A stretch of DNA of 54,492 nt, taken from positions 1 to 54,492 of IMG/VR virus record IMGVR_UViG_3300035670_000271. One strand, 5' to 3'. Source of the stretch: a virus. Under the pieces are notes generated by a model, which saw only the letters and a list, made by a program, of their open reading frames with translations, was not told where the DNA came from and did no database searches. A program made the position numbers and the translations under genes. Below, one piece after another: positions 1 through 54,492 of the stretch. Positions within the stretch are counted from its first letter, which is position 1. Each line of letters begins with the position of its first letter.

Positions 1-127
1 GCGCCTGCGCTTTTGATTCCATCGGCGACTAAGGCTCCTAACGAAATTTTGAAGGTATCATTAAAATCCTTACGCATTTCAGACAATAATGACGTAATAC
101 CAGACCCCAAATCAGAGAACCCTTTTT
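1..127. repeat. Terminal direct repeat, left copy
   Basis: Bases 1-127 are identical to bases 54366-54492. Because the tape-measure reading frame continues across the join, this is best read as the overlap of a circular assembly, leaving a 54,365 bp circle. The length equals a k-mer size commonly used by assemblers, so it is probably not a biological terminal repeat. Confidence 0.93.
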
Positions 128-254
128 CTGCGTTGGAGGCAGACTGCTGAGTTATTTCACCAGTATCGAGTAAATTGCGTTGGATTTTTTTGAGCTCGGC
201 GCTTGCCTGATTGTCAACTGTGACCTTGAGGATAAGTTCGTCAACGATTGCCAT
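1..254 (-). CDS. Tail tape measure protein, N-terminal part (continues at the right end of the window)
   Basis: This is the first part of the tape-measure gene, which continues leftwards through position 54365 to 50792 on the circle. The ATG at 254-252 overlaps the stop of the preceding gene (TAATG), and the sequence starts MAIVDELILKVTVDN. Joined, the protein is 1,275 residues. Tape measures fill the tail tube lumen and set its length; at about 0.15 nm per residue this suggests a tail near 190 nm (family rule, not measured). The N-terminus is followed by a TP901-type tape-measure core domain encoded at the other end of the window. Confidence 0.93.
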   Translation of the reverse strand, partial: MAIVDELILKVTVDNQASAELKKIQRNLLDTGEITQQSASNAEKGFSDLGSGITSLLSEMRKDFNDTFKISLGALVADGIKSAG

Positions 255-724
255 TATTTTCCCTCCCAACAATAGTCACGGACTGCGTCTGTTATCTCAT
301 CAACATCAGCATCCTGAAACAAGAGAAATTTGCGTTGTGGCAATTTGCGGCGCGGCGCATCTGAATTGTGATATTTTCCATAGGGAACGGAGGCCCCAAA
401 GGACAGAGAGGATTCCCGCGCGGACAAATCAATTTGCGCAATACTTTCGCCACTGTTGGATTCTGAAATGGTTGAGTCGACAAGGCGTCCAGTCAAACGC
501 AGGACAGGGTGCGTTTTTGTGTCTGGGTATTGGAGTTCCCCGTTGACGTTGCTCACTCGCTTCGGCCAACGGGCTGGACGCCCTTCTTCAGCGAAATTCT
601 GCGCGATAGATCGGGAAAGCACTCGCCGTGACGACTCTAACGCCTGACGCGGCGAACTGACCCGCTGGTCAATGGCGTTTAGCCGGTTTCTGACGTGTTC
701 GATTCCGAGTATGTCCACTTGCAT
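254..724 (-). CDS. Phage virion morphogenesis / tail completion protein
   Basis: A 156-residue protein resembling the phage virion morphogenesis family (P2 gpS / Mu gpG group), which helps complete the tail before head joining. Visible family hallmarks are the RLTGRL segment in the middle, a following VPYGKYHN stretch (usual form PYA..H) and a C-terminal RKFLLFQDADVDEI block. It starts inside the 3' end of the T reading frame (56-base overlap) and its stop overlaps the tape-measure start, so it is translationally coupled. Its position just before the tape measure fits a tail-completion role. Confidence 0.7.
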   Translation of the reverse strand: MQVDILGIEHVRNRLNAIDQRVSSPRQALESSRRVLSRSIAQNFAEEGRPARWPKRVSNVNGELQYPDTKTHPVLRLTGRLVDSTISESNSGESIAQIDLSARESSLSFGASVPYGKYHNSDAPRRKLPQRKFLLFQDADVDEITDAVRDYCWEGK

Positions 725-1468
725 GCTTCTCGCTCCAAACGGAAAAAATACTATTTAACCGGCGTAACGCCTCGGCTTGGTCTGCTGCCGGTATCTGATA
801 GATGAGAAAGAGATAATACGCTGTTGCAACGTCAAACCGCAACAACGGAGCAAACTGCCCAGTAGTTGTCACGCTCACTAATTGATATGAGTGCCACAAC
901 TCCCATAACACATAATTTTCAGGGAGCAACTCCGTATTGCCATGTATGGGACACGGCAACTTATATATTTTGCGCTGACTTAATGGCTTTCGCCGGTTCT
1001 CTGCAATACAGGTGGGGCAACGGTTCGCCTCATTATTGAGGGTTCGCTGCGCCCACTCTATGAGTTTTTTCTTGCGTGTTCCTTCGCTTTCAACAAACGG
1101 TCATCTGCATCACTGCTTATCTTGGAAATCTTGTCATTTATCCATTTGATCACCGGCTGCGGGGCGTGGTCAAGCACGTAGCGCAGTCCCTTGTCATCTG
1201 CGTTGACCGGCGTTCCATCTGGATATTCAAGATGGCGGAACCCTCGGATGGCTCGCTGCCATCCTAACAATGAGAGCCGATAAAAATCCATTGACTCATG
1301 GATTTTATAATCATTTCCGGCGGCAACACTTTTGCGATCTGTGGCGTCCTGTGTGATTTTGATTCGTTCCGCCCATCCTATAGGTGCAAGGCAGACCTCC
1401 GGGATGGGGTCTGCCTCAAGAATGTCTATCGGATACCATACGTCATGAGATTCCTGTCCTAATATCAT
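669..1468 (-). CDS. Tail assembly chaperone GT fusion made by -1 frameshifting
   Basis: Reading starts at ATG 1468, follows the G frame to the heptamer A AAA AAC (1070-1064), slips back one base and continues in the T frame to 669, giving about 266 residues. The T part has no good start of its own (the open frame near 959 would begin with TTG and lacks a ribosome site) and reads in frame from the slip: KLIEWAQRTL, then a CPTC pair and a CPIH pair about 20 residues apart, which looks like a metal-binding element. Location between tail tube and tape measure is the classical position of lambda G/GT. The frameshift is inferred from sequence, not shown. Confidence 0.75.
1058..1468 (-). CDS. Tail assembly chaperone G (unshifted product)
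   Basis: A 136-residue protein starting MILGQESHDVWYP at ATG 1468, preceded by AAAGGA; the longer open frame upstream lies inside the tail-tube gene and has no ribosome site. It ends KEHARKNS, with the slippery heptamer covering the last codons before TAG. The role is inferred from position and from the G/GT arrangement: such chaperones coat the tape measure while the tail tube polymerises around it. The sequence itself shows no domain I can name with confidence. Confidence 0.75.
   Translation of the reverse strand: MILGQESHDVWYPIDILEADPIPEVCLAPIGWAERIKITQDATDRKSVAAGNDYKIHESMDFYRLSLLGWQRAIRGFRHLEYPDGTPVNADDKGLRYVLDHAPQPVIKWINDKISKISSDADDRLLKAKEHARKNS
1064..1070 (-). promoter_or_regulatory. 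Programmed -1 ribosomal frameshift site A AAA AAC
   Basis: On the minus strand the zero frame reads AGA AAA AAC TCA TAG, so the heptamer A AAA AAC is correctly phased for canonical X XXY YYZ slippage. It lies six bases before the G stop, and the -1 frame is open for about 130 further codons. I did not identify a clear downstream pseudoknot. Confidence 0.75.
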
Positions 1469-1487
1469 AATAGATCCTTTGCTGTGA

Positions 1488-2933
1488 TTAGAAAAACGCC
1501 AGAATAAGCGGGGCAAGACTTCCTTCTTTCCGGGCATGCCATGAGACATCTTGCGTCCATAGCCCATCGGTGTCAACGGGTTGGACGTTATTCCGTCGCA
1601 TATTCGGCACAATAATCAACGGTTGATTGCCTTCCGTGTCACCCAACAGCAACAGCAGCGGCGCGGCGGTTCTGGCATCCCAGGCAGTATACTGCGAATC
1701 ATCTTCAAGGTCAAAATCAAAGACGCCTGTCGTGTTCCGTGCGCTATAATGCAACGACCGTATCCCGCTGTCATTGACCATTGACATCCGTTTTGTGATA
1801 GCATAGCCCAAATCAGCTTCAAATTTTTGGGTATACAAGGCATCACGGTCTGCGTTGAGCGAGACGACAGCCCCTAAACAGATGGGCGGCTCTGATTCGT
1901 CAGGCGTCGGGGCAAGACTCAATGTCGTGAAATCTGACCCGGTATGAACAACATCCCACCCCGCAAATTCGAGCGTGAATTGCACTTTGGGAATTTGTCC
2001 CGTTGTCGCGTTTTGGATGGTCATGTTCGGACGGCATCCCCAGAACCGATACCAGAGACCCTCTTTGTCTTCGCAGTCAAGGAAGATGTGAACGCTGACG
2101 GTGATCTGGTCTTCATCCTTCATTTTGTATGTCACGCCACCTTGCACGGCATTGGCGTCAAGTGGTTCGGCGCTCAGATATGGCGTCAAATAGAGTTCGT
2201 TATCCGTGCCTCCGATCGTCGCAACAGCCGTTACTTCGCTATATTCATAAGTCGGGGATGCTCCTGTCTGGTCAATGTCAATCTTGACCGCATCCTCAAC
2301 CGCGAAGGCGGTCGTGCTTCCGACAATCACTCGTGAAATGAGTTGTAGCGCATTTCCGGCCACCGGAACGGCGCTCAGAGCATCCGTCAATACGATTTCG
2401 TCATGGTCAACATTGAACGTTGACGTCAATATTGTGGCTTGTTCATACGTTCCCGCGCCTCCTGGCGACACATCAATCAGGATGACATCACCGGCTTTAA
2501 ACCACGCGGCGCCGTGCGCGTGGTCAACGTCAAAGGCCGTATCTGTCGGGACGGGGGAGGCGTTGAGCGTTAAAAGCGCGGCATTTCCGCTGACAGTCTT
2601 GTCTGCCGCGTTCAGGGGGTTGGTTGCCGTGCTAAATTGTGCCCGCAGAAGCGTATCAAGCTCCGGGACGGTTTTGCGAGTGCCGCTGCCACGAAGCTCT
2701 CCTGTGAGCGTTAGGCTCCCCGTCTGCATCCCCTGTAAGGTTTGCAATGCGTCAAGGCTTCCGTTGATAGCGTCTCGCGCAACCTCTTCATATCCGTGAT
2801 CAAAGGCAAAACCAGCGTCAAGCAGCACAAAATCAGCATTGACCGGTGGTGTTTCAAGCGTGTAGCAGGTCGTTTCTTCCTTTATCGCGATATAGGTATT
2901 CTTGACTTGTAATCCTTCAATCGTACAGGCCAT
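1488..2933 (-). CDS. Major tail tube protein
   Basis: A 481-residue protein (MACTIEGLQVKNTYIAIKEE) placed directly upstream of the tail chaperones, where siphophages encode the tube subunit. It is long for a tube protein: the middle (roughly residues 130-290) holds repeated immunoglobulin-like, T/V/D-rich segments of the form DAVKIDIDQTG and KAGDVILIDVSPGG, suggesting surface domains inserted into the tube fold. The last 150 residues regain tube-like features. It sits in the run of closely packed late genes; only 3 bases separate it from the previous gene's stop. The name rests on gene order more than on motif matches. Confidence 0.6.
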   Translation of the reverse strand: MACTIEGLQVKNTYIAIKEETTCYTLETPPVNADFVLLDAGFAFDHGYEEVARDAINGSLDALQTLQGMQTGSLTLTGELRGSGTRKTVPELDTLLRAQFSTATNPLNAADKTVSGNAALLTLNASPVPTDTAFDVDHAHGAAWFKAGDVILIDVSPGGAGTYEQATILTSTFNVDHDEIVLTDALSAVPVAGNALQLISRVIVGSTTAFAVEDAVKIDIDQTGASPTYEYSEVTAVATIGGTDNELYLTPYLSAEPLDANAVQGGVTYKMKDEDQITVSVHIFLDCEDKEGLWYRFWGCRPNMTIQNATTGQIPKVQFTLEFAGWDVVHTGSDFTTLSLAPTPDESEPPICLGAVVSLNADRDALYTQKFEADLGYAITKRMSMVNDSGIRSLHYSARNTTGVFDFDLEDDSQYTAWDARTAAPLLLLLGDTEGNQPLIIVPNMRRNNVQPVDTDGLWTQDVSWHARKEGSLAPLILAFF

Positions 2934-2936
2934 TGG

Positions 2937-3281
2937 TTAGCCCTCCTGTTCCGCGAGTCTGGCTTGTAATAATACAAGCAGGTCTTCGCGGGTTTGAATG
3001 TCCATTGGAGCTTTGGGCGCGTCAAGCGTGCGCGACCTCAGCAAGCTCTTGTCATAGAGTTCCAGACTTAATGCGATAATGTCCGTCACATCGGAACGAA
3101 TCGCGGCCACCGCGTCCTGTGATGTGCCGACGACGTTGACACCTTTTTTGATAATTTGTGCCATTTCAATGGAGTTTTTCACCCGTGACACTTCAGCCAT
3201 GACGTGCTGAACTGTTTGGGCTATCGAATAGAAGTCCTTGACGTCAAGCTTTCTTGCTGTATGTTCGTCTTTTTTACTCAT
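2937..3281 (-). CDS. Late-operon protein of unknown function, between tail terminator and tail tube
   Basis: A 114-residue, mostly helical, charged protein (MSKKDEHTARKLDVKDFYSIAQTVQHV) without cysteines, membrane segments or a motif I recognise. Its start overlaps the end of the preceding gene by 8 bases, so it is co-translated with the putative tail terminator. A small tail or joining accessory factor is the likely role by position only. Confidence 0.6.
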   Translation of the reverse strand: MSKKDEHTARKLDVKDFYSIAQTVQHVMAEVSRVKNSIEMAQIIKKGVNVVGTSQDAVAAIRSDVTDIIALSLELYDKSLLRSRTLDAPKAPMDIQTREDLLVLLQARLAEQEG

Positions 3282-3738
3282 AACATTCTATCCATCGGTA
3301 GAGAAGAGGGATGCGTCCCTCCCATCTATCAACGTAATTTCTCCCGCTAAACGCTGGAAATACAATCGTTCCGACGTTGGCGTCTAAAAGAGTTAATCCC
3401 ATCTTGTTCCGATGTAGCAGAGTGCTTATCTCATAGCAGAGTGATTTCAAATCTTTTGACGGGGTGTCCGGCCCGTGATTAGCTTTTGAAAAGTCCTCTG
3501 TGTACGCATGGATAATTGCCTCAAACGTAATAAAAGAGCTATGCCCCGCCATATCCCTATCCTGCCGGGTGACGGCTCCGCTGGCAATCGCGATCCCAGG
3601 CATAGGAAGCGATGGTGCAATGTCTCCGTTTTCGGAAATCGTGACGGCATGCGCACACACTCCATACCCTTTTAAGGCTGTTGAGCCTTGCAAAACATCT
3701 TGAATCCCATCCAATATTGAGACAATCACGTTACTCAT
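3274..3738 (-). CDS. Putative tail terminator / head-tail joining protein
   Basis: A 154-residue protein starting MSNVIVSILDGIQDVLQ. The size, the N-terminal helix, the central beta-rich part (FITFEAIIHAYTED) and the place between the connector and the tail tube all match minor tail/tail terminator proteins that cap the tube and contact the head connector. It overlaps both neighbours by a few bases. No residue-level signature is decisive, so the call is mainly synteny. Confidence 0.5.
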   Translation of the reverse strand: MSNVIVSILDGIQDVLQGSTALKGYGVCAHAVTISENGDIAPSLPMPGIAIASGAVTRQDRDMAGHSSFITFEAIIHAYTEDFSKANHGPDTPSKDLKSLCYEISTLLHRNKMGLTLLDANVGTIVFPAFSGRNYVDRWEGRIPLLYRWIECYE

Positions 3739-4214
3739 ACTTGCAACACATACGAGTTAAATGCACTATTTTTGCGTGAAAATACCGGCGTCCAGTTCCG
3801 AGTCGTTGAAACGGCGTTGCCTGACGTGACGGCGTTGCCTGGGTTTGGCAACTCCTCCCCATCTGAAACAAGGGGAATATCACCTGCTGCGATTTGTTCC
3901 AATTTTCGCATAGCTTCCTTGTATGCGAAAATATACATCTCTCCGGCTTGTTGATTGGTCGATGCCAACCAAAAGATCGCCAACGAGTCTTCAATATCCT
4001 TGAGGATGTCAGGAATAGCATCACCCACAAATGGCAAGTAGTCGCCGTAGCGCGTCTGTAAATGGCTGTTGATGCAATTATAGCCGTAAACGCGGGCGGC
4101 GTCAAGCTTCTCTGGGTCGACCACGCCTTCACAGGTGGCTGCCCAGGACAGGATAACTCGCTCTCCTGTCCTGAGAATCAGTCTGGCGTCTGTTGTATAT
4201 GTCACAGTTGCCAT
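3735..4214 (-). CDS. Head-tail connector, DUF1320/Mu gp36-like
   Basis: A 159-residue protein with the helical pattern of small head-completion proteins: LDAARVYGYNCINSHLQTRY near residues 38-57 and a following ILKDIEDSLAIFWLAS helix resemble the DUF1320 (Mu gp36) group, which adds to the portal after packaging. It follows the capsid cluster and precedes the tail terminator, as expected. The stop overlaps the next start by 4 bases. Moderate confidence. Confidence 0.55.
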   Translation of the reverse strand: MATVTYTTDARLILRTGERVILSWAATCEGVVDPEKLDAARVYGYNCINSHLQTRYGDYLPFVGDAIPDILKDIEDSLAIFWLASTNQQAGEMYIFAYKEAMRKLEQIAAGDIPLVSDGEELPNPGNAVTSGNAVSTTRNWTPVFSRKNSAFNSYVLQV

Positions 4215-4223
4215 GATTTCCCC

Positions 4224-4874
4224 TTAGAAGCAGGCTGCGCCGTCTGCCACTTTCAAGTCATCACCAGCCTGATCACAAAAACAGACAATATTGGCGGTGT
4301 CATTATAGAAGATTGTCCCCTCTGGAAATGTGCCGCACGGATCGGACGTCTCAAATTCTAATTTGAGCGCGGCGCTAACTTCGACAACAGGAGATGTTAA
4401 GAGGATAGTGCCATCAGTGCTGTTGTCAATCGTTTCGCCATTGACTAATGTCACAACGCCTGTGCTTTCAATTGCAAACTTTTCAGCGGCGGCGGCTCCG
4501 GCGGCCATGAGTTTGACTGAAAAAGAGGCATCTTCTGACGTTGCGGTCGCGTCGTCAATCACGGCGTCTAATTGCATGACGGTCTCATTGTTTGCCGCGC
4601 TGGTTTCCTGGACAAATGACGCTCCGACTCCGATCCCCGTCGCAGGGGTTCCGCTGGTTTGGTGCGTCAACGTAGCGGGACGGCTCACGGTATTCGTCAA
4701 TGCCGTGTTGGTGGTACTGTCAGTCGATGACAACGTCACGGAAAAATTTCCGTTGCTGTCGAGAGCGCCTGACAAAATCTGCTCAACTGTTCCTACTCTG
4801 GTTTCTGCCGCAACAATTGTTAATGTGAACATCAACACAAGCAGGCTTGCAAGAATATATATGCGTTTTTTCAT
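4224..4874 (-). CDS. Signal-peptide-bearing protein of unknown function in the capsid cluster
   Basis: A 216-residue protein with a textbook signal peptide: MKKR, a hydrophobic core (IYILASLLVLMFTLTIV) and a likely cleavage after AAE near residue 24. The mature part is T/S/A-rich and ends in a cysteine-containing block (four Cys in the last 40 residues, including CFC). Capsid-cluster proteins are normally cytoplasmic, so an exported product here is odd. It may be a secreted or surface-exposed protein, or a virion protein whose N-terminus merely resembles a signal. It sits between major capsid and connector. Confidence 0.6.
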   Translation of the reverse strand: MKKRIYILASLLVLMFTLTIVAAETRVGTVEQILSGALDSNGNFSVTLSSTDSTTNTALTNTVSRPATLTHQTSGTPATGIGVGASFVQETSAANNETVMQLDAVIDDATATSEDASFSVKLMAAGAAAAEKFAIESTGVVTLVNGETIDNSTDGTILLTSPVVEVSAALKLEFETSDPCGTFPEGTIFYNDTANIVCFCDQAGDDLKVADGAACF

Positions 4875-4918
4875 GTTGTATCCCTTACAGAAAAGGGGCG
4901 GGAGTCCCGCCCCGTGTG

Positions 4919-5893
4919 TTATGAAATGGCGTCCTCAATCATGTAGGCCGCGCTGCTGTCAATAATGGCTTCGTCAACGGACTGGTCAACTTCAACCCAT
5001 ACGCCGCCGCCACCTCTGGCCTCATCGCGATACACGCGAACGCGAATGCCATCTTGACCGCCTTCGGGGGTGAACCTGAACGTTTTAAAGGCGCTATTGT
5101 CCATCGTGGACGGGCTGGGGTTGATGTAAGCAACCACACAGTGTTTTGTCCAGATATAGCCTTTGGTGAATGTGGTTTTCGTCTTCGGGGTGCTGTCGTA
5201 CATTGCCTCGCAGACATAGACGTTATTTACCCGGAAGATTTGCGCCAACAGTTGCGGCGTCACCATCGCTGGCGATCCAGGATAGGCTCCCCCGGTGATG
5301 CGCTCCAAAATCTGAGGATGTGACGTCAGTTGAATAAACACGTCCAACCCCATAAAGACGGTGTTCGGCTTTTTGTGACATGCCTGATATGCCGTCCATA
5401 TAATATCAATGGGGATGCTGTCAACGCTACTATGGTTATCCCATTGTGTCGCGGCGACAAGTTGCGTTTTGTTCGCAGCGGGATAATTCGCCGACGTGAA
5501 CGCTAACGTCTCGCAACGGCTCTCTCGCGCCAACATGAGTTTTGACATCAAGACGGTTGTCGTCTCTTCTTCCATGTCAAGGCTTCCCTGCCCGTTCGCT
5601 TGGTTTTGTTGATTGCGCATTTCGTTATCAGAGATAAAGAATTTCTGCGCTTTATCGGCGCAGTTGTACTCTGATAGGCTGATCGCGTAGTTTGCGCTCT
5701 TGGCTTCATCAGACGGCCCGCGCTCAACGTCTGGAATTGAAAGCTCGTTTTTCTTTGCGAAGACGCGATATTGTCCGCTCTGCGTGGATACCGGCACAAA
5801 CGGAAAGAGGATGTCTTGCATGTAATCGTTTCCGTCGTTCCGCGTCCTGATTGCAAGGTCTGTCAATAACGGCTTTACATATTCTCTACTCAT
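4919..5893 (-). CDS. Major capsid protein
   Basis: A 324-residue protein starting MSREYVKPLLTDLAI, in the canonical place after protease and decoration protein. The layout fits HK97-fold capsid proteins without a long N-terminal scaffold: an early DILFPFVPV segment, a central helix (TTVLMSKLMLARESRCETLAF), and a C-terminal part with a Gly-rich loop (RDEARGGGGVWVEV). Recognition is by position, size and overall pattern. A preceding ribosome site (AAGGAG) supports the start. High abundance is expected. Confidence 0.75.
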   Translation of the reverse strand: MSREYVKPLLTDLAIRTRNDGNDYMQDILFPFVPVSTQSGQYRVFAKKNELSIPDVERGPSDEAKSANYAISLSEYNCADKAQKFFISDNEMRNQQNQANGQGSLDMEEETTTVLMSKLMLARESRCETLAFTSANYPAANKTQLVAATQWDNHSSVDSIPIDIIWTAYQACHKKPNTVFMGLDVFIQLTSHPQILERITGGAYPGSPAMVTPQLLAQIFRVNNVYVCEAMYDSTPKTKTTFTKGYIWTKHCVVAYINPSPSTMDNSAFKTFRFTPEGGQDGIRVRVYRDEARGGGGVWVEVDQSVDEAIIDSSAAYMIEDAIS

Positions 5894-5905
5894 CGGTTTT
5901 TCTCC

Positions 5906-6292
5906 TTACGGTTTCACGTATCCGACCATCTTGGCTTCGATACATTCGGCTGCGCCGGTTGCGGTTTCGAGTGCAATGCCACACACCCAGTCAGTGGATA
6001 CGGCTTTTTGTGCGCGTCCTAATGTCGCCGCGACGGTCAATTCGTCGCCGGGAATGACGGCTTCTGTCACAATGACTGGCATAATATTGCCAAGACCGAA
6101 CGCCGTGAACGTGGTGGTGTCGTCAGCAGATTCATACGCAACGCCATGCACATATACGCCCTTCGCGGCGGGAATCTTTGCTTGCCCATCGCTTGACCCT
6201 AATCCAACCAGGGCATATTCTGTGATCGCGCCTTCTGCGGTTTTTGTAATGCCTGACCCAGGCACAAATTTTGCTTGCGCTTCTGTTGCCAT
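5906..6292 (-). CDS. Capsid decoration (cement) protein, DUF2190-like
   Basis: A 128-residue all-beta protein. The pattern ITEYALVGLGSSDGQAKIPAAKG, then a VIPGDELTVAA segment and a C-terminal EAKMVGYVKP matches small DUF2190-type decoration proteins, which bind capsid axes and stabilise the filled head. It lies between protease and major capsid, the usual location, separated from each by about a dozen bases. Confidence 0.7.
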   Translation of the reverse strand: MATEAQAKFVPGSGITKTAEGAITEYALVGLGSSDGQAKIPAAKGVYVHGVAYESADDTTTFTAFGLGNIMPVIVTEAVIPGDELTVAATLGRAQKAVSTDWVCGIALETATGAAECIEAKMVGYVKP

Positions 6293-6296
6293 GTGT

Positions 6297-7595
6297 TTAG
6301 TCCTCCTCTCGGAACAGTTCAGGGCGTTCGCCCTTGACCGCTAACCGAGCTTGCAAGTATGGAATGTTGTCTGTTTTTATACGTTCCTCAATAAGGTGTC
6401 GCGCTTCAGTAACGTTATCGGCGAAGCGGGCTTTTGGCTCGGCGATTTGACCCATAGGCACGGCGCCGACGCCCTGCTCGGCGAATCCTTGCAAAAGATG
6501 ACAGAATTCATCTCGCAGGCTATGCGTCCGACCCTCCGCAAACTGGACTTTCCCGGAGTGCGACAGCTTCTGTGCAAACTGCTGGATATGTTGGCCTGTC
6601 AAAATTTGTGACGCATGATGTTTGACGGCTAACGTCTCGAAAAAATGCGCTAACTTTTCAGCAGCCTTGTCTTCTCTGGCTTGCTGTAGCTCGTTTCTGA
6701 GCGCCGAAATCTCATCGCGCATGGCGATCATGTCTGGCGTGTCGGTGATAGCCGTTTCCATTGGTGATACGGCATCGGCATCAACTATGGTAGGCGGTTC
6801 TGGTAGTTCTGGGGCGTTTTCTGCTGGCGTCTCTTGCGGGCGATCCTGTTGAGGCACTACGGAGATGTCAAGAGATGCGGAAGGAGTGTCTGCCTCACGT
6901 TCCCAGGGCGTCGGCTCGCCGTCAATGAATCCATACGCAGAGAGCACGCGACCTCGTAAGTCATCATTAGGCAGGATGTCGCCGGATTCCAATTTGTCGA
7001 GAATGACGGCATCAATCCCTGATGCCTCGGAAATCTCGGCAAGCGTTTTTCCGTCCGCTGCGCGTTTGGCTGACAAGAGTTGAGTGTTTGGCATTGGTTT
7101 GTTCTCCTCTTGGTGTGAAAATGTAATTGTCACAATGTCAGGCGATAGCCTGCCATCGTGAAATGGATGAAGTAACTCTTTTGGAAACATCCCCTTGACC
7201 GCAGGAGGCATCTTTGCGCCTAAAAAGCTAATTCCCGCGATGACGTTTCTCAGAACCCTCCCCCCTTGCGTAGGATACCGGAAGAAGAGGTCAACCGAGC
7301 GGTTAGGATAATGCGCGTCAAGGAGAGGAATCAGGCTGTCAGGGATGTTTTGAACTTCTGCGAAGACAGATTTGACTCCGTCTTTCGCCTTTTGAAGGAA
7401 ATATCTTGCGGCCATACCAAAAGAGGCTTCGCGGATAATTTCTGGGGCAACTTCCTCATGATTGAGCGAGATCAGCGCCCTGAATTCATGGCGAGCAGCA
7501 TTCGAATTATTGACCATATCAATGAGATCATGGTCTCCGAAGTGGTAGCCGTTCCAATTTCCAGGGCGGAAAATCTCGTAAATACGTGTTGCCAT
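6297..7595 (-). CDS. Prohead protease with C-terminal scaffold (Mu I-protein type)
   Basis: About 432 residues when started at ATG 7595 (MATRIYEIFRPGNW). The N-terminal 140 residues follow the phage maturation protease pattern: FRPGNWNGYHF, a central LNHEE segment with a His, and VDLFFRYPTQGGRVLRNVIAGISFLGAKMPPAVKG. The rest is proline/glutamate-rich with a coiled coil (around MIAMRDEISALRNELQQ), as expected of an internal scaffold fused to the protease. Residues around 175-230 look like a small helix-turn-helix, which is unusual. The start is only 7 bases from a promoter -10, suggesting a leaderless message. It is the first gene of the long late operon. Confidence 0.75.
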   Translation of the reverse strand: MATRIYEIFRPGNWNGYHFGDHDLIDMVNNSNAARHEFRALISLNHEEVAPEIIREASFGMAARYFLQKAKDGVKSVFAEVQNIPDSLIPLLDAHYPNRSVDLFFRYPTQGGRVLRNVIAGISFLGAKMPPAVKGMFPKELLHPFHDGRLSPDIVTITFSHQEENKPMPNTQLLSAKRAADGKTLAEISEASGIDAVILDKLESGDILPNDDLRGRVLSAYGFIDGEPTPWEREADTPSASLDISVVPQQDRPQETPAENAPELPEPPTIVDADAVSPMETAITDTPDMIAMRDEISALRNELQQAREDKAAEKLAHFFETLAVKHHASQILTGQHIQQFAQKLSHSGKVQFAEGRTHSLRDEFCHLLQGFAEQGVGAVPMGQIAEPKARFADNVTEARHLIEERIKTDNIPYLQARLAVKGERPELFREED

Positions 7596-7602
7596 ATCTT
7601 TC

Positions 7603-7631
7603 ATGTAACACTTTTCACAGCAACCTGTCAA
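7603..7631 (-). promoter_or_regulatory. Promoter of the late structural operon
   Basis: TTGACA at 7631-7626, a 17-base spacer, and TTACAT at 7608-7603, followed by exactly 7 bases and the ATG at 7595. The -10 is poor, so the start of transcription is uncertain; it lies just downstream of a strong bidirectional terminator, which supports a new transcript starting here. Confidence 0.5.
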
Positions 7632-7678
7632 GTGTTAATGAGAAGAATGGCAAACGAGCGCAAATACAAACAAAAAAA

Positions 7679-7702
7679 GCCACTTCGCTTGGCCGAAGTG
7701 GC
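7679..7702. terminator. Bidirectional intrinsic terminator
   Basis: A perfect 9-bp stem (GCCACTTCG with CGAAGTGGC) around a 6-base loop, flanked by seven A on the left and seven T on the right, so it can stop transcription in both directions. It ends the RemA operon and insulates the late promoter. Confidence 0.92.
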
Positions 7703-7720
7703 TTTTTTTGTAAAAGAATA

Positions 7721-9031
7721 TTAGCGGATTTCTTTCCATTGGATTGCCGCCCTGACGGAGCTGTCACTGGTTGACGTCCTAATCGCCGCAATCGTCAAAA
7801 TGTCTGACGTCCCCGTGCGACGCAAGGAGAGAATAGTCTTGCCGAGCAGTCCTGATACTTGTGTCAGGCTATTCCGCCCCGTCGCCAAAAAATCAGAGAA
7901 AATCACGGTTCCCCCGCTCACGACAGTGGCGGCGGTATCAACGTCCATTCCACTTGTCGCGCCAACTGATGCGAAATTCGCGCCAATGAGGGTCGGTCGG
8001 TATAAAATGACATACCTGATCGGGTTATCCCCTGTCACGGTAAACCCGTCAGGCACGTAAAGCCCGCGATTCGTCAGGCTGTTGAATGTGGCGGATGGGC
8101 GGATGGACATAATGGGGATAAGCGTCGTGCTGACAGTCTTTGCTCCTGTTCCTGTATCGGCTGACCGCTGAAGCCCTGGTAACGATCTCAGGTCAAGACC
8201 ACCCTCACTCTTGACGGTCGCGCAAATCGCCCGCATGGTTGCCGAGGCATTCGCGGCAAGGCGATAGCGCAGGCCGATGGCATTGGACGTGTCACCGTAG
8301 CCCATCTCAGCATACGTGTATGTCGCATCGTTGTAAATCCTCCAAAAGATAGGGAGCGTCGGCGTCTGCCAATAGCCCGTTGCCCGAATATTGTCATTAT
8401 AAATCTCATGAAGAGGAACTGGGGAGCCATTTCTCACAAGCGCGAATCTGATGCGCCCAACTTTCAGGCTTTGAAAGTCAATGCTCAAAATCTGAGAGGT
8501 TGACCAATCAACATCAGATACGCTATTTTTGTTCCAGACGCTTTGCGCGTATGTGGTTTCTGTCGTTGACCCGCTAATGGACGTGCGTAGAAACAAAAAC
8601 GCGATTCCGGTTCCGATGTCTGCGTTGTCAAGCGTTCCTGTAATGTCAATGAGGGCGCTGTTCCCTGGAGTGTATGGAATGTCATAACTATAGAGCGCGG
8701 CGCTTGTGCCGTTGGTCACTTCGGTCGTTGCTAACACGACATCCCTGGCGTTCGCGTTGTGTGTGACTGTCGCGTTGCCTGATTTCACTTCGTCGATGAT
8801 GTCTGGCTGTTTCCCATAGATAAACTCGACATCTAACCGCTGTCCCGTATCAGAGACGCGCTGACGTCCGAAGGCATCCAGGTTGAGGCTGTCTGGCGTC
8901 GTTGACTGGATGCTGTTGGTAGTTGCGTCATAAATGTTATTCAGGATAACATTGTCTGGATAATTTGACCCAAAAATAACAATGACGGGAATGGTGAGAA
9001 TACAAAGTGATACAAGTGCAAATTTTTTCAT
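7721..9031 (-). CDS. Exported or virion protein of unknown function with signal-like N-terminus
   Basis: A 436-residue protein with an N-terminal hydrophobic stretch after MKKF (ALVSLCILTIPVIVIF), which reads as a signal peptide or membrane anchor. The mature part is beta-rich, with LDAFGRQRVSDTGQRLD near residue 50, a short motif often seen at the start of phage structural proteins. The C-terminal half is low-charge and threonine/serine-rich. It is last in the RemA-led operon, ending 18 bases before the terminator. It could be a surface decoration or fibre; function unknown. Confidence 0.6.
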   Translation of the reverse strand: MKKFALVSLCILTIPVIVIFGSNYPDNVILNNIYDATTNSIQSTTPDSLNLDAFGRQRVSDTGQRLDVEFIYGKQPDIIDEVKSGNATVTHNANARDVVLATTEVTNGTSAALYSYDIPYTPGNSALIDITGTLDNADIGTGIAFLFLRTSISGSTTETTYAQSVWNKNSVSDVDWSTSQILSIDFQSLKVGRIRFALVRNGSPVPLHEIYNDNIRATGYWQTPTLPIFWRIYNDATYTYAEMGYGDTSNAIGLRYRLAANASATMRAICATVKSEGGLDLRSLPGLQRSADTGTGAKTVSTTLIPIMSIRPSATFNSLTNRGLYVPDGFTVTGDNPIRYVILYRPTLIGANFASVGATSGMDVDTAATVVSGGTVIFSDFLATGRNSLTQVSGLLGKTILSLRRTGTSDILTIAAIRTSTSDSSVRAAIQWKEIR

Positions 9032-9041
9032 GGCTGCCTCC

Positions 9042-10121
9042 TTATGGCAATGCGCTAAAGTCTATCAATGTTGCTGTTTTCGTTGTGCCTAAACTATTCG
9101 TGATTTTGATCATAATATCCCCGTCATCTCCGCTTCCCGATCCGTCGCTTTGCCACATGATATGACTGTTGTTTGGCGGGGCTGCCGGGTCTGATGAGAG
9201 TGCTGTTTTGACGATGGCGTTGATATTGTGAGAGGCGTCAAAATATCCGTTGACGCTATTCCATACCAGAATTTGCCCTGATGTCGTCAAGGGGGTTCCA
9301 TCGACATCGTCAAGCTCTGTGAGCCGAGAGGAGAACGTCGGGCGCGTGACGAGCGTCCCGTTTTGGTGGGCATGCACAACAACAGCGATGCGAATGCGTC
9401 GGTCTGGCGCTTCCGGCTCAACGTTGGTCAGATACCCCGCTGTTGTCGGAGAGATATACAAAATATCGCCATCATGCCACGTCTCTCCATACGGGGTTCC
9501 GGTCGTGTCAAACCCTCGCGTCTTCCCGAACCATGTGACTTTCCCGCTTTCCCCATTGTCAAGCCCCTCTGTCAGAATGCCCATCGTATATGAAGGATGC
9601 AGTGACCCATCTGCGATAGCGGGCTGTATTAACAGCCTGCCAGAGTTGCCGGTTGTGCCTGCGAACATAACGGGCGTTCCGTCTTCAATTCGCGTCCCTG
9701 TGTGATTCGCGCCCTCGAAAAACATCTCCTGACCGACCTGGAGAATGACATCAGCCGCCACGCGAAGATTGCATGTCTGCTCTGCATCATTCCACCAAAG
9801 CGTTCCAACCGGTTCGTTTCCGCTCTCAACATAGGCAGTGTCAAGGGTTATCGCGCCGACCGCATTGACATCATGCCCCTTCATGTCTATGTCTGTGTCA
9901 ATGGTGTGTGCGGCAACGCTCCATTCACGATTGTCAAGCTGCGCATGGTCACGAGTCAACCGACTTGTAACAGTTCCGTCCTGGTTATCGGTGAGACTGC
10001 CATCCTCAAACTCTATCGTGTGGATAAGCAGGCTCGGATCACCATCAGCTTCTTTCACTCGGATAGGATACCCGGCATTGACGCGGGTTGTGTGTGTGCC
10101 ATGAACTTGATGCGTTGTCAT
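9042..10121 (-). CDS. Putative tail fibre / virion appendage protein
   Basis: A 359-residue protein, starting by ATGA overlap with the RemA-like gene. It contains a modular beta-rich pattern: LWWNDAEQTCNLR (a motif common in phage appendage and tail-fibre trimers), a central domain with FEGANHTGTRIEDGTPVMF, and a C-terminal LTELDDVDGTPLTTSGQILVW segment that resembles the collagen-free fibre linker found before receptor-binding tips. Host attachment is the likely role. Its separation from the main tail cluster is unusual. Confidence 0.6.
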   Translation of the reverse strand: MTTHQVHGTHTTRVNAGYPIRVKEADGDPSLLIHTIEFEDGSLTDNQDGTVTSRLTRDHAQLDNREWSVAAHTIDTDIDMKGHDVNAVGAITLDTAYVESGNEPVGTLWWNDAEQTCNLRVAADVILQVGQEMFFEGANHTGTRIEDGTPVMFAGTTGNSGRLLIQPAIADGSLHPSYTMGILTEGLDNGESGKVTWFGKTRGFDTTGTPYGETWHDGDILYISPTTAGYLTNVEPEAPDRRIRIAVVVHAHQNGTLVTRPTFSSRLTELDDVDGTPLTTSGQILVWNSVNGYFDASHNINAIVKTALSSDPAAPPNNSHIMWQSDGSGSGDDGDIMIKITNSLGTTKTATLIDFSALP

Positions 10122-10375
10122 TGACGTTCTTCCCTCATTTTTTCAAGGATTAGCAAAGGAGAATGTGCTGACAAAATACACTTGCCGCCACAAATGAAAA
10201 TAAGGCTTTGCGTCTTGCTGCCATGCGTCGCGTCAATGATATTGTGGTCAAGATACATATCATTAACGTATCGTTTGATAGGGCGGGCGCTCTCCTGCCC
10301 TGCCGCGCAAAATCCAATGACAGCATCCACACGAAAAAAATCATTGGTTCCAAAATCAATATATCGTGGACTCAT
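10118..10375 (-). CDS. RemA/DUF370-family DNA-binding protein
   Basis: An 85-residue protein starting at ATG 10375 after GGGGAG. Residues 3-14 (PRYIDFGTNDFF) and the core RPIKRYVNDMYLDHNIIDATHGSKT, followed by a strand and ILSAHSP, align by eye with the RemA (YlzA, DUF370) family, whose hallmark is APIKR, then IDAT-G-RT and VILSA. RemA of Bacillus is a ring-forming DNA-binding activator of matrix genes. Here it is the first gene of a three-gene operon with its own strong promoter, so a role as transcription or genome-organising factor for virion genes is possible. Family call fairly secure, function inferred. Confidence 0.75.
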   Translation of the reverse strand: MSPRYIDFGTNDFFRVDAVIGFCAAGQESARPIKRYVNDMYLDHNIIDATHGSKTQSLIFICGGKCILSAHSPLLILEKMREERQ

Positions 10376-10427
10376 AAGGGCACTCCCCAAAAATAGAACG
10401 TCACGGATAAATTGTTTCTATGTGAAT

Positions 10428-10456
10428 AGGATAGCAAGAGAATATTATCTTGTCAA
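10428..10456 (-). promoter_or_regulatory. Promoter of the RemA-like operon
   Basis: TTGACA at 10456-10451, 17-base spacer, TATCCT at 10433-10428. About 50 bases of leader follow before GGGGAG and the ATG at 10375. A good sigma-70-type promoter. Confidence 0.8.
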
Positions 10457-10561
10457 GACTTTTGTGTTTTTTTTCATTTTCGTTTAGAGAAAACGCCTAA
10501 TATTAAAAGCCGAGAGCGCAATGTAAAAAAAATATGGTGAGATTCACTCAGTCAAGCAAAC

Positions 10562-10599
10562 AAAAAATCTCCCTACACATCCGAGACATGTGTAGGGAG
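10562..10599 (-). terminator. Intrinsic terminator of the early operon
   Basis: On the minus strand, a perfect 12-bp stem (CTCCCTACACAT with ATGTGTAGGGAG) around a 7-base loop is followed by A and six T. It ends transcription coming from the dUTPase side. Confidence 0.9.
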
Positions 10600-10838
10600 A
10601 CAGCCGTTGAAAAAAGCTTATGAAGTTGTGTGTGATGTCATGAGGAGTGTCTGCGGGTTATGGGATTTTGTCAAGATTTTTTTGCATGACGTGGCCGATT
10701 TTATGCGAGGCTTTGGCGGTCTGAATCGCTCGCGCTACCTGCTTCTCTCACAAGGCCGAATCTGTGAGTTGACGAAACTGTTCATGGGGGGACTCTGCCA
10801 CACACGGCGTTTCGTGTCAAGAAAAAATCTGCTAAAAT

Positions 10839-11345
10839 TTACACGCCGGTGCTCCCAAAACCCCCCGCCCCGCGCTCCGTCTTGCCGACTTCGCCCCACT
10901 CGACCTCTATGAGGGGGATAGACGAAAACACGAGTTGCGCGATCCGGTCACCGGGGTACACGACAAAGCGGCTGGCGTCGCGTGTCTTGGCTTCCTCCGG
11001 CCCATAGCAGATCACGTCAATGAGGTAACGGATTCTATCTATCCACGTGGCCCGGCGGCCATTCCTGAGCAAGATGAAGATTTCTCCTCGAAAATCGCTG
11101 TCTATCGTGCCCGGACTGTTCGCCACGAAAATATTCCTGAGCGCCAGCCCAGAGCGTGATCTGACTTGCGCCTCTAATCCGTTCGGCATCTCGCACGATA
11201 AACCCGTCGGAATCATGGCGACCCGTCCAGGATTAATGACAACCGGTTCTTCTAACGCGGCGTATATATCCAGCCCGGCGCTGCCTGTCGTGGCGCGACG
11301 TGGCAACATGGCGAGGCTGTTGAGTTTTTTTAAGATGATTTTCAT
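10839..11345 (-). CDS. dut: dUTP diphosphatase with an inserted segment
   Basis: A 168-residue trimeric dUTPase, hydrolysing dUTP to dUMP to keep uracil out of DNA. All five motifs are visible: I AGLDIYA (23-29), II RSRSGLA (62-68), III GTIDSDFRGEI (79-89), IV GDRIAQLVF (about 130-138), and V RGAGGFGSTG at the C-terminus. Between III and IV there is an extra segment of about 26 residues (WIDRIRYLIDVICYGPEE and following) that ordinary dUTPases lack; phage dUTPases with inserts at this point can have regulatory roles. Motif III has Phe where Tyr is usual. Ribosome site GGGGGG precedes ATG 11345. Confidence 0.93.
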   Translation of the reverse strand: MKIILKKLNSLAMLPRRATTGSAGLDIYAALEEPVVINPGRVAMIPTGLSCEMPNGLEAQVRSRSGLALRNIFVANSPGTIDSDFRGEIFILLRNGRRATWIDRIRYLIDVICYGPEEAKTRDASRFVVYPGDRIAQLVFSSIPLIEVEWGEVGKTERGAGGFGSTGV

Positions 11346-11359
11346 GGCTTCCCCCCGTC

Positions 11360-11396
11360 AAAAAAATGCCCGCCAACATCCACGATGCAGGCGGGC
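11360..11396 (-). terminator. Intrinsic terminator upstream of dUTPase
   Basis: Minus strand: stem GCCCGCC with GGCGGGC, 15-base loop, then A and seven T. It lies between the 368-residue gene and dUTPase, so dUTPase expression depends on read-through or antitermination. A second hairpin (CATCCCTGT/ACAGGGATG) lies just upstream without a T run. Confidence 0.8.
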
Positions 11397-11478
11397 GATA
11401 TACAATACATAGCACGTTCTAAAGGGTCATCCCTGTGACTTTCGACAGGGATGAGACTCTCATGGGTGGGGAAATATG

Positions 11479-12585
11479 TCAAGAAATTTTTACCGCTTCT
11501 TTTGCATATTCCAGCGCGTCGGCTGACCGATGCCGCTGCCATGCGCCTTTTGAAAATGCAAACCTGAACCCATGTTTTTTCAAGTAGGTTATTACTGCGG
11601 CAGATGGTTTCCCCGGAAAGAAAATCTGAACTCGGTTGTCTTCGACGGAATCCTTGATCGTCACGTCTCCGAAGGTTTCTTCTTTTGTGACGTCTTTCGC
11701 CTTTCGCTCCAATTCCGCCAACCGGCCTTTCAGACGTCTGATTTCGGCGTTGTTATTCGTGAGCTTATACGTTTGGAAGCCTTGTTTCTCGTAAGTGTAT
11801 CGCGGATGCAACATGGAGTAAATGGCGTCATCTGTGAATCCTTGCGCCTTGAGTTCATCCGCTTTCTGTTCATCGGTTTTTTTCTTGCCGCGACAAATGG
11901 CGTTCGCCGCTTTCATCCTTTCCTGGACTCTCTCAAGTGTGTCGATTTTCTGACGCAGTTTGTCCAGCACGTCCTTATCGTCTGACGAAATCACATGCGA
12001 ATGTTTCGGGTTGAACTGTTTGTCCAGCCTCTCCCGTGATTTCTTTTGCCACTTGACCCACGTGTCAAGGTGGTTGCCTGCCCACCGTGACAGCTTCTCT
12101 GCTCGACGGACGGGGAAATTTGACGGGCCGGAAATCGCGCTGCTCATCAGATTGGCGTGGCTGTTCAGGTAACACCACATCAGCGAGAGATATTTTTTCC
12201 GATAGGTTTCCAGCGCCGCGACTAACGTGGGGCGGTTGTCGTCATTGACCAGTTTGCTAAAATATTCGTCAAGTTCTTCCATTTCAACACAATATCCCTC
12301 AGCGTAGAGATACCCCCGCCGTTCTGGTGTCCAGCTTGTTCCGTTATGGCAGGCATTCGCCCGCTGAATGTCCACGTCATTGTAATGATAGTTGATAAGG
12401 TTCGGCGTCACGGGCAGGAAGTCTTCTTCCCGCCCCTCGTATCTATCGCCCGCGCCGTTCTTTGCGACGACCTGCCCGTCAAGCATGTCCACGATAACAA
12501 GCGTATCTGTCAACGCTTTTGTGCTGTCAAGATACCGGTTCACTGGCTTGATGTTTTTTCCTCTGACCATTTGGTTGATTTGCAT
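11479..12585 (-). CDS. Early protein of unknown function with a GKP..GFR..AWQR C-terminal motif
   Basis: A 368-residue protein preceded by GGAGAG. Residues 1-190 hold no known catalytic motif but many aromatic and charged positions (NSHANLMSSAISGPSNFPVRRAEKLSRWAG is the most distinctive stretch, here given in part only). Residues 225-310 form a coiled coil. The last 50 residues (VQIFFPGKPSAAVI, then KHGFRF and GAWQRH) match the C-terminal module found in DUF3560-like phage and plasmid proteins. Function unknown; its place in the early operon and the module suggest DNA metabolism or a defence-related role. Confidence 0.65.
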   Translation of the reverse strand: MQINQMVRGKNIKPVNRYLDSTKALTDTLVIVDMLDGQVVAKNGAGDRYEGREEDFLPVTPNLINYHYNDVDIQRANACHNGTSWTPERRGYLYAEGYCVEMEELDEYFSKLVNDDNRPTLVAALETYRKKYLSLMWCYLNSHANLMSSAISGPSNFPVRRAEKLSRWAGNHLDTWVKWQKKSRERLDKQFNPKHSHVISSDDKDVLDKLRQKIDTLERVQERMKAANAICRGKKKTDEQKADELKAQGFTDDAIYSMLHPRYTYEKQGFQTYKLTNNNAEIRRLKGRLAELERKAKDVTKEETFGDVTIKDSVEDNRVQIFFPGKPSAAVITYLKKHGFRFAFSKGAWQRHRSADALEYAKEAVKIS

Positions 12586-12599
12586 GTTCTTCTCTCCTT

Positions 12600-12803
12600 T
12601 TATAATCCTAACTGTTTTCTGGCCCAGGTTGTCGCGCCTTTCAATGTTTTATGCTCTGCCCGTCGCCGCCCGGCGATAAATTCCCCGCGATCATCAAGAT
12701 AGATGCACGTTTCAAAGGTTCCGCCTTGAGTCCACTGACTTGTCAACGCGACTAAATTGCCTTGTCTGGCTACTTCTTTATTGAGGATTCTTATGTCTTT
12801 CAT
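12600..12803 (-). CDS. Small early protein of unknown function
   Basis: A 67-residue basic protein (MKDIRILNKEVARQGNLVAL) with a strong ribosome site AAGGAGAG. It opens the operon driven by the promoter at 12857-12885. The C-terminus HKTLKGATTWARKQLGL is helical and basic, possibly DNA binding. No family recognised. Confidence 0.7.
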   Translation of the reverse strand: MKDIRILNKEVARQGNLVALTSQWTQGGTFETCIYLDDRGEFIAGRRRAEHKTLKGATTWARKQLGL

Positions 12804-12856
12804 GTTCTTCTCTCCTTGTTAAAAATTAAGAATTTCTTTTCCCGTTAAGTGAGTAT

Positions 12857-12904
12857 AAGATAAAATAATGCGCTTCTAAAGTCAAGAAAAAAGTGACTTT
12901 AGAA
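12857..12904 (-). promoter_or_regulatory. Early promoter with palindromic operator
   Basis: Minus-strand TTGACT at 12885-12880, 17-base spacer, TATCTT at 12862-12857, followed by ATACTCAC. The -35 lies in a perfect 11-bp inverted repeat: TTCTAAAGTCA (12874-12884) and, nine bases on, TGACTTTAGAA (12894-12904). The same core with the same 9-base spacing occurs at two other early promoters. Confidence 0.8.
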
Positions 12905-12978
12905 TGAGAAAAAGAATGAATTTTAGGAAGAATATGGCTTGAATTGACTGATTGACAAGGAGTTTCCGCCGTAAGGAT

Positions 12979-13731
12979 TTACAGCGAAATAGGATTGGAG
13001 AGAAGTTGTTTTTTCTTCCGCACGAGCGTCCTCATATCAATTCCTGTCAGGTGGTTGATTTCCTCAACCGTTTTCTCTCGGAATAGCTGACACATGACGC
13101 CTGACAATTCTTCTCGCGTCTCGATTTTAAACCCATAGAGCGGCTGTAGGCGCTCGACAATCCTGGTAAAAGTACACGCGAACCAGACTGACCGCACGAC
13201 GGGAATGCCTGCGCCGCGCCATATATACGAGAGTGTCTGATAATTTTCATCCAGCAAGAGGGCGACCTCATGGACGGTGTAGCCCATCGCATGAAATGTA
13301 TGGAACGCCCGATGTACATCGGATTCAATCGTCGCGTTCATGTCCGGGCAGTCGTCAGCGGGGGATGTGAACGCCATTGAGTCAAACGGTTTCATGTGTA
13401 GCGCGATGACTTTTGCGCGAAGCCTGCGCATGATGACGTCATGTACACGGGAGCGCACGTCTTTTGCGACGGTTTCCAGCGTTCCTGCTCGAAATCTCGC
13501 TAATACATCGCGTCGGGAAAGCCGCTGACGTTGCGCAAAATTACAGAGGGATGTATATCTATAGCCCCTGACCACAATGTCGCGCCTTTGCATGTACTCT
13601 TCAATCTCGTCGGCGCTCATGCCGTCCCGGTAACAATCGAAGACTGTCATGGGGCGGAAGTGATGATGCAGCGCGAAGGCCGTCATGGACGGGAAGCCGC
13701 CAATCGGGACGGATTTATTGAACTTGTGCAT
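12979..13731 (-). CDS. Putative DNA-binding regulator with helix-turn-helix segments
   Basis: A 250-residue basic protein (MHKFNKSVPIGGFPSM) that overlaps the upstream HTH repressor gene by 17 bases and has a GGTGAGAG ribosome site. Several segments look like helix-turn-helix units: around residues 145-165 (YTVHEVALLLDENYQTLSYI) and the C-terminus (TVEEINHLTGIDMRTLVRKK). Being co-transcribed with a small repressor suggests a role in the early genetic switch, for example an activator or second repressor. No named family recognised. Confidence 0.6.
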   Translation of the reverse strand: MHKFNKSVPIGGFPSMTAFALHHHFRPMTVFDCYRDGMSADEIEEYMQRRDIVVRGYRYTSLCNFAQRQRLSRRDVLARFRAGTLETVAKDVRSRVHDVIMRRLRAKVIALHMKPFDSMAFTSPADDCPDMNATIESDVHRAFHTFHAMGYTVHEVALLLDENYQTLSYIWRGAGIPVVRSVWFACTFTRIVERLQPLYGFKIETREELSGVMCQLFREKTVEEINHLTGIDMRTLVRKKKQLLSNPISL

Positions 13732-13981
13732 CGGCTCTCACCTTCAGCATGATTCTCTCCCGTTTTGACGGCGATAATTCGCCGAACCACTCCAACGCCC
13801 GCGCCGCAAGAAGTGGCATCTGGCGTTCTCCGGTGTCCCACCGCCGAACCAGTCCAGGGCTGACGCAGAGCAGTCGCGCTACATCGACGTATTTCATTTG
13901 CTGAGACTGCAAAAACGCTTGTATAGCCTTGACGGTATCGTCAAGACTGAGATATTGTTTGATTCCTTGTTTCTTTTTCAT
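13715..13981 (-). CDS. Small Cro/CI-like HTH regulator
   Basis: An 88-residue protein starting MKKKQGIKQYLSLDD at ATG 13981. An earlier in-frame ATG at 13999 lies upstream of the predicted transcription start and lacks a ribosome site. The helix-turn-helix is MKYVDVARLLCVSPGLVRRWDTGER, seen here at residues about 30-54 (core: DVARLLCVSPGLVRRW), followed by ALEWFGELSPSKRERI. The promoter -10 is 7 bases before the ATG, predicting a leaderless message, as for lambda cI from PRM. It is the best candidate for the protein reading the shared early operators. Confidence 0.75.
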   Translation of the reverse strand: MKKKQGIKQYLSLDDTVKAIQAFLQSQQMKYVDVARLLCVSPGLVRRWDTGERQMPLLAARALEWFGELSPSKRERIMLKVRADAQVQ

Positions 13982-13988
13982 GTTTCTA

Positions 13989-14028
13989 CTAATACTCATC
14001 CCGTTGTGAAAGTCAAGAAAAACGTGAC
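13989..14028 (-). promoter_or_regulatory. Promoter of the HTH regulator with operator
   Basis: Minus strand TTGACT at 14016-14011, 16-base spacer, TATTAG at 13994-13989, 7 bases, ATG. On the plus strand GTCA (14012-14015), nine bases, TGAC (14025-14028) repeats the spacing of the operator at 12.88 kb. Confidence 0.65.
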
Positions 14029-14056
14029 AGAAATTATCTTTTTTTTGACTTTCACA
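14005..14056. repeat. Inverted repeat upstream of the HTH regulator
   Basis: TGTGAAAGTCAA (14005-14016) and TTGACTTTCACA (14045-14056) are perfect 12-bp inverted copies separated by 28 bases. One copy covers the -35 of the regulator promoter. Likely a pair of binding sites for a dimeric repressor that can loop. Confidence 0.7.
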
Positions 14057-14104
14057 TGAATATTGACAAAGTTATCTCTTTCTTTTTCAACACGTTACGT
14101 GTTT

Positions 14105-14368
14105 TTATCCCGCTCTATTTGGCAGCGTGTCAATGCCTTTGGACGCATACCATTCTGCGGAATACACGATCTGTTCCGGCGTAGGCTGCGGTTGTAGCGT
14201 TGACGTAAAAACTGGCATGGCCGGACGTCCTGGCTGAATCACACGGTCATAGCAGGCGCGACAATAGAAGCCGCTGGGTTTGCGCTCGGAATACACTAAG
14301 CCGAGCGAGCGCCGCGCAAAGAGTTGCTGACAGCCCTGACATCTGTGCTGAGTTTTGAAATATCTCAT
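14105..14368 (-). CDS. Small zinc-finger-like protein
   Basis: An 87-residue protein with two CxxC pairs, CQGC (residues 10-13) and CRAC (36-39), spaced as in a treble-clef or zinc ribbon. It is preceded by GGAGGCG. The second half is proline-rich. It lies between the HTH regulator and the origin-like region. Function unknown; a nucleic-acid-binding accessory protein is plausible. Confidence 0.65.
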   Translation of the reverse strand: MRYFKTQHRCQGCQQLFARRSLGLVYSERKPSGFYCRACYDRVIQPGRPAMPVFTSTLQPQPTPEQIVYSAEWYASKGIDTLPNRAG

Positions 14369-14404
14369 TATAAAGTTTCGCCTCCGTTGTTTTTGCGTCC
14401 AATC

Positions 14405-14627
14405 TGTTGCAAGGTTGTATGAACAAGGTTGAAATGTTGTAAAGTCATTATTTTATCATTATTTATCTCTATGCGCTCTAACAACCTACAACCTTTTTTC
14501 TTATGTTACTCCTTATATACCTACTATTACCCATTACTATACCATTTTATATATTTTTAGTAATATAGGTTGTAAGGTTGCTTAAAGCACCTGATAGCAG
14601 TCGACTACAACCTCCTGCAACCTCAGA
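14405..14627. other. Candidate replication origin with AGGTTGNA iterons
   Basis: The 327-base gap 14369-14695 has no gene but at least eight copies of a short unit, AGGTTGTA/AGGTTGCA or its complement TACAACCT/TGCAACCT, in both orientations. They cluster at 14405-14436, 14480-14493, 14567-14582 and 14605-14625, around a strongly AT-rich core (14500-14565). The region lies directly downstream of the helicase gene. Iterons plus an AT-rich unwinding zone next to replication genes are typical of plasmid and phage origins. Confidence 0.6.
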
Positions 14628-14695
14628 AATAGCTAAAATGGTTGAATGTGAAAAAAAAGATTTCGCTAAATATTCTCATTTTATTGTATGTTTTA

Positions 14696-16177
14696 TCAGA
14701 AAATATTTCCATTTTCTCCAGATTGCCTATTTTCGCCTTTTATTTGCACAAAATATCCTCTTTTACCGCTATCTGACGTGACGCCCTTTTCGTATCCAAG
14801 CTCTTTCATGACTGCCGCGACATCCATCATGTCCCCCCTGTCCGTCTTGCCTTTATAACCTGCGTCATTCAAAACGCGCAGAATCTCCGTTGACGCCGTG
14901 ATATAGTCGGAACGCTCAAACAGTTCGTTGATGTAATCTTCCAAAATATTCACGCGCCGGTAGCGTGGCAAAACGTGGATTTGTAAGTCATGCTTGTCGT
15001 CTGCTCCGAGGTCTGCCGTTTCACCTTGCTCAACAAGCATCATGATTTGGCCCCAAAGTTGATCGCGGTCTATCGCTGTTGCATACTCATGCCTGATGCG
15101 CGTAATGGTCACGGGGCGATACCTTCTATTGCCTGTGCTGTCAGAGAGGAACCCGGCTCCGTCGTCATTAATCGTGCCAATGAACGACGCTGTAACAGGC
15201 TTATCAACATCATAATGTCCGTAGGGACGTCGTAATGAAAACACGTCTTGTGTGAGAAACGCTTTCAGCGCCTCCATATCAGCGCGTCGTGTCGTGCTGC
15301 CGAGTTCAACAACTTCCCAAATCCACCGCTCACAGGCCCGAATCATGTGATCTTTGTTATCTGGCAAGATGATTGATGAAACAAACACGTCATCAACCGG
15401 GCAGAGCCAGCGGACAAAATAGCCTTTCCCGACCCCTTGCGACCCCATCATGACAAACATCGGATTCTGCTCTCGAAAAAGAATCTTTCGCACCGCGCCA
15501 ATAAGCCATTTCCTGAGATAGAGTGGAAATAATCCGTCCTCATCCTCAAAAAAAGAGCAAAGATGCTCAAGTTGAGGGCTTCCGTCATAGTGTTGCTTGA
15601 CAGTTTCAATATATGTTACAATGGGATTATATGGATTCATCGCCGCTGTTGCCGTCATCACGCTTCTAATAGCCTCTTGCGAAGAAATGCCAGCGTTCAT
15701 CATGTGGTAGTGAATTCCTGCAAAGATGGTATCGTTCAGCATTTCGCCATTGACAAAAATCGCATCACGTAACGTGTTGTACGTCAGTTTATACCCACGC
15801 AAAAGCCATGCGATTTTATCCGCTTTCCGCTCAGGCGTGTCTTCATTCTTCTTGCCAGAGTCGAGCGTTTTTTTCATTGTGAGATATAAGTCTTTATCAA
15901 TCTCACGCGCTATCGAAATAATAGGCACGACGGACGGGGTATTCCCATCGCTTTCGATACTATTCCATGCTTTAAAAATGCCTTGCGCCTCATATCCTGG
16001 AGACTTTTTGGCAATCGTGACAAAATCATCAAATGGGATGCCGCTGAACTTAAATATTTTGACATAGTCAATCCACTCGGCGTCTGATAGCCGTTTTTTA
16101 AAGCCACGCATAAAGAGCACGCGCAGCGCAGCCTCGAAAGAAATATCATTTGATCTGCTCTTTTGTAGGTTCTCCAT
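14696..16177 (-). CDS. VapE-like superfamily 3 replicative helicase
   Basis: A 493-residue protein starting MENLQKSRSNDIS at ATG 16177, with AAGGAG nine bases upstream; the longer frame would start with TTG. The C-terminal half is a virulence-associated-E/D5-like ATPase: Walker A GSQGVGKG at about 245-252, then EVVELGS and a ASFIGTINDDG segment (sensor region), and NRRYRPVTI. Such proteins unwind DNA at phage and satellite origins with a primase partner; a primase gene lies just upstream. The N-terminal third has no clear domain. The iteron region downstream may be its binding site. Confidence 0.85.
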   Translation of the reverse strand: MENLQKSRSNDISFEAALRVLFMRGFKKRLSDAEWIDYVKIFKFSGIPFDDFVTIAKKSPGYEAQGIFKAWNSIESDGNTPSVVPIISIAREIDKDLYLTMKKTLDSGKKNEDTPERKADKIAWLLRGYKLTYNTLRDAIFVNGEMLNDTIFAGIHYHMMNAGISSQEAIRSVMTATAAMNPYNPIVTYIETVKQHYDGSPQLEHLCSFFEDEDGLFPLYLRKWLIGAVRKILFREQNPMFVMMGSQGVGKGYFVRWLCPVDDVFVSSIILPDNKDHMIRACERWIWEVVELGSTTRRADMEALKAFLTQDVFSLRRPYGHYDVDKPVTASFIGTINDDGAGFLSDSTGNRRYRPVTITRIRHEYATAIDRDQLWGQIMMLVEQGETADLGADDKHDLQIHVLPRYRRVNILEDYINELFERSDYITASTEILRVLNDAGYKGKTDRGDMMDVAAVMKELGYEKGVTSDSGKRGYFVQIKGENRQSGENGNIF

Positions 16178-16325
16178 GCGTAGAATCTCCTTGCTCAACT
16201 AAATATTGTTCGATACATTCTGCCACGAAAAGATTCAAGGGTTTCTCTGCTTGCGTCGCCGCGATCTTTGCTTTTTTGTGGATTTCAGGGTACAGATTCA
16301 CGGGAATATACACTCGTTTTTTCAT
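16146..16325 (-). CDS. Small ribbon-helix-helix protein
   Basis: A 59-residue protein, MKKRVYIPVNLYPEIHKKAK onward, with the beta-strand-helix-helix pattern of Arc/CopG DNA-binding proteins (strand KKRVYIPV, helix A YPEIHKKAKIAATQA, helix B NLFVAECIEQYL). Its ATG overlaps the primase stop (TAATG) and its end overlaps the helicase start by 32 bases, so primase, RHH and helicase are translated as a coupled set. It may repress the operon or bind the origin. Confidence 0.75.
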   Translation of the reverse strand: MKKRVYIPVNLYPEIHKKAKIAATQAEKPLNLFVAECIEQYLVEQGDSTHGEPTKEQIK

Positions 16326-17356
16326 TATGTAAGGTCTGCCGGGTGTGGCGGCGACTCATGCTGTAGTAATGTTTGGAGGTCAGGACAGAATCGACTGACA
16401 CACCACTCCAATGCTTGAAATGGTTTCATCTTGGTAAAAAGTGAGATGAGATGAAAGATGTCTCCTGACTTATTACATCCCTCATGAAAGCAATAAAAAA
16501 AACCATCTTCGATGTGCCATCTGAGACACGTCCCACTCTGAGAGTCATGCTCTGGACATTCTCCCACATAATTGACACCATCAACACTGTACGTCCACCC
16601 AATTTCGCCAAACACTGCGTCAACGTCTATCCGTGCCTTAACTTTGTCAAAAAGCGTCTCTTGCGTGTTTATAGTTGGCTGGTTTTTAGGGAGAGCATGG
16701 AAAACCGGTTGAGCATACGTCAACTCAAAAAATGTGTCAATGATTTTATTCCACGCAATTTTTTCAGGAGCCTTTGACGGTGATCCGTGTATAAATCTAT
16801 ATGTGTTCCCAGAAGGATGTATTGACGGAGGGATGAGCGTTTGACACCGCTCAACACGCAACTCAAGATGATCAAACCCAACACCCGGCGCAGAAAAGAC
16901 TCCCGCGCCTTGTCGCTTTGCGGGAAGACCATGCCGCGCCGGAATGGGGTCTGACAAAATCCACACGTGAAAACCATGACGGCTTCCACTTTCGACAACC
17001 CATTCATATCCCTCGTCAATCCCTAACCCATCCAACAACTCAAAAATCGCTGACGTTGAAGAGCATTTGTCGAAATCAAAACACGTCCAGCCATTGACAC
17101 CGCAGACAATTCCGACAGCATCAAACGGGTCATCATGCCGGAATAACGTGTCATAATCATCACGGGTCATGACACGCGACTGATATTCTTTCCATGTGAT
17201 AGGATGTGCGAGGGTTCCTGGCTGCTTTCCGGTAAAACGTTTTTTGCCGGTTGGTAATAGAATTTCGCGCCCTATCCCATCGATAGGTATAAGATTCGGA
17301 GGCGGCGAAAAACGCAACGATGATAACGCATCATGCAATGAGATAGTATATTTCAT
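16325..17356 (-). CDS. Prim-pol type DNA primase/polymerase with CHC2-like zinc finger
   Basis: A 343-residue protein beginning MKYTISLHDALSSLRF. The N-terminal archaeo-eukaryotic primase domain shows FDFD at 93-96 (metal-binding DxD), then a GSRHGFH segment at about 125-131 (the usual sxrGxH motif). The C-terminal region has CPEH, CLRW and CFHEGC around residues 270-310, a zinc-binding CHC2-like knuckle with SGDIFHLI. It makes primers for the adjacent helicase. The start lies 7 bases from a -10, suggesting a leaderless message. Confidence 0.85.
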   Translation of the reverse strand: MKYTISLHDALSSLRFSPPPNLIPIDGIGREILLPTGKKRFTGKQPGTLAHPITWKEYQSRVMTRDDYDTLFRHDDPFDAVGIVCGVNGWTCFDFDKCSSTSAIFELLDGLGIDEGYEWVVESGSRHGFHVWILSDPIPARHGLPAKRQGAGVFSAPGVGFDHLELRVERCQTLIPPSIHPSGNTYRFIHGSPSKAPEKIAWNKIIDTFFELTYAQPVFHALPKNQPTINTQETLFDKVKARIDVDAVFGEIGWTYSVDGVNYVGECPEHDSQSGTCLRWHIEDGFFYCFHEGCNKSGDIFHLISLFTKMKPFQALEWCVSRFCPDLQTLLQHESPPHPADLT

Positions 17357-17363
17357 GCGTTTT

Positions 17364-17391
17364 AATCTAATTAGATAATTAGATTTGTCAA
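17364..17391 (-). promoter_or_regulatory. Primase promoter with operator palindrome
   Basis: Minus strand TTGACA (17391-17386), 16-base spacer, TAGATT (17369-17364), 7 bases, ATG. The spacer and -10 fall in a perfect inverted repeat on 17364-17385, AATCTAATTA and TAATTAGATT separated by 2 bases, an obvious repressor site. The coupled RHH protein is a candidate binder. Confidence 0.7.
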
Positions 17392-17525
17392 GAAAAAAAG
17401 AAAAATCTCTTGACAAATCTGCGTAGACATGCGTTACTATTGACAAGGGCGACTCCTTGCGCCCATGTTCAAGAATTCTTCTTTCCAATTGATGGGGCTG
17501 GACGTGTTGACCAGCCCCATCAATC

Positions 17526-17627
17526 TTAATACATCGGCGTGCAGCCCATGCCGAAAAACAGCACGCACAAGCAGACAATTCCAATCAATAGCAAAGCCGC
17601 AGACACAAGATATTCAGTTGGAATCAT
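17526..17627 (-). CDS. Small membrane protein, 33 residues
   Basis: MIPTEYLVSAALLLIGIVCL and onward forms a single transmembrane helix, then GMGCTPMY. It has an almost perfect ribosome site (AAGGAGGTGA) and overlaps the 3' end of the MazG-like gene by 14 bases in another frame. It is too short for usual gene callers. Role unknown. Confidence 0.6.
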   Translation of the reverse strand: MIPTEYLVSAALLLIGIVCLCVLFFGMGCTPMY

Positions 17628-18135
17628 GGTTCTCACCTCCTTTGTAAGCGAATAAGCGCGTCAAGAGTGCGCAAAAGTCCACGATCATGAGATAAATCAC
17701 GTCAGGTTTTCCACGCTCAAGCCATAACTGGCCCAAATACATCAACAGATCAATCCCTTCCTGAATCGCGTCAAGATGCGCGTCCAGTCCGTTGTGTGTT
17801 TCCAGCATTGTGCCGTATTTCTCGGCTCCGACACTGACGCGCTGATCGAATGCGTCTACAATCTCTGACTTGACCAAGCCCTTGACGACAGGCTTCAACT
17901 CATCCCAGACGACAGCCCGCCCCTTGCGTGGCAAGGGCTGCCGCGTGCCGTAGACCATCGGCGATAATGCCAGAATCGCGGTCGGGTTTCCGTCAAGCGT
18001 GACGCGATGCCCGCAAAAATATTCCGCCCGCGTGTCAATCGCCACGTCGCCGACATAGCCAAGCAGTCGGTCAGCGGCAGTTGTCACGTGGTCTTTCTCG
18101 ACAATCATCATTTCCTCAACAATTTTGTGTGTCAT
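17614..18135 (-). CDS. MazG-like protein (phage nucleotide pyrophosphohydrolase type)
   Basis: About 173 residues starting MTHKIVEEMMIVEKDHV at ATG 18135. The C-terminal half shows the phage MazG-like pattern: KYGTMLETHNGLDAHLDAIQ followed by EGIDLLMYLGQLWLE, close to the common KYG..L..NGRDAL.DA..E.iD...YL.Q motif for which dATP/dGTP diphosphohydrolase activity is described. The first 90 residues look like a separate beta-rich domain I do not recognise. In phages this type is linked to nucleotide-pool control or blocking stress signalling. Confidence 0.7.
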   Translation of the reverse strand: MTHKIVEEMMIVEKDHVTTAADRLLGYVGDVAIDTRAEYFCGHRVTLDGNPTAILALSPMVYGTRQPLPRKGRAVVWDELKPVVKGLVKSEIVDAFDQRVSVGAEKYGTMLETHNGLDAHLDAIQEGIDLLMYLGQLWLERGKPDVIYLMIVDFCALLTRLFAYKGGENHDSN

Positions 18136-18694
18136 GCCGTTCACACCTGTCTGTAAATAGGTACGTCAGCCAGTGATGCAGCGCGCCGGCATAGCCTTTT
18201 GGCATACACGCATAATAGCCGATGCCCTCCAAATATTCAATCATTCTCTTCTGTTCTTTCCGCTTTTGCGAGTTCCCCGGCTTTTTCAATTCGCAGACGA
18301 ACCCGTGATAGTCATGACATGGATACAGCACTGTAATGTCCGCGCTCCCGCGCTGGTATCCCATACGTTTGTAGTTCTGCATCTGTGTTGAGTACCGTCC
18401 TTGCGTGCCGTCCTTGCGCGTGTAGGTGCGCGCCGACTTGTCAAAGAAATCGGCAACCGACACGATGAGTCCGGGATAGTGTGCCCCGTCCTCATCCACA
18501 TACTCGCCGAGTTTTTCAGGAAAGATCGCCATGAGGCAGGCAATCAGCGCCTTCTGTGATTTCTGCTCAGGCTTCCCGGACACCCCACGCAAAAACAATT
18601 CAGGATGCCAGTCCCGAATTTGAAAGCAGCGAGGGAAATCTTGCCTCACCCGTGCCAGTCCTTCCAATTCCATATCTTCCCATGCCTGCTTCAT
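18116..18694 (-). CDS. VRR-NUC domain nuclease
   Basis: A 192-residue protein. Residues about 120-180 carry the PD-(D/E)XK VRR-NUC core: GSADITVLYP (catalytic Asp), FVCELKKPGN (E-x-K) and, further on, QKRMIEYLEGIGYYACMPKG with YAGALHHWLTYL. Such nucleases process recombination intermediates in phages. It is preceded by GGAGG and coupled by ATGA overlap to the 64-residue gene before it. It belongs with exonuclease and annealase in a recombination module. Confidence 0.85.
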   Translation of the reverse strand: MKQAWEDMELEGLARVRQDFPRCFQIRDWHPELFLRGVSGKPEQKSQKALIACLMAIFPEKLGEYVDEDGAHYPGLIVSVADFFDKSARTYTRKDGTQGRYSTQMQNYKRMGYQRGSADITVLYPCHDYHGFVCELKKPGNSQKRKEQKRMIEYLEGIGYYACMPKGYAGALHHWLTYLFTDRCERHDTQNC

Positions 18695-18885
18695 TTGTTA
18701 TATGTCCTCCGTATCCGCGCCATCGTGTCAAGAAGAGCATACGCCTCTGCTTTCTCGTCTGATGTCAGCGTGTTTTTCGCCGACTGTTCGACGAGCTTGC
18801 CCCATCGTGACACGAGCGCGGACTGTGGTGGTAACGCAGAGGCAAGCATATTGCCCCTGGCGATAAGTTTGGGATATAGTGTCAT
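18691..18885 (-). CDS. Small protein of unknown function in the recombination module
   Basis: A 64-residue protein (MTLYPKLIARGNMLASALPP) with a helical, charged C-terminus (SDEKAEAYALLDTMARIRR). It is coupled at both ends by ATGA overlaps, to an upstream 21-residue membrane peptide and to the VRR-NUC nuclease. No family recognised. Confidence 0.65.
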   Translation of the reverse strand: MTLYPKLIARGNMLASALPPQSALVSRWGKLVEQSAKNTLTSDEKAEAYALLDTMARIRRTYNK

Positions 18886-18947
18886 AACACGCCCTCAAGA
18901 TAGCAGGCAAGCATGAGAGACACCCATATAATGCAGAGAATGATCAT
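18882..18947 (-). CDS. Very small membrane peptide, 21 residues
   Basis: MIILCIIWVSLMLACYLEG and two more residues: one hydrophobic helix. The ribosome site GAGGAG is 11 bases upstream, inside the end of the exonuclease gene, and the stop overlaps the next start (ATGA). The coupling at both ends argues that it is translated. Function unknown. Confidence 0.5.
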   Translation of the reverse strand: MIILCIIWVSLMLACYLEGVL

Positions 18948-18948
18948 G

Positions 18949-19545
18949 TTATTTTCTCCTCACGGTAGTTATAATGTCCTGAACCTCTTGCCACGCGGCA
19001 TTGACAGCGTCAGAAATCTTTTGACACATCTCATGATTCCGCATAAGCCTCACGACGGCAAGCGGACAGTCCTGAACTCTATCATCAAACGAAATAAAAT
19101 CATTCCATTCACGCCCCATGACAAACATTTCTGACTGCATCTGTATTTGATACTCATCAGGGATGGTCAAAGAGACGCAAAACGCGATATGAGTTGATGA
19201 GTCAGGGCATTTAATTTGGCCTAACCCATCAGGGGAGATAAGACAGTCAGGTGACGCGCCAAAAAACGGCATATTGGAATGCGAATAAAATGTAATCCCA
19301 TCCCCTTCAACCCACTGCTCTGTCTGAAACGCATACTCAGCCCGTGCGGCAGGTTCCTTGTCAATTCCGCGTTGCATCGCTTTCGAGATATATCCCTCGT
19401 CATATATCCCCGTCAAAATCTCTGTCGCTACCTGATATATATATGTTTGTCGAGTTTTCCCCCGGCCTCCTGTCATGAGTTTTGCGACATTTGACGCGGA
19501 AATTTTGCCAAGTTTCGCCTGACGCCATTGTTCATATTTCGTCAT
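18949..19545 (-). CDS. YqaJ-type viral recombinase exonuclease
   Basis: A 198-residue exonuclease of the lambda-Exo/YqaJ group. Visible features are the N-terminal RQAKLGKISASNVAKLM, the acidic MQRGIDKEPAARAEYA block, and the active-site sequence FGASPDCLISPDGLGQIKCP with catalytic Asp and the E/Q-x-K position (here QIK rather than EIK, a substitution of a usually acidic residue). It resects DNA ends to give 3' tails for the Erf annealase encoded just upstream. Confidence 0.82.
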   Translation of the reverse strand: MTKYEQWRQAKLGKISASNVAKLMTGGRGKTRQTYIYQVATEILTGIYDEGYISKAMQRGIDKEPAARAEYAFQTEQWVEGDGITFYSHSNMPFFGASPDCLISPDGLGQIKCPDSSTHIAFCVSLTIPDEYQIQMQSEMFVMGREWNDFISFDDRVQDCPLAVVRLMRNHEMCQKISDAVNAAWQEVQDIITTVRRK

Positions 19546-20192
19546 ACAGCGATCCCCCCTGGATTTTCAAGCTCTTCTTTTTTAATATCCTTCGCGACCT
19601 CAACAAGCATCCGTAATTCGTGCGAGAGTGCCTTTTCTTTTGCCATTTTAAAAAAATCAATATAGACTGTTTTTAACTCATCCATATCGGATGCCCGGTC
19701 AATCACTCTCTGCCACTGCGTCAGTATTTCCATTTCTGATTTGAGCAGTGCCGGAGTATCAGCACGTTTCCCCCAGTCTACGTTTGCGTCAGAATCTTTA
19801 TCGCCGACGATGCCCCAAAACGCGCATAAAGCTTGACGACGAATAAAAGACAACCCACCCCCGGCAGCTTGAGCGCCTGAAATGACCGCACGCCCGTCAC
19901 GAGTCGTAATAATCCCCATCATCGGGAACGTCGCCGTTCCTTCGATGAACTGCGCTGATGAATGGAGAACCATTGTTTCTAACGAGACAAGATCACCCTC
20001 CATCTTTCCAGGGGATTGGATACAACACAGTTCAAATCTGGGCAGAATTGCCTTGAGTTGATCTACGATTTTATCATGTTCAAGATACCGGTATTTCCCA
20101 TCAACTTCCCCGCTTTTAAACATGTTTTGCACGGTTGCCCATGCCTTGACATAAGCAGGCGCGATTTTTGACATATCATCACTTGTTCTCAT
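19542..20192 (-). CDS. Erf-family single-strand annealing protein
   Basis: A 216-residue annealase. The Erf pattern is clear: YRYLEHDKIVDQLKAILPRF, VSLETMVLHSSAQF, and AQAAGGGLSFIRRQALCAFWG followed by GDKDSDAN (residues about 105-140; sequence given in part). It anneals complementary single strands during phage recombination and circularisation. It is coupled to the exonuclease downstream and by ATGA overlap to the gene upstream. Confidence 0.88.
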   Translation of the reverse strand: MRTSDDMSKIAPAYVKAWATVQNMFKSGEVDGKYRYLEHDKIVDQLKAILPRFELCCIQSPGKMEGDLVSLETMVLHSSAQFIEGTATFPMMGIITTRDGRAVISGAQAAGGGLSFIRRQALCAFWGIVGDKDSDANVDWGKRADTPALLKSEMEILTQWQRVIDRASDMDELKTVYIDFFKMAKEKALSHELRMLVEVAKDIKKEELENPGGIAV

Positions 20193-20569
20193 TTACTTCC
20201 CCCCGCAAGATAGGCCAAGACCATGTCAAGACTTGCCTGTTCGCAGTCTTCACACATGTCTTGACTTTCTTCTTTCACGTTCCAACAGCATCCTTCGTTT
20301 TCACATGTCAGACCGAGATTCTCAGCAGGGTTGACGTCATACCATGCCGTCCCGCTTCCGAACCCGCCGGAGATATGTTCTTCCCAGCGGACAAGCGCCT
20401 GCGCGCCTGATTCAAAAAAGTCTTCTTCCAAAATTGCGACGAACCCACCGCCATGTACATGTAACCCACGCTTTGCCTCCTGAAATGCCTTTATCGCCTC
20501 ATGGAGTGTTTTGTATTGTTCATCCTGCGCCGCGTTGCTGCTCTGCGTTTTCCATACAAGTTTATACAT
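20189..20569 (-). CDS. Early protein of unknown function with C-terminal cysteine cluster
   Basis: A 126-residue protein (MYKLVWKTQSSNAAQDEQYK). The N-terminal half is beta/alpha with a glycine-rich HVHGGGFVAIL; the C-terminal half has CENEGCCWNV and CEDCEQ, probably a zinc site. Ribosome site AAGGAG. It is first in the operon driven by the promoter at 20680-20708 and is coupled to the Erf gene. Function unknown. Confidence 0.65.
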   Translation of the reverse strand: MYKLVWKTQSSNAAQDEQYKTLHEAIKAFQEAKRGLHVHGGGFVAILEEDFFESGAQALVRWEEHISGGFGSGTAWYDVNPAENLGLTCENEGCCWNVKEESQDMCEDCEQASLDMVLAYLAGGSK

Positions 20570-20679
20570 GCCATTTTCTCCTTGTGAATAGTATTGATTT
20601 TTATGTTTTTCGTCACACGCGAGAAAGTCAGATGCGACTCATTGGCATTGCGCTGACCGGCTTTTCGTCATGTAAGAAT

Positions 20680-20722
20680 ACAATAAAACATCCGTATTCA
20701 AAAGTCAAGAAAAAAGTGACTT
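20680..20722 (-). promoter_or_regulatory. Promoter of the recombination operon with shared operator
   Basis: Minus strand TTGACT (20708-20703), 17-base spacer, TATTGT (20685-20680). AAGTCA at 20702-20707 and TGACTT at 20717-20722 are inverted with a 9-base spacer, the same geometry and spacer sequence as at 12.88 kb. Confidence 0.75.
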
Positions 20723-20760
20723 GAAAAATGAAATAATGCAATTCTTTAACAAAGTCACTT
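20714..20760 (-). terminator. Putative terminator downstream of the first early operon
   Basis: Minus strand AAGTGACTT (20760-20752) and AAGTCACTT (20722-20714) form a 9-bp stem with a long 29-base loop, then five T. The loop is long, so efficiency is uncertain, and one arm doubles as part of the next promoter's operator. Confidence 0.45.
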
Positions 20761-20766
20761 ATGGAA

Positions 20767-20991
20767 CTACGTCTTGAATTGGATAATGATGCTGTTTATG
20801 GCATACTCAACGCCATAATCCAACTCAACGGATTCCGCGATTTTCACGGCACAGCGTACCAGGTACGCATGTGTCGTGTCAGTCTCGCCGATAAGCCTGA
20901 CGCGAAAGTCTCTGGCAATACTAATTTCTTTAATCTTCACGTGTCGCGCCGCGACATTAATCACGGCGTTCGCAAACTCATAGAACTGCAT
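20767..20991 (-). CDS. Small early protein of unknown function
   Basis: A 74-residue protein starting MQFYEFANAVINVAARHVK at ATG 20991, preceded by GGGAGGAA; the longer open frame overlaps the upstream gene. Alpha/beta composition, no cysteine cluster and no recognised family. It is last in the operon begun at 22.5 kb. Confidence 0.65.
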   Translation of the reverse strand: MQFYEFANAVINVAARHVKIKEISIARDFRVRLIGETDTTHAYLVRCAVKIAESVELDYGVEYAINSIIIQFKT

Positions 20992-20993
20992 AC

Positions 20994-21593
20994 CTATTCC
21001 TCCCTCATTGCCAGAACGACGCGGACAAACCGCTGGAAATCGCGGCTGCCGCGCAATCGTTCGACAAGCTCTTGTTTCACGTTTGCCACAAACCACTCCC
21101 AGTCATTCCGATTGTCAGACATCCAATCCCGCGATGCCTCCGTCGGCGCTTCTGTCATTCGAACCAAAATTGAATCGCTCACGTCGTCATCCGTCTTGAC
21201 GATTTTTTGGATGCCTGCCAAATTCAGCGAGAGTTTTACAGACGCTGCTCGATCTTTCATGGCGTCCGGCCATGAGGCCGTCAGATGCCACGCCGGAAGA
21301 TCGCAGACGTCCGGCGCGAACAGCGTATCAAACACGGCTGGAATGCCGTGTTCAGCGATGTCACACAACATCACGAACATGCTTTCCAGTTCTGCCATGT
21401 CCGTTTCTTCTGTTCGACGCGCCAGTTCCTTCATCAGAAGAAACTGAGCGCCAAGCCCCTTAATCGTGCCATATTCACTCTTTGCGACCACGCTGGGACT
21501 TGAGACTCGGAAAAATGCCGCAGCCTGAAATTCTGGGGAGGCGGGATTCAACCGCCTCCATACGTGCAACGGTGAGAACTTAATCTCTTTCAT
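20994..21593 (-). CDS. Early protein of unknown function
   Basis: A 199-residue protein (MKEIKFSPLHVWRRLNPASP) with GGAGGAAT before ATG 21593 and ATGA overlap with the upstream gene. It is acidic and largely helical, with MFVMLCDIAEHGIPAVFDTL and a tryptophan-rich C-terminal part. I recognise no family; it may act in early host takeover or DNA metabolism by position. Confidence 0.65.
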   Translation of the reverse strand: MKEIKFSPLHVWRRLNPASPEFQAAAFFRVSSPSVVAKSEYGTIKGLGAQFLLMKELARRTEETDMAELESMFVMLCDIAEHGIPAVFDTLFAPDVCDLPAWHLTASWPDAMKDRAASVKLSLNLAGIQKIVKTDDDVSDSILVRMTEAPTEASRDWMSDNRNDWEWFVANVKQELVERLRGSRDFQRFVRVVLAMREE

Positions 21594-22030
21594 GATATTC
21601 CTCCTTGCGCGATCAGCGCCTTGTATTGGATATGCAGTTGCCCGAACTTCTGAATCGGCTTTGCGCATTTCGGAGAATACGCAAATTTCGGGATATAAAA
21701 AAACCATCGAATTGACAACTCGTCGGCGAATTTTTGCAACTTCTTTTTGAATACCTCTCGGATGTCTGCCAGCGCCGCATTACTCTCATGCTCAAAAGCA
21801 CAGGAAACGCACCATCGCGTCGCGATCCGGCTGAAATCATCACCAGGGACGCATTGGAAATCACGGTCAAAGGATGCCGCGCCTTTGCGAATGACCTTTC
21901 CGCAGCATGAACAAATATATTCATCTCGCCCTGATAACACGATATGCAGCCCACACCACGCCCCGTCCCGCGTTTCGGAGGCGCTCAACATGAGCGCCCC
22001 ATTTTTGTGAATTACATTGACTAATTGCAT
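21590..22030 (-). CDS. Zinc-binding protein of unknown function
   Basis: A 146-residue protein with CSCCGKVIRKG around residue 41 and CVSC around 74, giving two cysteine pairs spaced about 33 residues apart, a likely zinc site. Its start overlaps the end of the upstream gene by 10 bases and has the strong ribosome site GGAGGTGATC. Function unknown. Confidence 0.68.
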   Translation of the reverse strand: MQLVNVIHKNGALMLSASETRDGAWCGLHIVLSGRDEYICSCCGKVIRKGAASFDRDFQCVPGDDFSRIATRWCVSCAFEHESNAALADIREVFKKKLQKFADELSIRWFFYIPKFAYSPKCAKPIQKFGQLHIQYKALIAQGGIS

Positions 22031-22533
22031 GAGATCACCTCCGCGTGTAACAAAATGTGTGTAAGCGCCTGAGCAAAGCTCACAGCGTGGTTATTCAGCA
22101 TTTCATAATGCGCCCATGACGCCGCCAGCTTTTTTCTGGCGTCGTCGATTGTTGGGGCAAACAGCGTATGACGCCGCCCGTCAATCTGTGCCTGCCATTT
22201 TTTCGCAACCGGAATAACCTGCGTCGGGCGGCCGATAATAATAGCATACTCACACGGAGCGCAATTCCGTTGTTCTGTCTGCATTTCCGGCGTGACGCGG
22301 CGGATGCGCGCCATGTCAGCTAATCCCGATTCACGTTCCATACGTCCCGCAAATTCATCCATAATTTCCGCCACTTCATTTTTTGAGGCGTTGAGGATGT
22401 TCATCCGTAGGCACATCCAAGCGCCGTTTTCGGATTCTGTCGATACCCCCATTGACAAGTCAACATGGGGGTATTCTTCTTGTAATTTCTCAGAAATCTT
22501 CTGTGCAATTTGTTCCATCGTGTAAGCGTTCAT
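22021..22533 (-). CDS. First early-operon protein, unknown function
   Basis: A 170-residue protein (MNAYTMEQIAQKISEKLQEE) with AAGGAGAG upstream, the first gene after the divergent promoter at 22.69 kb. It has an alpha/beta N-terminal half, then VTPEMQTEQRNCAPCEYAII with a CxxC pair. No family recognised. Confidence 0.68.
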   Translation of the reverse strand: MNAYTMEQIAQKISEKLQEEYPHVDLSMGVSTESENGAWMCLRMNILNASKNEVAEIMDEFAGRMERESGLADMARIRRVTPEMQTEQRNCAPCEYAIIIGRPTQVIPVAKKWQAQIDGRRHTLFAPTIDDARKKLAASWAHYEMLNNHAVSFAQALTHILLHAEVISCN

Positions 22534-22668
22534 GTTCTTCTCTCCTTGTTACTAAATTGTTTTAAAAGTGTACGTCAAGGTCGTCTTCATCAATTCTCGC
22601 TAAATGGCGAGAATTTATTTGCATCAACGTTAAGTTGTTTTTGATTCCGTTTCTTAGCTTGTGAGTAT

Positions 22669-22697
22669 AAGATAATTCTACCAATGAGATTTGTCAA
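22669..22697 (-). promoter_or_regulatory. Early promoter
   Basis: TTGACA at 22697-22692, exactly 17 bases, TATCTT at 22674-22669, followed by ATACTCAC as at 12.86 kb. The identical -10 extension (TATCTTATACTCAC) in two promoters indicates a shared promoter class. Confidence 0.82.
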
Positions 22698-22820
22698 GGA
22701 CTATTTTAAGAATATTATAAAATTCTTCAAATAGTTTCAAGATAGAATAAATAACGTCTTAATTTATAAGCATTTATCGCAAAAAATCGGTTGATATTAT
22801 GTGCGAATGTTTATAAACGA

Positions 22821-22846
22821 AAGACAAAAAGTATACTTTTTGTCTT
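22821..22846. repeat. Perfect 26-bp palindrome upstream of parM
   Basis: AAGACAAAAAGTA is followed directly by its reverse complement. A perfect palindrome of this size just upstream of a partition operon is a likely operator or centromere element. Confidence 0.8.
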
Positions 22847-22881
22847 GTATTTTTAGAAAAAAGTTGTTATTTTTAACCCAT

Positions 22882-22920
22882 GTCGAACAAAAAGTCAACA
22901 ATTTGTCAACAATTTGTCAC
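22882..22920. repeat. Tandem 11-bp repeats, parC-like
   Basis: GTCAACAATTT occurs twice in direct tandem (22894-22904, 22905-22915), preceded by a diverged unit GTCGAACAAAAA and followed by a partial GTCAC. The array ends 16 bases before the actin start. Type II partition systems carry ParR-binding direct repeats of about this length at this place. Confidence 0.65.
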
Positions 22921-22935
22921 GAGAGAGGTGAACAC

Positions 22936-24033
22936 ATGAAAACAGACAGTCAGAATATTTGGGTCAACATAGACCCAGGGACATCAACGATTAAAGTCTC
23001 GGCCACGCATAATCCGTCCGACCCGTCAACATATTATCGCTTTTCGTTTCTCAACATGGGACTGAGATGCGGGCAGGATGCCATGCTCGGCTCAGAAGAG
23101 TCGTGTATTCTGTCGCCATTCCAGGGTATTGTCGGCGAGCATGTTGCGCCGCTTGACCCAGAAAACCAGATCGTCCTTGACAACGATTGGACAGACGAGC
23201 GGTTGATGTTGCAACTCTTCTGGGCTATCAACCACGCTTGCGACACGTTCTCGCTCGGAAACGCTGTCAACGTTCATCTCGCGATTGCGCTCCCGGCAGC
23301 CAACATCAGCGCAGGGAAGCAACTCAAGAAATATTTGGAGACGCATGTCTGGCCGGGAAAGAATGCCAGCGATAAATCAGTCTTGCGTGAGCTAACAATT
23401 GACGTTACAGTCCGTGAGCAATCCGCGTATGTGCTCACAAGTCAGATTTATGCAATACATGGCAAGGGGAACCACGTAGTGCTGAGTGACGAACGGGGGC
23501 GGCAACTGCTCAAAAATGCGCCGGTCATGGTGTTACAATTCGGGTCAAAAACTATCGAGATCGCCATTATGACGACGCCGACAGACGTCAAGATGGAGTC
23601 AATATTTCTTGGGACGTTTAACCTCGTGGAACGTCTGAAAACTGAGGCGTACCGACTGACTGGAAAAAATTTCACACGCGTCGACTTGATCAAGTGGACT
23701 ATCGACGGAACACTGTCATATACCTCGTATGAGGATGGCCGAGTGACCGTTGATGCCAGTACAGAAGTCACGGACATTCTGTGCGGGCTGTTGCAAGAGC
23801 GGGCATTTACGCAAGGGATGCGACGCCTCATCAACAAGTATCAACCGAAAACCTGTCTTCTGTCTGGCGGCACAGCATTACGAGTGGGGGAAACATTTCA
23901 GTCCATGTATTCACATCTGTTCGAAAATTGTGAACCGGTCACGGATGATAAAGGCAATCATGACGTGCTCCTTTCCCTCCTGAGCGGGATGGAAAAAGAC
24001 ATGCTCAAAAAAGCCGGGAGGGTAGCCGAATGA
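22936..24033 (+). CDS. ParM-like actin ATPase for plasmid segregation
   Basis: A 365-residue actin-fold protein starting MKTDSQNIWVNIDPGTST; ATG 22936 has GAGAGAGGTG upstream. Nucleotide motifs: phosphate-1 IDPGTSTIK (12-20), phosphate-2 LQFGSKTIEIA (200-210, with Gln where ParM usually has Asp), adenosine motif LLSGGTALRVG (308-318). ParM-type filaments push plasmid copies apart when capped by a ParR-centromere complex. The operon organisation (repeats, actin, small ORF with ATGA overlap) matches parCMR. The Gln substitution could affect hydrolysis. Confidence 0.82.
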   Translation: MKTDSQNIWVNIDPGTSTIKVSATHNPSDPSTYYRFSFLNMGLRCGQDAMLGSEESCILSPFQGIVGEHVAPLDPENQIVLDNDWTDERLMLQLFWAINHACDTFSLGNAVNVHLAIALPAANISAGKQLKKYLETHVWPGKNASDKSVLRELTIDVTVREQSAYVLTSQIYAIHGKGNHVVLSDERGRQLLKNAPVMVLQFGSKTIEIAIMTTPTDVKMESIFLGTFNLVERLKTEAYRLTGKNFTRVDLIKWTIDGTLSYTSYEDGRVTVDASTEVTDILCGLLQERAFTQGMRRLINKYQPKTCLLSGGTALRVGETFQSMYSHLFENCEPVTDDKGNHDVLLSLLSGMEKDMLKKAGRVAE

Positions 24034-24284
24034 AAAATGCGCGGCGTGAAAAATTTCTTGTCTACGTCCAGCCTGGGCACTTAGAACGATGGGAAGAATT
24101 AGTGAAGCGATGCGGGGGGTTTTCCCCCGCCATGAATCATCTGTTGACACTTTACGAGATGATCCATTATTCACAAATTCCAGTCTATAAAGTCAACGAG
24201 CCGCAAACAGGGCAAACCGAAAGCGGGAATGAGGCGGCTGACATGGCAGTCAAGGTGGAAGAAACCGTTGAATGGAGGTTTTGA
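24030..24284 (+). CDS. ParR-like centromere-binding adaptor
   Basis: An 84-residue protein that starts by ATGA overlap with the actin gene. MKNARREKFLVYVQPGHLERW resembles a ribbon-helix-helix strand, followed by the helix FSPAMNHLLTLYEMIHYS; the C-terminal tail is acidic and flexible, as in ParR proteins where the tail contacts the actin filament. Assignment is mainly by position and this architecture; sequence identity in ParR is always low. Confidence 0.65.
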   Translation: MKNARREKFLVYVQPGHLERWEELVKRCGGFSPAMNHLLTLYEMIHYSQIPVYKVNEPQTGQTESGNEAADMAVKVEETVEWRF

Positions 24285-24285
24285 G

Positions 24286-25638
24286 ATGCAAAAAAATAAA
24301 AATATCGTCGTCTATGCGTTTTTAGCGGTCGCGATAACCATGATCGCCGCCTCGCTCTATCAAAAAGGTGAAATGTGGGTCAAACGGCAAGCCTTCGGCG
24401 ATGTCTTTGACGCGCAATTGGTCAGGGTGTCGGAAAAGGAGGCTGAACTCCGTGTCGCACAACTCGACATGGAGTTGGAGCGCATTGCATATAAGCGATC
24501 TCGGATAGGTGAGACGTCCGCCAAAATCCACAGTATCATTCTTATCCTGATTTGTGGCGGGTTTTTGGTCACGGGGTTGTATGCGACACCGATTTCGTTA
24601 GCTCACCTGCGGGCGAATTCTGTCATTGAACAGCATATCGGGTCATCTGTGTTGCGTATCCACTTCCAGACGGTCAAGAGTCCTGACTTTGCGCAGTTCA
24701 TGGGATTAGTCGCGCATATTGAAGGTGTGAGAGCGCAGAATCCTGAGAAGGCGCTTGAGATGTCATTGCAACTCACAAAAGCGATTACGGGCAGACTTGC
24801 CGCGTTGCCACATCCAGTCCAGTCAAGCTCATCTGCTGCGATGCCACAATTGACGCCCGTGCCGACGTTCCGCCAACTCTATGATGCCGGAAAAGTCGCG
24901 CCTGGTCAACCCCTCTGCATGGGTTTTTGTCAAGGGGAGCCGCAAAATAGAAGCATCAATGAAATCAGAAGCATGGCCGTCGCAGGAGCACAGGGCAGCG
25001 GAAAAACCCTGTCGATTGCGTACCTGATTACAAGCCTGTTGTCAATCGAAAAAGACTCGCAAGGTTTTGTGATCGATCCTCATCACAAGCATCATGAAGG
25101 GCTATGGTCGTACATCTCTCCATTGGAGCAGACTGGAAGGTTGACGCGGGTAGGAGAATTTGAATGCCGGGAGCGGATGGAATGGCTACAAGATCGGCTT
25201 GACGCTCGTCTTAATGACCAAGAGCCATCAACGTCTCTCATCTTTTTTGTTATTGACGAACTTCCCGCAATCGGCAAGATTGACATTTTTCAGCAATCAA
25301 TCTTACCCGTGCTTTCGCGTTGTGTCTCTGAAAGCCGAAAGGCAAGAATTCTCTTCATCGGCGCTGGGACACGCTGGCAGGCGTCTAATTTTGGCGGAGA
25401 CGCTTCAATTCGTCAGACTCTATCATCCCTATGGGTTCACAAGACTAAGCCGTCTCAAGCCGAATTTTTGCTTGAGGATTCGCAAGATCGGAAACTCGTT
25501 AAAGCATTGAAGTCGCCGGGGCAGGCACTCTTGGCAACCGCAAACAGTAGTGACCCAAGCATCGTGACAGTGCCGCTCATTACTAAAAGCGATATTCTCA
25601 CGGTAGCTCAGGCGTTACAACCAAAAGAGGGGTCATGA
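24286..25638 (+). CDS. Membrane-anchored FtsK/TraD-like P-loop ATPase
   Basis: A 450-residue protein with two transmembrane helices (about 7-26 and 82-100) flanking a charged coiled coil, then a cytoplasmic motor domain with Walker A GAQGSGKT (234-241) and Walker B LIFFVIDELP (318-327). VIDPHHKHH after Walker A resembles HerA/TraD-like coupling ATPases. It is co-transcribed with the par genes (ribosome site GGAGG). It could pump plasmid DNA at division or act as a conjugation-like coupling protein; no relaxase is present, so a segregation or DNA-translocation role is favoured. Confidence 0.75.
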   Translation: MQKNKNIVVYAFLAVAITMIAASLYQKGEMWVKRQAFGDVFDAQLVRVSEKEAELRVAQLDMELERIAYKRSRIGETSAKIHSIILILICGGFLVTGLYATPISLAHLRANSVIEQHIGSSVLRIHFQTVKSPDFAQFMGLVAHIEGVRAQNPEKALEMSLQLTKAITGRLAALPHPVQSSSSAAMPQLTPVPTFRQLYDAGKVAPGQPLCMGFCQGEPQNRSINEIRSMAVAGAQGSGKTLSIAYLITSLLSIEKDSQGFVIDPHHKHHEGLWSYISPLEQTGRLTRVGEFECRERMEWLQDRLDARLNDQEPSTSLIFFVIDELPAIGKIDIFQQSILPVLSRCVSESRKARILFIGAGTRWQASNFGGDASIRQTLSSLWVHKTKPSQAEFLLEDSQDRKLVKALKSPGQALLATANSSDPSIVTVPLITKSDILTVAQALQPKEGS

Positions 25639-25664
25639 TTCTTCCTCCCGCGTCTCACTCGACG

Positions 25665-25718
25665 CATAACGACAGCTTCAGCGGCGAAGAGGGGTGAGCC
25701 ACTCAAGCTGTCGTTAAT
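25665..25718. other. attC-like site at the distal end of the array
   Basis: TAACGACAGCTT (25667-25678) and AAGCTGTCGTTA (25705-25716) are perfect inverted arms around 26 bases. The left arm resembles the site at 30335 but the right arm is an exact complement and lacks unpaired bases. It follows the par operon end by 30 bases and marks the end of the array. Confidence 0.65.
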
Positions 25719-25720
25719 GA

Positions 25721-25924
25721 TTATTCTTCCCCGCGCCCCTCTGCTATCGTATTATGTTGTCGAATCATTGCCTGTGCATATATTACCGCATGGGTATAAT
25801 CATTTCTTAACGCAATTGATATGCCTCCTAATGGTTGCCATCCTTCACGTATCTTTTGTTTTACATTTTGTTGTAATATTCTGGAAGAGTTCCATTCCTC
25901 AATATGATAATCAACAATATTCAT
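25721..25924 (-). CDS. DUF1737-like cassette protein
   Basis: A 67-residue protein starting MNIVDYHIEEWNS at ATG 25924 (AGGTG upstream). The pattern KIREGWQPLGGISIAL, then a short strand and YAQAMIRQ, matches the DUF1737 family (typically ending in GWQPLGG.s and YQAMV). Function of the family is unknown. Its stop lies 3 bases from the attC-like site, as for other cassettes. Confidence 0.72.
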   Translation of the reverse strand: MNIVDYHIEEWNSSRILQQNVKQKIREGWQPLGGISIALRNDYTHAVIYAQAMIRQHNTIAEGRGEE

Positions 25925-25951
25925 CGTAATTTGCACCTATTATTAAATATG

Positions 25952-26034
25952 CCTAACAAGCCGCATGAGCGGCGAAAACCGCCTGGACGCTGTTCATCTT
26001 GGTTAATAGTTCCCGGCGGTTTTCGTCCGCTCTA
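25952..26034. other. Truncated attC site (right core missing)
   Basis: Left end CTAACAAGCCGCATGAGCGG and inner arms CGAAAACCGCC / GGCGGTTTTCG are intact, but after GTCCGCTC the expected ATGCGATTGTTAG is replaced by TAAGGGAACTTGG. Recombination at the right core should be impossible. Confidence 0.8.
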
Positions 26035-26070
26035 AGGGAACTTGGTTCACCATATTCTATCACTTAAACT

Positions 26071-26143
26071 GTGAACGGAGGCATAACGCGCTGAGGCCGC
26101 GCCATGCCTCCGTTCACACAATGATTAGTCTTCGCGCCCCGTG
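26071..26143. other. Hybrid attC remnant with a 14-bp inverted repeat
   Basis: CATAACGCGCTGAGGCCGCG resembles the left arm of the site at 31786, and CGTGTTAGC the right core. The middle is replaced: GTGAACGGAGGCAT (26071-26084) and ATGCCTCCGTTCAC (26104-26117) form a new perfect hairpin. The upstream gene reads into it. Confidence 0.6.
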
Positions 26144-26397
26144 TTAGCAATTTCAGCGCCAACCTGAAATGCCATATCACACGCCTCATCAGAAACATAA
26201 TCCAACTCAGAAAAACCGCTCAACGAATATCCTATAAGTTGCGCAAATTGTTCTCTGTCCTCTCGACAAAAAGGCATTCGCGCTATTTGATTCAAATCAA
26301 AAGGGCCGTCATTAAGCAAAAAACGTACAATTCTATTTTCAACAAATCTTAGAATTCCTTTCTCGTCGATTTCTATTGATTGTAAAGGGTGTCTCAT
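26125..26397 (-). CDS. Cassette protein of unknown function
   Basis: A 90-residue acidic protein (MRHPLQSIEIDEKGILRFVE) with the ribosome site GGAGGAAC. Features: FVENRIVRFLLND and YVSDEACDMAFQVGAEI. Its stop lies inside the hybrid attC, giving the tail NTGRED encoded by the recombination site. No family recognised. Confidence 0.68.
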   Translation of the reverse strand: MRHPLQSIEIDEKGILRFVENRIVRFLLNDGPFDLNQIARMPFCREDREQFAQLIGYSLSGFSELDYVSDEACDMAFQVGAEIANTGRED

Positions 26398-26530
26398 TCT
26401 GTTCCTCCGTAATTAGAACTTTATCCCAATTCGCTCAGGCGTGTCTTGATACGCATTATTAAGAGCATTCTGGAAACTACCTCTTCCGATATTGACTTCG
26501 TATCCTTCTGATTGTCTCCTTTAAAATATT
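26398..26530. other. Possible gene fragment between cassettes
   Basis: On the minus strand one frame reads EGYEVNIGRGSFQNALNNAY onward to a stop (about 34 residues) after an AAGGAG, but has no start codon. It looks like the remains of a small cassette gene whose start was lost, or a chance frame. Confidence 0.3.
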
Positions 26531-26627
26531 GCTAACAACGTGCATGAGCGGCGAAAACCGCCTGTGTGCTGTTCATTATTGTGAATCTCGCCCGGCGGTT
26601 TTCGTCCGATCCATGCGATTGTTAGAA
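26531..26627. other. attC site
   Basis: Left GCTAACAACGTGCATGAGC, right CCATGCGATTGTTAGAA, with inner arms CGAAAACCGCC and GGCGGTTTTCG. The right arm has extra unpaired bases after GCAT and after CGG. Follows the methyltransferase gene, whose stop lies inside the site. Confidence 0.9.
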
Positions 26628-27445
26628 CGCTCATCTCCCATACTAAAAAGATTCTGCTGCCGCGTGTCCTTCTCGATACGCTGACACGCTTTCTCAAAGA
26701 TTTCCGAGTCTTTCTCCATGCCGATCCATCGTCTGCCGGTTCTAAACGCGGCAACGGCTGTTGTCCCTGAGCCGATCACGTTGTCAAGCACCGTGTCGCC
26801 TTCATTCGTATAGGTTCTGATGAGATATTCAAACAGCGCAACCGGCTTCTGTGTTGAATGTATTGTTAACCCTGATTTTGTTGAGTTGAAAAAATCAGAC
26901 TCAGTTTTTACAGAAAATACTGAACGAGGGAGCCTTGATCCGTCTTTACTTCCTGACTCCTTTATTGGTGAAAATTCCCCATAGTTTCCATTCCGCTTTT
27001 GACGATATTTCTCATTCTTAAAGCTTGGTGTAGTCAACATGAATTTCTGTGGATGATACACGGGTAAACTCTTATAAAACACAAGGATATTTTCATGCCC
27101 TCGCAACGGCATCCTGTTTGAATTCAAAAATCCTGTCGCAATCGACTTCTCCCATACTAAATCGTACCGAAACAGCTTATGATTCGACACGACAAGAAAG
27201 CTGGTGAACGGTTCAGCCGCAGTCAATACAATCGCACCATTCTGTTTGATGATGCGCTCGTACTGTTCCCATAGTGGAGCAAACGGAATAACGACATCCC
27301 ACTTATTTTGAGTCGTGCCATACGGTAAGTCAGCAAGAATCATGTCGATGGAACTGTCAGGAATATCTTGCATTAATTCCAAACAGTCTCCTTCGTAAAT
27401 GATACCATGCTCAAAGTCTTGCTCTCTCACTGGCTGAGTCTCCAT
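26576..27445 (-). CDS. DNA methyltransferase (cassette)
   Basis: About 289 residues from METQPVREQDFEHGIIYEGD at ATG 27445. Motif IV DLPYGTTQNKWD (about 39-50) and a later motif I DNVIGSGTTAVAAFRTGRR (about 225-243) place it in the class with motif IV before motif I (beta-type N6-adenine/N4-cytosine). HSTQKP marks motif X-like region. It modifies DNA in a sequence-specific way, probably to protect the phage from host restriction; no paired nuclease is in this cassette. The C-terminal tail NNRMDRTKTAGRDSQ is encoded by the attC. Confidence 0.85.
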   Translation of the reverse strand: METQPVREQDFEHGIIYEGDCLELMQDIPDSSIDMILADLPYGTTQNKWDVVIPFAPLWEQYERIIKQNGAIVLTAAEPFTSFLVVSNHKLFRYDLVWEKSIATGFLNSNRMPLRGHENILVFYKSLPVYHPQKFMLTTPSFKNEKYRQKRNGNYGEFSPIKESGSKDGSRLPRSVFSVKTESDFFNSTKSGLTIHSTQKPVALFEYLIRTYTNEGDTVLDNVIGSGTTAVAAFRTGRRWIGMEKDSEIFEKACQRIEKDTRQQNLFSMGDERSNNRMDRTKTAGRDSQ

Positions 27446-27451
27446 TTGCGT

Positions 27452-27549
27452 TCTAACAACGCGCATGAGCGGCGAAAACCGCCCTGTGCACTGTTCATCT
27501 TGGTTAATAGTCCCCGGCGGTTTTCGTCCGATCCATGCGATTGTTAGCC
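27452..27549. other. attC site
   Basis: Left TCTAACAACGCGCATGAGC, right CCATGCGATTGTTAGCC with the same CGAAAACCGCC inner arms as the site at 26531, and the same two unpaired right-arm bases. It ends the 69-residue cassette. Confidence 0.9.
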
Positions 27550-27753
27550 TTTTTCCATTATCTTGTCGATCAAAAACTTTACATCATTTTCATGGACATA
27601 CGAATCATCACGACACATGCTCCATGCGTAATCTTTCAACCCTAATTCCTCAACAGTGGGAATATCCCGTAAAACAAAAGCGGCTGTCGCTGGATCGTCC
27701 CGTGTCAGAAACTCTTGCGCCGTCGCAATAGCTTTTTTAGTATGCTCTGTCAT
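27544..27753 (-). CDS. Cassette protein of unknown function
   Basis: A 69-residue protein starting MTEHTKKAIATAQEFLTRDD at ATG 27753, with AAGGAAATG upstream; the longer frame crosses the next attC. TVEELGLKDYAWSMCRDDSY is the central part. Stop inside the attC. No family recognised. Confidence 0.68.
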   Translation of the reverse strand: MTEHTKKAIATAQEFLTRDDPATAAFVLRDIPTVEELGLKDYAWSMCRDDSYVHENDVKFLIDKIMEKG

Positions 27754-27771
27754 TTCCTTCACCTTTAAGTG

Positions 27772-27880
27772 GCTAACGCTTGTTTTGCACCTGACCCAAA
27801 AGGGCGGGCGCAACACGCTTGAAAGTAAACCACTAATTTTTATGCCCGCCCTTTTGGGTCAGGTGCAAAACATTGTTCGC
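27772..27880. other. attC site with perfectly paired arms
   Basis: GCTAACGCTTGTTTTGCAC and the complementary GTGCAAAACATTGTTCGC, with TGACCCAAAAGGGCGGGC in the arm. Unlike the other sites, about 29 consecutive base pairs form without any unpaired base, so strand choice by an integrase may be impaired. Confidence 0.85.
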
Positions 27881-28035
27881 AGGCGTTTTGTGTATTCAAC
27901 ACGACTGCCGTGTTTTTGGTACTTCTGACACCCGCTAAGATGTCAGGTTGCCATCTCGGTTCGGTACGTTGACCGGTGCGTTACCTCACGAAAGCTCTAC
28001 ATGAGAGCAACACTTCACGCCTGCGAACGCATTGT
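27875..28035. other. Gene-less cassette with structured-RNA-like hairpins
   Basis: No open frame of note. GTTCGCAGGCGT (27875-27886) and ACGCCTGCGAAC (28018-28029) are perfect inverted ends. Inside are short hairpins: ACACG/CGTGT, TGACA/TGTCA and GCTCT/AGAGC. It ends with GCGAACGCATTGTTATGC, a left core joined directly to a right core, resembling a collapsed attC. It may encode a structured RNA or be a non-autonomous element. Confidence 0.45.
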
Positions 28036-28087
28036 TATGCAACTTGTTTATATTGTTAGACATACGAACACTATCCACAGGAGAAAG

Positions 28088-28187
28088 CATAACGACTGCG
28101 ATAACGCGCTGAAGACGCGCCTGCACAGACGCTCGTTCAATGTTAATCTTGCTGCGCGGCTTCAGTCGCGTTCATTGCTTTGTTAGC
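28088..28187. other. attC site
   Basis: Left CATAACGACTGCGATAACG, right CGTTCATTGCTTTGTTAGC; inner arms CTGAAGACGCGC and GCGCGGCTTCAG (one mismatch). Right arm again has two unpaired bases. The preceding gene ends inside it. Confidence 0.88.
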
Positions 28188-28451
28188 AATCTGTTCATAT
28201 TTTAAACCATGTGCTCTATGCGCTGCATTTACTGTCTCAAGCGTCGTTTCACACCAATGAAACAAAGGATGATCTTGATTTTTGCACATCCAAGAATCCT
28301 GCAATAATTTTATTTGTTCTTCTATGCGCGATAGATAATCATGAATGCTCATTTTATTAACTCTATCATGAGAATCTGAATGGCAAAAATCAGAAAATCT
28401 TTGTTCTTCTGCGCCCCTATTATATCCGTGACCCCATTGTTTCTTGCCCAT
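28143..28451 (-). CDS. Cassette protein with attC-encoded tail
   Basis: A 102-residue protein (MGKKQWGHGYNRGAEEQRFS) with AAAGGA upstream. It is charged and helical with several His and two Cys (WMCKNQDHPLFHWCETTLE). The C-terminus MNATEAAQQD is encoded by the attC arm, the signature of genes that end inside the site. No family recognised. Confidence 0.68.
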   Translation of the reverse strand: MGKKQWGHGYNRGAEEQRFSDFCHSDSHDRVNKMSIHDYLSRIEEQIKLLQDSWMCKNQDHPLFHWCETTLETVNAAHRAHGLKYEQIANKAMNATEAAQQD

Positions 28452-28474
28452 ACATATCCTTTCGTTCTAAGATT

Positions 28475-28570
28475 GCTAACAACGCGCATGAGCGGCGAAA
28501 ACCGCCTGGACGCTGTTCATTATTGGTAATCTCGCCCGACGGTTTTCGTCCGATCTATGCGATTGTTATT
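28475..28570. other. attC site
   Basis: Left GCTAACAACGCGCATGAGC, right TCTATGCGATTGTTATT, with inner arms CGAAAACCGCC and ACGGTTTTCG (one mismatch). Same family as 26531, 27452 and 31363. Confidence 0.9.
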
Positions 28571-28772
28571 CGTCCTTATCAATACATTCAATTTCTACTT
28601 TGCCGTTTGATTTGATAATAAATACAAACCTTTTTGATTTAGCATTTTCATGCGTTAAATCAAAACGCTGGCGCAATTCAGCAGGGATTGTCATCTGCCA
28701 ATGCTCTGATGTTTTCCCCTGGCTGACTCTTATAGCAATAGGTTTTGATTTGATTTCAAATTGTGGACTCAT
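28566..28772 (-). CDS. AbrB/SpoVT-like DNA-binding protein (cassette, second gene)
   Basis: A 68-residue protein starting MSPQFEIKSKPIAIRVSQGK at ATG 28772 by ATGA overlap with the upstream gene. HWQMTIPAELRQRFDL resembles the swapped-hairpin AbrB signature (usual form: ITIP.elR..lgL), followed by RFVFIIKSNGKVEIE. Such proteins often act as antitoxins or autorepressors; the promoter upstream has a palindrome in its spacer. Together with the 73-residue gene before it, this could be a toxin-antitoxin pair, unproven. Confidence 0.65.
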   Translation of the reverse strand: MSPQFEIKSKPIAIRVSQGKTSEHWQMTIPAELRQRFDLTHENAKSKRFVFIIKSNGKVEIECIDKDE

Positions 28773-28990
28773 GCCGGTATTTTGCCCCCAGGCCAAAATT
28801 TACGATACTGTGATGCTTCGTAATCAGCTTGCCAGTATTCCTTTTGCGCTAATTCGTAACAATGCTTTAGCCCAGGAGATACCCTCCCGTGTTTTTTTGC
28901 GTCGTCTACCATTTCTTTATGCGCTTCCCGTCTTTTCTTGACGGCTTTATCCAAATCTTTTTTCACGTTACGCCATGCACGGTATCCCAT
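28769..28990 (-). CDS. Cassette protein of unknown function (first gene of a pair)
   Basis: A 73-residue, very basic helical protein (MGYRAWRNVKKDLDKAVKKR). It has GGGGGAAATATA before ATG 28990 and its own strong promoter at 29054-29082. It is coupled to the AbrB-like gene. Charge and partner suggest a toxin or a DNA/RNA-binding factor, but there is no recognised family. Confidence 0.62.
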   Translation of the reverse strand: MGYRAWRNVKKDLDKAVKKRREAHKEMVDDAKKHGRVSPGLKHCYELAQKEYWQADYEASQYRKFWPGGKIPA

Positions 28991-29053
28991 TATATTTCCC
29001 CCATTTCTTGTTTGAGTTCTTTCAACGTCTATACGTTCACTTAACTAATATAC

Positions 29054-29082
29054 AGTATAATATACCGACAGGTATTTGTCAA
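29054..29082 (-). promoter_or_regulatory. Cassette-borne promoter with operator
   Basis: TTGACA (29082-29077), exactly 17 bases, TATACT (29059-29054). The spacer contains ATACC and GGTAT inverted around 4 bases (29062-29075). It drives the two-gene AbrB-like cassette, so this cassette does not depend on an array promoter. Confidence 0.8.
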
Positions 29083-29147
29083 GCGTTTATCAAAAATATT
29101 TACTCTCAGGTGTGATTTTTTCAATAAACGCTGCAAACAGGAAGACG

Positions 29148-29246
29148 GATAACGAGCGCATAACCGGCTTTGGAGGGCGCGTGCTCACTTCACCACGAGG
29201 TGAAATTCCCCGCGCCCTCCAAAGTCCGGTTCATGCGTTTGTTATG
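29148..29246. other. attC site
   Basis: Left GATAACGAGCGCATAACCGG, right CCGGTTCATGCGTTTGTTATG, with arms TTTGGAGGGCGCG / CGCGCCCTCCAAA. Two unpaired right-arm bases. Nearly the same sequence as the site at 35735. Confidence 0.9.
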
Positions 29247-29299
29247 ACTTCGGTTTATTTTGCGATTGCTACAATACGATCTTTCTTGAATTTACGCTC

Positions 29300-29352
29300 G
29301 CACCATGTTAGTGTTCCGGCGCGGTTTCAGTCGCGTTCATTGCAGTGTTATA
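29300..29352. other. Half attC site (right arm only)
   Basis: GGCGCGGTTTCAGTCGCGTTCATTGC and GTGTTATATC match the right arm of sites such as 28088-28187, but no complementary left arm lies within the following bases on the left. It directly abuts the intact site at 29148-29246, so a deletion or illegitimate recombination has fused two cassettes. Confidence 0.65.
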
Positions 29353-29559
29353 TCACCCACCACCTGCCACAGCTTTTCCGAATGATTCTTTCACAGAATG
29401 GACAGATAATTCTCCCCAAATGCAAGGATCGTAAGTCATTTCTTTTTTGATGATTTCCTGCGCTTCTTCTAATGATTCAGCAATAGCGAACGCTAACCCA
29501 GAAGTATAGTCAGGAGAAAACCCTTCCCAAACATATAATTGTAATTTATTTTTTGCCAT
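29353..29559 (-). CDS. Cassette protein of unknown function
   Basis: A 68-residue protein (MAKNKLQLYVWEGFSPDYTS) with GGAGGGAATC upstream. LAFAIAESLEEAQEIIKKEM follows; the pattern of a short beta strand, a helix and WGELSVH resembles small immunity-like or DUF-type cassette proteins, but I cannot name it. It ends next to the half attC. Confidence 0.66.
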   Translation of the reverse strand: MAKNKLQLYVWEGFSPDYTSGLAFAIAESLEEAQEIIKKEMTYDPCIWGELSVHSVKESFGKAVAGGG

Positions 29560-29584
29560 GATTCCCTCCGCTCGTAGTTAGTGA

Positions 29585-29686
29585 TATAACGACTGGCATA
29601 ACCGGCAAAAGCCGCGCCAGTACTTGGTTTATAGACTATCCAAATTCGCCGCGCGGCTTTTGTCCGCGTTCATGCCTTTGTTAGGC
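29585..29686. other. attC site
   Basis: Left TATAACGACTGGCATAACCGG, given here in part; right CGCGTTCATGCCTTTGTTAGG; arms CAAAAGCCGCGC / GCGCGGCTTTTG. Unpaired bases at the same two right-arm positions. The HTH gene to the right ends inside it. Confidence 0.9.
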
Positions 29687-29901
29687 TTCTGTTTCATTTT
29701 GACTGCTGCAATTTCTCGCTCACGCTTCGATTTCGGCATGTTGCGAAAAAAAAAGATCGCGCGTTCAAGATACAAAGGAACTGGCCGTTCTCCTGTCGTC
29801 ATGCGATAAATGACAGGGCGATGAGAGCCTAACAACAAGGCGGCCTGACGTGGATTTAGGCCATATTCCTCCAAGAATGTGTTGAGTTCGTCTTGTGTCA
29901 T
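29629..29901 (-). CDS. HTH regulator in a two-gene cassette
   Basis: About 90 residues from MTQDELNTFLEEYGLN at ATG 29901 (an earlier ATG at 29958 lies inside the upstream gene). The helix-turn-helix is NPRQAALLLGSHRPVIYRMT, followed by GERPVPLYLERAI, close to small Cro-like repressors. The C-terminal GMNADKSRAANLDSL is encoded by attC, a typical cassette read-through tail. It probably represses its own promoter at 30196-30224. Confidence 0.7.
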   Translation of the reverse strand: MTQDELNTFLEEYGLNPRQAALLLGSHRPVIYRMTTGERPVPLYLERAIFFFRNMPKSKREREIAAVKMKQKPNKGMNADKSRAANLDSL

Positions 29902-29929
29902 AGCATGAAAGGGGCTTTCGCCCCTCTGT

Positions 29930-30139
29930 TTAGATTTCTGAAAAATCTTGAGCATCAAAATTCAATTCGCCCATGTTCGTTTCTACTGTGTATGATACAG
30001 CGATAAAGTATCCTGGTTTATTTTTGTATATGGTCGGCTCTTCAATTTTTGTTTCGACTCTTTCCGCTGAATACACTTTGCCAGATTCTATTCCAAAAGA
30101 TTTGTTGAAATCGTTATTTGCTTTAACTTGAACTCTCAT
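29930..30139 (-). CDS. Small cassette protein, first gene of the HTH pair
   Basis: A 69-residue protein starting MRVQVKANNDFNKSFGIESG at ATG 30139, with AAGGAG upstream; the longer frame lacks a ribosome site. It is beta-rich (SAERVETKIEEPTIY, FIAVSYTVETN). It precedes the HTH gene under one promoter, an order seen in small regulatory or toxin-antitoxin cassettes. No family recognised. Confidence 0.66.
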   Translation of the reverse strand: MRVQVKANNDFNKSFGIESGKVYSAERVETKIEEPTIYKNKPGYFIAVSYTVETNMGELNFDAQDFSEI

Positions 30140-30195
30140 TTTTATTCTCCTTGTTGTTAGTGTTTTTGTTTTCCCTCTCATCAACTTACAAGTTT

Positions 30196-30224
30196 AATAT
30201 AGTACCAATGGTACTTTTTGTCAA
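30196..30224 (-). promoter_or_regulatory. Cassette-borne promoter with operator
   Basis: TTGACA (30224-30219), 17 bases, TATATT (30201-30196). AGTACCA and TGGTACT form a perfect inverted repeat with one central base at 30201-30215, inside the spacer. A repressor bound here would block polymerase; the HTH protein encoded downstream is the natural candidate. Confidence 0.82.
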
Positions 30225-30334
30225 GCACTTTCTCACATTTTTTTGAATTATTTTATATAATTCCTGAAAATGCCTGATTCATAGGGAGCACAAGGAGAAA
30301 ATATTTTATCAAAGAACGCTGTTGATGGTAGAAG

Positions 30335-30445
30335 CCTAACGACAAGCTTCAGCAGCTTGGAAGGGCGGGCGGCAACCAAGCGTGAAGTAAAACAACAGAC
30401 TTTCTACGCCCGCCCTTCCAAGTCTGCTGCAAGCATTTGTTCGGG
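30335..30445. other. attC site
   Basis: Left GCCTAACGACAAGCTTCAGC, right CTGCAAGCATTTGTTCGGGC, arms CTTGGAAGGGCGGGCG / CGCCCGCCCTTCCAAG. Extra unpaired bases after GCTT and after CAG in the right arm. The small membrane gene ends inside it. Confidence 0.88.
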
Positions 30446-30619
30446 CTTCTTTCGTCTCATAACCACATCCTGCCATAAAAGAAAACTATTGGCTAAAATT
30501 ACCCCAAACCAAGCAATCCCTCTAAACAAACTGATTCCAATTATACTGATGATAATCGCAAAGATACGAATAGTCATCAGTGAACGATTGTTTAATATGG
30601 TCTCTTGCATGTTGGACAT
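30404..30619 (-). CDS. Small membrane protein (cassette, second gene)
   Basis: About 71 residues (MSNMQETILNNRSLMTIRIF), or 68 from the second Met. Two hydrophobic segments, TIRIFAIIISIIGISLF and GIAWFGVILANSFLLW, are probable transmembrane helices. Its start overlaps the end of the methyltransferase gene by 28 bases. The end (LEGRA) is encoded by attC. Function unknown. Confidence 0.6.
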   Translation of the reverse strand: MSNMQETILNNRSLMTIRIFAIIISIIGISLFRGIAWFGVILANSFLLWQDVVMRRKKPEQMLAADLEGRA

Positions 30620-31344
30620 ATCCCTTTTGTTGACGCTGTTGGTTTTGAACCAACATTGATCCCGAAATTTTCTTTGATTGGATGTGGGCCTAAATATACG
30701 CCTTGCGTAAACGACCCCGCACCATATAATAACTCAATAATCTCTTGCTTTTGTTGGTCTGATAATGTTTTAAACCAATCCTGTTCAAATGCAAGAAAAT
30801 TTCGATTGAGAACCTTACAAGATGCAGGAACTGTGCCACCACCTGTAAAGGGATCAAAAATAATTGCTTGCGTTGATGTCAGCCTGTCTATGTAATACAG
30901 ATACGGCCCCGCCTGTTTATGCCACTTATGATTTCCTGATAATAACGCCGGATTCCCATCAACAAAATAATCTCTTGTTGGCTTATTCACAGTAGGAATG
31001 CCCTTTCTAAATACAAGAATAGAGTGCCAACAAGAAAACATTTTCATTGCGCCAAAAATATTGAGTGCTGGACGATAGCAGGCTATTTGCCAAATAAATT
31101 CAATTGTTTCATTTTGAACAGCTTGAAGTGTTTCAAAGAGCCGTTTTTGTGCGTGCCATACTAAACAAGCTGAATTTGGCTTCAATATCCGCGCTGCTGT
31201 TTCTCCGAGCCATTTATAATCATCAACGTTTTCATAAATGGGATCAGTGAAAATCAGGTCAACCGATTCATCGGGAATGCCCTTTGACAATTCTCTGGCA
31301 TCGCCTGTATAGATTTGGTTGAGTTCGTATTCTCCGAGTTTCAC
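30592..31344 (-). CDS. DNA methyltransferase (cassette)
   Basis: A 250-residue protein with a GTG start at 31344 and GAGGTGAGACA upstream. Motif IV FTDPIYENVDDY (about 32-43; DPIY in place of the usual DPPY) and motif I FDPFTGGGTVPASCKVLNR (about 165-183) follow the order of beta-class amino-methyltransferases. The C-terminus has CPTCKRPY, a possible metal site. Likely protects phage DNA against restriction. The small membrane gene follows in the same cassette. Confidence 0.82.
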   Translation of the reverse strand: MKLGEYELNQIYTGDARELSKGIPDESVDLIFTDPIYENVDDYKWLGETAARILKPNSACLVWHAQKRLFETLQAVQNETIEFIWQIACYRPALNIFGAMKMFSCWHSILVFRKGIPTVNKPTRDYFVDGNPALLSGNHKWHKQAGPYLYYIDRLTSTQAIIFDPFTGGGTVPASCKVLNRNFLAFEQDWFKTLSDQQKQEIIELLYGAGSFTQGVYLGPHPIKENFGINVGSKPTASTKGICPTCKRPY

Positions 31345-31362
31345 TGTCTCACCTCAAGCAGC

Positions 31363-31458
31363 AGAACAACACGCATGAGCGGCGAAAACCGCCCTGTGCT
31401 CTGCTTATTATTGTTAATAGTCCCCGGCGGTTTTCGTCCGCTCGATGCGATTGTTAGA
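31363..31458. other. attC site
   Basis: Left AGAACAACACGCATGAGC, right TCGATGCGATTGTTAGAC, arms CGAAAACCGCC / GGCGGTTTTCG. The left core is GAAC rather than TAAC. Two unpaired right-arm bases. Confidence 0.88.
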
Positions 31459-31762
31459 CATGATTAATTGCTACCTGCGTTAATTTAGCAATTACCCAAA
31501 CACGTAAGTCTGACAAATCTTTATTCACCTCAGCGGCACACTCAAGCCAGCGTTCTCCCGCCATCACATCGAACAGAATATGTCCCTTATAATCGCCATG
31601 CGTGTATTCTATATTTTTTACAGACATATCCAAAAATTGAGCGCAAGCATTGACTTCTTTCTGTACGGATTCTTGTCTTGCAATCTGCGATTGCAATGCT
31701 TGTGGATCATCATACTTCCCCCTTGCTAATCCTGCTATGTCGGAAAACTTTGATAATTTCAT
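31454..31762 (-). CDS. Cassette protein of unknown function
   Basis: A 102-residue protein (MKLSKFSDIAGLARGKYDDP). NIEYTHGDYKGHILFDVMAG and LRVWVIAKLTQVAINHV are alpha/beta. The stop is in the attC. It is a typical small cassette protein without a recognised family. Confidence 0.68.
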   Translation of the reverse strand: MKLSKFSDIAGLARGKYDDPQALQSQIARQESVQKEVNACAQFLDMSVKNIEYTHGDYKGHILFDVMAGERWLECAAEVNKDLSDLRVWVIAKLTQVAINHV

Positions 31763-31785
31763 TTCTTACCACTCCTGTGAGTATT

Positions 31786-31884
31786 GCTAACGACTGGCAT
31801 AACGCGCTGAGGCCGCGCAATGCTGCCGTTCACACAATGTTAATCTTCGCGCGCGGCCTCAGTCGCGTTCATGCCTTCGTTAGA
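31786..31884. other. attC site
   Basis: Left GCTAACGACTGGCATAACG, right CGTTCATGCCTTCGTTAGAC, arms CTGAGGCCGCGC / GCGCGGCCTCAG. Unpaired bases in the right arm after GCAT and after GCG. The upstream RHH-like frame ends inside it. Confidence 0.9.
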
Positions 31885-32126
31885 CATCCTCCCTGTTATC
31901 CTTTGAGCCTCTTTCAACGCTCCCTCTCTCACGATCTTTGATTCTTCAATCCCTGAAACCTCAACAGCCAATTCAATTATATGCCGTTCCTCTTCCGAGA
32001 AACGATAGACCTTACGAATAGTTCGGCGTTTTTCTTCTGGCTTCTCGGCGTTTTTGTATGTGCCAGGGCGGAGTCCCTGGTTTCGATTATCTTCTCGATT
32101 ATCTCTTTGAATTCTAAATCATCCAT
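31840..32126 (-). pseudogene. Frameshifted ribbon-helix-helix-like cassette gene
   Basis: The ATG at 32126 opens MDDLEFKEIIEKIIETRDSA but runs out of frame after about 49 codons. Another frame encodes the more protein-like KVYRFSEEERHIIELAVEVS and onward, an RHH/DUF1778-like pattern, ending MNATEAARED inside the attC, with no start codon of its own. A single-base shift near 32055-32065 would join the two parts. It is either a pseudogene or an assembly error. Confidence 0.55.
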
Positions 32127-32153
32127 ATCTTTTGTTTGTATTACAGAGCGGTT

Positions 32154-32262
32154 TCTAACGATCGCAAATCACCGGCGACAAAGGGCGGGCGGGAAAAGCC
32201 TGTAATACAGCAACCAAGTTTTAGGCCCGCCCTTTGGCGTCCGGTGCATTTGCATTGTTATG
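32154..32262. other. attC site
   Basis: Left TTCTAACGATCGCAAATCACC, given in part; right CCGGTGCATTTGCATTGTTATGC in part; arms CAAAGGGCGGG / CCCGCCCTTTG. Two unpaired right-arm bases. The RHH gene ends inside it. Confidence 0.88.
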
Positions 32263-32452
32263 CTGCGTCTATTGTCTTTTCAACTAACTGACGCAGCCAC
32301 TTTTGATACGACTTAAACCCGGCCACTTTTGCCGCCTGAATGATGTGCTTTTTCAATTCCGGCTCACACCTGAAAGACACTTGCACATCTTTTGTGCCGT
32401 CTTTAGTGGAGCCGGTTGGTCTCCCGGCTCCTTCTCGTTTCCCGCCTCGCAT
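32258..32452 (-). CDS. Ribbon-helix-helix DNA-binding protein (cassette)
   Basis: A 64-residue protein, MRGGKREGAGRPTGSTKDGT and onward, with a basic arm, strand KDVQVSFRCE and helices PELKKHIIQAAKVA and YQKWLRQLVEKTI, the RHH fold. It starts by TAATG overlap with the 90-residue gene before it. It is probably a repressor or antitoxin for that gene and its promoter at about 32.8 kb. Confidence 0.75.
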   Translation of the reverse strand: MRGGKREGAGRPTGSTKDGTKDVQVSFRCEPELKKHIIQAAKVAGFKSYQKWLRQLVEKTIDAA

Positions 32453-32724
32453 TAGTATGCCTCGTATCCTTCAATTTCCCAATCCAGTTGATCCAACTCC
32501 TCAACCTTATCGAGAGCATCCTGCATCTGGTAGTAATAGGCTACAAGGGTGCGTCGTTCGCCTTCTGCGTCCGTGTAGTTTATGGATGCCGTAAACTCAA
32601 CAGATTGATCGCCGTCCGTCTGTACCCGCCCGCTAAAATCGCAATTCTCACGATCTAATGCTTCAACAACTTCTTTACTAGCTTCTACGATTGCCTGATC
32701 TCTCGTTAATTTACCGTGTCTCAT
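32452..32724 (-). CDS. Cassette protein of unknown function, partner of an RHH gene
   Basis: A 90-residue acidic protein (MRHGKLTRDQAIVEASKEVV) starting at ATG 32724, with GAGGTGAAA upstream. Beta strands SVEFTASINYTDA and RRTLVAYYYQ follow. Coupled to the RHH gene and transcribed from its own promoter. The pair could be regulatory or toxin-antitoxin, which is not shown. Confidence 0.62.
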   Translation of the reverse strand: MRHGKLTRDQAIVEASKEVVEALDRENCDFSGRVQTDGDQSVEFTASINYTDAEGERRTLVAYYYQMQDALDKVEELDQLDWEIEGYEAY

Positions 32725-32779
32725 GTGTTTCACCTCGTTTGCTTGACGTTTTTAAAATTTCCATTTACTGAGTATAGTC

Positions 32780-32809
32780 TTAATATAAGCATTATAGAAT
32801 TTTTGTCAA
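32780..32809 (-). promoter_or_regulatory. Cassette-borne promoter
   Basis: TTGACA (32809-32804), 18 bases, TATTAA (32785-32780), upstream of the two-gene RHH cassette. The -10 is only fair, so the exact start is uncertain. The 170-base leader (32740-32908) holds no gene. Confidence 0.5.
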
Positions 32810-32908
32810 GCAAATAATCTAAATATTTACACAAACAAGACGATTTTTTGAGGTCAAAACCTGAGAACGCCTGATCTTGTAGGCAAGAACTTTTTACGAG
32901 TGAAGCAG

Positions 32909-33013
32909 CATAACGACGCGCATAACCCGCCAAAAGCCGCGCGCCGAATTGTTTCACGAACACCGGCCACGCTCTCCGCGCGGGTTTTGGTCGGGGTTCA
33001 TGCGATTGTTATG
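32909..33013. other. attC site
   Basis: Left CATAACGACGCGCATAACCC, right GGGGTTCATGCGATTGTTATGC in part; arms CCAAAAGCCGCGCG / CGCGCGGGTTTTGG with one mismatch. Unpaired right-arm bases present. Confidence 0.88.
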
Positions 33014-33203
33014 CCGCACATTTCCAAATTTTAACATTCCCCTGATTACTTGCCTTCCAGTAAGCATGCTTTTCTGCCCATCGCATTAGGCGAACAAGGC
33101 TAAATCTTGACACCCCATAATATTTACGATAATGCCACCCGATACACACAAGGTTTTTCACTCCTGGAAGATTATCATATATTGCGATACCTGTCTTCTT
33201 CAT
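33009..33203 (-). CDS. Small cassette protein of unknown function
   Basis: A 64-residue basic protein starting MKKTGIAIYDNLPGVKNLVC at ATG 33203, with GGGGAGAA upstream; the longer frame is read-through of an attC. RFSLVRLMRWAEKHAYWKAS is helical. The stop overlaps the next attC. No family recognised. Confidence 0.6.
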   Translation of the reverse strand: MKKTGIAIYDNLPGVKNLVCIGWHYRKYYGVSRFSLVRLMRWAEKHAYWKASNQGNVKIWKCAA

Positions 33204-33234
33204 TTCTCCCCTTTGCCGCTTACTTTTTAAGCGG

Positions 33235-33373
33235 CATAACGCTTGGCTTGAGGTGCTTGGGGGACGCCCTTCAGCGGAGCAACCAAGCCCGAACCCCCTC
33301 TGAACGATATGGCGGACAACCTCTGCTGAAATCACCGCGCGTCCCCCAAGTCACCCTCCAAGCCTTTGTTCGC
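33235..33373. other. Long attC site
   Basis: Left GCATAACGCTTGGCTTGAGG, right CCTCCAAGCCTTTGTTCGC, arms GCTTGGGGGACGC / GCGTCCCCCAAGT, around a loop of about 75 bases, making it the longest site (139 bp). Three unpaired right-arm bases. Confidence 0.85.
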
Positions 33374-33385
33374 GATGCTCTCTCG

Positions 33386-34960
33386 TTATAACAATTGTTG
33401 TTGCGTACTTTCTTGAATATGCTTGCCAGCCGTTTTAAAGACGCCATGCGTCGTCATGGGCATTTTGACCTGTTCACCATCCAATAGCTGTTCAATCGTC
33501 AGAAGTTGAATCGTCGGAAACTGTGTCGCATAGACGCCAAGCTGCTCACCATGCGGAGAATAAAAGCCTTCCTGCTTGGCTTCTCGAATCATGGGCGTCG
33601 TCACCTGTTCCTGAAAACACACAAACACTCCAATTGCGGCTTTTTGAGACTTCACGACGTGAATAAACTCTCTCAGGTTCTTGACATTCACCTTGCCGCT
33701 TTTGACTTCGATCAGCACGGTTTCTTTCTTCTTGCCCATCGCAAAGGTCATGTGCCCATCCCATCCGCCATCTGCGGTTTTCTTGGGATTACTGACACCT
33801 GACAACACAAATTCAATGACCCAATCCTGAAATTTAAACCGACCATTGTCGTCACTTTCCGCTAAAGCTTTGGCTGAGGCGATGTCTTTTGGAATGCCAA
33901 ACACTTCAAAGGTGTGACGAATTTCAGCATATTTTGTGTCATACGTCTCCTGAAGGCGTTTCATGACCAGTTTGATTGAGAGATGTGAAATGTCAACGCC
34001 TAACCATCGGCGGCCTAATTTTTGGGCGACAGCGATGGTTGTCCCGCATCCACAGCAAAAGTCAGCCACCAGATCGCCTTCGTTGCTGCTCGTTTTGAGA
34101 ATACGTTCAAGTAGTTCTTCTGGTTTTTGGGTCGGATACCCTAAACGCTCTTTTGCCATTGGATTGATATGAAAAATATCATTCCATAAATTATTCATAG
34201 GAACGCCTTTCAGGGTATTGATGTATTGCTTATATTCTGGCTTTCCTGATTTTGTCCACCGCAACATATCTTGTGATTCAAGGTCGTGTAACTTTTCATC
34301 AGAATATGTTTTCATCGCTTGCCAACGATATTTCCCTTTTACGTCTTGATACTTGAACCGTTTGAGATAAGTTTCTCCATATTCTCGATACAGCTTATTA
34401 AAGGTAAATTGTTCAGTCTTTGTATAAAATAAAATCGTATCAGTATCGGCACTGAATCGTTTTGAGAGAGATTTGCTACTCCCAGTGTTTGTCGTTCTTT
34501 GCCAAATAATTTCATTTTGAAAATATCGTTCACTAAAAATCATATCACAGGCTATCTTCAAATAATGGCTCATTGTTGGGTCACAGTGCAAATAAAAGCT
34601 TCCAGTGTCTTTCAGTACCTTGTACATATACCATATTCTGAGAGCCATCGTACAGAGATACGATATAGCTGCCTTTGGGAGTGACGTATTATCAAGCACA
34701 TTCAGCACGTTATACAGGTCAAGATCAATCTCATGAATCTCGTTCAATGTGTCGAGATAGGACACTTGACTCCATGTATCGGCAAACGCTTCTTTTTGGG
34801 CTTTGGTGTCTTGCAAGTCCACATCTTCAAACAAAATGTTATAGTTCCGTTTTGAGTTAAACGGAGGGTCAATATAAATCAGATCAATAAAGCCGTTTGG
34901 ATGCGCGGCATACAGTTGTTTGAGTATATCGAGATTATCACCAAAATATAATGCATTCAC
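33386..34960 (-). CDS. Methyltransferase fused to an Mrr-like restriction endonuclease domain
   Basis: A 524-residue protein. Residues 1-350 are a beta-class N6/N4 methyltransferase: motif IV IYIDPPFNSKRNYN (about 28-41) and motif I VADFCCGCGTTIAVAQKLGRR (about 287-307, shown in part). The last 170 residues hold a PD-(D/E)XK nuclease-like core: GGWDGHMTF with Asp, VLIEVKSGKV with E-x-K, and AAIGVFVCFQE. It may be a single-chain restriction-modification enzyme, or the nuclease part may only bind DNA. Ribosome site AGGTG before ATG 34960. The largest cassette gene. Confidence 0.85.
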   Translation of the reverse strand: MNALYFGDNLDILKQLYAAHPNGFIDLIYIDPPFNSKRNYNILFEDVDLQDTKAQKEAFADTWSQVSYLDTLNEIHEIDLDLYNVLNVLDNTSLPKAAISYLCTMALRIWYMYKVLKDTGSFYLHCDPTMSHYLKIACDMIFSERYFQNEIIWQRTTNTGSSKSLSKRFSADTDTILFYTKTEQFTFNKLYREYGETYLKRFKYQDVKGKYRWQAMKTYSDEKLHDLESQDMLRWTKSGKPEYKQYINTLKGVPMNNLWNDIFHINPMAKERLGYPTQKPEELLERILKTSSNEGDLVADFCCGCGTTIAVAQKLGRRWLGVDISHLSIKLVMKRLQETYDTKYAEIRHTFEVFGIPKDIASAKALAESDDNGRFKFQDWVIEFVLSGVSNPKKTADGGWDGHMTFAMGKKKETVLIEVKSGKVNVKNLREFIHVVKSQKAAIGVFVCFQEQVTTPMIREAKQEGFYSPHGEQLGVYATQFPTIQLLTIEQLLDGEQVKMPMTTHGVFKTAGKHIQESTQQQLL

Positions 34961-35021
34961 ACCTGGCGTTCATCTTTCGTATAGCCTCATATACGCTTAG
35001 TTAAGAGACTATACCAAAGCG

Positions 35022-35118
35022 AACGACTGGCATAACCGGCAACAGCCGCGCCTTCCAGCCGCTTGCACTATGTTAATGTTTCGGCGCGGCTGTTGTCCGC
35101 GTTCATGCCTTTGTTAGC
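35022..35118. other. attC site
   Basis: Left GCGAACGACTGGCATAACCGG in part, right GCGTTCATGCCTTTGTTAGC, arms CAACAGCCGCGCC / GGCGCGGCTGTTG. Left core GAAC. Two unpaired right-arm bases. Confidence 0.88.
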
Positions 35119-35316
35119 AATCTGATTTTTATTTACTTGACATATCATAATATACTTACTATCTTTATCTTGATGATAGTTGAGCATAGCGACTTTTTAT
35201 CAAGTCCGCCGTGACTGCTCAGGAAATTAACTCTAATACAAGGATGAAACAAGTTCATTTCGTATAGCGTTATACGTTGCTTTCCAGACTACATCAAAGC
35301 GAACGCCGCCCCAGGT
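35119..35316. other. Gene-less stretch in the array
   Basis: No convincing gene; a 37-codon minus frame (MNLFHPCIRVNFLSS) lacks a ribosome site. It has a TTGACA at 35138 with a weak -10 in the plus direction, and a second GCGAACG core near 35300 next to a CCCCAGG/CCTGGGG hairpin followed by TTTT. The latter may be a damaged attC or a plus-strand terminator. Confidence 0.4.
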
Positions 35317-35709
35317 CTAAGCAGCCTGGGGCTTTTCATTATAACATGATAAGCATCCATCTCGTTTATCACACTCCGTCACATCACACGAAGAATTTAC
35401 CATATCATCCTGCATACGTCGCCGTTCTTCATCTGGCAATACATTCCATGCGTATTCTGCATGGTTTAGACAATATTTGCCTCCACAAACCTGCTCAGGC
35501 TCTTCTCCGTGATATTTACGGATAGTATTGACAGATTGAACGCTGATGTAAAGACTGTATCTTGAGTCTGCCTCATCAGTATTTTGAATCTGAATTGTCT
35601 GGTCATGCGGAGTGACAACCTGCACAATTTGAATAATTTCTCCATCGCCATATTCTTCTACTTCTTCTGTATGAATGTTTTTAAAATGAACCCAATCACC
35701 TATTTTCAT
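35317..35709 (-). CDS. Cassette protein of unknown function with C-terminal cysteines
   Basis: A 130-residue protein (MKIGDWVHFKNIHTEEVEEY). The N-terminal part is beta-rich (GDGEIIQIVQVVTPHDQTIQ, SRYSLYISVQS); the C-terminal half has CGGKYCLNH, CDVTECDK and CLSCYN, at least seven Cys in a likely zinc-binding arrangement. Ribosome site GGGAGTGG. No family recognised. Confidence 0.65.
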   Translation of the reverse strand: MKIGDWVHFKNIHTEEVEEYGDGEIIQIVQVVTPHDQTIQIQNTDEADSRYSLYISVQSVNTIRKYHGEEPEQVCGGKYCLNHAEYAWNVLPDEERRRMQDDMVNSSCDVTECDKRDGCLSCYNEKPQAA

Positions 35710-35734
35710 ATCTCAATGCCACTCCCATAAGATT

Positions 35735-35832
35735 GCTAACGAGCGCATAACCGGCTTTGGAGGGCGCGTACTCACTTCCCACGAGGCAAAAGTTCCCGCG
35801 CCCTCCAAAGTCCGGTTCATGCGGTTGTTATG
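35735..35832. other. attC site of the first cassette
   Basis: Left GCTAACGAGCGCATAACCGG, right CCGGTTCATGCGGTTGTTATG in part, arms TTTGGAGGGCGCG / CGCGCCCTCCAAA, about the same as at 29148. Two unpaired right-arm bases. Confidence 0.92.
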
Positions 35833-36034
35833 CAGATTTGTCTCCATGAATCGGGAAATTCCATTCACGACATTTCCCATACGCTTCTTTCGCTGCTTTA
35901 TCATCGTTGCCTTTAATGCCAAGTCCGATTTTATCACGACAACTAACTCCACACCATCCAGTTAAATGCGGCTTTACGTGTTGATTACAATATACCCATT
36001 GATTCTCACCAAATACTTTTGCATCTTCTTCCAT
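35828..36034 (-). CDS. First cassette gene, small protein with GWC motif
   Basis: A 68-residue protein (MEEDAKVFGENQWVYCNQHV) with GGAGAAAGAC before ATG 36034. YCNQHVKPHLTGWCGVSCRD has His and Cys residues spaced as in a small zinc-binding unit; similar 60-70 residue proteins with HxxxH-like and GWC elements are frequent in integron arrays, to my recollection. As the cassette next to the recombinase it should be the best expressed. Stop inside the attC. Confidence 0.68.
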   Translation of the reverse strand: MEEDAKVFGENQWVYCNQHVKPHLTGWCGVSCRDKIGLGIKGNDDKAAKEAYGKCREWNFPIHGDKSA

Positions 36035-36058
36035 GTCTTTCTCCTCTCTTCATGAACG

Positions 36059-36065
36059 GCATAAC
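36059..36065 (-). other. attI-like core
   Basis: Minus-strand GTTATGC between the recombinase promoter and the first cassette gene, the same heptamer that forms the right core of several attC sites here (33008, 32257 and 35827). In an integron, the first cassette boundary would be the G/T step. No flanking inverted structure is apparent, as expected of attI. Confidence 0.5.
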
Positions 36066-36075
36066 AATTATTATA

Positions 36076-36104
36076 TTGACAAATTCTATATCTAATATTA
36101 TATT
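36076..36104 (+). promoter_or_regulatory. Promoter of the IntI-like gene, with divergent cassette promoter
   Basis: Plus strand TTGACA (36076-36081), 17 bases, TATATT (36099-36104), AAGGAG, ATG 36133. In the other direction a perfect TATAAT lies on the minus strand near 36074-36069, 35-40 bases before the first cassette gene, a possible Pc-like promoter, though its -35 is weak. Confidence 0.7.
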
Positions 36105-36132
36105 AATACACAGAAAGTCAAGGAGAAAATAC

Positions 36133-36864
36133 ATGAAAACAAAAAAATATGACGAATATCTACTCTATCTCTATAGTTTTTCACAACTTAGCAAACAAAC
36201 AATCTGTGCGTATCTCTCATGGTCAGCAAAGCTCTGTCTCTGGGTTGGGGTCGCGCATCCGTTGGACGTGCCGCCGGGAAAAATTGACGAATTTCGCCTC
36301 TATCTACTTAACGAGAAAAAATTCTCATGGAAGAGCGATACGGTTGTGTTTAACGCTTTGAAGCACACCTACTCGACGCTCTTGAAACATGTTGAACCAG
36401 AAGAGGCCAAGAAATATGCGAATATCTTCCGCACGTCACCACGACAGCCTAACACCCTGCCGCGCTATGTGACACAGGAGAGCATGGCCGCCTTTTGCGC
36501 GGCGCTTCCTGCGACGATTGCAGGCAATCTCTTGCGATCAAGCTATCAGACGGGAAAAACGGTAGATATGATTTTGGCCAAGGCGGAAAAGCCCTGGAAA
36601 GTCTCGCAGAGATACCTGCAACAAGTTTGTCTAAAGACCGCGCTGAAAGTCGGTATGCCGAAAGGGTTCGGCGTGACCGGAGTCAGGGGTGCTGGCATCT
36701 TACACAGAATCCAAAACCGACAGACGGATTTAGAATTGACAGCCATTCGTGAGGATTCCGGCCTGTCACATGCGCAGTTTCTCTTGTATTGTCGAGCGGC
36801 AGGTGTGACCGGGTTATCTGGGAATGCAACCAGACAACGCCACCGCAAGAAGAAGCAAGCATAA
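36133..36864 (+). CDS. IntI-like tyrosine recombinase, catalytically degenerate
   Basis: A 243-residue protein with AAGGAG before ATG 36133. N-terminal core-binding domain: LSKQTICAYLSWSAKL, then GVAHPLDVPPGKIDEFRLYL and NEKKFSWKSD, close to IntI/Xer SAM-like domains. LPRYVTQESMAAFCAALP matches the domain junction. In the catalytic part, the first Arg region reads YQTGKTVDMIL (expected TGlRisEll), the HxLR box reads TGVRG (His lost, Arg kept), the second His region reads SGLSHAQ, and Tyr is kept in LLYCRA. The middle strands are missing, giving 243 rather than about 320-340 residues. It is divergent from the cassette array, the IntI position. It is probably inactive, or a DNA-binding relict. 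Confidence 0.72.
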   Translation: MKTKKYDEYLLYLYSFSQLSKQTICAYLSWSAKLCLWVGVAHPLDVPPGKIDEFRLYLLNEKKFSWKSDTVVFNALKHTYSTLLKHVEPEEAKKYANIFRTSPRQPNTLPRYVTQESMAAFCAALPATIAGNLLRSSYQTGKTVDMILAKAEKPWKVSQRYLQQVCLKTALKVGMPKGFGVTGVRGAGILHRIQNRQTDLELTAIREDSGLSHAQFLLYCRAAGVTGLSGNATRQRHRKKKQA

Positions 36865-36874
36865 CAGATAGAAT

Positions 36875-37177
36875 CTATATCGCATAAGACTTCCGAATTC
36901 CGGCGTAAATCGCTCGGTAAACGAACCACCACGCCAACGTAATGGGGATATTGGCAAGAATCCAATCCACCACTGGCAAAAACGCAAACTGAGCGCCCAC
37001 AATCGTTTCTACGACGCGGGGGGCATGATGGAGGATTACGCCACACGCCACAAGATTTACGAGCACCTGTGGCGTGTAGACCCTATAAATTCGGTAACTC
37101 TGAATAGCGAGCGCCAAAAAGATCGCAAACTCTAACGCCATGAGGCAAAACGAAATACTATACAGAATCGTCTTCAT
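36875..37177 (-). CDS. Small three-helix membrane protein (holin candidate)
   Basis: A 100-residue protein with three hydrophobic segments: about residues 5-26 (LYSISFCLMALEFAIFLALA), 36-52 and 68-92. It has GAGGAAGAG upstream and is the last gene of the late operon, convergent with the recombinase gene. Size and topology fit a holin, but there is no adjacent endolysin and no family signature. Confidence 0.5.
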   Translation of the reverse strand: MKTILYSISFCLMALEFAIFLALAIQSYRIYRVYTPQVLVNLVACGVILHHAPRVVETIVGAQFAFLPVVDWILANIPITLAWWFVYRAIYAGIRKSYAI

Positions 37178-37186
37178 CTCTTCCTC

Positions 37187-38854
37187 TCACAATAAGTCGG
37201 CCACGCGAGCGGTTGACTCCGATGGAATCGTAATTTCAGCGCATACCCCGCACTCTGTGATAACAACCTTACACGTCGCGCCATACACAACATCCCAATA
37301 CCAAAACGGGCCGGTCACGGGGTTATAGAGCGGGTCGCCTACGTCAATAAATGTCGCGTCAATTTTCGTGCCGGCGTGAAGCTTCCCGTCATAGTCATAC
37401 GGCAAGGCCACAATGGACAGTGTGGCCGTCATGGTCGATAGACTTGTATCACTCGCCTGATTATAGGCTAACTCATACAGGCGGCAGGTATTGGGGCCAG
37501 ACGGAACGGGAATGCTCACCACATCACCGTAAATCGTCTCTGTGGTGTTTCCTGAGACGGTCAAGGGGATATTGACGTCAAAGACCGCGCCAACACGGTT
37601 GACGCGCATCGTGTAGCTACCATCGTCAAGATTGACAGTGACTTGCCCGTCAACCCCAGAGACTCCGGTCGCCTTAAAATCCACGCCTGCCCAAAAACTC
37701 ACAAGCACGCCAGAGATAGGTGTCACGGTGTCCGTCTCGTAAATCTGTATCGTGACGTCATTGACCGTCGGCGCAGCGGCAAGTGTGACAGCCGCCGTTC
37801 CGACGGTATCGTCAACCGGGACGCCAAGCGCGACGCTCCCCGCAGGCGGAACCGCTAACGTTCCTGTCAAGTTGCCATGAGAATAGACGGTGTCCTTCCT
37901 GACATCTGCGATGGCAGCATGGTCAGCTGCGCTCAATTCGTACAGCATGTTATCTTCTGACACTCCATCAGACATGAACACCGGCCAGACATCATCATCA
38001 GAATTATCAAAACGGAAGCCATATCCGGCGATAGGCGTGGCGCGGGCAGTCCGAAAATCTAACGATTTCACGGTCACATTATTGTTGTCGAAGCCATTAT
38101 AGACTCCATAGGAGAACGCCCCTGTGCCGCCTGTTGCGCGATCTACTGTGACCGGGACATTTCCCGTCCGTGATACGCCATACACAGACGTGCCTGTTCC
38201 GCCAATTGCCTCACCAACATCAAGGGATACCCCACCAGTAACGGATATGCCAGGCGAAGAACTGCCGCCTTGTGCTCCACCGACGCGAACAGTTCCGCCT
38301 GTCTGCACTAAACCAATCCCAATGGAACCATACACTATCCCTACGACATCAACAGAAGAAGAGGCGTTCCCTCCGGCATTCAGCCCGTTAGTACTGCCTG
38401 CCAGCGCGCCAACCACGTCACCAGCAATCACAACTTGTGAGCTATTCGACACTGATACTCCAATTGACCCATTGCCTATACCCGCGTAGACATTACCTAC
38501 GACATGAACAACCCCACTAAAGTTACCCCAGATTCCACGCTGGCTTGTCGGCAGGTCTCCACCATACACATCCCCAATCACAATGGCTGTATATAACGAA
38601 CTATCGACTAACGCTCCGTTGTTTGATGTGCCGCCAAATATATCTGCTGTAATCGTAATATTCCCGCCAATAATAAATCGCCCCCCAGCAACACCTCCAC
38701 CATCTGCGCGAGAAGAAAGATGGATAACTGTCACGTCAACATCAACAGTTACGTCAAATCCATTGCAATGTACTTGGTCAAATTCCGTCGCGCCAGAGAC
38801 TCCGACCGTAGGGTCTGACCATAATCCAGTTTTGAGCGCGTTAATTATTGCCAT
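37187..38854 (-). CDS. Putative beta-helix tail fibre/spike
   Basis: A 555-residue glycine/valine-rich protein. Residues about 60-270 are made of short repeated turns such as VVHVVGNVYAGIGNGSIGVS and SVDVVGIVYGSIGIGLVQ, typical of a right-handed beta-helix. A linker (NNNVTVKSLDFRTARATPIAGYGF, in part) is followed by a carboxypeptidase-regulatory-like beta domain (PISGVLVSFWAGVDFKATG). The C-terminus carries cysteines. A receptor-binding or depolymerase-like fibre is likely; no catalytic triad visible. Confidence 0.65.
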   Translation of the reverse strand: MAIINALKTGLWSDPTVGVSGATEFDQVHCNGFDVTVDVDVTVIHLSSRADGGGVAGGRFIIGGNITITADIFGGTSNNGALVDSSLYTAIVIGDVYGGDLPTSQRGIWGNFSGVVHVVGNVYAGIGNGSIGVSVSNSSQVVIAGDVVGALAGSTNGLNAGGNASSSVDVVGIVYGSIGIGLVQTGGTVRVGGAQGGSSSPGISVTGGVSLDVGEAIGGTGTSVYGVSRTGNVPVTVDRATGGTGAFSYGVYNGFDNNNVTVKSLDFRTARATPIAGYGFRFDNSDDDVWPVFMSDGVSEDNMLYELSAADHAAIADVRKDTVYSHGNLTGTLAVPPAGSVALGVPVDDTVGTAAVTLAAAPTVNDVTIQIYETDTVTPISGVLVSFWAGVDFKATGVSGVDGQVTVNLDDGSYTMRVNRVGAVFDVNIPLTVSGNTTETIYGDVVSIPVPSGPNTCRLYELAYNQASDTSLSTMTATLSIVALPYDYDGKLHAGTKIDATFIDVGDPLYNPVTGPFWYWDVVYGATCKVVITECGVCAEITIPSESTARVADLL

Positions 38855-38857
38855 AGA

Positions 38858-39196
38858 TTACACCTCGAAATCTTCCAAAATATCAGCAGCAAGACGTTCC
38901 AATTCTCGGCCAATCCGCTGAAGAGTTGCCCGCTGCTTCTGCGTATGTCGTGGACTTGCATTCTCAGTATCTTTACATCGTACAGGAATCCACTGTTCAG
39001 AGGGCGCGCGGTCTGTTGTGCCGTCAGATAATACCCTGATCGGAACAAGGGACACATTCAATTTGATTCCAACAACCCCGGCGCTATCAGCCGTCAATGC
39101 GGCATTAACATAAAAATCGGCTGTTGTATAAACATTTTCAGGCTCTACGCTTCCCGGCTTTGGCGATTTCGGATGTTTTAATAGTAATCGTTGCAT
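38858..39196 (-). CDS. Late protein of unknown function
   Basis: A 112-residue protein (MQRLLLKHPKSPKPGSVEPE), a beta-rich middle (DSAGVVGIKLNVSLVPIRVL) and a helical C-terminus. It lies between the membrane coiled-coil protein and the fibre and has AGGAGG upstream. Possibly a fibre or chaperone accessory; not recognised. Confidence 0.6.
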   Translation of the reverse strand: MQRLLLKHPKSPKPGSVEPENVYTTADFYVNAALTADSAGVVGIKLNVSLVPIRVLSDGTTDRAPSEQWIPVRCKDTENASPRHTQKQRATLQRIGRELERLAADILEDFEV

Positions 39197-39222
39197 TTTT
39201 TCCTCCTTCTATTCTGGTGGTG

Positions 39223-39597
39223 TTATCGGTTGACTGATTCTTCGGCCGCTTCTTTTAGATAATCTGACCGTCGTTTTTTCTGATGGAATAGAATCTCTGC
39301 TGTTGTCTTATCATGTTGCGTCATCCAATTGTGGCACTCGCGAAACTTCGTGTCCGTGTACTCACGAATCGCCCACAACGCCTGTTCCATTTCCTTGAGT
39401 TGCGAATTCAGGTTATGGATTTCGACACGCATTTCCCCTACGACAGAAACGTACTCTTTTTGTTGCGTCATATATTCGTGAAAGGCTGCTTTCAGAAACG
39501 GCGCAGCGCGTTTAGAAAGATAAAATACGACCGCAATGAGCGTCACGGGTGAAAAGTTGTCTCCGATTATTTTATACAACTCATGCCATTCATCCAT
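39223..39597 (-). CDS. Membrane-anchored coiled-coil protein (BhlA/holin-like)
   Basis: A 124-residue protein starting MDEWHELYKIIGDNFSPVTL at ATG 39597, overlapping the portal stop by 8 bases, with GGAGG upstream. One transmembrane helix (PVTLIAVVFYLSKRAAPFL) and then a coiled coil (VGEMRVEIHNLNSQLKEMEQ and onward). The layout resembles small BhlA-type holin-like phage proteins, in a late position after the head genes. It may be a holin, or an anchor; uncertain. Confidence 0.55.
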   Translation of the reverse strand: MDEWHELYKIIGDNFSPVTLIAVVFYLSKRAAPFLKAAFHEYMTQQKEYVSVVGEMRVEIHNLNSQLKEMEQALWAIREYTDTKFRECHNWMTQHDKTTAEILFHQKKRRSDYLKEAAEESVNR

Positions 39598-41719
39598 TAA
39601 AGCCCCCCCCTCCAACAAAGCCTTCATCTGGCATCACGTCAGGAAGTACAGGCGTCCGCCTTACTCCCTGTGCCCGTGATATTGGGATGACCTCAATTCG
39701 ACATCGGCAATTATATCCGTTAGGCGGCCACCATATTGACCAGATCGGGTCATCTGCTGGGCGCGTGACCATGTGCATCGCTTGATGTGTTGGGCGAACT
39801 CGTGAGTCATCCATTGTGATATATCGCAAGTATGCGATCTCTTCAGCATGCTCTTTAATGAGAAGCGCCGTTCCAATGGCAAGCGCCGCGCTGGTCTCCA
39901 TGGTCAACACTCTGTCAACGTGATATGGGTTATCAGGTTGTATGCCATACCGCGAGATGCCGTCAAGGAAGATGTCATCCAGGTCGTCAACAGATACGTC
40001 GTCTTGCTCCGAAATGTCTTGTGTCGCTGCGATGAGCGTTTTAATGCGTTGCGTTTCACGTGTGGCCTGCATTTTTGCGCGTGACGTCGCCTCCTGAACA
40101 AGACGAGACAGTTCAGATGCCGGCACAAACTCCGCCAGCATGCGAGATAATTGTGACGATGTGGCCTGCATAACGTCCCCTACTGTAATTGACGATTGAC
40201 CCCCTATATCTTGTAATCCGAGAAGAATGCCAATAAGCGCCCCTTTGAGCGCAATGTCTGTCAACGAACGCTCAACCTCTTCCGTGTCTGGCTGCCAATC
40301 TTCAATCGACGAAAACGCCTCTGATGTCGTCTCTGCTGCGTCAAAAGAATCAACGACTGGCGTTACCCATGTATTTTTATATAGAGTCAACAGCGCCTCA
40401 CGAGATGCGTCAATCAACATATCCTGCTCATTCGCCTGAGCAAACCGTTGTGACGAGGTCTGTTCATCTTGCGGGGTTGTCTCTTCTGTCTCAACGCGAA
40501 TCATTTCACGTTCTCGCAGCTCTGGTTTCTCATTCTCGATAATTTCCTGCGGAGGCTTCATAATCTGATGGCGTGGCAATTCACGCTCTTGTGGAAAGTT
40601 AAACCGCATCCACCAGTAAATGAGTTGATGGTTGATCACCTCGTCAAGACGTGATGCCATGCTGTACAAGAGGATTTTGCGCAATGTGGCTGTTGTGGCT
40701 TGCGCCTGTCCTAACGTGCCGTTTTGCTCATTAGACAGCCCCGCCGAATGTCCCGTGATCACCATCGCAATTTGACTCTCAATGACTTTATGCAACACCT
40801 CGAACCCAGCCGACCCCCCACGCATCGCCTCTAAAAACTCAAGTTGTTGGTCTTCAGGGATAATGACGCCCGTCTCCTGCTGTATACTGTCAATTGCGTT
40901 GAGAAGCGCCGTCTGTTGATCTGCTGTTGCGTTGACGGGGTATTTGCCAATCGTGACAGGCGACCCGTACCGATGCAGGTGAACCATCCAGGCTGTGAAA
41001 TTATTTCGCCAGTACCATTCAAGCTCATGCAATTTCGTCAGGATGCTTTCCCCTTCATCATTTTCATAGCGGCGGTCAAATACTGAAACGATAAATTTTG
41101 AATCGTCAACCGGCTTTCCGCGATAAATTGGCATAGCGTCCTTGTCATAGAGTAGCACCCTGACAAATTCGCTCCCATGTTCCCCTTGACGCTCTTCATA
41201 TCGAAATCCAAATTCTTCCGGGCGGCAACTCAAAATATCATGGATGACAAATAACCCGGCAGGAATAGTCATCCCGCTTGACAGGGTAATTGACTCGGCT
41301 TCGCGCCTCCATAGAATCTCATTGACGCTTTTTCCATCTTCCCGGTCAAGTGCGATCTGCCCCAAGACCTCACTCCATCCACGTCTCACTCTGTGGTCAA
41401 GATTCCATCGCAAGAGGTCGGCTTGGAGTTGATGAGATGGGGATTCGGACGCTGCCATGACTTGCGGGTCGCGCTTCATGTGTTCGGTCTCTTCGCTTTG
41501 TGGCGTATAGCCAGCCGCGCCGCGCCATTCGGCCTTGACTTGATCTTTGGTATTTCTCAGCGCCGTCCAGATCGCGGAATTGCGGCGCATGGTGTCAATT
41601 TGTCGCCATGTCAATTCTTTTGGCGCTTTATAGCTGGCAAGCTGTATCTCGTTCCCGCGTTTGACTATCGCATCTGTTGTTGGAGTGTTCTGTTGTTGCG
41701 TCCGTCGTGCTCTTGCCAT
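39590..41719 (-). CDS. Portal protein fused to MuF-type head morphogenesis domain
   Basis: A 709-residue protein. Residues 1-440 resemble the DUF935 portal family (Mu gp29): SYKAPKELTWRQIDTMRRNS near the start, IALDREDGKSVNEILWRR in the middle, and GHSAGLSNEQNGTLGQAQAT at about 320. Residues 560-690 contain the SPP1-gp7/MuF signature DSRVRPTHQAMHM and PPNGYNCRCRIEVI. Portal and gp30 are separate genes in Mu, so the fusion is notable. The dodecameric portal forms the packaging vertex; the MuF part is a minor head protein injected or lining the vertex. Confidence 0.85.
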   Translation of the reverse strand: MARARRTQQQNTPTTDAIVKRGNEIQLASYKAPKELTWRQIDTMRRNSAIWTALRNTKDQVKAEWRGAAGYTPQSEETEHMKRDPQVMAASESPSHQLQADLLRWNLDHRVRRGWSEVLGQIALDREDGKSVNEILWRREAESITLSSGMTIPAGLFVIHDILSCRPEEFGFRYEERQGEHGSEFVRVLLYDKDAMPIYRGKPVDDSKFIVSVFDRRYENDEGESILTKLHELEWYWRNNFTAWMVHLHRYGSPVTIGKYPVNATADQQTALLNAIDSIQQETGVIIPEDQQLEFLEAMRGGSAGFEVLHKVIESQIAMVITGHSAGLSNEQNGTLGQAQATTATLRKILLYSMASRLDEVINHQLIYWWMRFNFPQERELPRHQIMKPPQEIIENEKPELREREMIRVETEETTPQDEQTSSQRFAQANEQDMLIDASREALLTLYKNTWVTPVVDSFDAAETTSEAFSSIEDWQPDTEEVERSLTDIALKGALIGILLGLQDIGGQSSITVGDVMQATSSQLSRMLAEFVPASELSRLVQEATSRAKMQATRETQRIKTLIAATQDISEQDDVSVDDLDDIFLDGISRYGIQPDNPYHVDRVLTMETSAALAIGTALLIKEHAEEIAYLRYITMDDSRVRPTHQAMHMVTRPADDPIWSIWWPPNGYNCRCRIEVIPISRAQGVRRTPVLPDVMPDEGFVGGGGFNG

Positions 41720-41731
41720 AGTATCCTCCTC

Positions 41732-43354
41732 CTAAAACCCGCCTTTTTTGAGGCTTCGTAAACTTGTCGCCTGAATAGCTGATCTGTGTCCTGTCGTTTT
41801 GATGCCTGAGACGCCTGTCAAGATTGAGTTGAGCGATAACCCCATTGACGGGGCGAGATGCATGATGCCGTATCGCATGGCGTCCTGCGTATGGTCATCA
41901 ACCGGGTTCGGCGTTTCCGGTTCGTTGCGGTTGCGTTTTCGCATCGCATAACAATAGTTTCGCGTTTCCTTCACTACGCACGGCAAATCATCAAAAATAT
42001 AGAGTGATGCCCTCCCGTTTGGGCGCTTCATAAATGCTCTGTTCACAAGCGACACGCCTTCCTCAATATCTTTTTTCGCAGGAGTGATACGTGTAGTGAT
42101 TGTCACCCCTTGAGTGTCAATCCGTTGTGTGGCTTGACGTTCTGCCTCTTTCAGGCGTTGCTCAAAAATGTCTGACGGACACCCCGCATAGTTTGCGCAC
42201 TCACGCAAGTCTTGTCGAGTATACGGCATTGTGAGTAATTTGTCAAGCGCAAAATGAGAGCCGAGGTATTGCCATAACGTTTCAATGACAATCGCGTCAA
42301 TATGCTTTTCCCGATAAATCCGATAGATGGCTGTTTCAAGCTCTGCCCGTCCTTGCGCGTCATGGTCTGCGATTGTGGCGTCAATCTGTCTCAATATCGC
42401 GCCCTCTGCAAGTCCTTGACCGTCAAGCCTGACAATAGCTTTCGCGTGTTCTTCGATTAAGGTTTGGCTTTTATACCATTCATTATACACGTATGCCTCG
42501 CCTTCTGGACTCAGTGCAATCCACAGGCAGACAAACGGATTAGTATATCCGAAATCAACCGCCCGAATGCGTCGCCAATGCGTAGGAATGGGAAATCGTT
42601 TGACAAGATTCCGGTCATTATCGAATTCTTTCCACACTGCCCCCTCCATACGCACAAACTTTCCCTCGACTCGCTTGCGACGCTCTTCTTCTGACATCAT
42701 GGCAAGCGCCGCCTGTTTGTGGTCTTCGGGAATATGCTTGTTTTCAAGCATAGACATCGTCCAGTGCTTCACTCCAATCATCTTCGGTTGATAGAGCCTG
42801 TCATAGACCCAGGTCAACCCCTTGAGAGGGGTCATCGTCAAGATAATGCGCCCACCCCTGTCAACCGTTCTGGCGATACATTCGTCAAAAATATCTTCCG
42901 GGCTTTCCTCATCCAGCCAAATCAGGTCAACCGCCGCGCCCTGGAACTTTTCTCGCCCTTGCTCGTAACTCTTGAAATAGATGACAGCCCCATTTTCAAG
43001 CCGAATAAGCGCAGGAATTTTTTTGATGCGATTCGCCCATGCCACGTCATGTGACATCGTGAGATACTTTTCGATTTTCGGATACACGTATTCGCCAAGC
43101 GCATCATACGATACCCCACATGCCCACACGACAGCATGATGATGCGTCTCAGCATAATCAACAATCTCTTTGCCTCCCGCCTCGCTCTTCCCGGAGCGGT
43201 TGCCCCCAAAGAGACACCGCACTTTGCTCTTGTCGGCATGAAACGCAGCGACCTTCTCATTGGCGGGGTCATACGCATACACCCCTGTCCAATCTGAGAC
43301 AGTCAACTCGTCTCTCAATAATGCAATCGCGCTATTTAGGTCTTGTCGTGTCAT
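41732..43354 (-). CDS. terL: Terminase large subunit (Mu gp28-like)
   Basis: A 540-residue packaging motor. Walker A FGGNRSGKSE (49-58), Walker B DLIWLDEES (143-151), coupling motif ILTMTP (171-176). The nuclease domain begins with RAVDFGYTNPF (catalytic Asp at about 267) and continues with the VIETLWQYLGSHFALDKLL region. It is followed by the portal fusion and preceded by the small subunit, as in Mu-type packaging clusters. It cuts the concatemer or circle and pumps DNA through the portal. Confidence 0.93.
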   Translation of the reverse strand: MTRQDLNSAIALLRDELTVSDWTGVYAYDPANEKVAAFHADKSKVRCLFGGNRSGKSEAGGKEIVDYAETHHHAVVWACGVSYDALGEYVYPKIEKYLTMSHDVAWANRIKKIPALIRLENGAVIYFKSYEQGREKFQGAAVDLIWLDEESPEDIFDECIARTVDRGGRIILTMTPLKGLTWVYDRLYQPKMIGVKHWTMSMLENKHIPEDHKQAALAMMSEEERRKRVEGKFVRMEGAVWKEFDNDRNLVKRFPIPTHWRRIRAVDFGYTNPFVCLWIALSPEGEAYVYNEWYKSQTLIEEHAKAIVRLDGQGLAEGAILRQIDATIADHDAQGRAELETAIYRIYREKHIDAIVIETLWQYLGSHFALDKLLTMPYTRQDLRECANYAGCPSDIFEQRLKEAERQATQRIDTQGVTITTRITPAKKDIEEGVSLVNRAFMKRPNGRASLYIFDDLPCVVKETRNYCYAMRKRNRNEPETPNPVDDHTQDAMRYGIMHLAPSMGLSLNSILTGVSGIKTTGHRSAIQATSLRSLKKGGF

Positions 43355-43866
43355 GTGGTCGCTAACGTGTTGAGATATTCGTCAAGAAGTCGAAACGCTC
43401 CCATTACTTCGGCTTCTGTCATTTGATTTTCTTTGACAAGTTTATAACCAAGCGCCTTGAGTTCTTTTGTGGTTTCAAATCGTTGGCGGTCTTCAAGAAG
43501 CAACCCCATCGGACGCAGGCGCTCATAGACACGTGAGAGCCTATCCATCCGGCTCTCAATATCCCCATCTGGCAGTTGGAACCCGTCCCCACCCAAATCT
43601 TCTGGGATTGTGCTCTCGAAAAGTACCTGACTCATGCGGTTGATGGTTCTCAGGATGTAATCGCACGTCGGTTCAAACAGGCTGTAGCCTTCGCCTTGTT
43701 TCAGTTTGCGGCGTTTGTCTGTCCATTTGTCATCAGAGGCCCAGACGCCAAGTGTCCCCTTTGGGATACCTGTCTTTTGCTCAATGTTTTCAAGCGTCAG
43801 CCCGTAAAAAATGAACAAATCCGCTGCATATTCCCGGTCATTCCATGACCACCGAGTTTGTCTCAT
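43351..43866 (-). CDS. terS: Terminase small subunit
   Basis: A 171-residue protein (MRQTRWSWNDREYAADLFIF). The N-terminal helix-turn-helix (LTLENIEQKTGIPKGTLGVW) recognises packaging sites; helical middle and C-terminus follow (QMTEAEVMGAFRLLDEYLN). It overlaps the large subunit start by 4 bases. Confidence 0.82.
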   Translation of the reverse strand: MRQTRWSWNDREYAADLFIFYGLTLENIEQKTGIPKGTLGVWASDDKWTDKRRKLKQGEGYSLFEPTCDYILRTINRMSQVLFESTIPEDLGGDGFQLPDGDIESRMDRLSRVYERLRPMGLLLEDRQRFETTKELKALGYKLVKENQMTEAEVMGAFRLLDEYLNTLATT

Positions 43867-43867
43867 G

Positions 43868-45721
43868 TTATCCCCATATCACGCAATAATAGTTTTTCCC
43901 TGTCTGGTTGAGCGAGACATCGTTGATCTCGAACCCCCCGTCTGTCCACGTAATTTTCCCGCCGGTATCGATGGCGCTTGCCGAGAGAGATTTGAGGTCA
44001 TTGGCGCTCATGCTGTCAGTTTTGACCACGCCATGCGCGGTGTCATCGGGCAAGATGGTCAACTTTTTAATGCTTGCGTATACTTCATCCTGAAATCCTG
44101 CGATGCTATAAATTGGCAACGTTCCTGTGAGAATTGCCCTCCCTCCATATTCACCTAAAAAGACATTGCCACTGACGCTATCATACGCGCCATAATAGAG
44201 TACACCCGCCACAGAAGCCAGCGCAGTATACCCAAGCGTTGGGCCTACCAAAATATTCGCATCATTTGTCCATGTCGTGCCATCATACCGATATAATGCG
44301 CTCTCGAACAAGACAAATAAAATATCGTTATGCACAACCATCGCAACGCAATCCCCCGCCGAACTAAAATTTTGTTCCTCCAAAAAACTCCCTGGCAGAA
44401 AAACGCTCGGCGCATTGGAAAAGATGTGCGTGCCGGCACCGACATAGACAATTCCATTGTATTCAGCCAAGCCAGTAATCGCGGTTTCCGTTGTTGCCAA
44501 TTGCAATGCCCATGGAATCTCACTATCATCATAGAGCCACAAATTTCCATCAAGGCCGACATAAATAGTAAGATCATTAATAGCAAGCAAGCTGTAGACT
44601 GTTCCTGTCTCAAAATTAACGCCATCAAATGGTCTTACGGCGATAGACCAGCCGCCCAAAGGAGGCGTCCCTTGAAAAAATCTATAAATATAAGCAGCCG
44701 TCCCCGTACCCGCCAAAGCCGTATCCGTTAAAGGAGCAAAACTTCGGATTTCAGCTTCTCCGGTTGATCCTAATGTTGATAGCGACCATGTTGAGCCATC
44801 ATATTCATAAATATCACCATTAGAAAGCCCCGCGAAAAGCAGGTCTTTAAACGGCTGCAATGCGTAGACCTTAGATGCTGCTGATCCATAAGACAATGCC
44901 AGACTGCCGTTCACTATTTCGTACACATCCCCATCCCCCCCACTTCCACCACCTACGCCAATAAAGACTCGCGTCACTTTTACCGCTTGAATCGCATTGA
45001 GCGGAATCGTTCGCGGCAATGCACCCGTGCCTGTGCCGGTATAGGAGATATGATCAAGCAATATGCCGGACGTCGGAAAGGCATTTCGTTTATGTGTGCC
45101 GTCTTCTTCGTGGGTGACGAGGAATTTCTGCCAGTAAGCATAACCGGATTTCGTGGGATCATCATTCTCGCGGTCTGGCGAGGCGCTCACTTCTATTGAG
45201 TCGCCATCTTGAATCCATGGGAGTTCATCGCTGCGTATCGCTTCAGAAGACTTCCCAGGGAGCACACCGCCGTACACACACCACGCCTCAAGAAAATATT
45301 CCTGATTGGGATAATTGACATACACGGAACTACCGATGCTAATAGCCCCTGGCGAAAAGTTGAGAATATCATTTTTTGTGAGCACGACATTTGACAACCT
45401 TTTCGAGTATTCGGCTGGCATGTCGATTGTCCTTGCGCATGACAATAGGCCATACGTGGCATGACTGCACACAACGCGACAGTATATCGGCACAAGGTTG
45501 GCATTGGGGAGAGAGATTGACCGCTGTGCGCCGTTGCCAACGTAGGATAGTGCGACACAGTATCCGCTATAACCGCCGACAGTATGATATGCCTCAGCAG
45601 AGTGCTCTCGCAAATACCGCGCATACATATCGATATTCCCGCGATCCCATGTGTTACTATAAAGCAAATCGCCATCACCAATGACAGGCTCGTTCCGTAC
45701 CATCCAATTCGGATCAGACAT
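43868..45721 (-). CDS. Tail/baseplate protein with beta-propeller repeats
   Basis: A 617-residue protein. From about residue 250, repeated units of roughly 45 residues of the type LLFAGLSNGDIYEYDGSTWS and LFVLFESALYRYDGTTWTND recur, the pattern of a beta-propeller. N-terminal 200 residues share the region YCVALSYVGNGAQRSISLPN with the neighbouring 773-residue protein. It ends one base before the terminase small subunit. Probable distal tail or receptor-binding propeller. Confidence 0.65.
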   Translation of the reverse strand: MSDPNWMVRNEPVIGDGDLLYSNTWDRGNIDMYARYLREHSAEAYHTVGGYSGYCVALSYVGNGAQRSISLPNANLVPIYCRVVCSHATYGLLSCARTIDMPAEYSKRLSNVVLTKNDILNFSPGAISIGSSVYVNYPNQEYFLEAWCVYGGVLPGKSSEAIRSDELPWIQDGDSIEVSASPDRENDDPTKSGYAYWQKFLVTHEEDGTHKRNAFPTSGILLDHISYTGTGTGALPRTIPLNAIQAVKVTRVFIGVGGGSGGDGDVYEIVNGSLALSYGSAASKVYALQPFKDLLFAGLSNGDIYEYDGSTWSLSTLGSTGEAEIRSFAPLTDTALAGTGTAAYIYRFFQGTPPLGGWSIAVRPFDGVNFETGTVYSLLAINDLTIYVGLDGNLWLYDDSEIPWALQLATTETAITGLAEYNGIVYVGAGTHIFSNAPSVFLPGSFLEEQNFSSAGDCVAMVVHNDILFVLFESALYRYDGTTWTNDANILVGPTLGYTALASVAGVLYYGAYDSVSGNVFLGEYGGRAILTGTLPIYSIAGFQDEVYASIKKLTILPDDTAHGVVKTDSMSANDLKSLSASAIDTGGKITWTDGGFEINDVSLNQTGKNYYCVIWG

Positions 45722-48035
45722 AACTATTCTCCCCGTATACGATATAATGATAGGTCACTCCAGCCGCGTTCACTTTGGCGCTGCTGTTCAGAGTAAATTC
45801 TCCTTTCGTGCCTATATCCACAACCGCCTCAACAAACGTTCCCGTGCCTATTTGCTTAGACTGGAAAAAGTCACTATCACTATAAATTTTCCCGCCACTG
45901 CTCCCGCCGGTCGCAATATACCAATGATTGTCAAAGCGGAGAAAATCATGAATGTCATCAACGCCTGCCAACGTGACAGCCAACGCAACATTGCCAATAG
46001 AATTAATCGTATAGAGCGCATTATTTGCTGCGAACCATGTCAACCCATTATAAGAATACATGGGATTCGGGGATGTTCCATTAAATAGAGTCCCATCCGA
46101 CACTGTCATCCCATCCCACTTGCCTAATCCCCCGAGGGTTGGATAGGTATCACCCCTGAGCATAAAATACAAGACAGGAAGTCCATTGAGTAAAGCGCTT
46201 GCCATGCCTACCACTGTCACCTGTAAAAAATCACGGCCATAAATCTCTCCCGTATCCATGCCATAAAGCCAGCGCGTCCCATCCCAGATAATCGCATTCA
46301 CCCCAACCAGACTTCGTGACAACACTGTACGAGCATAATTTGTAGACTCGATATATTCAATATATATCTTGCCGTCGGTCTTTTTCACATAAATATGTTG
46401 CGTTTGGGCATTATCATAAGAAAGTATCTTGATGACATCAAAAGGGCCGTAAACTGAGAAAAATGCCCCCTGAGTACCAGATAGCGGGTTTAGCATACTA
46501 TTTATCCCACCAGATGATGAGGCATAATACAAACTGGAATTTGTCCGCCCTAAAGAATCGATCGGTTTTGCGTATTCATTGACTGATTGTTTTCCAGCAA
46601 CTTCCCATGTGTCACCCACAGGAGGCTTTCGATATATATGTGCACCTCCCGCGAATAAAGTTCCTGACCAATCTAATAAACTCAGTATCCCCGTGTCATA
46701 CAAATTCCAATCATATCCAGGGATATACACTGCCGCAGGGTCTATGATAGGAGAAGAAAACGATGTTGACCATGACGACCCATCAAATTTTAATACTTTC
46801 GCAACCGAAGCCGCCCCCGAGACGTATTCAGAAATCCCCATATAAAGGTTCCCAGACGACACTTCAAGACAATGATGCCTGTTGGTACTTGTCAGCGAGG
46901 TTGACCATGTCGTTCCATCAAAGACCTCAACCTTCCCTGTAGGCGGTGCGCCCTCGCTATACCCTGCCGCATATAATTTCGTGCCATACACTCTCAACGA
47001 TGTCACCGCATCAAGCCCTGTTGAATGTGAGAGACTCCAAGACAAATCTCCCCTGTTAAACACGTAAATATTCCCGCTGAGTTGTGTCCCGGCATACGTC
47101 TTCCCTTGATAAATCGCAAAACATGTGACATCTGACTGCGTGGTATCGTAAAGTGATTCCTCTATGCTGTCATACCCATAGCCAGAATATATACTATACC
47201 ATGATGTTGCTCCCCTATACAAAATCATATTATAAGGGCCTGTGCCTGCAAAAAGCGTATTATTGTGATAAGTAAAGCATGTAACGGTTGTTGCATATCC
47301 TGGCGTTGTCTGCCAGACAAGTGACCAAGTTGATCCATTATATTGATAAATTCCAGCGCCACCGGTTGATGACAGCGTTGTTCCAAGAAATAACCAAGCA
47401 CTATATCGTTTAAGCGCCGTATGTTTATCAGCATCCGTTTTGACGGTTGACCATGTGCTGCCGTCATACTTAAACACATTTCCAACGACAGGAGGCCCGT
47501 CGGCATAACCTGCGGCATAGAGATTCGTGCCAGATACGGCTAAGGCCGTAATATAATCCGCCGCCGACGCATAACTGAGCGACCATGTCAGCGTACCAGT
47601 ATCGTATTTATACACATTGCCAGATGTGCCAGAGCCGACATACAGATTACCGCCATACTCTGCCATGCAAAGCGCATCGCTCTGCGTCGTGTCATAGTCC
47701 AACGCTATCGAAGTCGGCACAGGGCCAATCATCACATCATCTGTCAACACAGGAGCCTCTGCATTTTCAGGGAACGTCTCAAGCGCCTTGATCACCAGGT
47801 TCGAATTCGACAGCGTGACCGTCTGGCTTCCGCTGTTGCCTGGATACGTGCCGGTTTCCATCTCGGAGAATGCAAAACCATTATAGACAATCGACTGCGT
47901 TTGGCCGTCTTCTTTATGCCCGGCGCGAAATAAGCTATAGAGGCCGCGCAAATAGCGGTTGGCGGTGTCTTCGCGTCCGAGAGGGTCATTCTCACCGGCC
48001 AGCGGTTCATTAATATTCCAGGGTTCAAGACTCAT
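45714..48035 (-). CDS. Large tail protein with beta-propeller repeats
   Basis: A 773-residue paralogue-like partner of the 617-residue protein: an N-terminal module with SIVYNGFAFSEMETGTYPGN and SQTVTLSNSNLVI, then many copies of NLYVGSGTSGNVYKYDTGT and LYAAGYADGPPVVGNVFKYD (about 45-55 residue period, W and Y-rich). Such kelch- or WD-like propellers occur in phage receptor-binding tips. The start overlaps the previous gene by 4 bases. The exact fold is inferred. Confidence 0.68.
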   Translation of the reverse strand: MSLEPWNINEPLAGENDPLGREDTANRYLRGLYSLFRAGHKEDGQTQSIVYNGFAFSEMETGTYPGNSGSQTVTLSNSNLVIKALETFPENAEAPVLTDDVMIGPVPTSIALDYDTTQSDALCMAEYGGNLYVGSGTSGNVYKYDTGTLTWSLSYASAADYITALAVSGTNLYAAGYADGPPVVGNVFKYDGSTWSTVKTDADKHTALKRYSAWLFLGTTLSSTGGAGIYQYNGSTWSLVWQTTPGYATTVTCFTYHNNTLFAGTGPYNMILYRGATSWYSIYSGYGYDSIEESLYDTTQSDVTCFAIYQGKTYAGTQLSGNIYVFNRGDLSWSLSHSTGLDAVTSLRVYGTKLYAAGYSEGAPPTGKVEVFDGTTWSTSLTSTNRHHCLEVSSGNLYMGISEYVSGAASVAKVLKFDGSSWSTSFSSPIIDPAAVYIPGYDWNLYDTGILSLLDWSGTLFAGGAHIYRKPPVGDTWEVAGKQSVNEYAKPIDSLGRTNSSLYYASSSGGINSMLNPLSGTQGAFFSVYGPFDVIKILSYDNAQTQHIYVKKTDGKIYIEYIESTNYARTVLSRSLVGVNAIIWDGTRWLYGMDTGEIYGRDFLQVTVVGMASALLNGLPVLYFMLRGDTYPTLGGLGKWDGMTVSDGTLFNGTSPNPMYSYNGLTWFAANNALYTINSIGNVALAVTLAGVDDIHDFLRFDNHWYIATGGSSGGKIYSDSDFFQSKQIGTGTFVEAVVDIGTKGEFTLNSSAKVNAAGVTYHYIVYGENSYV

Positions 48036-49204
48036 TCGCGTAAACTCCCTTGAAAATTCCCGACTTGCGTTGTGCCATCATAAATGACACGGGTCGCCGG
48101 GTAAAACGTTTGTGTATCGTAAAGGACATATCCCGTCGTCATATTGACCGGGTCGGGCGAGATTTCCAGCACCCGCCAAATCTGATTGATAAGCAGGTCG
48201 CCGCTGCTGTCTTTCGCGAAGCGACAAGAGGCCACAACATAATCGCCGCGCTCTAAGGCCACGTTTTGCAAGGACGGCTCTGTCACGCTCCATATCCAAC
48301 GCGGCGCGTCTGCTCTCAACAAAATTTCTGACTGAACGGATTGCGCGACAGCATCGGCGCGAATCCATTGCATATTGAATGTTTTCGGCTGATCCCCATA
48401 CAGCGACACACTCACTTGCGGTTGAACGTCTAATCCGTCTAAAAATCCGTCGTAGTCGCCCTTGCCTGAACCGGTTGTCGTGCGCCGGTCGCGGTTCGTA
48501 AAGTTCGGCGCGTAATACATGATTGGCCGGTTGCACAAATCATTAAGGCTACGAGCAAGCTGTCCCTGAAAGTTGACTCGGTTGTCAAGAAACCCCATCA
48601 CCTGATACGTGGTTTGCTGCTGTCCGATTTCAATGACAATCTTCTGCTCGTAATTCAGCCACCACGACCCTAAAAATGATGACAGTACACTGCTCAACCA
48701 GAAACGTGGCGATTGGTCTTGTAGCAAGACTCCTGCGGCAACATAGCCTAATTGCGACGCAACCTGACGAGCGCGACTATATGCCCCCGGCTCAAAATCA
48801 TTCTCAATTCCCATCCAGGTCATCACATCCACGACAATATCAATCGGATTTTCAATGAGCGCCCCGGCGTCATCGGGTTTTCCCTGTCCTGATGCTGTAA
48901 CGTCGCCATTTGGGGCAGTGCTGAATGTTGCCGTGCTGATAATGCCTTGCCCCTCGTAATCATGCGATAAGTTGAGCGTATAGTCAGCGGCGTCAATTTC
49001 ACCGTCATCATCATAGAGCGTCGCTGAGATAATGGGATGCGCGGCAAGTGCCCAGACCATATCATTCTCATGAATTAATGAGGCAGGCCAGACGCCTCCA
49101 TCACCTGACAAGTCTCCATACACGACCGCCAGAATATCGCTCTGGTTCGCAGGCGCGCTATATCGCGAGGCACGAGGCAATAAATATGTATCTGATAATC
49201 GCAT
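48032..49204 (-). CDS. Baseplate/tail tip protein
   Basis: A 390-residue protein starting MRLSDTYLLPRASRYSAPAN at ATG 49204, a TAATG overlap with the previous gene. The position after distal-tail-like proteins and the overall beta-rich pattern (ALERGDYVVASCRFAK, LLINQIWRVLEISPDPV) resemble hub/tail-tip proteins that form the baseplate core. No catalytic motif. Call based on synteny and pattern. Confidence 0.6.
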   Translation of the reverse strand: MRLSDTYLLPRASRYSAPANQSDILAVVYGDLSGDGGVWPASLIHENDMVWALAAHPIISATLYDDDGEIDAADYTLNLSHDYEGQGIISTATFSTAPNGDVTASGQGKPDDAGALIENPIDIVVDVMTWMGIENDFEPGAYSRARQVASQLGYVAAGVLLQDQSPRFWLSSVLSSFLGSWWLNYEQKIVIEIGQQQTTYQVMGFLDNRVNFQGQLARSLNDLCNRPIMYYAPNFTNRDRRTTTGSGKGDYDGFLDGLDVQPQVSVSLYGDQPKTFNMQWIRADAVAQSVQSEILLRADAPRWIWSVTEPSLQNVALERGDYVVASCRFAKDSSGDLLINQIWRVLEISPDPVNMTTGYVLYDTQTFYPATRVIYDGTTQVGNFQGSLRE

Positions 49205-49704
49205 TACGTTGCAGCGGCGACCAGCCACAGTTCATCAGCAGTCAAGCGTTCTTCCACAATACGACCTGAAAACCTGTCAAGAAAATCAGAATACGCCAAT
49301 GACGGAAATCCTACCTTGACAGCGACGTCTTGATTCTGGAAACTTTCTGATACCAATAACTCAGAAAAAACTAACCCGACATTCGAGAGTGAGAAGGAAA
49401 TTGACGGAATTTCCGTTCCGGTATACAACAAGACATTATTACTATCAGGCGCAAGCGTTTCCCTCAAGGGAGACACGTTGAGCAACCTGGAATCCTTATC
49501 CACAACAATGCCACGACTGCCATAAACGACGTCCTCGCCAACAGAAGCGCTTCCATCATAGCGGATAACATCACCGATGCCTTCGGCTTTCGGCATCTCA
49601 TAGCTATAGAGCCGCCTCCCTCCATTGCCTTCAATCTCAACATAGAGAATCGTGGTCTCTCTGGCATCTCTGGCAGCCGAAAACGCCGACGATACCTGAT
49701 ACAT
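49204..49704 (-). CDS. Baseplate component of unknown function
   Basis: A 166-residue protein (MYQVSSAFSAARDARETTIL). Beta strands dominate (TTILYVEIEG, YDGSASVGEDVVYGS, FSGRIVEERLTADELWLV). The start lies within a base of the previous gene's stop and its stop overlaps the tail-tip start. It probably belongs to the distal tail/baseplate set; no firm family match. Confidence 0.6.
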   Translation of the reverse strand: MYQVSSAFSAARDARETTILYVEIEGNGGRRLYSYEMPKAEGIGDVIRYDGSASVGEDVVYGSRGIVVDKDSRLLNVSPLRETLAPDSNNVLLYTGTEIPSISFSLSNVGLVFSELLVSESFQNQDVAVKVGFPSLAYSDFLDRFSGRIVEERLTADELWLVAAAT

Positions 49705-50792
49705 TACACCAATTCCTCCAATGATAAGGTGATGCTATCCAACCCTTTTCGGCGATATGTACGGCTCAGTGATGAGGCAAAACGCACGAGCCTAATTGAC
49801 GACGGCACATCAGAAAAGAGATGAAATAAAAACCCCTTGCTCACCCCTGAACCTAAAAATCTTACCGCATCATAACACGCCTGGATGCTATCAAATTCAG
49901 TGCTTGTGATCACTGGATAGTTGAGCGTAAGCCGTCTGATGCTATTGGCGACGGACTCACGATAGACACCAACAGGCGTTTGATTCTCAAAGGCAAACAC
50001 GTCGTGTTCTTCTTGACTGCCCCATTCGGCATTCCCGTCAAGCTCTGTATAGTCCCCTAAAAAAAGCGTGTCGATCTCCATATACCCATCAGGATTTGTG
50101 GCGTCTGCGATAGCGACGCGCCAATAGCGATACGCCAGCGTCGCAAAATAGAGAACATACGGAGTGTCCGCTGTCATGGCATAGGGGCCAAGCGTCTGGT
50201 CTGCGGGAGAAAACCCTGAATCGCTGTCAGCGTAGAGCGTGACGGTTGCGCTACTTGTCAAATTATGTGTGACGATTGCCAACGCTGACACGTCCTGAGC
50301 CGCCCCACAATCTACCGTAACTGTCAACGTTGAGAGGTTGCCGGTTTTGAATGTTGTGCCCTTGAGTCCATCCGACAACCGAGACGGTGACCACGTCGCA
50401 TAGGCTCTCACCGTCCATGTGTCAAGCCCCTCGAAATCGTTGCCAGTGCCTGCTGAGACAAAGCGGAACGTGACCCCGTTGCTCATCGTCACGTTGTTGG
50501 TTGTGGTCAGGATGTCTGTGGCTTCCCATGCCCCAGGAGACGTTGCTGACGTCCGCCATCTGACTTTTGCCTGTCCGATAGACTTCCCCCCAAGCACATT
50601 ATACACCTGTATCGTATAGTCAAGGTTCTCCGTCCCGGAATAGTCGCCAGAAGCATACATAATCGCCGTGCCTATCGCGTCTCCGCCTGCCGTTTTTTGT
50701 GCGCCACCAACAGCCCCCGTCTTTTGACTGCTGACGGTGACAGTCCCAGACGCGAGCACATTATCATATAAAAATCGACTTGCCTCGTACAT
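49704..50792 (-). CDS. Distal tail-type protein with discoidin-like domain
   Basis: A 362-residue protein following the tape measure. Residues 130-240 show a discoidin/F5-8C-like pattern (TLTVTVDCGAAQDVSALAIV then YRYWRVAIADATNPDGYMEI), common in phage proteins that bind glycans. The C-terminal 100 residues (YRESVANSIRRLTLNYPVIT, GLDSITLSLEELV) resemble distal tail proteins. It would join tube to baseplate and perhaps bind the cell surface. Confidence 0.6.
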   Translation of the reverse strand: MYEASRFLYDNVLASGTVTVSSQKTGAVGGAQKTAGGDAIGTAIMYASGDYSGTENLDYTIQVYNVLGGKSIGQAKVRWRTSATSPGAWEATDILTTTNNVTMSNGVTFRFVSAGTGNDFEGLDTWTVRAYATWSPSRLSDGLKGTTFKTGNLSTLTVTVDCGAAQDVSALAIVTHNLTSSATVTLYADSDSGFSPADQTLGPYAMTADTPYVLYFATLAYRYWRVAIADATNPDGYMEIDTLFLGDYTELDGNAEWGSQEEHDVFAFENQTPVGVYRESVANSIRRLTLNYPVITSTEFDSIQACYDAVRFLGSGVSKGFLFHLFSDVPSSIRLVRFASSLSRTYRRKGLDSITLSLEELV

Positions 50793-53700
50793 TATCTCAC
50801 CATGAACGACTGTTGACGGTCAATTTCGGTCTTGACATCACGCGCAAACTTTTGAAACGCATTCTGATCAGCATACGTCGCGTAAAGATTAAAAGTATAG
50901 CCCCCCCCCATTGTAGGGGCTGGCATCGATCCGCTGGACTGAGACGGGCGTGATTGTGCCGACTGAAAGCTTGACTGCTGTTGTGTCAGTGACGACTCCA
51001 AATCAGATAACGCCCGCCGTGACTCCAACTGTTTGCGGTATTGGTCAAGCACCTGAAATGCGCCTTCTGTGACGTTGTAGTCTTTCCCCAACGCGCTCAG
51101 AATATCCGCATTACTCATGCGGAAAAGGTTCTGTTGCGCGTCTTCTGAGAGCTTCCGAATCGGGCCAAGCAAATCTTCGGTTGAGACTTTTTCGACACTC
51201 ATGCCACCAAACCCACCGAGGCTTCCCTGATAGACTGTTTGCCCCACGACAATCTCTCCTGCTTCTGTACTGAGTGCGCCGCCTATGCCAGTAGTCAAGC
51301 CTTCTAACGACATTGCATACATATTTGTTTTCTGCGTAAGCGCGTCTGTGGCTTGTCCGTGTTGGATGAGTTTGGCGAATTGTTTATCAAGGGCTTCATT
51401 GGTTTTTTCCAACGCCTGTTTTTGCCGTTCTTCAGCGGCGATCTGGTTAAAAATAGAGAGGGAGACGCTATCTGTGAAAACACCGATCCCCCGCAAGGAT
51501 GTTTCGATGTTATTGGAGTCAACAAGCCACTGTTGCGTTTTTTCTGACAGTCCGTCGAAGAGCTTTTGGACATAGATATATTTTGCGTCAAGCGCCTGCG
51601 ATGACTCATTAACAGCCATGCTTTGCCGTTCTTCAGCGGCGATCTGGTTATAAATAGACATTGATAGCGCATCGGTCTGTATGCCAACAGAGCGGAGCAT
51701 GGTTGTCATTTCACCCGACTGTATCAGCCATTTTTGAGTTGCTTGTGACAGCCCTCCAAAAAAACTCTTTGATTTCTGCTCTAAATCCTCATAATACCTT
51801 TGTTCTGACATTGCACGCCATTCTATAGCCTCAGAAATGTCTTTAATTTCTTGTTTTTCTATACTTTCAAGTTTTGTTTTTTCAGCGACCTTGAGCATCA
51901 CATCATCTACTGTTACGCCAAAAGACTCAAGCGCCCCTTTTAGTGAATCTTGGACAAATAGCCAATTTTGCGTGTCTTGAGAGAGTCCAGAAAAAAATTT
52001 TGTATATTTTTCTTCCAAAGTCTCTACAGAATCTGCCTGTTCTTTTTGTGAACGAATGGCATCAGATTGTGTCTCAATAGATGCTTTTAATTCAGTTTGC
52101 TCAATGCGAAGGACATTTATAATGTTTTGTTCTTCTCGTTTTTTAGCCTGTAGCGAATCAATAGTTGCGTTTATTTCTTTACGCCGTTCTTTGTCTGCTG
52201 CATCTATTGATTCAAGTAATGTTTTTTGTTCACGAATTGCGTTATCAAATGATCTAACACTATTTTGATGCTCTATAAAAGTGTCTTTAATTGTTTGATA
52301 TGCCTTATCAGTTTCCATTACTTGTAGGAAAGCGTCTTTCTGCGATTGCGTCAGACTCTCAGTTGTTTGCTCTCCACTTAATGCCGCTTCTACATACCTT
52401 TTCAGCGCAGGGGTTAATGATCGCCCCTCATACGCATCATCAACAGCTAACACCGCGTCGCCTTGCAAATAGAGACTTTTTGACAATGCTTCATTTGCTG
52501 TTTTCGCGCCTTCTGCCCCGCTCTTATACCGCCTGACGGCTTCTTCTAACGCAACAACGCCGTCTTTGAGTTCCTGAGATGGCTCGATCCCTGCTTTTAA
52601 TGATTTTTCTAACCCTTCTTCAAGTTTGACAAACGCATTATACATCTCATCAGTGCCACGTTGCGTAAACACAAATTGTTCATTAAGGTCTTGTAAAGCA
52701 TTATATGTATCTTTCATGCTTTTCTGCCCTAACTCAAATGCTTCGTCGGCTTTTGCATATCCTTCTTCCATCTTTTGAATTTTTGCGGTTATGCTATCTA
52801 TGGTTTGCCCCCACCATTCAGCGGCATCAGTGATCGCCTGTATCGCTCCGCCTAACGCTTTTCCTATACCAACCAAGGCGCCAGCCGTTAATTTTATCGC
52901 ACCGGGAAGTGTCTCTTTAAAAAAATGCGCGGCTTCCTCTGAGGTTTGATACCACTCGCGAAAATCCTCAACAAGTGGCATAAAATCTGTTGAAACTACG
53001 CCCGACAATGCCGTTGCAATATCTTTCCCGATGATTTCCTGGGTTGCTGTGAGTTGGCTTTGGAAGACCTCAAATGATGCCCCAAGCCGCTGCAAAGACC
53101 GTTGGTATTCTCGTTCGATGGATGAACCTGTCCCTTGTTGCACTTCTTCGGCAAGGGCTTTTGATTTTTGCAGGGCTTTATCTAACATTTCAAGCCCGGA
53201 CTGACCTCCATCAGCAACACGCTTGCCAATATCTTCTCCGAATATTGCTATAGCAGTTTGCGTTTGTTTCGCGCTATCTTCAATGCCTGCAATGCCTTCC
53301 AAGAGGACGCCAACCGCGACTTCTGGCTTTTCAGTAAGTGCCTTAGCAATAAACTCTCCCGTTGTTCCGAATGCCTCGCGAGTTGTTCCTAAATCCTCTT
53401 CAAGCTTTTTGAGGCTTTCTTCCGTCGAGAGGAGCGCGGTGGCGGCTTCTTTTCCCGCTTCTGTAATTTCGGCATTTTGACCAAGCAGGACGTTCCAAAT
53501 CCGAGAACCAACACGGCCGAATATTTCAACGCTCGCGGTCAGTTGTTTCGATTGCGTATCCAGTGCGCTAATACTTTCTGTTAAAATCTTTGTTGCGCCA
53601 ATCGCGTCTTTCCCTACAGCCTCACGGACGACGCCGACCCAGTTGACTGTTTCCTGCCCTTTGACTTTAATCGTATGGGCGCTTAAATCAACAATCCCTG

Positions 53701-54492
53701 CAAGGTCTTCTTGCGCTTTCTTGTTGCCTTCTATAAGGCTTTTAACGGCTTCATTTGTCTTTTTACTGCCTGACAGAATGTTCGCAAGTGCTGATTGGTA
53801 GCGAGTTGCAGCATCATTGGCGTCCTGCCCTAACGAAATAAAGACAGCGCCCATCGCGGCGGCCTCATGTTGCATCATGTTAAGGCTTGGGGCCATTGTA
53901 AAGCTTGCTAAAAACGATGAGATTTGCTTTGCGTCCGTTGCCATCGCATCGCCTAATCCGTTCATGACGGCCAGGAATTCTTCAGCGGCATCAGGCCCTT
54001 GCCTATAGAGGGCCAACTGTTTGGAAATCACCGTCGCGATCTCTTCAGCGCCCCCGCTAAACTCTTTCATGGCCTCTTTGCTCTTCGCAATGACTAAGGC
54101 AAAATTCTGAAGTTCTTCGCGTGCCTCGCCAAATTTTTGGGCGTCAATCTTATCGCTTGCAATCCCTAATTGTCCAGCGATGGCAACAACGTCAGCAAGG
54201 TCTTTTGTCGTGACTGGCCCTATAGCGGCAGCAGTTTCCCGCAAGGCTGTTTCGAGCTTCAGGAGTTCTTCGCCTTCCAATCCTGTCGTTTTCGATACTT
54301 GGTTTAAAGAGCCTTCCAACTCTAAGAAAACAGCAACGCTCTCTTTCCCGAAATCTACCAGGGCTGCGCCTGCGCTTTTGATTCCATCGGCGACTAAGGC
54401 TCCTAACGAAATTTTGAAGGTATCATTAAAATCCTTACGCATTTCAGACAATAATGACGTAATACCAGACCCCAAATCAGAGAACCCTTTTT
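50792..54492 (-). CDS. Tail tape measure protein, main part
   Basis: This carries residues from about 44 of the joined 1,275-residue protein to its end; the frame is open to the window edge. It contains a TP901-like core domain (LEGSLNQVSKTTGLEGEELL, DVVAIAGQLGIASDKIDAQK), hydrophobic helices typical of the tape measure (about residues 540-580: GAIKLTAGALVGIGKALGGA), long coiled coils, and three tandem repeats of 65-75 residues near 51400-52000, with the core GLSQATQKWL, GLSEKTQQWL and GLSQDTQNWL. Tail length should follow protein length. A Gly/Pro-rich C-terminus ends it. Confidence 0.9.
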   Translation of the reverse strand, partial: KGFSDLGSGITSLLSEMRKDFNDTFKISLGALVADGIKSAGAALVDFGKESVAVFLELEGSLNQVSKTTGLEGEELLKLETALRETAAAIGPVTTKDLADVVAIAGQLGIASDKIDAQKFGEAREELQNFALVIAKSKEAMKEFSGGAEEIATVISKQLALYRQGPDAAEEFLAVMNGLGDAMATDAKQISSFLASFTMAPSLNMMQHEAAAMGAVFISLGQDANDAATRYQSALANILSGSKKTNEAVKSLIEGNKKAQEDLAGIVDLSAHTIKVKGQETVNWVGVVREAVGKDAIGATKILTESISALDTQSKQLTASVEIFGRVGSRIWNVLLGQNAEITEAGKEAATALLSTEESLKKLEEDLGTTREAFGTTGEFIAKALTEKPEVAVGVLLEGIAGIEDSAKQTQTAIAIFGEDIGKRVADGGQSGLEMLDKALQKSKALAEEVQQGTGSSIEREYQRSLQRLGASFEVFQSQLTATQEIIGKDIATALSGVVSTDFMPLVEDFREWYQTSEEAAHFFKETLPGAIKLTAGALVGIGKALGGAIQAITDAAEWWGQTIDSITAKIQKMEEGYAKADEAFELGQKSMKDTYNALQDLNEQFVFTQRGTDEMYNAFVKLEEGLEKSLKAGIEPSQELKDGVVALEEAVRRYKSGAEGAKTANEALSKSLYLQGDAVLAVDDAYEGRSLTPALKRYVEAALSGEQTTESLTQSQKDAFLQVMETDKAYQTIKDTFIEHQNSVRSFDNAIREQKTLLESIDAADKERRKEINATIDSLQAKKREEQNIINVLRIEQTELKASIETQSDAIRSQKEQADSVETLEEKYTKFFSGLSQDTQNWLFVQDSLKGALESFGVTVDDVMLKVAEKTKLESIEKQEIKDISEAIEWRAMSEQRYYEDLEQKSKSFFGGLSQATQKWLIQSGEMTTMLRSVGIQTDALSMSIYNQIAAEERQSMAVNESSQALDAKYIYVQKLFDGLSEKTQQWLVDSNNIETSLRGIGVFTDSVSLSIFNQIAAEERQKQALEKTNEALDKQFAKLIQHGQATDALTQKTNMYAMSLEGLTTGIGGALSTEAGEIVVGQTVYQGSLGGFGGMSVEKVSTEDLLGPIRKLSEDAQQNLFRMSNADILSALGKDYNVTEGAFQVLDQYRKQLESRRALSDLESSLTQQQSSFQSAQSRPSQSSGSMPAPTMGGGYTFNLYATYADQNAFQKFARDVKTEIDRQQSFMVR
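54366..54492. repeat. Terminal direct repeat, right copy
   Basis: Identical to bases 1-127. See the left copy; the tape-measure frame is continuous across the overlap. Confidence 0.93.

What the first reader, a model, noticed from the sequence alone, without database searches (positions are those of the whole stretch)
36133..36864. IntI-like recombinase that has lost its catalytic residues
The gene stands exactly where intI should be, divergent from the array, and its N-terminal domain and C-terminal Tyr region align by eye with IntI/Xer. But the first catalytic Arg is replaced (TGKTVDMIL), the HxLR histidine is lost, and the middle strands are deleted (243 residues). So the phage seems to keep an array without a working local integrase, depending on a host enzyme in trans, or the protein was kept as a DNA-binding factor.
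Basis: partly seen in the sequence, partly recalled or inferred. Interest (0 to 1): 0.85.

Follow-up and report, generated by a model that had tools for sequence, protein, structure and literature searches.

The report
Dead integrase-like protein beside phage integron
A complete phage genome carries a long array of integron gene cassettes, and the gene that sits where the cassette-moving enzyme should be encodes a related protein that has lost the cutting chemistry, so it is probably kept, if at all, as a DNA-binding protein.

Summary
The ORF is real (36133-36864 +, ATG, 243 aa) and stands divergent from a genuine integron cassette array (25.7-36.07 kb, 16 full attC sites, cassettes on the - strand) in a complete 54-kb tailed-phage genome. 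Its N-terminal half is a tyrosine-recombinase core-binding domain; integron integrase IntI is its best relative in NCBIfam, PDB and plasmid searches. Its C-terminal half has no significant profile similarity to IntI. Register-matched segment scoring and structure prediction support a shrunken, helix-only catalytic domain: the beta-sheet with the catalytic Lys and the IntI-specific insert is gone, and Arg I, His II and His III are absent. Only Arg II (R185) and Tyr (Y219) remain. It cannot be filed as IntI, and strand exchange is very unlikely. An intact 243-codon frame, phage-like codon composition and a near-consensus promoter and RBS argue against a mere pseudogene. Best reading: a catalytically dead IntI/Xer-fold protein kept as a DNA-binding factor, perhaps acting on the attI/promoter region; the function is inferred. 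Phage-borne arrays, intI pseudogenes and a dead recombinase turned phage repressor (MrpR) are each known. The combination appears new, but the protein is a singleton here, so decay cannot be excluded.

The parts
36133..36864 (+). intI-like gene, 243 aa; core-binding domain ~res 6-96, helix-only degenerate catalytic domain ~res 115-222; kept R185 and Y219, T182 and L211 at His positions, Arg I/Lys strands missing
36076..36104 (+). sigma70-like promoter TTGACA-17-TATATT (11 of 12) for the intI-like gene; AAGGAG ribosome site at 36120-36125
36059..36065 (-). attI-like R box GTTATGC, entry point of cassette 1 (no attC-type palindrome on the intI side)
36094..36121 (-). weak promoter-like match (9 of 12, TTGACT-16-AATATT) pointing into the array, possible Pc
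36061..36104 (.). two imperfect 17-nt direct repeats (36061-36077, 36088-36104), one at the attI R box and one over the intI promoter; AT-rich, may be chance
25661..36065 (-). integron cassette array; 17 cassettes scored for own 5' end against own R'', plus remnants at the distal end
35733..35833 (-). attC of cassette 1
   Evidence: 81.6 bits
35017..35118 (-). attC of cassette 2
33233..33373 (-). attC of cassette 3 (methyltransferase)
32907..33013 (-). attC
32152..32263 (-). attC
31784..31884 (-). attC
31360..31458 (-). attC
30333..30444 (-). attC
29583..29685 (-). attC
29146..29246 (-). attC, preceded at 29290-29352 by a truncated half attC
28473..28570 (-). attC
28086..28187 (-). attC
27770..27880 (-). 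attC
27450..27548 (-). attC
26529..26626 (-). attC
25950..26050 (-). attC (distal end of array)
35828..36034 (-). cassette 1 ORF, 68 aa, no family match
33386..34960 (-). cassette ORF: DNA methyltransferase (N6_N4_Mtase) with Mrr-like domain
30592..31344 (-). cassette ORF: weak/partial DNA methyltransferase
26576..27466 (-). cassette ORF: DNA methyltransferase (N6_N4_Mtase)

Best explanation
The gene encodes a catalytically dead tyrosine-recombinase-fold protein that stands in the intI position of a phage-borne integron. Shown: the core-binding domain, the gene layout, a genuine cassette array, an open frame with a near-consensus promoter and RBS. Supported but not proven: the C-terminal half is a collapsed catalytic domain (helices around Arg II and Tyr kept; beta-sheet, Arg I, Lys, both His and the IntI-specific insert lost), and the protein descends from the IntI or IntI-adjacent Xer branch. 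Inferred: it can no longer exchange strands but still binds DNA, most likely at the attI/promoter region between itself and cassette 1, where it could modulate its own promoter and cassette expression or occupy recombination sites. The cassettes were inserted by a competent IntI, either an ancestor of this gene or a host enzyme.
For: N-terminal homology: Pfam SAM_4 1.4e-7, IntI4 the only PDB sequence hit, TIGR02249 the best NCBIfam model, hhalign to five IntIs 93.7%, E=2e-7 over res 13-134, block score z=11.3, 0/3000. Catalytic loss: alignments of 34-35 sequences keep R185 and Y219 only, against 79 of 80 viral-contig IntIs with the whole set intact. Structure: AF2 with IntI alignment pLDDT 85.3, helix-only C-terminal domain; top PDB hits are XerA 7e-5, IntI4 1.1e-4, XerH, Cre, lambda Int; without an alignment the Arg II to Tyr helices are the best-predicted part (10-residue blocks of pLDDT 56-79 from residue 191 on). 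Retention: no stop in 243 codons although the protein is only 17-24% identical to IntIs; chance of a stop-free frame at this composition 4e-5, 5-13 stops in the other frames; codon-position GC like the phage portal and terminase and unlike the cassettes; promoter 11/12 and RBS. Setting: own 5' end matches own R'' across 17 cassettes, sum 141 against permuted mean 77, 0 of 100,000. Precedent: MrpR of phage SPbeta has the recombinase fold, lost recombinase function and acts as DNA-binding repressor (PMC10516654); it is in the Foldseek list at rank 26 (8bpz, E=0.36).
Against: No DNA-binding or expression data. The protein is a singleton: apart from an identical contig of the same virus no closer relative than about 30% over the N-terminal domain was found, so selection cannot be measured. 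C-terminal homology is not significant by HMM, and the AF2 model leans on the supplied IntI alignment. Single-sequence AF2 is poor overall (pLDDT 39). In the N-terminal tree the branch is 4.6 changes per column and the canonical IntIs exclude it at 99/99. The candidate binding repeats are AT-rich and could be chance.
Confidence: 0.5

Rival explanations
1. Decaying remnant: an intI gene captured together with the array lost its catalytic middle by an internal in-frame deletion and is drifting without function.
For: Pseudogenes are about one third of intI genes in a bacterial survey (PMC2426708); truncated intI genes beside arrays occur in phage-linked integrons too (PMC9892861); the array itself shows decay (half attC at 29290-29352, stub near 28034).
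Against: Frame fully open with P about 4e-5 by chance despite very high divergence; near-consensus promoter and RBS; codon composition matches phage core genes. A recent deletion in an already divergent intI would leave a recognisable C-terminal half, but none is detectable by HMM in any frame.
Confidence: 0.25
2. Not IntI-derived: a phage Xer-like or MrpR-like DNA-binding protein that lies next to the array by chance or because the array was inserted beside it.
For: Very long branch outside the canonical IntI clade; no IntI-specific insert; G+C 0.49 like the phage core, against 0.43 for the array; the model preference for IntI over Xer is only about 5-6 bits.
Against: IntI is the best match in the PDB, NCBIfam and plasmid searches, and the gene stands divergent, 68 b from the cassette entry box, exactly the intI layout.
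Confidence: 0.2
3. The phage keeps the array under control of a host IntI acting in trans, and the local protein has no role in recombination.
For: Phage-borne attC sites of virulent phages are substrates of IntI1 in E. coli (PMC9892861); attC-like hairpins of the same end type occur in widely different bacterial and archaeal genomes.
Against: No host is known and there is no cassette variation between the window and the overlapping contig (100% identical), so nothing shows that the array moves now. Compatible with the best explanation rather than exclusive of it.
Confidence: 0.3
4. The protein is still an active recombinase with an unorthodox active site.
For: Tyr and one Arg are retained in the alignment.
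Against: Arg I, Lys, His II and His III are all missing and the catalytic beta-sheet is absent. MrpR keeps the Tyr and Lys and its authors conclude that it has lost recombinase function (PMC10516654).
Confidence: 0.03

Closest known systems
IntI integron integrases (TIGR02249; IntI4 structure 2a3v)
   Same: Core-binding domain, divergent position next to attI-like box and cassette array
   Different: No IntI-specific insert, no Arg I/Lys/His II/His III, 243 instead of about 320-340 residues, outside the canonical clade in the N-terminal tree
MrpR (YopR) of Bacillus phage SPbeta (8bpz; PMC10516654)
   Same: Phage protein with tyrosine-recombinase fold that lost recombinase function; example of a dead recombinase working as DNA-binding repressor
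   Different: Not among the sequence matches in the PDB, larger catalytic domain; no integron is mentioned in the passages read; its function is proven, here it is inferred
Phage-borne integrons and CALINs (Qi et al. 2023, PMC9892861)
   Same: attC arrays with DNA-methyltransferase cassettes in tailed phages, including virulent ones
   Different: There the arrays lack intI, or carry an intact or simply truncated one; here a divergent, frame-intact, catalytically dead homologue holds the intI position beside 16 attC sites
intI pseudogenes of bacterial integrons (Nemergut et al. 2008, PMC2426708)
   Same: Integron with a non-functional integrase next to its array
   Different: Those are mostly stops or frameshifts in recognisable intI genes; here the frame is open and the catalytic domain is remodelled beyond sequence recognition

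Membership tests
IntI integron integrase | Tyrosine-recombinase catalytic set R-K-H-R-H/W-Y | tested here: not met
   only R185 and Y219 retained; 79 of 80 viral IntIs retain the whole set
IntI integron integrase | IntI-specific additional domain between patches II and III | tested here: not met
   whole stretch gapped in the alignment; no remnant in other frames
IntI integron integrase | N-terminal core-binding domain of the IntI/Xer type | tested here: met
IntI integron integrase | Score above family cut-off (TIGR02249, 265 bits) | tested here: not met
   22.3 bits
IntI integron integrase | Falls within the IntI clade | tested here: inconclusive
   on the IntI side of the Xer/IntI split (97/87) but outside the canonical IntIs (99/99), end branch 4.6
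IntI integron integrase | Gene next to attI, divergent from cassette array | tested here: met
Integron cassette array | attC sites with R''/R' boxes, imperfect hairpin, consistent orientation | tested here: met
   16 full sites, each scoring better on the - strand
Integron cassette array | Cassette 5' end complementary to its own R'' (circular-cassette memory) | tested here: met
   0 of 100,000 permutations as good
Complete (functional) integron | Active cis-encoded intI | tested here: not met
   single IntI-like match in the genome, catalytic residues missing
MrpR-like repressor | Recombinase fold with lost catalysis | tested here: inconclusive
   fold predicted with an IntI alignment only
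MrpR-like repressor | Specific DNA binding and repression of phage promoters | not testable with these tools
   needs binding and expression assays

The most novel reading that the evidence does not exclude
A phage has turned the integrase of a captured integron into a dedicated non-cutting DNA-binding regulator of its cassette array and of its own promoter, so that cassette movement is left to host integrases while the phage controls expression or protects the recombination sites.
Probability: 0.25. Interest if true: 0.75.

Novelty: new variant of a known kind. Interest (0 to 1): 0.5.

Why it matters
If the protein is a retained regulator, it would be an integron whose integrase has changed from enzyme to DNA-binding factor inside a phage, parallel to MrpR. 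It would also be a testable case of a virus keeping a stockpile of cassettes (several of them DNA methyltransferases, plausible anti-restriction cargo) while outsourcing recombination. If it is only decay, it shows that phage arrays can outlive their integrase, as in bacterial arrays without intI.

Tried and rejected
Relatives by peptide patterns in viral contigs, with the whole protein, the C-terminal part and an N-terminal alignment, and in genome contigs: only a contig of the same virus, or IntIs at about 30%. Host identification by attC end pattern: attC-like hairpins in several unrelated phyla, so no host. PHROGs: no family for the protein. C-terminal IntI HMM and six-frame search for catalytic remnants: negative. 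Single-sequence AF2 model and its fold search: uninformative globally. Considered and rejected: an assembly or frameshift artefact (an identical 11.3-kb contig exists) and the gene being a cassette ORF (opposite strand, outside the entry box). IntI repression of the cassette promoter was looked for in one review without finding a citable passage, so it is left as an unsupported idea.

Full report
What is there. The window is a whole virus record with a 127-base direct terminal repeat (1-127 = 54366-54492), so probably a complete genome. It encodes a Mu-type portal fused to a Mu F-like domain, a large terminase, a major head protein, a VapE-type helicase, a primase-polymerase, an ERF annealing protein and a YqaJ nuclease: a tailed phage. 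An 11.3-kb contig of sample 3300034073 is 100% identical over 30584-41894, so the gene and array are not a single-assembly artefact. No second IntI-type recombinase was found in the genome.

The array. Between about 25.7 and 36.07 kb lie attC sites on the - strand. A covariance model built from 13 of them recovers 16 full sites; the reverse orientation of the same palindromes scores much lower. Hairpins with unpaired bases on one arm are seen directly. Across 17 scored cassettes the first bases from the GTT box match the reverse complement of the same cassette's R'' box; the summed match length is 141 against 77 expected when R'' boxes are permuted, never reached in 100,000 permutations. That is the memory of circular cassettes inserted by an integron integrase. 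It does not tell which integrase did it or when, because cassettes keep this memory when whole arrays are moved. Cassette ORFs include two clear and one weak DNA methyltransferase, as reported for other phage arrays (PMC9892861). The array also carries a half attC and a 59-base stub cassette, signs of some decay.

The gene. The ORF 36133-36864 + is divergent from the array. The entry box of cassette 1 (GTTATGC, 36065-36059 on the - strand) lies 68 bases from its ATG, with no attC-like palindrome on the gene's side, so the layout is intI-attI-cassettes. A sigma70-like promoter TTGACA-17-TATATT (11/12) and AAGGAG precede the ATG. The frame has no stop in 243 codons, with a chance of about 4e-5 at this composition and 5-13 stops in the other frames. 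Codon-position G+C (0.51/0.42/0.54) resembles portal and terminase rather than the cassettes.

Homology. The N-terminal half is a core-binding domain of the IntI/Xer type: Pfam SAM_4 1.4e-7, TIGR02249 integron integrase as best NCBIfam model, IntI4 as the only PDB sequence match, an annotated integron integrase among the best plasmid matches, hhalign E=2e-7. BLASTP with an IntI runs from residue 15 to 141 and stops at YQTG/YGTG, just where the first catalytic Arg follows in IntI. Beyond that point HMM similarity vanishes and no catalytic remnant is found in other frames. An ungapped IntI block (the helix before Arg II plus the Arg II helix) nevertheless has its best position at residues 159-195, in the expected order and register, z=3.3, 22 of 3000 shuffles as good; smaller blocks do not stand out. 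With 33 IntIs as alignment AlphaFold2 gives pLDDT 85.3 and a helix-only C-terminal domain; the beta-sheet carrying Lys and the insert are absent. Foldseek returns XerA, IntI4, XerH, Cre and lambda Int on top and phage integrases in the viral library; TM-scores are low (0.3-0.4). Without alignment the model is poor (39.1) except around helices 184-222. The alignment-based model is not independent evidence. In the 34-sequence alignment R185 (Arg II) and Y219 are invariant, while Arg I and Lys fall in gaps, and T182 and L211 stand at the His positions (the Tyr column depends on the alignment, it is placed otherwise in the 6-sequence version).

Family. An IQ-TREE of the N-terminal columns puts the protein on the IntI side of the Xer/IntI split (97/87) together with one IntI-like sequence that lies below the family cut-off, and outside 30 canonical IntIs (99/99), with an end branch of 4.6 changes per column. 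Descent from IntI is therefore likely from position plus sequence but not proven, and the protein fails the defining features of IntI. Searches found no nearer relative.

How it most likely works. Strand exchange is very unlikely without Arg I, Lys and both His. The retained core-binding domain, intact frame and promoter favour a DNA-binding role. The nearest proven precedent is MrpR of SPbeta, with the recombinase fold, lost recombinase function and a job as master repressor (PMC10516654). A natural target is the 70-base region between the ATG and cassette 1, which contains two imperfect 17-nt direct repeats, one on the attI box and one over the promoter, and a weak promoter match into the array; these are AT-rich and could be chance. 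Any effect on cassette expression is inference. Present-day cassette movement, and a host IntI in trans, are untested.

Verdict. Observation partly confirmed, interpretation partly supported. Phage arrays, intI pseudogenes and dead recombinases as regulators are each known; their combination in one frame-intact gene at the head of a 16-attC phage array is a new variant of a known kind, resting on a singleton.

Noticed in passing
L065-L144 (viral contigs): At least 173 stretches in IMG/VR encode IntI relatives (best 80 kept); 79 of these 80 keep all catalytic positions, and many have attC-like sites nearby. Phage-associated integrons may be far commoner than published counts, though prophage boundaries and host contamination were not checked.
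   Followed up: partly
L123:7905-8927 and L120:7953-8948: Intact IntI genes (PF00589 plus SAM_4) on contigs that also carry Mu-type portals related to the window's portal, with attC-like sites just upstream; the IntI lies on the same strand as the neighbouring cassette-like ORFs.
   Followed up: partly
L097, L099, L115, L117, L126, L140, L144: Seven of 80 viral-contig IntI matches contain an in-frame stop under table 11: pseudogenes or recoded stops.
   Followed up: no
window 27781-27872: attC with perfectly complementary 29-nt arms (I1), unusually long and without the usual unpaired bases in these arms.
   Followed up: no
window 22801-24033 + and 24229-25638 +: Two + strand genes at the distal end of the array; the second has weak HerA/FtsK-type ATPase similarity, the first matches nothing.
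   Followed up: no
window 28028-28093 and 29290-29352: A 59-base stub cassette and a half attC inside the array, marks of deletions.
   Followed up: partly
L028, L031: attC-like hairpins of the same end type on contigs titled Methanophagales and Methanosarcinales archaea.
   Followed up: no
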